Source of the DNA: a virus
Virus record (IMG/VR): IMGVR_UViG_3300032116_009412
Location: 1-24,136 of that record
Length of the DNA stretch: 24,136 bases
Direction: 5' to 3' (one strand)
The position numbers and the translations under genes were made by a program. Shown in pieces: positions 1 through 24,136 of the stretch (position 1 is its first letter; each line of letters opens with the position of its first letter). Under the pieces are notes generated by a model. The model had not been told where the DNA came from and searched no databases. It was given only the letters and a program-made list of their open reading frames with translations.

Positions 1-218
1 ATCTTATCGTTCATACGGAACCAGAGTCCCGTCAACGACAACTTAATATCTTCTTGGGTTGCTAGAGAGGTGCCCACAGATATATTGCCGGGACCGTAGT
101 TGGATTGTTTTAAGCAGAATGTTTCATACTGTTCCCATATAATTTTCTTGTATTCAGCCATCATCTCTGGATATTGTTCTTCTATCTGTTTCACGACTTC
201 TGGATTTTTAAATGTCAT
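1..218 (-). CDS. Partial Nmad1/DUF1599-like protein (N-terminal part)
   Basis: The ATG at 218 overlaps the stop of the upstream glycosyltransferase as ATGA (215-218). An open frame of 72 codons then runs off the window edge, so the C-terminus is missing. The visible part has an acidic, helical N-terminus, then KQSNYGPGNIS at about residues 37-47 and GLWFRMNDK at the cut end. The pattern K..NYGP.NIS followed by a GL..R.NDK helix is what I recall from phage proteins annotated as nucleotide modification associated domain 1 (Nmad1, DUF1599), a helical family found near DNA base-modification genes. The biochemical activity of that family is not established. The family call is from memory of motifs; the reading frame itself is clear. 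Confidence 0.6.
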   Translation of the reverse strand, partial: MTFKNPEVVKQIEEQYPEMMAEYKKIIWEQYETFCLKQSNYGPGNISVGTSLATQEDIKLSLTGLWFRMNDK

Positions 219-1021
219 ACACGAAACCCTCGAAATTGTTTAGTTGGCGGAACTTTACTGTTTATGTTGGCTTGATTATATGGTGGCGTACCCCACTTCC
301 ACATATATTGTTCCATCGCTATTTGTTCCTTTTCACGGAATGTTGCACTCTCTGCATTTTTCTTTGTAGATACTGAACCAAAGTGATATAAATGCAACGA
401 GTGTATTCGTGGAAACGCAAAGTCCAGTAGCTCTAACTTTAAAAAGAAATCCCAATCACAGATGTTAGGGCTATTATAGAATGTATCGAAACCACCCACA
501 GCCATAAAATGCTTTTTCTTCATTACGAATGGAAAAATATGACCATCACTGGTGATTTGTTGGCTTGCTAATTTTGTTTCATTATCCAAAAACTGGTCAT
601 ACAAGAAGGTATCAACGCTTTGTCCCAGGTCCACTACCGGAAAATTAAACATCCCAGGCCCAGTCGGTTCTACTTGGTTGACGGTAATAACAAACTGTTC
701 ATCCTTAATTTTTTTGATAGAGTCCGTCAGCCGCTCGTCCCATCTCGTAGGGAATACGTTATCATCATTTACTACAAATACGTATTCTGTCTCTGCTTGC
801 ATCACGCCAGCGTTGATGGCATATTGCATTCCCATATTATCTTCAAATGGAAGAAACCCGACAGTAGGATACTTACTCATCACCTCTTGGTTTTCTGCTA
901 CATACCCATCAATAACCGCAATAACTTGTGTGGAATCTAATACCTTATTTTCTGTAATAGATTTTAAACACAAGTCAAGATACTTTGGATTCCTATAACT
1001 TGGGACAATAACCGTTATCAT
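215..1021 (-). CDS. GT2-family glycosyltransferase (GT-A fold)
   Basis: A 268-residue protein of the nucleotide-sugar-dependent GT-A type. The N-terminus TVIVPSYRNPKYLDLCLKS is the usual first strand and helix of family 2 enzymes. VFVVNDDNVF (81-90) carries the metal- and sugar-nucleotide-binding acidic pair D86-D87. Later VGGFDTFYNSP and CDWDFFLKLEL match the acceptor-side GGFD...D.D region. No transmembrane segment is seen, so it should be cytosolic. It follows the epimerase gene after a 7-base gap and overlaps the next gene as ATGA, so it is translated with the rest of the glycan cluster. Family assignment is secure; the donor and acceptor are unknown. Confidence 0.85.
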   Translation of the reverse strand: MITVIVPSYRNPKYLDLCLKSITENKVLDSTQVIAVIDGYVAENQEVMSKYPTVGFLPFEDNMGMQYAINAGVMQAETEYVFVVNDDNVFPTRWDERLTDSIKKIKDEQFVITVNQVEPTGPGMFNFPVVDLGQSVDTFLYDQFLDNETKLASQQITSDGHIFPFVMKKKHFMAVGGFDTFYNSPNICDWDFFLKLELLDFAFPRIHSLHLYHFGSVSTKKNAESATFREKEQIAMEQYMWKWGTPPYNQANINSKVPPTKQFRGFRV

Positions 1022-1028
1022 ATTATAA

Positions 1029-2063
1029 TTACTTTTCTAATAGGTGAGTAGATGGAGCTTCCGCCATCAATGTTTCCTTTTGCCAATATGGATAAATACC
1101 TTTTTCTAATTCGTATGTTCCCCATACTTGTCGTGGTCTACTAGGTTGTAGTTTAACCCAATTCCACATCTTTGTCAACCCATCAAATAGACTGGTTCTG
1201 TGTTCAAACCCAAGAAGGTCTACCGACTTTTGCCATGTTGGATATGCGTATTTGACTTCGTGGCGGGGTGGAAGATATACAATTTCTCCACCACCCATAA
1301 CCTTAATTAATGTTTCTGCTGCTTCGTTGATACTGGTTTCGTGTATTCCACCAAGATTAATGATTTCTTTTGATGCGACGAAACTGGTACCTGCGTTCCA
1401 AAGCGGTTGGAGACAATCGGTCATATCACTGAAGGCACGCATTTGTGTACCGTCACCAAAGATAGTAAGCGGTTGTCCAGTTAGATGCTTATACATCCAG
1501 ATACCTAGCACATTACGATAGGAATCCCAAATGTTTTGTTTTGCACCATATACATTGTGAGGACGGATGATACACCAATCTAACCCATGCTGTTCGCCTG
1601 CAATCTGAATATCAATTTCACAACCCATCTTTGCAACACCATACGGGTCAACTGGACTGCGTGGCATTGTTTCATCAAATGGTGGGATATTATCTCCATA
1701 CACCGCCATAGAGGAAGTAAATACCAACCGCTTTACAGAGTATTTGATACAGGCATTAATGATACCCGCAGTGCTAACTAAATTATTAGTATAATTAAAC
1801 TGACGAATGAACGGAGACAGTGCTTCTGCTGCATAGGCAGCGAAGTGATATACAATGTCTGGTTGGTGTCGTTCAAAAATTGCGTCAACTGACTCTTTAC
1901 CCAAATCCATTTTATAAAATGTTACATTTGGATGTATGTTACTTTCGTACCCACCACTAAAATCATCAATCCCGATGACCTCAGTGCCGGGCTTGTTGTA
2001 AATAATCCAATCTGCAAGGCGTGACCCTAATAGTCCAGCTACCCCTGTAATTAACACTTTCAT
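1029..2063 (-). CDS. NAD-dependent sugar-nucleotide epimerase/dehydratase
   Basis: A 344-residue extended short-chain dehydrogenase of the sugar-nucleotide type (GalE/WbpP/RmlB-like). The Rossmann NAD site GxxGxxG is at 7-13 (MKVLITGVAGLLGS). VYHFAAYAAE at 71-80 is the usual strand with the NHAA/HFAA motif. TSSMAVYG at 116-123 and Y141-x3-K145 provide the catalytic Ser/Thr-Tyr-Lys set. The length is normal for UDP-glucose 4-epimerase relatives. The ATG at 2063 overlaps the preceding stop as ATGA. Together with Gmd at 7877-8893 it gives the phage two sugar-nucleotide-modifying enzymes for its glycosyltransferases. The substrate (UDP-, GDP- or dTDP-sugar, 4-epimerase versus dehydratase) cannot be fixed from sequence. 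Confidence 0.88.
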   Translation of the reverse strand: MKVLITGVAGLLGSRLADWIIYNKPGTEVIGIDDFSGGYESNIHPNVTFYKMDLGKESVDAIFERHQPDIVYHFAAYAAEALSPFIRQFNYTNNLVSTAGIINACIKYSVKRLVFTSSMAVYGDNIPPFDETMPRSPVDPYGVAKMGCEIDIQIAGEQHGLDWCIIRPHNVYGAKQNIWDSYRNVLGIWMYKHLTGQPLTIFGDGTQMRAFSDMTDCLQPLWNAGTSFVASKEIINLGGIHETSINEAAETLIKVMGGGEIVYLPPRHEVKYAYPTWQKSVDLLGFEHRTSLFDGLTKMWNWVKLQPSRPRQVWGTYELEKGIYPYWQKETLMAEAPSTHLLEK

Positions 2064-2950
2064 TGTTCAATCTCCATTCTCTTGTTGTCTAAACATTCTA
2101 CTATTCGTAAAAACACATCTTCATCGGTAAGATATGGGTCTAAGTTTATGTGCGTATTCTTACCACCATAATATATTGGACCCAACTTTGGTTCTGGTAA
2201 CTTCTGTAGTACTCCGTTTGGTCCATACAATTGATGTACAAAGTCGGAGGTAAGGATGGTATCCGTTCCTACAGCGTACGCCAGATTGGCCAACCCACCT
2301 TCCGCACCAACAAATACATCACAATACTTTAGGATAGACGCGGTGAGGTCTAATGACGGTCCTTCGTGCTGCACCACAAACTGATTAACATTCTTTTCAG
2401 TTCCCACTCGTATAGTATTAAACTTTAATTCGAGTTGCTCTATAATCCAATCAGTGTTTCTGTGTGCCCCACCATAACCAAGGTTTGGTACATCAATTCC
2501 TCTGTCGTATTGTTCTTTGGTAAAGAGGAACGAACGTTCTTTCCACCCATTCATTAGTCCAACAACCAATCCAGTTTTTTCACCATAATAATCACGGACA
2601 AACTTATCTATTCCTTCATCTGTGTTTATATGAAATCTCGGTGATGGGTTGTTAACTCCGCAAGCGACTTGTACTTCAACGGCAGGTGGTATCACTCTGG
2701 TTATAGGTCTTAGTTGGAACACCTTATTATAAGTATTCGCATTTGATGGGATTCTTGGTGATGGGCCCACTCCATCAATAAATACATTTCGTACATACGG
2801 GTTTCGTACAAAGAATGGAAGTACCTGTGGAAACCCTATAACATAATCGACCGCATCAAATTGACCTTCTTCAATCAGATGTTCAGCGATACTATTTGCA
2901 AATAAGTGGTCACCAAAATATCCGTGACATACTATCAAACAGGACTTCAT
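2060..2950 (-). CDS. GT9-like glycosyltransferase (heptosyltransferase fold)
   Basis: A 296-residue protein resembling family 9 (ADP-heptose:LPS heptosyltransferase-type) GT-B enzymes. The N-terminus SCLIVCHGYFGDHLFANS matches the G..GD...... helix start of that fold. The C-terminal half contains DVFVGAEGGLANLAYAVG at about 211-228, the counterpart of the G.(E/D)GG..HLA..(L/V)G nucleotide-sugar site, with Ala-Asn in place of the usual His. It is joined to both neighbours by ATGA overlaps (2947-2950 and 2060-2063). No signal peptide or membrane anchor is visible. Fold-level assignment is reasonable; the sugar donor is unknown and need not be a heptose. Confidence 0.7.
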   Translation of the reverse strand: MKSCLIVCHGYFGDHLFANSIAEHLIEEGQFDAVDYVIGFPQVLPFFVRNPYVRNVFIDGVGPSPRIPSNANTYNKVFQLRPITRVIPPAVEVQVACGVNNPSPRFHINTDEGIDKFVRDYYGEKTGLVVGLMNGWKERSFLFTKEQYDRGIDVPNLGYGGAHRNTDWIIEQLELKFNTIRVGTEKNVNQFVVQHEGPSLDLTASILKYCDVFVGAEGGLANLAYAVGTDTILTSDFVHQLYGPNGVLQKLPEPKLGPIYYGGKNTHINLDPYLTDEDVFLRIVECLDNKRMEIEQ

Positions 2951-3678
2951 ACACTCACCTTATAGGTAGTACTTTTCAACCAACGAACATTCGGGATATC
3001 AGTTTGTGATTCCTGTACATCAGCGGTAAGGTTCTTATACCCGATGTGTCGTTGTTCATACGCCTGCTCTATTAGATATTTACGTCCTTCAAAGAAGTCT
3101 TTCTGTATTTCTTGTTCTTTATTTTGCATATCCCCGTTATCTTCGTGATGTAGACAGTAGAAGGTACCTACCTCGTTGCGGTGTACGGGTAATCCAGCCC
3201 ACACAAATCGTTCACGCAAATCTTCGTCCTCATTGCCCCATCCACGATACAGTGGGTTAAATCCATTAATAGTTTCAAAGTGGGAACGGGACATACAAAT
3301 AACTCCACCATAAAATCGTGGGTCTATTTCCCGCGACCATTCACGATATCCGGCAGGAATGTCATTGAACTCTCTTAGTGACTGATGGTCCTTGCCTAAA
3401 AATATTCCACGACGAGCTGGAAGAACCGGCACATCCGTAACTTCATATGAAACATCGTCACTTGGAATATAGTCTACTTGGTGAAATATTAATATGTCAC
3501 CTTTTGCGTAATTATAGGCTATGTTCTGAACACACGCAATTCTGAAATTGTCGATATCATTTTGCTCTGATACAATAATTTCAAATGACTCATTAGAAAA
3601 CCTTTCAAGTAAGGTAGGTAATAATACTTGTAAGTGCTCTTCTCTGTTGCGATAAGGAATAATAATAGAATACTTCAT
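2947..3678 (-). CDS. GT-A glycosyltransferase with galactosyltransferase (GT7C-like) motif
   Basis: A 243-residue GT-A enzyme. The start is taken at 3678 because that ATG overlaps the upstream stop as ATGA; the TTG at 3690 would give only four extra residues and is disfavoured. KYSIIIPYRNREEHL opens the nucleotide-binding domain. HQVDYIPSDD (66-75) holds the likely DxD-type metal site. FYGGVICMSRSHF followed by NGFNPLYRGWGNEDEDL (138-154) is the signature of the C-terminal domain of beta-1,4-galactosyltransferase-like enzymes (Glyco_transf_7C) and of related GT2/GT27 members. This makes transfer of Gal, GalNAc or a related sugar a fair guess, but the donor is inferred only from the motif. Confidence 0.8.
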   Translation of the reverse strand: MKYSIIIPYRNREEHLQVLLPTLLERFSNESFEIIVSEQNDIDNFRIACVQNIAYNYAKGDILIFHQVDYIPSDDVSYEVTDVPVLPARRGIFLGKDHQSLREFNDIPAGYREWSREIDPRFYGGVICMSRSHFETINGFNPLYRGWGNEDEDLRERFVWAGLPVHRNEVGTFYCLHHEDNGDMQNKEQEIQKDFFEGRKYLIEQAYEQRHIGYKNLTADVQESQTDIPNVRWLKSTTYKVSV

Positions 3679-4358
3679 ACGGATTCCCAATCAATTAAAG
3701 GTGATGCCCACATTGGTTCACAATGGGTACTGTAGCCTGGAAGTGGGGTAGCAAGCGTACGACCATTTTCCCGTAATTCAAGGAAACACTTGAAGTCTTG
3801 TGGATAAGTGCCTGAGGTATACTTCTTCCAAATCTCAGCATCTTCCTTCAATGTAGATACCTTTGTTGCAAAGGTCATTGTTGTACTGTTAGTAAGTTTC
3901 CAATGAACTGAATTAGTAACAAAGACTTTAGTAAGTTCTGCTGCATCGTCATCAATAAAAGGATTACCACCCATACTGGCTGGAATATATTTGTCTCTAT
4001 GGTCATATAAGGAAACATAATGTGACCTCTCTAATCCTTCCAGCAATATTGTTCTGGAGTTTGGTAAATGAAAGTAGTCATCTTCCACAAAGTATACAGA
4101 TTCATCATCGGCTAGTTGTAATGCGGCATCCATCACGATACGGAATCCTGCAGCGCTACTTCCACCATTTGTACGGATAGTTTCGCACCCTAATGCGGTA
4201 ATCCATTCGAGTGTTTCATCTCGAACGTTATCTGCATAAATGGTCACTTCTTCTGTTGGGAAATGTGTCAAGAAGTTTTCAACACAATGTTGTTTGGTGG
4301 CATGTTGAAATCTTTCTTTCTTGTACGACCCATCAGAAATTCTATATAATATTTTCAT
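3675..4358 (-). CDS. GT-A-like glycosyltransferase
   Basis: A 227-residue protein that looks like a compact GT-A glycosyltransferase. SVYFVEDDYFHLPN (87-100) contains the acidic cluster E92-D93-D94 after a hydrophobic strand, the usual position of the metal-binding DxD. Before it, NGGSSAAGFR (64-73) resembles the sugar-nucleotide contact segment of small phage glycosyltransferases. The C-terminus (PGYSTHCEPMWASPLIDW) keeps the His/Asp-rich pattern seen in that group. It is coupled by ATGA overlaps to both neighbours. No membrane segment is seen. I recognise the fold type but not a numbered family, and the substrate is unknown. Confidence 0.65.
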   Translation of the reverse strand: MKILYRISDGSYKKERFQHATKQHCVENFLTHFPTEEVTIYADNVRDETLEWITALGCETIRTNGGSSAAGFRIVMDAALQLADDESVYFVEDDYFHLPNSRTILLEGLERSHYVSLYDHRDKYIPASMGGNPFIDDDAAELTKVFVTNSVHWKLTNSTTMTFATKVSTLKEDAEIWKKYTSGTYPQDFKCFLELRENGRTLATPLPGYSTHCEPMWASPLIDWESV

Positions 4359-5155
4359 ATAATTAAACTATTCCAATTAGTGATTCTATCGTATTGATGA
4401 ATAATCGCATACTCATTTGCTACCTTATAATCAAACGGCACTAGTCCTTCGTTGACCACATGCAAGTGTACGGCAAACTTATCATTGATACCGCTGAACC
4501 GTGTCATATGTTTGTATTTGGTTTGAATCAAATAATTAAACGAAGTTTGGTCTGCCACTTTGTGCTTACCAATAGACAGTAAATAAATGTCCGACGAAAT
4601 GTTCTTGACCAGTTCCGCGGAACCACCAAACACGCCTACATTGTATACTGGTTCATCCAGTAACACAAACATACCAATCACACCTAAATTATAATGAAGA
4701 TGTGTTTGGTTCCATTGATGATTTTTATAGAGAACTTCTTCACTCGTAGCTATTAGTTTATCTGCGGGAATGCGTTCAAATGGATTATGATTAAAATATA
4801 CATCCCGTACATCTGTAATCAAAACCTTTTCATAATTTTGATTTTGCAGATAATTCCAAATATGAAAAAATCTGAGATTATGAATTAAGTTGTAAGAAGT
4901 TTCTAAATTACAAAGTCCAGTATGATGCTGAAATTCTGATTCAGGATTTCCCCAGAAATCAAAATCAGGCTGTAATACCGTTACATTGTGCTGTTTTAAA
5001 TAGGTCAACAGTGGGTTGTTTTTTGATGTAACATTGTATACAAGTAATACTTGTTCGCAGTTATCCCACTTGGATGTTGTGACCCACCCTTCAATATCTG
5101 CTGGGGAATAGTTTGCACTTATTGCCCCTATTAATAGATTTGGTTTGTTAGACAT
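4355..5155 (-). CDS. Nucleotide-diphospho-sugar transferase-like protein
   Basis: A 266-residue protein with the organisation of GT8/GT77-like nucleotide-diphospho-sugar transferases. A first strand (LLIGAISANYS) is followed by a helical middle. VLITDVRDVYFNHNPF (111-126) then gives a D-x2-D metal site (D115, D118) and the PF that typically follows it. Later NVGVFGGSAELVKN fits the N.G..GG segment of these enzymes, and ADQTSFNYLI fits their DQ....... helix. Its ATG lies inside the end of the FkbM gene (8-base overlap) and its stop overlaps the next ATG. The donor and acceptor cannot be inferred. Confidence 0.7.
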   Translation of the reverse strand: MSNKPNLLIGAISANYSPADIEGWVTTSKWDNCEQVLLVYNVTSKNNPLLTYLKQHNVTVLQPDFDFWGNPESEFQHHTGLCNLETSYNLIHNLRFFHIWNYLQNQNYEKVLITDVRDVYFNHNPFERIPADKLIATSEEVLYKNHQWNQTHLHYNLGVIGMFVLLDEPVYNVGVFGGSAELVKNISSDIYLLSIGKHKVADQTSFNYLIQTKYKHMTRFSGINDKFAVHLHVVNEGLVPFDYKVANEYAIIHQYDRITNWNSLII

Positions 5156-5849
5156 TTGGTATTGTATCTTTTTCTATAGGAATTGCACAATAATCGCCCG
5201 ACTTTTCTGATACCAGATATACATTATAATTCATATCATGTAACATATTATAAATAAAATTTGTAGGATAATCTGGTAATGGTAATGTTGTTAGTTCGAA
5301 CAATATCACCGGACGATTGTTTTTTATAGTATTCTGTGCGCCGTCAAATATAAATGGTTCATACCGTTCGGCATCAATCTTTATTAAAGATACATTCGAT
5401 AGGTTGTAAAAGTCAAGTGGTTTGCAAATAACTTCTTCGCCTTCATTTCCGTGTATTCTTACTTCTCCAGGAGCACCATTATCATAATTTATTGGAGTCA
5501 AATGTACAGTCTTTTCTTTTTCAGCAAGAGCCATTTGATAAGTAAATACATTTCTGATATCGTTTAAAAATATATTGCAACAAAGTTGTTGATGTATTAT
5601 TCTTTGGGGCTCAAAAGAAAAAACCTTTCCAGACTTTCCCACTAACTGAGATAATCTAACAGCGAATGCACCTAAATTTGCCCCAATATCGACTACGGTT
5701 GAACCTGGAATTACATATTTCTCACACAAACTGATTATCTCAGGTTCCCATATATTTCCAGAAGCGATAGTTCGTTGAACATGGTCGTGATGTGCATTCT
5801 CTAAAACAGAAAATACTCCATACGGTAAGTTTACTATTTTTGGTGGCAT
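5148..5849 (-). CDS. FkbM-family SAM-dependent methyltransferase
   Basis: A 233-residue methyltransferase of the FkbM type, the group that O-methylates sugars and other small hydroxyl groups. The SAM-binding motif I VVDIGANLGAF is at 52-62. FSFEP (77-81) gives the acidic residue that holds the ribose. LIKIDAERYEPFIFDGA later matches the FkbM K.D.EG.E...L.GA segment, here with Arg-Tyr replacing Gly-x. It is the only methyltransferase in the glycan cluster, so a sugar hydroxyl on the assembled glycan is the likely target; this is inference from context. It starts one base after the stop of the small zinc-binding protein and overlaps the next gene by 8 bases. Confidence 0.85.
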   Translation of the reverse strand: MPPKIVNLPYGVFSVLENAHHDHVQRTIASGNIWEPEIISLCEKYVIPGSTVVDIGANLGAFAVRLSQLVGKSGKVFSFEPQRIIHQQLCCNIFLNDIRNVFTYQMALAEKEKTVHLTPINYDNGAPGEVRIHGNEGEEVICKPLDFYNLSNVSLIKIDAERYEPFIFDGAQNTIKNNRPVILFELTTLPLPDYPTNFIYNMLHDMNYNVYLVSEKSGDYCAIPIEKDTIPNV

Positions 5850-5850
5850 A

Positions 5851-6129
5851 TCACCACTTTCCTAACGGACATACTGAAGTTTGGAATGCTACCTTAACCT
5901 TCATAAAGCATCCACATTCTAAGCATCTATCGTTCTGTAGTCGTGGACATTCGTTGCAAATAGACCATCTGTTGTCTCTCACAAACTGTTCAACGAGAGT
6001 CTTGTTTCCTTCTACTGCGTTCTTGATAATTTTGGTACCGTCACGCATTAGATTCTTTGCCATTTCCATAGCACTTGGTAAGTCCTCTTTAGGGACACAA
6101 TCTTCTTGTGGACAAATTTCTTCTGACAT
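5851..6129 (-). CDS. Small cysteine-rich phage protein (probable zinc binding)
   Basis: A 92-residue protein of unknown function. The C-terminal half carries C58-x2-C61, C69-x2-C72-x-C74 and C87, ending CPLGKW. This matches a phage family with the pattern IC..C......C..CGCFM......CPLGKW that I have seen in T4-like marine phages without a known role. The N-terminal half is probably helical and lacks known motifs. I chose the ATG at 6129 over the in-frame GTG at 6135 because AGGAG sits five bases before the ATG and would abut the GTG. It is embedded in the glycan cluster but need not act on sugars. Confidence 0.75.
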   Translation of the reverse strand: MSEEICPQEDCVPKEDLPSAMEMAKNLMRDGTKIIKNAVEGNKTLVEQFVRDNRWSICNECPRLQNDRCLECGCFMKVKVAFQTSVCPLGKW

Positions 6130-6137
6130 ATTCACTC

Positions 6138-6539
6138 CTAGTCTACTGAGCCAAGTAAGATTTGACGAACCTGCGACATTCCACTCAGATTAAATGTACG
6201 ATATGAACGGCCCTTTACATACGGTGATGTTGAAAATGTTTTATAAGCTTCGTCTGTATTTAAATTCTCCACTACACTTGCCCGTCTGTCGTCATAGTCC
6301 ATATTAATACTTGTGCCGAACGAAGCGAAAAATTCAATCAATTGTGCATCGGTAAGTTCTTCAATTACAAATCCATGTAACTGTGGTTCTGTTGCCCGTT
6401 CACTTTTACGATTCGGGTCTATAACCAACACAGTATACGACCCAGCACCACCAGATTTTTTCTGATAGCTAAACTGAATCATCATACCAGACTTTACATT
6501 ACTTAGGCTAATAAATCGGCGTTCACTACGTAGAGGCAT
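6138..6539 (-). CDS. Conserved-looking phage protein of unknown function
   Basis: A 133-residue protein without a recognised enzymatic motif. It begins with a basic segment and then SLSNVKSGMMIQFSYQKK, followed by YTVLVIDPN and LHGFVIEELTD. This layout (a strand-rich opening, a VIDP turn, then LHGF) reminds me of small uncharacterised T4-like phage proteins. The end reads SPYVKGRSYRTFNLSGMSQVRQILL. The ATG overlaps the upstream glycosyltransferase stop as TAATG at 6537-6541. It is soluble and beta-rich by composition. A role in glycan synthesis is not supported by anything except position. Confidence 0.7.
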   Translation of the reverse strand: MPLRSERRFISLSNVKSGMMIQFSYQKKSGGAGSYTVLVIDPNRKSERATEPQLHGFVIEELTDAQLIEFFASFGTSINMDYDDRRASVVENLNTDEAYKTFSTSPYVKGRSYRTFNLSGMSQVRQILLGSVD

Positions 6540-7873
6540 TATTCAACCTTTTTAAGTTTAGGTAAATCAACCTTCTTTAAAGTAGGTAACTTAATAGGAA
6601 CCTGTTTTGGAAACTCTGGTACATACTTGTCAAGAAGTTCCCACGTTCTTTGTTGTATTGCATTATAGGAGAACTTCTTAAAATTCTCCTTACCCAGCTT
6701 TGCAGACCTCTTACGGAAGGTTTCATAATCCATAAATACACCAGCAAGTGCATTGGCTGCCTGTTGAATATCTGGTCGGAACCAGGAAGATTCCTTGATA
6801 AGAATATTATCCCAAACAGAACTTGGATGTATCTGTGCCAACTCACCACCGACCAATACAGCTTCTTCTGGGTTCAAGAAATCCATATGACCAGACCAAC
6901 CCGAGGCAATCACTGGCTTCCCACTAACCGATGCTTCAAGTAATGGCCGTCCAAACCCTTCACCCTTTGTAAACGAAACGTGTGCTTTAATCTTTGGGTG
7001 ATTATATAATGAATTCATTTCACTATCGGTCAACTCACCATGTAATACATAAATATTTGGCATGGTTTGACCTGCTTCCAATTGCACAGTATTACGAATA
7101 TCATTTATTTTCTTTAGAATTTCTCGTTTATCCAAGATGGAGAAATTGCCACCGCTGGTCTTTAGAATTAATGCTGGTGGAGAACTCTTTGTTTGCTTAA
7201 AGGTTTCAAGGAATATACGAACCAACAAACCAACATTCTTTCTATCTTCACCAAAGTCTCCACGCAACCAGTGACCAACAAAAAGATAGCAAAACTTCTC
7301 TGGAACTTCTGCTAATACCTCTTTGACCGTCTTTTGAACATCAGATTCGTATTCGAGCTTCTTAAAGATAGCTTGGTCAATGCAATTGTGTAATACTTCG
7401 ACTGGCTTCTCAAGCTTAAGGGTACCCAAATCTTCTCCGTTAGGGCCTCTACGACCAAACTGAGATGCTAAGAATACATTCTTTGAATGTTCTGAGATAG
7501 TGAAAACCGCATCCATTCTGTTACATGCATCGACCCATTGAGCAGATGCGATACTAGTTTCAATTCCAGCTGTAATACCAATATTATACTTTCCAATCGT
7601 TTCAAACTCTGATGGGATTGTGATAGTCACAAACAAATCTGGTTGTCTCGTAAGAGGACCAGTGAGTATTCGGTCCAATATCATCTTGTCTTTTGGATTG
7701 TTTTCATCCAAAGCGTTCATTGGAGTTTCACCCCAATTTACGGATACAACCTTAACATCAAACTTATCATATTCAATAATATGACGAATGATGTCACGGC
7801 TCATATCTCCATATCCAGAACGAGTAGCGCATGGTGCCCGAACAACACATAACGGTTTAGTTTCTATATTCAT
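6539..7873 (-). CDS. GT4-family glycosyltransferase (GT-B fold)
   Basis: A 444-residue group 1 glycosyltransferase. The N-domain opens with a hydrophobic strand and RSGYGDMSRDII, the G.G...... acceptor-side loop. The linker FTISEHSKNVF is typical. The C-domain has a strand ending FVGHWLRGDFGEDRKN, a likely donor-phosphate loop, and KGEGFGRPLLEASVSGKPVIAS, which contains a complete E-x7-E (E305, E313). The protein ends in a short basic tail with a repeated LPxLKKV unit (at about 429-443) outside the catalytic fold. It starts 3 bases after the gmd stop, so it may use the GDP-sugar made by Gmd; that pairing is inferred from position. Confidence 0.85.
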   Translation of the reverse strand: MNIETKPLCVVRAPCATRSGYGDMSRDIIRHIIEYDKFDVKVVSVNWGETPMNALDENNPKDKMILDRILTGPLTRQPDLFVTITIPSEFETIGKYNIGITAGIETSIASAQWVDACNRMDAVFTISEHSKNVFLASQFGRRGPNGEDLGTLKLEKPVEVLHNCIDQAIFKKLEYESDVQKTVKEVLAEVPEKFCYLFVGHWLRGDFGEDRKNVGLLVRIFLETFKQTKSSPPALILKTSGGNFSILDKREILKKINDIRNTVQLEAGQTMPNIYVLHGELTDSEMNSLYNHPKIKAHVSFTKGEGFGRPLLEASVSGKPVIASGWSGHMDFLNPEEAVLVGGELAQIHPSSVWDNILIKESSWFRPDIQQAANALAGVFMDYETFRKRSAKLGKENFKKFSYNAIQQRTWELLDKYVPEFPKQVPIKLPTLKKVDLPKLKKVE

Positions 7874-7876
7874 ATA

Positions 7877-8893
7877 TTATCCTTGTAACTTTGTAAAATC
7901 GTTGTGAACCATCTTTCCTACCCACTGCTCAAACGGCGTCTTCGGTGTCCAACCTAATACTTCCTTTGCCTTTGTTGCATCACCACGAAGAACCTCGACT
8001 TCCGCCGGACGGAAGAATTTGGGGTTGACCACTACATACTTTTCCCAATCCAAGATATTAACTTGATAAAATGCTGCTTGTAAGAAATGTTTAATAGTCT
8101 TAGTAACACCAGTTGCAATAACATAATCATCAGGTGTATCTTGTTGCATCATCAACCATGCGGCTTCTACATAATCAGGTGCATATCCCCAATCACGACC
8201 TGCATCAAGATTACCTAATTCAATTGTATCTTGGAATCCTAATGCAATACGAGCAACACCATCAGTAATCTTACGAGTAACAAACTCAATCCCACGGCGT
8301 TCACTTTCGTGATTGAATAAGATACCAGAGACATTGAACATTCCATAACTTTCACGATAGTTCTTAGTAATCCAGTGCCCGTACAGCTTCGCTACGCCAT
8401 ATGGGGAACGTGGATAGAATGGTGTGGATTCTTTTGATGGATTCTCCACCATACGACCAAACATTTCAGACGAAGATGCTTGGTAAAACTTAATAGGTTC
8501 CCCATATTCACGGATTGCTTCTAACATCCGAAGAACACCCAATCCAGTAATATCACTGGTTTGTTCTGGCGTGTTCCAACTCTCACCGACGAACGATTGT
8601 GCTGCGAAGTTATAGACTTCTGATGGATTTGCAGTTTTCAAACACCGAAGGAGTGAGTTCTGGTCAGCAAGGTCACCAATAATAAACTCAAAGTTTGGAT
8701 TATCAATAAGATGCTTTGTGTTCTCTCTATTCTTGACAGAGGCTCGTCGTTCCATTCCATAGACTTTATATCCTTTGTCAAGTAGGAAGTCAGCCATATA
8801 GGAACCATCTTGTCCGTTGATACCAGTAACTAGTGCGGTTTTCCTAGATTTTACAATTCCTAGTTGCATATCGACCTCGAATTCGTAGCTCAT
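7877..8893 (-). CDS. gmd: GDP-mannose 4,6-dehydratase
   Basis: This enzyme converts GDP-mannose to GDP-4-keto-6-deoxymannose, the precursor of GDP-fucose, GDP-rhamnose and GDP-perosamine. The 338-residue protein has the Rossmann signature ALVTGINGQDGSYMADF with G24, G27 and G30. YNFAAQSFVGESW is nearly identical to the family consensus. SSSEMFG (130-136) and Y155-x3-K159 form the catalytic site, and LFNHESERRG is a family-specific segment. The C-terminal FFRPAEVEVLRGD is also diagnostic. I place the start at 8893, where ATG overlaps the preceding stop as ATGA; an in-frame ATG at 8929 would reach into the upstream gene. No GDP-fucose synthase is obvious next to it, although the epimerase at 1029-2063 could act downstream. 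Confidence 0.95.
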   Translation of the reverse strand: MSYEFEVDMQLGIVKSRKTALVTGINGQDGSYMADFLLDKGYKVYGMERRASVKNRENTKHLIDNPNFEFIIGDLADQNSLLRCLKTANPSEVYNFAAQSFVGESWNTPEQTSDITGLGVLRMLEAIREYGEPIKFYQASSSEMFGRMVENPSKESTPFYPRSPYGVAKLYGHWITKNYRESYGMFNVSGILFNHESERRGIEFVTRKITDGVARIALGFQDTIELGNLDAGRDWGYAPDYVEAAWLMMQQDTPDDYVIATGVTKTIKHFLQAAFYQVNILDWEKYVVVNPKFFRPAEVEVLRGDATKAKEVLGWTPKTPFEQWVGKMVHNDFTKLQG

Positions 8894-10284
8894 GCTTTCT
8901 CCAATGTGAATCGCTTCCGTGGTGTCCAATCAGTAAGCCCCTTGTTGATGTGCTCAATGAAAGAGTTACACATATGTTCTGCTGTAAACTTACCGTGACC
9001 TAAAGCGTACTGACGACCAAGCTCTCCACGGAGCTTCCGTTCCTCACGGGACAATCCATACACTTCCATCATTCGGTCTGCTGCATCTTCAAATGACGCA
9101 CGGTCATCAAAGATGTATGGGGTCATTGGTGACCCTTGGATGGAACGATTGGTTGGGAACATTGGGAACGCCCAATTACCGTGCTTCTTATACTTACCAT
9201 CGTGATTACTACCCCAATCATATGTAAAGTGTACATCTGGGTCAAGATAATTGTAGTCATCATCCATAAATCCACATTGGTCTTGAAGACCGCCAGTGAC
9301 ATTGACGATGATTGGAGTGCCAGCGACCATACTTTCACAAGTACCTAATCCGAATCCTTCGTTACTGGACATATTAATAGTTACATCAGCGATGTTGTAG
9401 AGGTGATTTAAGAATCCAGCTTCAACACGGTCAGCAGAAAACACAATATACTTTTGTACTTCTGGTGTGACATCACGGATAACCGCTGGTAAATCTGTAC
9501 CGTTATCATCAACAGGTTGTGTGTGCATTACCAAACGAACCCGTTCACGCTGTTCTGGCGTTAACTTCATCATAAACACCTTGAAGGCGTAAATGATATC
9601 TGATGTTTGCTTACGACGAATATTCCGACTATTGTAGAAAATTACATAATCCACTTCGGCGTCACCAAATAGTTTCTTTCGAGTTTCAAGCATTGCTGCA
9701 TCATCTGCTGGAAGTGGGTGATATCGCTTAGTATTGATACCATGCGGAATGTATGCAAGATGCCGTGGGTTCTCTGGTCCAAGAACATGCTTGTTAATGT
9801 TATATGTTTGCTTACTGATAGAGAACAACGAGTCGCATGACATATAATATTCTTTATTATACATTGGGAATGGAAGGTCGTCCCAAATATTATAATAAAG
9901 AATTGGCATCTTCTGACGGAGTTCATGCTCCATCTGATATAACCAAATCCAATACCGTGGGTCGGTGAAATGGAGAATGGCATCTGGCTTTTCTATTTCA
10001 AGAAGTTGACGAATCAATCTGCTATCACCATATCCATTATACGGATAGATACGAACATACGAATCGTCTATACCTATTTCTTTATTTAATGCAGCAGAAA
10101 TATCAATTGTCTTCCCCATCTCTGGATGATTGACACCAGCTCCCACTTGCACCCAATTAAAATGATGTGCGGTTCCTTCAACGATTTCCCGTGACATAAC
10201 TCCGATACCAGAGGTCACTCGCATATCGTCTGAAAGAAGAAGAATCTTTTTACGTTGGTCCTTCGGAATATAACCAGTTCTCAT
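8890..10284 (-). CDS. GT4-family glycosyltransferase (GT-B fold)
   Basis: A 464-residue group 1 glycosyltransferase. ILLLSDDMRVTSGIGVMSRE (14-33) is the N-terminal strand and glycine loop, YIPHGINTKRYHP (178-190) is the interdomain hinge, and FYNSRNIRRKQ (216-226) supplies the Arg/Lys that bind donor phosphates. NEGFGLGTCESMVAGTPIIV holds a perfect E-x7-E (E309, E317). The start is placed at ATG 10284, eight bases after an AGGG in the end of the preceding small gene, giving MRTGYIP; the longer frame from 10314 would overlap that gene. It is translationally coupled to gmd, so a GDP-sugar donor is plausible but not proven. Confidence 0.85.
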   Translation of the reverse strand: MRTGYIPKDQRKKILLLSDDMRVTSGIGVMSREIVEGTAHHFNWVQVGAGVNHPEMGKTIDISAALNKEIGIDDSYVRIYPYNGYGDSRLIRQLLEIEKPDAILHFTDPRYWIWLYQMEHELRQKMPILYYNIWDDLPFPMYNKEYYMSCDSLFSISKQTYNINKHVLGPENPRHLAYIPHGINTKRYHPLPADDAAMLETRKKLFGDAEVDYVIFYNSRNIRRKQTSDIIYAFKVFMMKLTPEQRERVRLVMHTQPVDDNGTDLPAVIRDVTPEVQKYIVFSADRVEAGFLNHLYNIADVTINMSSNEGFGLGTCESMVAGTPIIVNVTGGLQDQCGFMDDDYNYLDPDVHFTYDWGSNHDGKYKKHGNWAFPMFPTNRSIQGSPMTPYIFDDRASFEDAADRMMEVYGLSREERKLRGELGRQYALGHGKFTAEHMCNSFIEHINKGLTDWTPRKRFTLEKA

Positions 10285-10288
10285 AATA

Positions 10289-10459
10289 TTAACCCTGTAA
10301 AGAAATACTACCACTCACACTAGAAGAAATATAATTAGACCACAGACGTTCTGTCAATGGTCCTGCATTTACGAAATTCGTTTTACAGAATTCACGTATA
10401 TGCTTATTTATTTCTTTACTAACTTGAATGGTAGTATATTTGTGTTTGTCTTTTCGCAT
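10289..10459 (-). CDS. Short protein resembling phage ribbon-helix-helix-type proteins
   Basis: A 56-residue gene filling what would otherwise be a gap. The ATG at 10459 is preceded by AAGGG at eight bases. It encodes a basic N-terminus, then KYTTIQVSKEINKHIREFC, a strand followed by a helix, then a helix around LTERLWSNYIS and a Ser-rich tail. A strand rich in Thr/Ile/Val that leads into two helices is the layout of small MetJ/Arc-type DNA-binding proteins, and many phages carry small proteins of this look. The stop is 4 bases before the next ATG. DNA binding is inference from layout only. Confidence 0.65.
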   Translation of the reverse strand: MRKDKHKYTTIQVSKEINKHIREFCKTNFVNAGPLTERLWSNYISSSVSGSISLQG

Positions 10460-10501
10460 ATGTATAACCCTTGTCTATAACCTTCTATAATAAGTAGTGG
10501 G

Positions 10502-11167
10502 TTACACTGCCAATAATTCATTTATATTTAAAATTCTATAATCTTTTCCTTGGACACGTTTATGCATATGCCCAGAATAGATAGGTGGATAGTTTAACTT
10601 ATCCCATGCATCTTCTATGATATTTTGATTTGGGTCAATCCAATCTATTCCCACACCGAACCATAACTTTTGCAGAGGGTCAAAATTCTTTTCAATTACA
10701 GAATGTGGTGGGCAATGAGTAAGAAACATATCAATTTTCTTTCCCAACGCATTTCTATACAATCGTTCTACGTGTGTAGGTGATATATTTTCATTACTAT
10801 CCCAATGCATATTATTTTCTAATCGCATTTTTTTATCAATACTTGCGGCTCCGCCCATAAATGCAAGAATACGGCCATCCAGTTCCATCACAGTTCCCCG
10901 TGGGACATAGAACAGTTCACGGTCATCCCAAATACGAGTAACCTCTTGGTAAGTATCCCATCTACTACAATCATCGTGGTTGCCATCAATGAAGTAAATC
11001 GGAATGTGAGCATTACTAATATTTGCACGAAACCATTCTTCATTATCACGAAACATCCCGAAATCACCTAATTGAATAATCGCAACAGCGTTAGACTCTT
11101 TTGCGATGCCTAACGCCTGTGACAATATAGATGCGTTTCCGTGAATGTCCCCTAATAGTAAAATCAT
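10502..11167 (-). CDS. Calcineurin-like metallophosphoesterase
   Basis: A 221-residue dimetal phosphoesterase. The conserved metal-ligand blocks appear in order: GDIHG (D7, H9), LGDFG (D35), GNHDD (N63, H64), then THCPPH in the middle of the second half and GHMHKR near the C-terminus. This is the full Metallophos set, so it should be catalytically competent. Members act on proteins, nucleic acids or nucleotides, and T4-like phages often encode one. It begins one base after the cupin stop. The substrate cannot be predicted. Confidence 0.88.
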   Translation of the reverse strand: MILLLGDIHGNASILSQALGIAKESNAVAIIQLGDFGMFRDNEEWFRANISNAHIPIYFIDGNHDDCSRWDTYQEVTRIWDDRELFYVPRGTVMELDGRILAFMGGAASIDKKMRLENNMHWDSNENISPTHVERLYRNALGKKIDMFLTHCPPHSVIEKNFDPLQKLWFGVGIDWIDPNQNIIEDAWDKLNYPPIYSGHMHKRVQGKDYRILNINELLAV

Positions 11168-11168
11168 A

Positions 11169-11528
11169 TTACTTCCTATCGTAACGGTCCTGTAATCTGA
11201 CTAAATCGTTCAAATGGTTGGTGGATACTTCAACAATCTTCATATCGGTATCTGCGATGATTCGGTGGATTTGACGAGGTGGAATGTGGAAGGTATCACC
11301 AACCTCCATCTTGTTGATACTAGTGACCTGTGGTTCTCCATCCTCATCCATCACATACAATACGATACGACCAGTGCCTTCCAATACATGCATCGTCTCT
11401 ACCTTCTGCTTGTGATATTGGACACTCAGGGCTTCACCACCCTTCACTTCCAGTATCTTTCCTACGTAATGAGCAGTGTGAGCAAACTTCAGTTCACTAC
11501 CCCACGGCTTCTCAATCTTCTCAATCAT
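11169..11528 (-). CDS. Cupin related to type II mannose-6-phosphate isomerase domain
   Basis: A 119-residue single cupin. IEKPWGSELKFAHT at the start, then YVGKILEVKGGEALSVQYH and ETMHVLEGTGRI, reproduce the C-terminal cupin of mannose-1-phosphate guanylyltransferase/mannose-6-phosphate isomerase. Metal ligands H39, E44 and H47 are followed by H88 in the second motif (FHIPPRQIHRI, 80-90). The ending STNHLNDLVRLQDRYDR is also family-like. The nucleotidyltransferase half of the bifunctional enzyme is absent, so only isomerisation feeding GDP-mannose, or sugar binding, is plausible. Its position just upstream of gmd fits a mannose pathway. It is coupled to the upstream gene by ATGA at 11525-11528. 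Confidence 0.8.
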   Translation of the reverse strand: MIEKIEKPWGSELKFAHTAHYVGKILEVKGGEALSVQYHKQKVETMHVLEGTGRIVLYVMDEDGEPQVTSINKMEVGDTFHIPPRQIHRIIADTDMKIVEVSTNHLNDLVRLQDRYDRK

Positions 11529-11800
11529 TTTCCCTCCACCATTTTCTTAAGTTTCTTTCCTTCTGCTTTCGTATATGAATCTACTGTAGAGATAGTCCCC
11601 AAATTATCTACAATAACCCGAAGGAGTTCTACCGCAGTTTCCTTATCATCAATACGGAGTTCAATCGGACCCCACTCATCGGTATCCAACATCAACAGGG
11701 CTTTCCCGTTGAGGTCAAGTCGTAATGAGGGTGGCAATGTATCACTCTTTACCTTCGTCATTTCTACTACTTCCTTTTTCCGTTTCTTGGGCAAATGCAT
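11525..11800 (-). CDS. Small hypothetical protein
   Basis: A 91-residue protein I do not recognise. A Lys-rich N-terminus (MHLPKKRKKE) is followed by a beta-like core around LRLDLNGKALLMLDT and GPIELRIDD, and then a helix through ETAVELLRVIVDNL. The C-terminus is again Lys-rich. It has no cysteines, membrane segment or catalytic motif. The start at 11800 has a strong AAGGAG five bases upstream, which favours it over the internal ATG at residue 14. The basic ends could bind nucleic acid, but nothing specific supports this. Confidence 0.7.
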   Translation of the reverse strand: MHLPKKRKKEVVEMTKVKSDTLPPSLRLDLNGKALLMLDTDEWGPIELRIDDKETAVELLRVIVDNLGTISTVDSYTKAEGKKLKKMVEGK

Positions 11801-11809
11801 ATAGTCTCC

Positions 11810-11971
11810 TTACTTACAGGTATGTCTACGACCACTTACTTTACACTTGTGGATTTCGTATTGACGTATCTTATATTCACAGTACTTACACTTACAATAT
11901 CCTGGCCCTGTTACCAAACGAGTCAGACCCAATGCAAGAGACAGAATAGCAATGAATATAAAGACATCCAT
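11810..11971 (-). CDS. Small membrane protein with cysteine-rich tail
   Basis: A 53-residue protein. The first 18 residues (MDVFIFIAILSLALGLTR) form one hydrophobic helix, probably a membrane anchor. They are followed by a basic tail with cysteines in the pattern C-x-C-x2-C, a later Cys in HKCK, and HTCK at the end, suggestive of a small metal knuckle. The ATG at 11971 is chosen because GGAG lies five bases before it and the previous stop is two bases upstream; a longer frame from 12022 would overlap the preceding gene. Function is unknown. A role at the host membrane is only suggested by the anchor. Confidence 0.65.
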   Translation of the reverse strand: MDVFIFIAILSLALGLTRLVTGPGYCKCKYCEYKIRQYEIHKCKVSGRRHTCK

Positions 11972-11973
11972 AA

Positions 11974-12141
11974 TTACTCCGTGCTTGATGCGTGTAATGG
12001 AATATCGGTGCATCTCGTCCACTCAACATCAGGACCATCACCAGTTCTTACATATCCAATAAACACTTTACCATCCTTGGTAGCGGCAACCAGATAGGGT
12101 CTGTCTCCTATTGCCATACATGAAACAATTTCGTCATTCAT
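11974..12141 (-). CDS. Short hypothetical protein
   Basis: A 55-residue frame found between the small membrane protein and the upstream three-helix membrane protein. The ATG at 12141 has GGAGG five bases upstream, overlapping the end of the previous gene, and the stop lies two bases before the next ATG. The sequence alternates polar and hydrophobic residues (RPYLVAATKDGKVFIGYV), as in a small beta-sheet protein. I recognise no family. The strong ribosome site and exact packing between neighbours are the evidence that it is real. Confidence 0.65.
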   Translation of the reverse strand: MNDEIVSCMAIGDRPYLVAATKDGKVFIGYVRTGDGPDVEWTRCTDIPLHASSTE

Positions 12142-12142
12142 T

Positions 12143-12592
12143 TCAACCTCCCAAGAATGTTGCGGAAATCCAAATACCTAAATAACTTCCGACCACAGAC
12201 CCGAGTGCATATCCAGCCCATTGATGAAACTGGTCTTGTCCATGCGCAATCTTCCGAATCACAAAGAACTGAATAGAGGCAATCATAAAGTCACTTACTG
12301 CCGCTGTGTGATAATGCGTATCAGCAACCGCTCGGAAGTTAATACACCAGATAGTATAACTCAATATCTGAATGAAGAATAATACCGATGCTTCTTTTAA
12401 TTTCTTTTTCATTTGTATAGCCTTTTCCTTTTTTTCTTTTTGAAATTTTTCCCACGCCACCTTATTCTCTCGTGCTTGTCTATGTTTCCATTCCGCATAT
12501 CGTTTGTATGCATCGGGGTCTGGACCATTATAGAAATTGTCAGGTACATACCCTTCCATATCTGGTGGGTCTGGTTTATGCCACCATGCCAT
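12143..12592 (-). CDS. Membrane protein with charged N-terminal domain
   Basis: A 149-residue protein. The first 65 residues are Pro/Trp/Tyr-rich and then strongly Lys/Glu-rich (a likely helix or coiled coil). Three hydrophobic stretches follow, at about 69-90 (VLFFIQILSYTIWCINF), 95-113 (around SDFMIASIQFFVIRKIA) and 124-148 (WAGYALGSVVGSYLGIWIS). The Gly/Ser spacing in the last helix is typical of packed membrane helices. The ATG overlaps the preceding stop as TAATG. A holin-like or inner-membrane role is possible, but there is no lysis gene beside it, so I leave the function open. Confidence 0.7.
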   Translation of the reverse strand: MAWWHKPDPPDMEGYVPDNFYNGPDPDAYKRYAEWKHRQARENKVAWEKFQKEKKEKAIQMKKKLKEASVLFFIQILSYTIWCINFRAVADTHYHTAAVSDFMIASIQFFVIRKIAHGQDQFHQWAGYALGSVVGSYLGIWISATFLGG

Positions 12593-12756
12593 TATAGTTC
12601 ACCGTTTTCACTTTGATTATCTTGTTCAAGCTGTTTCAAAGTTCTATTTAAAGAATCTATTCTAGCCTGTCTGGCCCACTTACCCATATTACCACTTGGA
12701 ACAAATTCGGTTTGCCAATACTCTATTTCTTTTTTAATTCTATCTATATCGTTCAT
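12592..12756 (-). CDS. Short helical protein (coiled-coil-like)
   Basis: A 54-residue frame. The ATG at 12756 overlaps the stop of the metalloprotein gene as ATGA, and its own TAA shares a base with the next ATG (TAATG). The sequence is heptad-like: IDRIKKEIEYW, then a GNMGKWARQARIDSL segment, then LNRTLKQLEQDNQ, with a Glu/Gln-rich end. No known domain is recognised. Translational coupling on both sides makes it very likely a real gene despite its size. Confidence 0.7.
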   Translation of the reverse strand: MNDIDRIKKEIEYWQTEFVPSGNMGKWARQARIDSLNRTLKQLEQDNQSENGEL

Positions 12757-13151
12757 ATCATAACCTCAAACATTTCATGCAGTGCGTCAACCTTCACCGA
12801 GGTATATTTCGCAAGTAGGACCAACTCTTTTGCCGCAAAGTTCTTATCGTGGTCATCGTATCCAATCGCATGAACCAACTCATGTACAAGAGTCAAGATG
12901 TCCCGTTGGGTTGGGGCAAGTTCCAATGTTTCCCCATCACACCAACTAAACTTCTGTAATCCCTTGCCAAATCGGATAAGAGGCATCTGCTTCTTAATCT
13001 TCTCAGCCTTCCAAATCTTCTTGGCATATCGTACCAGATAGTCTAATGACCGTTGCTTGGTGATATACGCAAACCTGCGGTCGTAGTACATATCAGTTTC
13101 CAATTGATAGACCCGACGAGTATCAATCATTTGCTTATATCGCTTCTTCAC
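12753..13151 (-). CDS. SprT-like zinc metallopeptidase domain protein
   Basis: A 132-residue protein with a complete zinc site: H90-E91-L92-V93-H94 inside TLVHELVHAIGYDDHDKNF, with H101 as the probable third ligand. The HExxHxxGxxxHDxxF pattern is that of SprT/Spartan and WLM-type minimal metallopeptidases, which in cells can clear DNA-protein crosslinks. The rest is a basic helical region. I place the start at GTG 13151, which overlaps the upstream stop as GTGA and has AAGGAG eight bases before it; a TTG at 13181 would reach further into the upstream gene. The substrate is unknown. The small size suggests one catalytic domain only. Confidence 0.78.
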   Translation of the reverse strand: MKKRYKQMIDTRRVYQLETDMYYDRRFAYITKQRSLDYLVRYAKKIWKAEKIKKQMPLIRFGKGLQKFSWCDGETLELAPTQRDILTLVHELVHAIGYDDHDKNFAAKELVLLAKYTSVKVDALHEMFEVMI

Positions 13152-13744
13152 AGATATATCTCCTTGATAAAGTCCCAACAAATAATGTTCATAGCGGCAC
13201 TCACATTATATGACCGAAGTACCCCACGTTGCGGAATACTGATACGCTCAAAGTTTGCGAATCGGATAACCTCTGGAATTCCGTGACTCTCTGAGCCGAA
13301 GATAAAGAGTGGGGTTTCATTGTGCTTGTGGAGACTATCGTAAAACTTCCAATTGTCCTTCCCCATCACATGACCACCATGCTCACACAACACTATATTG
13401 TGCTTCAACAACTTCAACTGATTCAGAATTGATTCGTCGGCGTGTATCGGGTCATCAAAAGTATATTGGACGATATTAATGTATTTCTCAGCCCCAACAG
13501 TGGACCGTTTATCAAATTTCTTTCGTCCAAAGATATAAAAATTCTCAGCCCCAAAAAGACACGCCGAACGAATCATCATTCCGATATTCAGTTCCCCCGT
13601 GATATTGATACATCCCACGGAGAATCTACGTTGCTCACTCATTGTGATGGCAACATTCTGTTCGTAGGTATTTTCCTTGTACTCATCCCGCACGTTATAA
13701 TGGTTACTTGCAGTTTCAGCAATCAGCTTACTATAGTTGACCAT
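13148..13744 (-). CDS. SpoU/TrmH-type RNA 2'-O-methyltransferase
   Basis: A 198-residue SPOUT-fold methyltransferase. All three knot-region motifs are present: N53-I-G-x3-R59 (NIGMMIRSACLFGAENFYI), FIFGSESHGIPE (147-158) and ISIPQRGVLRSYNVSAAMNI (168-187). These form the SAM pocket and dimer interface of enzymes that methylate ribose 2'-OH in tRNA or rRNA. The length matches a catalytic domain with a short N-terminal extension. The ATG at 13744 was chosen because longer frames run back through the nuclease gene; a GTG four codons upstream is also possible. The target RNA is unknown. It is uncommon in phages of this type. Confidence 0.87.
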   Translation of the reverse strand: MVNYSKLIAETASNHYNVRDEYKENTYEQNVAITMSEQRRFSVGCINITGELNIGMMIRSACLFGAENFYIFGRKKFDKRSTVGAEKYINIVQYTFDDPIHADESILNQLKLLKHNIVLCEHGGHVMGKDNWKFYDSLHKHNETPLFIFGSESHGIPEVIRFANFERISIPQRGVLRSYNVSAAMNIICWDFIKEIYL

Positions 13745-13757
13745 AGGATTTTCCACA

Positions 13758-14627
13758 TTACACCCCGTACTGGCAAAGGTCTTTACGCTCACGGAATACA
13801 CAATACTTACAGGCGCTCTTACTTGCCTTATGCTTAATCGTATTGGTCTTATACTGACCATCTTCATCGAAACAATCGAACAAGAAATTCTCGAAGTCGG
13901 TCCATGCCCGATTGATTGACGGCTTCCCATGCGGGGGCTCGAACGGACTGACACGCGGAATCGGATATGGAGAATTCTCAGAGATGATACGCTTGAGAAT
14001 CACATACTCGACACGAACCGACTCTAGCGGCACATTGAAATGCTCAGCAATAAACTTCTTGTACAGAAGCAATTGGCTAATCTTAGTCTTGTCAGACTTC
14101 TGTGATTGTGTCCACCCAGCTCGACTGGTCTTTAAATCGTAAATGGTAATCAATCCCGTCTTTTCATTCTTTGTGATGATGTCCACGAACCCCACATACT
14201 TGACGTTCTTCCGCACCTCTACATCAATCGGGAACTCAATACCGACTAATGACACATTCTGGTTCGGGAAGAGCTTCTTCTGATTCGCCTGAACATACGA
14301 AAGAATCTCTGTACCTTGATGGTAGAATTCTTCGAGCGTCTTACGGTCTGACGGGAATACCTTTACCCCGTCCACTTCCTTGATTCCAGCCTTGAAGTGT
14401 TCGTGAAACTTTGCCTTCAAGCTGTCATCAAGGTCAATACCGTTGGCAAATGATTCACTCTTATTGAAAAGAGTATCAAGCCATTCTTGGATGACTTCGT
14501 GCATGGCGGTACCGAAGATGGTGTGGATTGAACCCTCATCCAGCTTGTGACCATCCACATAACGGAGCTTCCATGCTTGCGGGCAGTTAGCCCACGTTGT
14601 ATACTGACTGTACGAAACTTTGTTCAT
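13758..14627 (-). CDS. RecB-like PD-(D/E)XK nuclease, possible Fe-S type
   Basis: A 289-residue nuclease of the RecB/Cas4/AddB-like group. SYSQYTTWANCPQAWKLRY (5-23) is the family opening with C15. GTAMHE (39-44) gives H43, GFVDII carries D149, and IYDLKTS carries D164-x-K166, the catalytic D...DxK core; Q185-L-x2-Y in SQLLLYKKF completes it. The C-terminus has C273-x2-C276-x8-C285. With C15 this gives four cysteines placed as in Fe-S-containing Cas4/AddB nucleases. It should act on DNA ends, in recombination or host-DNA degradation. It is the first gene after the promoter at 14657-14685. Confidence 0.88.
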   Translation of the reverse strand: MNKVSYSQYTTWANCPQAWKLRYVDGHKLDEGSIHTIFGTAMHEVIQEWLDTLFNKSESFANGIDLDDSLKAKFHEHFKAGIKEVDGVKVFPSDRKTLEEFYHQGTEILSYVQANQKKLFPNQNVSLVGIEFPIDVEVRKNVKYVGFVDIITKNEKTGLITIYDLKTSRAGWTQSQKSDKTKISQLLLYKKFIAEHFNVPLESVRVEYVILKRIISENSPYPIPRVSPFEPPHGKPSINRAWTDFENFLFDCFDEDGQYKTNTIKHKASKSACKYCVFRERKDLCQYGV

Positions 14628-14656
14628 TGATTCCTCATAGGATACTAGACATCTTA

Positions 14657-14685
14657 AATATACCTAAATAGGCCATAAAAGTCAA
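14657..14685 (-). promoter_or_regulatory. Sigma70-like promoter for the nuclease-led transcription unit
   Basis: Read on the minus strand, TTGACT (14685-14680) is followed after exactly 17 bases by TATATT (14662-14657), one mismatch each from the bacterial -35 and -10 consensus. The nuclease ATG at 14627 lies about 30 bases downstream, with GAGG before it. No other gap in the window shows such a match. It implies use of the host's housekeeping RNA polymerase for the nuclease and following genes. Confidence 0.65.
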
Positions 14686-14703
14686 GACCCCTTTCGGGGT
14701 CTT
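14684..14703 (-). terminator. Hairpin terminator between transcription units
   Basis: A perfect 8-bp GC-rich stem (AAGACCCC pairing with GGGGTCTT) closes a four-base loop, GAAA on the minus-strand transcript. It lies 14 bases after the stop of the gene at 14717. On the minus strand the U-tract is broken (CTTGACTTTT) because the -35 box of the next promoter starts there; on the plus strand the stem is followed by TTTT. It is the only convincing intrinsic terminator in the window, though efficiency in the minus direction is uncertain. Confidence 0.65.
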
Positions 14704-14716
14704 TTATAAGGTATTA

Positions 14717-15046
14717 TTAGTGTTGTACTGGCTCCCATTCACCACGATGCTCTTCACATCGGGTCTGGTACCATGTTCCTTTCGCTACAAGTCCACCAGG
14801 AGCACCGCATTCCTCGCAGATAGTTAGACTGTCTCGACTAACCTGCATAATAACTTCTTCTAAGTGGGAATCGTAATAATCAGTATATATTCTGAGTCCG
14901 CCCCACTTTTCCTTCACTTGAATTATTCCCACGGTAATCCCCATTCCTATCTTTGCATTATATACCTTACGAACAAGTTTTTCCCATCCCTTGCCCACGC
15001 ATTGTACTGCTTGTTCTTCTGAGAGATAATTAGTTAGTGACTTCAT
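14717..15046 (-). CDS. Small phage protein with zinc-ribbon-like C-terminus
   Basis: A 109-residue protein. The middle contains IIQVKEKWGGLRIYTDYYD, followed by ICEECGAPG (C77, C80) and TRCEEH (C97, H100), giving a CxxC...CxxH metal site. Phage proteins with the order GW..L, QVKEK(W/F)GGLR.Y, CE.CG..G and C..H are common and uncharacterised; this one fits. The start overlaps the end of the upstream gene by 17 bases without a strong ribosome site, so it is probably translated by coupling. It is the last gene before the hairpin. Confidence 0.72.
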   Translation of the reverse strand: MKSLTNYLSEEQAVQCVGKGWEKLVRKVYNAKIGMGITVGIIQVKEKWGGLRIYTDYYDSHLEEVIMQVSRDSLTICEECGAPGGLVAKGTWYQTRCEEHRGEWEPVQH

Positions 15047-15254
15047 GTGTGGTTACCCAAGTGGTGAATTCTGTTTCTAATGCAGAAATTTTGTTATTTA
15101 AATCTTCTTCTGATTGTAGATTGGTAAGGAAATCGTACATTGCCTTATCTTTATCTTGTATAGTTAAATGAATGGAATTTGGTGCATCTTGTAACAGTAC
15201 ATATCGATACCCATTCTGTGTTTGACCAACCTTGCGATTTCTATAAAGATTCAC
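15030..15254 (-). CDS. Small hypothetical protein
   Basis: A 74-residue protein I do not recognise. Its N-terminal half is basic (NLYRNRKVGQTQNGYRYV) and its C-terminal half is a likely helix ending in FTTWVTTHEVTN. I chose the GTG at 15254 because GAGG is six bases upstream and the overlap with the previous gene is only 14 bases. Another in-frame GTG at 15299 would add 15 residues but has no ribosome site. No motif or membrane segment is present. Confidence 0.6.
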   Translation of the reverse strand: MNLYRNRKVGQTQNGYRYVLLQDAPNSIHLTIQDKDKAMYDFLTNLQSEEDLNNKISALETEFTTWVTTHEVTN

Positions 15255-15474
15255 CGTGAACCTCGTATGATGAGGTGTTAGGTAATCCGCTATACTCACA
15301 GTTATCTACAATATCACGTAGTCTGTTAATTTCTCTTTGAACTTCTTGTAAGGACTCCGATATACGGGCTTGTGCTTTTTGCGGCGTGTTACCAAAAGTT
15401 TGTTCCCAATTATTTTTATATGTTTCTGTATCCACACTCAATGGGCGTGGGGTATCACCTTTTCCATTTGTCAT
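15241..15474 (-). CDS. Small phage protein with MTNGKGDTPRPL start
   Basis: A 77-residue protein. It begins MTNGKGDTPRPLSVD followed by a Tyr/Trp-containing segment (YKNNWEQTFG); small phage proteins starting with NGKGD.PRP are widespread and of unknown function. The second half is a likely helix (ISESLQEVQREINRLRDI). The ATG at 15474 overlaps the upstream IscA-like stop as ATGA, which is why I reject the nine-residue-longer frame from 15501. Confidence 0.7.
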   Translation of the reverse strand: MTNGKGDTPRPLSVDTETYKNNWEQTFGNTPQKAQARISESLQEVQREINRLRDIVDNCEYSGLPNTSSYEVHGESL

Positions 15475-15803
15475 ACTGCAAAACTCGTACCACATCCACA
15501 ACCACCAGACGCGTTAGGGTTATTAAATCTAAATCCAGATTCCATCATATTAGATATGTAATCCACAACAACATTATTTAAATATGGTACGGAAAACGGG
15601 TCAACGACTGCCTTTACTCCGTTATGTTGTTCTACGATTACATCATCTTCTTCTGGATTATCAATTATCTCAAAGTTATATTTGAAACCAGAGCAACCGC
15701 CTGGCATCACAGAAATACGGAAATAGTCGGTTGCTTCCTTTTCGGCAAAAGACTTCATTTCCACTAAAGCACTTTCTGAAAATGTTATTGTAAAATTATC
15801 CAT
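15471..15803 (-). CDS. A-type Fe-S cluster carrier (IscA/ErpA/HesB-like)
   Basis: A 110-residue, full-length A-type carrier, the family that delivers Fe-S clusters to apo-proteins. The three conserved cysteines are present: C37 in MPGGCSGFKY, and C102 and C104 in GGCGCGTSF. The strand pattern FTITFSESALVEMKSF at the start is typical. Nothing suggests degradation, so it is probably functional. It lies between dCMP deaminase (8-base overlap) and a small protein (ATGA overlap). Phage copies are known as auxiliary metabolic genes in some marine phages. Client proteins are unknown, though this window has a nuclease with an Fe-S-like cysteine set. Confidence 0.93.
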   Translation of the reverse strand: MDNFTITFSESALVEMKSFAEKEATDYFRISVMPGGCSGFKYNFEIIDNPEEDDVIVEQHNGVKAVVDPFSVPYLNNVVVDYISNMMESGFRFNNPNASGGCGCGTSFAV

Positions 15804-16308
15804 TTCTCAATTCCCCAATATCAATAAATGGTTTCTGTTCCCCATAATACCACACAGTGCGATGTGCCTCTTTTAACATCTGAATACTACGTTCTCTGTG
15901 TCCATCCCAATGTTCACCACTTGCACCCTGGTCACGCTCACAAAAGATAACCTTGATACCAGAGTTGATAATCGCGCGTGTGCAATCCACACACGGAATA
16001 TCACAAGTCAAGAATAAAGTGCATCGGTCAGTAGAAACACCAATACGAGCGGCGTTGATAATGGCGTTCCGTTCCGCATGCTCCATCCAATAATACTTCT
16101 CTGGACGTTCCTGCCGTTCTTCACGGAAATCTTCAATCCCACGTGGAAATGAATTGTATCCCGTGGAACGAATTTCATTATTAGAGCCGACAATGACCGC
16201 ACCAATCTGTGTGGTCTTGTCCTTTGACTTTAATTTCACAGTGTGCGCAATCTTTCGGAAATATTCCGACCAACTCAACTTAACCATAGTAACCAAATCC
16301 TGTGTCAT
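15796..16308 (-). CDS. cd: Deoxycytidylate (dCMP) deaminase
   Basis: A 170-residue zinc deaminase that makes dUMP from dCMP, feeding dTMP synthesis. The catalytic H77-A-E79 lies in MEHAERNAI, and the second zinc site is P105-C106-V-D-C109. SWSEYFRKIAHTVKLKSKD and TQIGAVIVGSNNEI match the dCMP-deaminase N-terminus, and the insertion around PRGIEDFREER is typical of the phage enzymes. Its ATG overlaps the clamp-loader small subunit stop as ATGA. Phages with this enzyme often also have thymidylate or hydroxymethylation enzymes; none is in this window. Confidence 0.92.
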   Translation of the reverse strand: MTQDLVTMVKLSWSEYFRKIAHTVKLKSKDKTTQIGAVIVGSNNEIRSTGYNSFPRGIEDFREERQERPEKYYWMEHAERNAIINAARIGVSTDRCTLFLTCDIPCVDCTRAIINSGIKVIFCERDQGASGEHWDGHRERSIQMLKEAHRTVWYYGEQKPFIDIGELRNG

Positions 16309-16736
16309 AGTTTTGCCTTCTTCAATACTTTAGTATCAATCCCGTATTTTTCACAGAGTTCCCGAAGTGCGGGTTTATCTTGTTCGTAATAGATTTCCAA
16401 ATAGGTGACCGCTTCAATCTCGGATACACAATAATGCTTCGCAACCAAGGTCACCAACCACTCTTCATACTTGGTTTCTTTTGCAGCCTTCACATATTTG
16501 TTATATTGCTTACCGCGAGGAATCGTGGTCGCAAAGAATAAATAGTGAACATCGGAAGGTAGCGTGTACTTTTGTATCTCATTGACCAGCGGGAGCTGAT
16601 GAATGTTCATAGAAAGAAAGCGATTGACCATATAGTTACTATAGGTTCGCTTCTCCCCATCATCCAATCCAGAGAAATAGTTCTTCTTCTGGTCAAGATA
16701 AATTGCATTAATATGGTCAAATAGTGTCTTCGCCAT
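16305..16736 (-). CDS. 62: Clamp-loader small subunit, gp62-like
   Basis: A 143-residue helical protein matching the T4 gp62 type, the non-ATPase subunit that completes the gp44 loader ring. It opens AKTLFDHINAIYLDQKK and has YSNYMVNRFLSMN, which correspond to the FD.IN.I...K and VNR.LS segments of gp62 proteins. It is shorter than T4 gp62 (187 aa). I chose the ATG at 16736 because GGAGG is six bases before it, over the ATG two codons upstream. It overlaps the Mom-like gene by 20 bases. Position beside gp44 and gp45 homologues supports the call. Confidence 0.8.
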   Translation of the reverse strand: MAKTLFDHINAIYLDQKKNYFSGLDDGEKRTYSNYMVNRFLSMNIHQLPLVNEIQKYTLPSDVHYLFFATTIPRGKQYNKYVKAAKETKYEEWLVTLVAKHYCVSEIEAVTYLEIYYEQDKPALRELCEKYGIDTKVLKKAKL

Positions 16737-17562
16737 CTTCATCCTCCGTCATTACAATCTGTTTGTTTGACCACCCATTGTCAACCCCTTGGAGGATTTC
16801 AATGCGGTCCACTACCCCATCCTTTACGTGTACCTTCTGAATCAGTTGGGTATATGGCTTGATTTCATTATATGGAAATACGGGAATCTTCAAATTGTTC
16901 ATCATTCGTTTCCGTTCCTTCTTTCCACAGAGGAAATAGATATATCGATGTTTTGCTGTTTCCTCTTTTCTGTAGAAGGTCTGGCCGATTGTCTTAGCCA
17001 GATTCTCTACAGACTTATTTCCCCAACGAGCGCCTACGGTACGGCTATGCGTCCAGAGGTCATCTTCATTAATACGAATACTATAATCTGGCATCAACTT
17101 GGAATATCCACATCCTTGATAGAGCCAATTCGTTGCCCGATAGATTCCACCCGTATGTGCTTGTTCAGGGTCTGCATAACTGACCAAGACTTTTACCTTG
17201 GGGTCATTCTTCTTCATCCAATCAAAGGACTGAGCAATTACAAAACTTTCCAGATTCTTTCCATATCCATCCAAGCAGACTAATCTGGTCAACTCCAATA
17301 CTTCATCCAGCTCCAGCCCTTCGGTAATCGAATCTACCGTGCGATTACTTACTGGATGGCCATAGGTCATACATCCAATTAAACGTTCGTTCTCTCCAGC
17401 AAAGAACGCATGCTCACCATCCTCTACATAGAATACCCCAAGGGCATATCGTGTAGAGCTGAACTTATGCGTGTAATGGTGGGTTTCAATAAAATCCCGT
17501 GCCACATTCTTTGAGATTTCTCGGACGGTGACACGGGACTTATCTACGAACGTAGTTTCCAT
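16717..17562 (-). CDS. mom: Mom-family DNA adenine-modification protein
   Basis: A 281-residue protein with the GNAT-like core of phage Mu Mom, which converts adenine in phage DNA to N6-(methylcarbamoyl)adenine and so blocks many restriction enzymes. Family-type segments occur in order: THHYTHKFSSTRYALGVF (27-44), LIGCMTYGHPVSN (61-73), ELTRLVC (90-96), KNLESFVIAQSF (102-113), and LVSYADPE followed by GGIYRATNWLYQG (138-150). The C-terminal third has HRYIYFLCGKKERKRM, shared by phage Mom relatives, then an extra region. Its ATG overlaps the zinc-ribbon stop as TAATG. Mu's Mom activator Com is not recognisable next door, although the zinc-ribbon gene is adjacent. Confidence 0.78.
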   Translation of the reverse strand: METTFVDKSRVTVREISKNVARDFIETHHYTHKFSSTRYALGVFYVEDGEHAFFAGENERLIGCMTYGHPVSNRTVDSITEGLELDEVLELTRLVCLDGYGKNLESFVIAQSFDWMKKNDPKVKVLVSYADPEQAHTGGIYRATNWLYQGCGYSKLMPDYSIRINEDDLWTHSRTVGARWGNKSVENLAKTIGQTFYRKEETAKHRYIYFLCGKKERKRMMNNLKIPVFPYNEIKPYTQLIQKVHVKDGVVDRIEILQGVDNGWSNKQIVMTEDEDGEDTI

Positions 17563-17903
17563 TAATCCTCTAATACAAGCTTCGGCCGAGTGGGCTCCTC
17601 TGCAGTTTCTACACTGGTTCTAGTTTGTGTAGTTTCCTCATCGGTTCTAGCAGACTTTACTGGACGGAACATTTGGTTTACATATCCACACGCCACACAA
17701 GCGAATGTCGGGATAGGAATGATACCTTCCTTTCCATTTGGTGACGCAATCGCAGAAATCTTCTTCATCAACATAACTTCTTGGAAGGTGAGATTCCCAC
17801 AGTTTTCACAGACGATATCCGTAGCCAATGAAAGGTCGGGCATCTGCTGTTGCATCTGGCGTGGGTCTGGCTTGCCCGAAGGCGGAATAAACTTACTGGT
17901 CAT
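17562..17903 (-). CDS. Zinc-ribbon phage protein
   Basis: A 113-residue protein. A Pro/Gln-rich N-terminus (MQQQMPDLSLA) is followed by C32-x2-C35 (IVCENCGN) and C69-x2-C72 (ACVACGY) spaced 33 residues apart, a zinc ribbon. The C-terminus is acidic and Thr-rich (TRTSVETAEEPT). Similar small proteins occur in T4-like marine phages, without a known function. It sits between the clamp-loader ATPase and the Mom-like gene. Mu's Com is also a small zinc-finger protein, but the resemblance is only at that level. Confidence 0.75.
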   Translation of the reverse strand: MTSKFIPPSGKPDPRQMQQQMPDLSLATDIVCENCGNLTFQEVMLMKKISAIASPNGKEGIIPIPTFACVACGYVNQMFRPVKSARTDEETTQTRTSVETAEEPTRPKLVLED

Positions 17904-17912
17904 AATTTCCTC

Positions 17913-18824
17913 TTACATTAAAATGTTATACATTGTTGCTATAAAATTAATTTCTTTATCTACTACAAAAGCATCCCGATACTGACCTTCAGCGATATGG
18001 ATAATCGTCTGGGGAATCTTGTTCGGGGCATAATCTTGAACCTTATCATAGAGTAACCGATAAAGTTCGGTAAAGTCACGGATACCAGCGTCAGCAACTA
18101 TTTGACGAATTTCTTGAACCTTATTAGTCGAAGGTTGATTGCTGGTCAAAGTATCCATAATCTTCAGCTTACTGTCACCAGCGATTACTTCGTTGACATT
18201 GACAGTCAACTTTCCATCACGGGTTTGCTGCTGAGCGGTTCCGATGACACGACGAATATCTGGATAATACGCATTGACTAACGTGGCGATTGCCTGCTTC
18301 TCAAAGGTTACACCCTCTTGATTTAAGATGTTCGTGAGATGGATAGCCACTTCCTTCTTCGATGGTGGGGTCAACGCAGAAGTCTGACACCGACTGACGA
18401 TAGGTGGAATAATACGTTCAAAGTAATTACAAGTCAAGATGAATCTGGTCTTTTGACTAAATACTTCCATCATATTGCGAAGAGCGGCTTGTGCGTCAGG
18501 AGTCAACGCATCTGCCTCGTCCAGTACCACCACCTTCAACGGAGCAAATCCAGAGGTGGAGGCAAAGTTCTTAATCTTCTCACGAATGACATCAATACCA
18601 CGTTCATCTGATGCATTGATGAATAGGTGGTCACAGTCAATATTCTTTACGAGAATCTTTGCTGCGGTTGTCTTACCCGTACCTGCCGTTCCATAGAACA
18701 GCAGATGCGGGATATCTTGCGTTTCAATATAATGGGCGAACTTTTCTTTAAGAGTTTCGTTTCCAATATAATTGTCCAAGATAGACGGACGATACTTTTC
18801 TACCCAAATGGTGTGATTACTCAT
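17913..18824 (-). CDS. 44: Clamp-loader ATPase subunit, gp44-like
   Basis: A 303-residue AAA+ protein of the RFC small-subunit/gp44 type, which opens the sliding clamp with ATP. It begins with IWVEKYRPSILDNYIGN, the RFC box. Walker A is GTAGTGKT (45-52), Walker B VVVLDEAD (98-105), sensor 1 around N133 (LTCNYFERI), and the arginine-finger SRC motif is at 144-146. T4 gp44 is 319 residues, so the length fits. Its start overlaps the end of the upstream GIY-YIG/ParB gene by 8 bases. Confidence 0.95.
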   Translation of the reverse strand: MSNHTIWVEKYRPSILDNYIGNETLKEKFAHYIETQDIPHLLFYGTAGTGKTTAAKILVKNIDCDHLFINASDERGIDVIREKIKNFASTSGFAPLKVVVLDEADALTPDAQAALRNMMEVFSQKTRFILTCNYFERIIPPIVSRCQTSALTPPSKKEVAIHLTNILNQEGVTFEKQAIATLVNAYYPDIRRVIGTAQQQTRDGKLTVNVNEVIAGDSKLKIMDTLTSNQPSTNKVQEIRQIVADAGIRDFTELYRLLYDKVQDYAPNKIPQTIIHIAEGQYRDAFVVDKEINFIATMYNILM

Positions 18825-20136
18825 TGTTTAAAAACGGGTTGTGGGTCATAGTCGTAGGCATCTCATGTATTCTAACGCTGTATCCAAGTCTTGTATAAAA
18901 CCAACTAATCATATTTAGTATACGTGGTTGCTCATTCATTTTCCAGTTCAGCTCCTTATCAGAATCGGTATGGTACACCACAACTACCATTTTGTCCTTC
19001 TGCGTCACTCGACCTTTTTTGGTTTCTTCTGTGTGGGCGAACATCGTATTTACAACGTTGTCAAACTTAAACATCGCAGAACTTACATGAATCGCCATAG
19101 TATCTGCCGTTCTAAAACCTTCGGTAGTACTTTCTAAAGTCTTTTTATGTATCGGTTTAGTGTAATCTATCCAAAGTTTGTTAGCTTTGAGGAACTCTTG
19201 ATTCTTAATGCTCTTTTTAACTCTACCAATAATCTTTGTTATCTGCTTACCAGTAAATCCACAAATCTGTAAATACTGTCTGTGCGCATCTTCATCTTTT
19301 GCGAACTGCTCCAAAGTAACCCCTTTACTAACAATATCTTCAAGGTGCTTTACAGCGTCATCAGGACTGACGGGCTTCTTAATAGTATCCGGCTTCTTAT
19401 TCAAAAGATTACCGATAGCCTTCAACTCAGCGTCGGTATACTCTTTATGTACACTCTTAGGAATACGAATGACAGGAATTACAGTACAATGCTTTGCTTC
19501 ACTCGCAGCCATAACTGTGTGGTTACCATCACCAATGAGATCCTCTCCATTAGGTCCACGACCTTCGTATATCACCACAGGAGAACATCCAGAAGTATCA
19601 CCGCCGGCGTCTTCAATGCGTTCCTTGATTTCCCTCTTGTGAGCTTCATCTTCAGCTAACCGAACCTGTACACGTTTTAGTACCGCAATCTCTTCAACTG
19701 GTTCTATGGTAACTGTCAATCCATCTCTAGACTGAATCTTATCAACTAGGATTTGCATCATTTCTACATCGGGCGGTGCATCTTGATGTAATTTCATACC
19801 GTTTGTTAAGTTATAGTACATAGGATTATTTTTGGCATCCACCGCATGTAACATCCTACTTTCTGCAACTTCCATAGCGTGATGGCTGCCGAACCGAAGA
19901 ACTTCAAACTTAAACACATTTTTCTCGGTAGAAAGTGCTTGATTAAATTCTTCGTTCTTTGACGAATGCCAGTACCTGTCTCCAAGTCTACCCTTGTGAA
20001 TACCTATGTACATTTTTCCCGTTTCTAGATGGGTATATCTATAAAGATAAGACTCATACTGAGCAGGAGCGTTCCCCAGATGGATTTCATTTTCGTTGAA
20101 AGACGCCGGGAACTTCGCAAAATTAAGTAGATTCAT
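18817..20136 (-). CDS. GIY-YIG plus ParB-like domain fusion protein
   Basis: A 439-residue protein with two recognisable parts. Residues 28-112 look like a GIY-YIG endonuclease: YLYRYTHLETGKMYIGIHKG (30-49) for the signature strands, R54-Y55-W56-H57, and E89/E92 in the helix followed by YYNLTNG. Residues about 141-226 look like a ParB/sulfiredoxin-type domain, with a nucleotide-binding-like loop LIGDGNHTVMAASEA (200-214). The last 200 residues are helical and basic with no known motif. Homing GIY-YIG enzymes occur in T4 phages, but fusion to a ParB-like domain is unusual. It lies between the glycosyltransferase and gp44. Confidence 0.7.
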   Translation of the reverse strand: MNLLNFAKFPASFNENEIHLGNAPAQYESYLYRYTHLETGKMYIGIHKGRLGDRYWHSSKNEEFNQALSTEKNVFKFEVLRFGSHHAMEVAESRMLHAVDAKNNPMYYNLTNGMKLHQDAPPDVEMMQILVDKIQSRDGLTVTIEPVEEIAVLKRVQVRLAEDEAHKREIKERIEDAGGDTSGCSPVVIYEGRGPNGEDLIGDGNHTVMAASEAKHCTVIPVIRIPKSVHKEYTDAELKAIGNLLNKKPDTIKKPVSPDDAVKHLEDIVSKGVTLEQFAKDEDAHRQYLQICGFTGKQITKIIGRVKKSIKNQEFLKANKLWIDYTKPIHKKTLESTTEGFRTADTMAIHVSSAMFKFDNVVNTMFAHTEETKKGRVTQKDKMVVVVYHTDSDKELNWKMNEQPRILNMISWFYTRLGYSVRIHEMPTTMTHNPFLNNE

Positions 20137-20142
20137 TTTCTC

Positions 20143-21252
20143 CTACCGTGTTAGTTGATTGTTTAATTGTTTAATCATCTTAGCTTCATTTAACTGTAAT
20201 TCCTTGGTTCTAGCTATACTTCTTACACCTTGTTCGTGTCTAAAGTTTTCATCATCAAAGAATTTATCTAGAGTCGCAAATAAATCCCTTTTAAACTTGA
20301 AGAACATTCCGTTGGGGTCAATTTCGTGATAACAATCAGACTCTTGGAAAATGACGGCAGTACCATTCATCATGCAATCCGTAGCTGCCACGCTCCAACC
20401 ATAGTTTGACTGGCGCATTTGGATTCCTACGGAGCAACGTTGAAGTCTGGTATAGTACTCATGCTTCGGGACTTTTGTATTGTCAATCCATGATTCTTCA
20501 GGCTTTCCGTCCAGCTGAGGAACCCATACCACAAAGTCTTGTCTGGATTCACGATACTCTTTCATCAGCTCAATAAATTGTGGATATCCTTTATATGCAG
20601 CGGCTCGATGATTGAATACAATAATCTTTTCCTTTTCGGTCGGTTCTGAAATAATCTTTCCTTGTGGAACACCCAAATGCCAGACTTGAAGAATTTTATC
20701 TAATTCTTGAACCTTTTCGTCACTAAACCATTGACGTGCCTCGTCTAATACACGATTCTTTTGGTCTTGGGTGTTGAGATAACAGACCTTCATCCCCAAT
20801 ACACCCAACAATTCTGCCACAATGTTTCGTTGACGATTCTTTCTATCTTCAGCGTTACACGATTTCATTTCCCACCAATGTGCGTATCCAATAATATCCT
20901 TATCGGTATATCGCTTGACCATAAACCAATCGGGTAAATGCGAATACACTACATCGTATTCCAAATCTTGTAAGAGATTAATAGCCTTTCTAGGAAAGGT
21001 TACCCGCATATGAATCATATCACCAGAAATATCTACGATGTGTTGCTTGACATTTTCAAGATTAAGTTTAGCAACTGGCTCTGGAACCAAAATATGCCAA
21101 TAATAATCTCCAAGCTTTTCTAATGCTCGAATGTGATTGTAGATGACATCCACAAAGGAGTCTTTTTCAATATTCGCAGAATTAGTGATATTAGGTATCA
21201 CCAATACTTTTCTACACTTTGATATGTCAACGGTTGTTTCAAAGAAGCTCAT
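20143..21252 (-). CDS. Degenerate GT-B glycosyltransferase
   Basis: A 369-residue protein with the two-domain GT-B layout. An N-domain (RKVLVIPNIT, then YDVVYSHLPDWF) is followed by the hinge WHLGVPQGKI (191-200) and IVFNHRAAAYKGY (211-223), with R216 and K221 positioned to bind donor phosphates. The usual E-x7-E is altered: the segment NYGWSVAATDCMMNGTAVIF has D292 for the second Glu and Tyr or Asn for the first. Unlike the other glycosyltransferases in the window it sits among replication genes. It overlaps the DruA-like stop as ATGA. DNA-base glycosylation is possible but unproven. Confidence 0.75.
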   Translation of the reverse strand: MSFFETTVDISKCRKVLVIPNITNSANIEKDSFVDVIYNHIRALEKLGDYYWHILVPEPVAKLNLENVKQHIVDISGDMIHMRVTFPRKAINLLQDLEYDVVYSHLPDWFMVKRYTDKDIIGYAHWWEMKSCNAEDRKNRQRNIVAELLGVLGMKVCYLNTQDQKNRVLDEARQWFSDEKVQELDKILQVWHLGVPQGKIISEPTEKEKIIVFNHRAAAYKGYPQFIELMKEYRESRQDFVVWVPQLDGKPEESWIDNTKVPKHEYYTRLQRCSVGIQMRQSNYGWSVAATDCMMNGTAVIFQESDCYHEIDPNGMFFKFKRDLFATLDKFFDDENFRHEQGVRSIARTKELQLNEAKMIKQLNNQLTR

Positions 21253-22430
21253 CGCCCGACCTCTGGAAGATATATACGCTTTGCCTCATCCCAACTAATT
21301 CCAATCATATTGGTGTAATACAGAATACCATCCTTTGTCCGACCCTCTTCATGCAACTTCTCATATCGGGCAATAGCCTTCGGCTTCCACCAGTTCAATA
21401 CAGAATCTACATCATCCTTCAGCTTTGTCAAGGGAACGAGCTTATCCTTCTCAATCTCCCCACGGAGGAACTCACGGGTATTCTCGTAAAGGGGAGCGTA
21501 ATATACACCACGCTCAAATCCGTGCTTGTACTTACTCGCACTGACTCCCACTTCACGGAAAATCATAGAAATGATTTGCTGTTTAATACCAGTGACCGGC
21601 CCCTTCGATGGGTCATCCTTGACGAATCGTTCCTTGTATTCATCTGGCTTGTTCTGCTTCAGATAGTCATGCCACTTGCCATAGACATCATCATCGGGCT
21701 TGATACCAATCGCACCAGTACTCGAACCCAACTTCTTCCAGAACGGAATAGAATTGTACATAGATTCCGACCCATATAGTGAAGTGGTGGTCAGTCCAGC
21801 CAACACATTGTTATACATCTTTTCCCACGTATCAGACACAACCTTTGTGGTCAACATAGACGCAACCAGCTTCCCACCCAAGAAGTTGTATCCGAACGGC
21901 TGGGTAGCCATAATACACGTACCGATAGCGGAATTATTCAACTTCCCCTTTAGCTTTGTATCCTTATCCCAACCAATCCACTGGTCACGGCATCCGATAG
22001 CGATTACATCACTACCCAACGAAGTTGCACCCAGATACTTCCCCGTCACCTCATCATAGACAAGGAACCGAACGAATCGGCCGGGGTTCTGGTCGAACTC
22101 CATCGTATGTGAGAATACCCGAATCATATTCCAATCCATCTCGTCGGTAGTCTTTGGCATGACCACACGAATACGAGGCTGGAGGGCTTGGATTTCCTTG
22201 ACTGTCTGTTCCTTATTGTTAAGATCAGTAGGCGTCCAAATTTTCGCCTTCACGATGCGAGCCTTATCAAACGAATTCTGATAATACCCATTTACTTCCT
22301 TATACTTCTTGTACAAGGTTTGCTCTTGAACGGACATACTCTTAAGCATGTCCAAGTTTTCGACAAAGAGTTGTTTCTCCTTGTCGAAATCAAACTTGGG
22401 TGCATCAAAGAAATCGTCGAAGCCGGCCAT
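21249..22430 (-). CDS. DruA/DUF4338-like protein
   Basis: A 393-residue protein whose central part resembles DUF4338, the domain of DruA from the Druantia anti-phage system. Matching segments are FLVYDEVTGKYLG (122-134), GCRDQWIGWD (146-155; the family has RD..IGW), a Pro-containing segment then GGKLVASML (185-193), W202-x3-Y206, and MYNSIPFWKKLGSSTG (224-239), equivalent to the family's Y.A.NW..LG.T.G. The first 90 residues are charged and helical and the last 120 are separate. The family's biochemical activity is not established. The stop of the clamp gene overlaps its ATG as TAATG. Confidence 0.65.
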   Translation of the reverse strand: MAGFDDFFDAPKFDFDKEKQLFVENLDMLKSMSVQEQTLYKKYKEVNGYYQNSFDKARIVKAKIWTPTDLNNKEQTVKEIQALQPRIRVVMPKTTDEMDWNMIRVFSHTMEFDQNPGRFVRFLVYDEVTGKYLGATSLGSDVIAIGCRDQWIGWDKDTKLKGKLNNSAIGTCIMATQPFGYNFLGGKLVASMLTTKVVSDTWEKMYNNVLAGLTTTSLYGSESMYNSIPFWKKLGSSTGAIGIKPDDDVYGKWHDYLKQNKPDEYKERFVKDDPSKGPVTGIKQQIISMIFREVGVSASKYKHGFERGVYYAPLYENTREFLRGEIEKDKLVPLTKLKDDVDSVLNWWKPKAIARYEKLHEEGRTKDGILYYTNMIGISWDEAKRIYLPEVGR

Positions 22431-23155
22431 TAATCCTTCGTGTTAATCTGAACGAGGTAGTACTTCGAGGTGAATCCCTCACCTGCGAACTCAGCCACAG
22501 CGATGCCCTTCGAACTAACCTTCAATACTCCATCCTTGATTTCCTTATTTGAAAGAAGGATTTCCTTCAAGTAGTCAGCGGAAAAGCTCGTCGGTTCAAT
22601 CTTAGTATTTGTCTTGGTTGTCGTCTTAATATTAACACGATTCGTGTTGGATGTAGAATAACCAATTACCACAGTCGCATCAGTGCCGTCACTCATCACG
22701 GTGAATGTGCTCACCTCAGACAGAGCGCCTTTAGCACGGGCGAATGTGTTAACAAACTTCTCATCAAGAACGATTTCGATATCGGTGGGAGGAAGCTTCT
22801 TCAAATCGGGAACTTTTGGGATGACCGATTCATCTGCAAGAACAAATGTAACCTTCGTATCAGAATCGGAAAGATTCATTCCGACAACCTTGCCAGACAC
22901 ATTGTTGGCAGCGACCTTGAGCTTCTCCCCAAGTACACCAAGAAGTGAACGAAGCTTCTTTGTTTCATAGATACTGAACTCACCTTGGGGAAATCCGATA
23001 TCGTGACCAGTAACTTCGGCAAGTACATTCTTATCGTCAGAAACCGCACGAACTGTCATCTCTGTACCATTCGATACATACTTTACGCTCTCACATGCTC
23101 CACCGATGTTATACTTCGAAATGAACTTTTCCAACTTTGACTTTTCCATAACCAT
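22430..23155 (-). CDS. 45: DNA polymerase sliding clamp, gp45-like
   Basis: A 241-residue protein of the PCNA-like clamp fold, near T4 gp45 (228 aa). It alternates two-fold repeated beta-rich modules: EKSKLEKFISKYN at the start, GEFSIYETKKLRSLLGVLG (78-96) at the end of the first domain pattern, and FSADYLKEILLSNKEIKDG near the end, with KYYLVQIN closing. The clamp-loader ATPase and small subunit lie downstream in the same direction, as in T4. An AGAGG lies four bases before the ATG at 23155; an ATG two codons later is an alternative. Confidence 0.86.
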   Translation of the reverse strand: MVMEKSKLEKFISKYNIGGACESVKYVSNGTEMTVRAVSDDKNVLAEVTGHDIGFPQGEFSIYETKKLRSLLGVLGEKLKVAANNVSGKVVGMNLSDSDTKVTFVLADESVIPKVPDLKKLPPTDIEIVLDEKFVNTFARAKGALSEVSTFTVMSDGTDATVVIGYSTSNTNRVNIKTTTKTNTKIEPTSFSADYLKEILLSNKEIKDGVLKVSSKGIAVAEFAGEGFTSKYYLVQINTKD

Positions 23156-23166
23156 TTAACCTCTGT

Positions 23167-23523
23167 TTAATATTGTTCGTCTTTGTACCACATACGAGTT
23201 AATTTACCTTCCGTGAAACGGGCAGAGTAATATCTCCACTTTCCGTCCACAGTTTTACCTTCATAAAATATAACATCACCGTGGAAGTCTGTCAAGTACT
23301 CTCGGCGATAACTACCTTCTACTTTATTAAAATACCCATTAAAAACGGAGCTGGAGTCATCCGTCCACTCGTAATCCCACACTTCACGGTATAATTCACC
23401 ATTATTAGTTATAACATAATTTTCTAATGCACAGTCTAATGATTTCGTTTGAAATTCAACATCAGGTACTTCGGAAAAGCCTGGAATCTTTATTTCCACT
23501 TTTAATGTGTCGAACATTCCCAT
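23167..23523 (-). CDS. Small phage protein, MGMFD family type
   Basis: A 118-residue protein beginning MGMFDTLKVEIKIPG. Small proteins with the start MGMFD, then an alternating beta region with Trp/Tyr (REVWDYEWTDDSS, KWRYYSARFTEGK) are widespread in phages and bacteria and have no agreed function. No membrane segment or catalytic triad can be seen. CGGAG lies six bases before the ATG at 23523. It precedes the sliding clamp by 11 bases. Confidence 0.75.
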   Translation of the reverse strand: MGMFDTLKVEIKIPGFSEVPDVEFQTKSLDCALENYVITNNGELYREVWDYEWTDDSSSVFNGYFNKVEGSYRREYLTDFHGDVIFYEGKTVDGKWRYYSARFTEGKLTRMWYKDEQY

Positions 23524-23526
23524 ATA

Positions 23527-24132
23527 TCACTCCGTTACGAAAGCGGTTTCTTCTGGATTGGTTCCCATCTTTTCTACATAATATATTTTGTGATTGACCT
23601 TCAATCTTATTGGTAGCTTCCAGTTTGTAAAGCTATCTTCCCACCATCTAACTCTGTTGTTTGGCATCGCTGCAAGATATCCTTCTGGTGATACCAACAT
23701 ATTAAAACTTTTATCTTGTTGTGGTGCATTAGAATATCCATCGTCGTGAAACTCAATAGCCCATCCCAATCCACGACCAGTAAATTTTTTACCCAACGAA
23801 TCCACCCATTCTGCACTTAATCCTTTAGAAAATGTCATATCCACGATACTAAACTCTGTTCCAAAACATCCCCACACTTGATGGCAGTGTAAATCTTGCA
23901 TCGGTGGTGTATCTTTATTCGGGTCTTGTCCGATTATCAATCCGTGAATAGGAACTCCACGATATTGTGCTCCATTTTCCAATAATACAGAAAAGGTCAA
24001 TGCTTGTGCTGGTCTGACGGATACCGCATGAATGATGCAATTTTCCACACCAGTGTCCACTCCGTTCGTAATAAACTCACGATGGACTCTACCATACAAA
24101 TGCTGAGGGAGTGATGCGGTTAGTGAGTGCAT
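23527..24132 (-). CDS. Hypothetical phage protein
   Basis: A 201-residue protein I do not recognise. It is beta-rich, with hydrophobic strands (NCIIHAVSVRPAQALTFSV) and a His/Cys/Trp cluster (MQDLHCHQVWGCFG, about residues 77-90). A second Trp-rich region (VRWWEDSFTNW) lies near the C-terminus. It has no signal peptide or membrane helix. The ATG at 24132 is four bases from the window edge, so its upstream context is not visible and the true start could lie further out. Confidence 0.7.
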   Translation of the reverse strand: MHSLTASLPQHLYGRVHREFITNGVDTGVENCIIHAVSVRPAQALTFSVLLENGAQYRGVPIHGLIIGQDPNKDTPPMQDLHCHQVWGCFGTEFSIVDMTFSKGLSAEWVDSLGKKFTGRGLGWAIEFHDDGYSNAPQQDKSFNMLVSPEGYLAAMPNNRVRWWEDSFTNWKLPIRLKVNHKIYYVEKMGTNPEETAFVTE

Positions 24133-24136
24133 TATA

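Follow-up and report, generated by a model that had tools for sequence, protein, structure and literature searches.

The window (the whole stretch of viral DNA analysed, 24,136 nt, IMG/VR record IMGVR_UViG_3300032116_009412) carries eight consecutive genes on its minus strand, in the order sliding clamp, DruA-like protein, glycosyltransferase (GT), GIY-YIG/ParB fusion, clamp-loader ATPase gp44, zinc-ribbon protein, Mom-family protein and clamp-loader subunit gp62, with gene junctions of -26 to +9 nt from clamp to gp62. In T4, genes 45, 44 and 62 are adjacent. An earlier note made from the DNA letters had placed these eight ORFs here, and their positions held, with identities supplied by Pfam, PHROG, profile and model comparisons. 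The clamp (gp45-like, 241 aa, 22430..23155) by itself gave no Pfam match over cut-off and no PHROG match; a profile built from 14 relatives matched the RB69/T4 gp45 structures (1b77, E 1.2e-17; 1czd, 2.8e-15). The clamp loader is represented by gp44 (17913..18824; phrog_168, 3.3e-84) and gp62 (16305..16742; PF16790, 1.4e-13; phrog_225, 3.8e-23), and the latter overlaps by 4 nt a minus-strand neighbour for nucleotide supply, a dCMP deaminase (15796..16308; PF00383, 4.2e-19). A scan for regulatory sites showed no excess of promoter-like (23 vs 24.7 expected) or terminator-like sites (7 vs 6.6 expected). Elsewhere, window positions 215-10314 hold a sugar/GT cluster with a GDP-mannose dehydratase, an epimerase and several GTs.

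The predicted DNA modification enzyme of the Mom family (281 aa, 16717..17562) matches PF25680 at 158.7 bits (E 2e-46; curated cut-off 27.1) and the 8bv8 profile at 4.9e-27. Its residues S106, D131, H29, E90 and R93 correspond to S124, D149, H58, E108 and R111 of Mu Mom and are invariant in 20 of 20 aligned rows. We take D149, H58, E108 and R111 to have catalytic-site roles, in so far as roles have been assigned to them. Others have established that Mu Mom puts a methylcarbamoyl-type group on adenine, and by analogy the window protein may do the same. The S124A variant of Mu Mom is inactive, according to the title of PDB 8bv8. The best match in a named phage, in Polaribacter phage P12002L, has a DNA methylase gene on one side and NinG-type genes on the other, and the 12.7 kb viewed contain no annotated clamp.

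The DruA-like protein (393 aa, 21249..22430), a predicted nucleobase acyltransferase, matches PF14236 (E 1.3e-34, 120.1 bits, cut-off 27) and PADLOC DruA1 (1.8e-26). Its AF2 model (pLDDT 89.7, pTM 0.86) indicates a GNAT acyltransferase fold: VIA lists Mu Mom (8bv8) first among solved structures (Z 9.9, 180 aligned, 3.9 A), tied with other GNATs whose scores run from Z 9.2 downwards (a gap of less than one Z), and GNATs make up most of the 50 Foldseek rows shown, none of which reaches E<=0.001. Sequence kinship between the DruA-like protein and Mom was considered and dropped, the hhalign comparison not being significant. Judged by the usual size and partner set of Druantia, no partner gene lies beside the window copy, whose flanks are clamp and GT, and no complete ORF in the window exceeds 474 aa. 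DUF4338 has already been named a GNAT domain in the portion consulted of PMC10853773, and DruA-like proteins are known from six Synechococcus phages according to the consulted text of PMC12774648; in those parts of the open-licence PMC literature that were covered, we came across no enzymatic assay of DruA.

GT (369 aa, 20143..21252), which had been called degenerate, is divergent rather than decayed, with 29 invariant columns in 23 rows, and its weak, sub-cut-off Pfam matches (Glycos_transf_1, 7.7e-4; Glyco_transf_4, 1.4e-3) point to a GT-B type enzyme. Searching 50,697 phage records by tblastn returned nothing at 1e-5, the alignment profile matched no PDB entry under E 0.05, and profile comparison with the known DNA glycosyltransferases AGT, BGT and TAGT gave no match; kinship with TAGT or AGT, which found no Pfam, PDB-profile or tblastn support, was set aside. 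A winged-helix reading, made by eye, of the C-terminal tail of long GTs was also left unused, Pfam giving nothing convincing in eight tails.

The fourth gene (439 aa, 18817..20136) proved to be read correctly as a GIY-YIG nuclease fused to a ParB-type CTPase. Residues 29-113 match the homing endonuclease family phrog_314 (5e-10), and in the protein's model (pLDDT 77.8, pTM 0.52) residues 27-113 resemble the I-TevI catalytic domain (Z 7.8, below 8 and soft by itself; 83 aligned, 2.6 A) and residues 139-250 resemble ParB CTPase domains (6sdk; Z 9.8, 96 aligned, 2.6 A), while the final third carries no domain assignment. For this model no Foldseek row reached E<=0.001, with ParB and sulfiredoxin chains in the lead (best E 0.011), and Pfam SegE_GIY-YIG stayed below cut-off at 16 bits. 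Y43, G45, E92 and N109 are invariant in nine aligned rows, which contain no invariant Arg column, the expected position of the catalytic Arg being that of I-TevI.

Relatives were fetched via four anchors, keeping the best 80 of 121 for DruA, the best 80 of at least 570 for GT, the best 80 of at least 588 for the Mom profile (and all 32 of a first Mom scan) and the best 80 of at least 600 for gp44; the set fetched via Mom, DruA or GT comprises 265 loci, the window as well as L001, its own locus, among them, with L112-L118 (named records and loci from a genome search) left out before grouping. Genes were mapped with a simple ORF picker and labelled by HMMs built from the loci themselves, and counts over 64, 78, 84 or 37 groups refer to loci fetched via Mom, DruA or GT. 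The linkage recurs among relatives fetched via Mom, DruA, GT and gp44, and because it does so with four different anchors we regard it as more than chance. Among the matches listed, the clamp-gp44 gap of the gp44-anchored sample holds a DNA-modification-type gene in 31 of 60 groups (DruA-like 11, Mom 9, DNA methyltransferase 8, GT/TAGT 3) and none in 29, of which 16 have a dUTPase-like gene (by eye) and 13 are empty or contain tiny ORFs. Across 84 groups, again among the matches listed, this gap has a DruA-like gene in 38, Mom in 27 and both in none. On a 142-row gp44 tree, which adds the gp44-anchored sample (not dereplicated, and the only one with methyltransferases labelled) to the Mom/DruA/GT-fetched loci, gap content changes at least 20 times against a shuffle mean of 71.5. 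Of the 15 named phage records viewed, 12 have a DruA-like gene in the gp44-gp62 gap, and Synechococcus phages S-SM2, S-SSM7 and S-T4 carry it at this place; LR756508 and Mel-JY01, the best gp44 matches among the records listed, have neither DruA nor Mom there.

These gaps could simply be permissive places in the operon that collect free-standing genes, including a homing-endonuclease-like mobile GIY-YIG/ParB gene, each acting solo with no system among them. The match of the GIY-YIG domain to homing endonucleases (phrog_314, I-TevI) fits such a cargo hotspot, as do the 16 of 60 listed groups in which a dUTPase-like gene has entered and the finding that in some relatives gp44 itself is split by an intervening ORF of roughly 290-314 aa. 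At the same time, we think this unlikely, given that modification-type genes fill 31 of the 60 listed gaps, that the GmrSD-type and GHKL+Mrr-type proteins found beside GT (see below) are restriction architectures and not usual homing endonucleases, and that the GT-nuclease pairing persists away from 45-44-62 (e.g. L040, L046, L051, L110).

The earlier note had grouped five genes together (DruA-like, GT, fusion, zinc ribbon and Mom). This stood for DruA, Mom, GT and nuclease, which are repeatedly clustered, with modification-type genes at 45/44/62 beyond the lineage, and had to be given up for the zinc ribbon (17562..17903), which among the matches listed occupies the 44-62 gap in 64 of 78 groups, with Mom missing from that gap in 51. 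This protein is part of the clamp-loader operon and stands outside the module. A role as Com-like partner of Mom was tempting because com overlaps mom in Mu, and was rejected because in those 51 groups the gene persists although the gap has no Mom. It went unseen in 14 of 78 groups among the matches listed, partly through misses of the ORF picker, and tblastn finds it in two loci so missed (L065, L079). Co-occurrence of the remaining genes held in part: in 15 groups among the matches listed, many of them on short contigs, DruA is the sole key gene of its locus, and several have Mom alone (e.g. L018, L021, L022, L027; many contigs again short), while the DruA/GT/nuclease partners stay together even outside 45-44-62 (e.g. 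L040, L041, L046, L051, L055, L110).

The position next to GT, filled by the fusion in the window, is occupied by different nucleases in different relatives. Among the matches listed, a slot nuclease adjoins GT in 30 of 64 GT groups, and in 31 of 37 slot-family groups, a count biased by the families having been defined beside GT, for which reason the Fisher value of 5e-11 for adjacency is not a probability. Occupants include a GmrSD_N+HNH protein (L015), two with GmrSD_N just under cut-off (L132, L155) and GHKL+Mrr-type proteins, with a GHKL-family member in L055 that has nothing relevant in Pfam and is assigned by similarity to the L039 protein. Four relatives of the fusion (L079, L087, L146, L166) also have nothing relevant in Pfam, and their assignment rests on similarity to the window's protein. 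Families f342, f202, f200 and f216 are labelled nuclease from motifs seen by eye, without Pfam support, and PDB searches with f216, f200 and f342 proteins gave nothing of note; f163 and f389 have nothing in Pfam or PHROGs (f163 nothing in PADLOC either), and f258 has spurious Pfam matches only. Whether a nuclease is present follows GT phylogeny (22 changes over 51 rows against a shuffle mean of 27.1, a value as low being reached in 1 of 300 shuffles), and its kind has been exchanged without trace of that phylogeny (16 changes over 31 rows against a shuffle mean of 15.3). The GIY-YIG/ParB gene is one of several occupants of a nuclease position with fast turnover, and because of this turnover the cassette would suit attack no less than protection.

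Protection might nevertheless be the whole story, with Mom, the DruA-like protein and GT shielding phage DNA and the nuclease serving other ends such as host genome breakdown or recombination. Mu Mom guards DNA from restriction (consulted portion of PMC6483171), T-even glucosylation shields DNA from host restriction (consulted portion of PMC2993671), and multiple Mom copies occur without a slot nuclease, in tandem in L192 and flanking gp44-gp62 on either side in many of L224-L261; in the same direction, the gene immediately upstream of GT is DruA or Mom, and a slot nuclease is missing, in 20 GT groups among the matches listed. Purely anti-restriction function is rather doubtful in our judgement, since the nuclease adjoins GT in 31 of 37 listed slot-family groups (with the bias noted) and its kind turns over off the GT tree, unlike a housekeeping gene.

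As for the substrate of GT, TAGT is a family of DNA-sugar transferases, and a TAGT lies between DruA and GT in L055 (PF20691, 1e-18; phrog_842 beta-glucosyl-HMC-alpha-glucosyltransferase, 5e-27), with a protein from that TAGT's cluster in the L109 cassette and another TAGT in the clamp-gp44 gap of L356 (6.5e-33). Within six genes of GT, among the matches listed, DruA is found in 56 and PolB in 47 of 64 GT groups. Both this neighbourhood and the sharing of a cassette with TAGT in L055 and L109 argue against GT, and perhaps the DruA-like protein, acting on a cell-surface sugar or a protein with Mom as the sole DNA modifier. That arrangement, which the window's GDP-mannose dehydratase, epimerase and several GTs would suit, and for which the DndF-fused DUF4338-GNAT domain, read as possibly protein-directed in the consulted portion of PMC10853773, offers a precedent, seems to us quite improbable.

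We conclude that the clamp/clamp-loader operon probably carries a built-in, predicted DNA-hypermodification cassette with an exchangeable nuclease. Alongside Mom, the DruA-like protein would act as another base acyltransferase sharing Mom's GNAT fold, and GT would put a sugar on DNA; made together with clamp and loader, as the junctions of -26 to +9 nt suggest, these enzymes could keep modification in step with replication. The restriction-type nuclease, here GIY-YIG/ParB, may cut host DNA lacking the phage's pattern or, alternatively, DNA bearing a rival phage's pattern. More tentatively, the locus could possibly be a modular self/non-self system of the replisome operon, in which an exchangeable marker (Mom, DruA-like GNAT, methyltransferase or DNA glycosyltransferase) would be set on nascent DNA, a GT-linked nuclease would be directed against unmarked or rival DNA, and the DruA-like protein would be a new DNA-base acyltransferase. 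If the cassette reading is true, a single gap in the replication operon predicts both the phages that mark their DNA and the chemistry they use, the gap gives access to novel base modifications and nucleases, and the role of the defence protein DruA becomes directly testable; if the self/non-self reading is true, DruA of Druantia gains a nucleic-acid-modifying role. Since cultured Synechococcus phages have the DruA-like gene, carrier-phage DNA can be examined now. The parts are known already; the combination and its siting, a Mom/DruA slot at 45-44-62, we did not find described in the covered portion of the open-licence PMC literature.

T-even phages combine hmC glucosylation (alpha-gt, beta-gt, TAGT) with the self/non-self nucleases denA and denB, and the present locus is similar in being T4-like, in joining putative DNA marking to nucleases and in the TAGT of the L055 and L109 cassettes. 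It differs in that Mom is central and GT comes from another family, and in having few thymidylate-synthase-type genes (2 of 16 records); a TET/JBP search found 0 of 20 records, with control genomes equally silent. With phage Mu com-mom (8bv8) it shares the Mom family, the conserved catalytic-site residues and a small zinc-protein gene overlapping the start of mom, whereas here mom sits inside a T4-like replisome operon and the zinc ribbon, without a Com-family match in Pfam, often occurs in the 44-62 gap unaccompanied by Mom. DruA of Druantia belongs to the same Pfam/PADLOC family (DUF4338), but the phage copy has no Druantia partner and neighbours the clamp and GT or gp44, and its gap is occupied by Mom or methyltransferases in other phages. 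In the Mom-REase fusions of jumbo phages, as far as the consulted portion of PMC7824862 describes them, Mom-type modification is also physically tied to a nuclease, proposed to target host or rival DNA; here, in contrast, the genes are separate, several unrelated nuclease architectures are swapped beside GT, and a DruA-like protein and GT are added, all sited at 45-44-62. Finally, type IV restriction of the GmrSD/CMoRE (PD-T4-3) kind is echoed by GmrSD_N+HNH in the nuclease position and by a weak match of the GIY-YIG domain to CMoRE (Z 5.3), with the difference that the nucleases here are phage-encoded and that a ParB-type CTPase replaces the CMoRE sensor domain.

The DNA-modification-type genes of the window lie within its clamp and clamp-loader block. 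Eight genes run on the minus strand from 23155 down to 16305, in the order clamp (gp45-like), DruA-like, GT (a divergent GT-B type glycosyltransferase), GIY-YIG/ParB, gp44, zinc ribbon, Mom and gp62, and a dCMP deaminase gene follows directly on the same strand of this 24.1-kb virus record. The junctions from clamp to deaminase are, in order, -1, -4, +6, -8, +9, -1, -26 and -4 nt and, since all fall between -26 and +9 nt, translation of these genes is probably coupled. Searched alone, the clamp gave no Pfam match over cut-off and no PHROG match; a 14-row clamp profile matches RB69/T4 gp45 (1.2e-17). After the deaminase comes a phage-encoded IscA-type Fe-S protein (15471-15803; PF01521, 7e-19). 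Elsewhere in the window, a SpoU/TrmH-type methylase ORF and a PD-(D/E)XK nuclease ORF (13148-13954 and 13758-14627) overlap by ~200 nt in different frames, and the methylase start may have been called too early.

We retrieved related loci with DruA (best 80 of 121 relatives), Mom (all 32 of a first scan and, by profile, best 80 of at least 588) or GT (best 80 of at least 570), and clustered the 265 loci at 95% nucleotide identity into 142 groups which, being related, are not to be counted as independent events. Among the matches listed, 84 groups had clamp and gp44 within 8 genes of each other; of the gaps between them, 38 held a DruA-like gene and 27 held Mom, never together, and 19 lacked both. 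The gap between gp44 and gp62, seen in 78 groups among the matches listed, held the zinc ribbon accompanied by Mom in 13, the zinc ribbon by itself in 51 and neither gene in 14, some of which do carry a zinc ribbon according to tblastn. DruA stood without any other key gene on the locus in 15 groups, and Mom stood alone in several, with short contigs among these loci (matches listed).

Because these loci had been picked by Mom, DruA or GT, a second sample was drawn with gp44 alone (best 80 of at least 600 relatives, 73 groups), and the clamp-gp44 gap was visible in 60 groups. Within this sample a DNA-modification-type gene occupied 31 of the 60 gaps (DruA-like 11, Mom 9, DNA methyltransferase 8, GT 2, TAGT 1) and none was present in 29, where we saw dUTPase-like genes (by eye, 16) or empty space and tiny ORFs (13). 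The methyltransferases were identified as N6_N4_Mtase in L309 (1.4e-39), L312, L328 and L360 (3.5e-7, 7.9e-7 and 4.4e-6, respectively) and, below cut-off, in L330 and L332, by PADLOC/PHROG in L320, and by a home-built HMM only in L321; a home-built HMM likewise placed the two GTs in the family of the window GT, and the TAGT (a DNA-sugar transferase family; L356) matched at 6.5e-33. Mapped onto a gp44 tree with 142 rows drawn from the two samples, the content of the clamp-gp44 gap changes at least 20 times, compared with a mean of 71.5 for shuffled labels, showing that it is inherited, yet has been exchanged many times. The gp44-gp62 gap held DruA or Mom in none of the 68 groups of the gp44-only sample (best 80 of at least 600), and among the matches listed the only cases of either gene there were Mom in 13 groups related to the window and DruA-like in cyanophages.

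Of 15 named-phage records viewed, a subset of 31 matching records with duplicates included, 12 have the DruA-like gene in the gp44-gp62 gap, the cultured Synechococcus phages S-SM2 and S-SSM7 among them; in S-B68 and two Pelagibacter phages it is found elsewhere. Placement in the replication operon is not universal: LR756508 and Mel-JY01, the top gp44 matches among phage records, have neither DruA nor Mom there, and the named phage with the best Mom match, Polaribacter phage P12002L (42%), showed no clamp gene in the stretch viewed. We also saw other insertions. In L062, L063, L093 and L013 a ~1.3 kb insert with an ORF of ~290-314 aa cuts gp44 in two, as an intein or an intron with a homing gene would do, and between gp44 and gp62 lie a GroEL-like gene (by eye; L339, 3403-5007) or a run of unrelated genes (L332, 3817-7770).

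The window Mom matches PF25680 (2e-46), and its family profile matches the Mu Mom structure 8bv8 (4.9e-27). Alignment to Mom from the Mu genome equates Mu S124, D149, H58, E108 and R111 with window S106, D131, H29, E90 and R93, all five invariant in 20 of 20 rows; S124A is the inactive mutant named in the title of 8bv8. The window protein is probably an active Mom. An additional, shorter Mom paralogue (~33-35% identical) is present in close relatives, upstream of a g118-clamp pair (L009, 3453-4052; also L005, L015 and L017), at a site that would fall at or past the end of the window, and tandem Mom genes with overlapping ends precede GT and DNA polymerase in L079 (three, 1455-3691) and L076 (two, 2196-3726).

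The DruA-like protein matches PF14236 (1.3e-34) and shares phrog_19197 (2.9e-31) with cyanophage proteins (S-SCSM2R, 1.2e-191). Its model, built from 31 rows (pLDDT 89.7, pTM 0.86), retrieved Mu Mom first in VIA-align (Z 9.9, 180 aligned, 3.9 A), followed by other GNATs at 9.2 and below, a gap that counts as a tie; Foldseek gave no row at E 0.001, the rows shown being mostly GNATs, and the DruA-like and Mom sequence profiles did not align. The model thus has a GNAT fold, while the tie and the non-aligning profiles do not single out Mom as special kin. One paper already describes DUF4338 as a GNAT domain and suggests a protein target (PMC10853773), another reports six Synechococcus phages with DruA-like proteins (PMC12774648), and one GenBank record annotates its own DruA-like gene as 'methylcarbamoylase mom'.

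Within 6 genes of GT, 64 GT groups among the matches listed had DruA in 56, PolB (DNA polymerase) in 47, clamp in 46 and Mom in 38. No tblastn match to the window GT at 1e-5 was found in 50,697 phage records, its relatives among the matches listed being exclusively IMG/VR contigs. In L055 a TAGT, recognised by both Pfam and PHROG, sits between DruA and GT, and L109 has a member of its cluster; in L071 a PLOD-type GT (3e-36) takes that place, and L093 has a member of that protein's cluster. In T6-like phages the TAGT family likely adds the second glucose to cytosine, according to PMC13390438. TET/JBP was found in 0 of 20 records, control genomes being equally silent; 2 of 16 records carried thymidylate-synthase-type genes. 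Window positions 215-10314 hold a same-strand sugar cluster with several glycosyltransferases (one of them GT4-conflict, PF20706), an NDP-sugar epimerase, an FkbM methyltransferase and a GDP-mannose 4,6-dehydratase (1e-127).

Beside GT lies an exchangeable nuclease position, which in the window is filled by the GIY-YIG/ParB protein. Its model (pLDDT 77.8, pTM 0.52) matches the I-TevI catalytic domain over residues 27-113 (Z 7.8), ParB CTPase domains over residues 139-250 (Z 9.8) and, weakly, PD-T4-3/CMoRE (Z 5.3), described as a GIY-YIG enzyme directed at 5hmC; Foldseek gave no row at E<=0.001. Among the matches listed, a slot nuclease adjoins GT in 30 of the 64 groups or, by a slightly different count, its families occur in 37 groups and touch GT in 31. 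These 31 are GIY-YIG/ParB (14), GmrSD+HNH type (8), GHKL+Mrr type (2), and f342 (4), f202, f200 and f216 (1 each), four families labelled nucleases by eye, a label that Pfam scans did not support. Pfam found GmrSD_N (7e-10) with HNH (2e-9) in L015, GmrSD_N slightly under cut-off in L132 and L155 and unsupported in L182. For the GHKL family, L039 and L172 show the GHKL ATPase together with a weak match to an Mrr/HSDR-type nuclease, and L055 received no such support. In twenty GT groups DruA or Mom lay immediately upstream and the positions examined held no slot nuclease (matches listed). Within the window's own lineage, L015 has a 98%-identical DruA and a 94%-identical GT followed by GmrSD+HNH instead of GIY-YIG/ParB, and L039 has GHKL+Mrr at this position. 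Nuclease kind changes 16 times over 31 rows of the GT tree, not fewer than the shuffled mean of 15.3, whereas with 'no nuclease' as an extra state there are 22 changes over 51 rows compared with 27.1 when shuffled (1 of 300 shuffles as low); therefore nuclease presence follows the GT tree and nuclease kind does not. The DruA position shows just 3 changes in 73 labelled rows. Genes of 590-657 aa from separate clusters adjoin GT at the nuclease position in L076 (3791-5563), L065 (3250-5040), L073 (2057-4030) and L080 (3780-5609); they are candidate new nuclease types, and the three scanned (L076, L065 and L080) gave no convincing family match.

DNA is the predicted substrate of DruA-like and GT, a reading backed by the positions they share with Mom and DNA methyltransferases, by the GNAT fold and by the presence of TAGT alongside. 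That restriction-type nucleases swap beside constant modification genes suggests a nuclease aimed at DNA without the phage's mark, or at the modified DNA of rivals. CMoRE is described as cutting modified DNA, and GmrSD likewise cuts modified DNA. Open-licence literature (listings, abstract starts and passages) yielded no description of these modifiers placed in the 45-44-62 block, of Mom, DruA-like and other modifiers interchanging at a single gap, or of an exchangeable nuclease beside GT. Attack plus protection was proposed earlier for the Mom-REase fusions of jumbo phages (PMC7824862).
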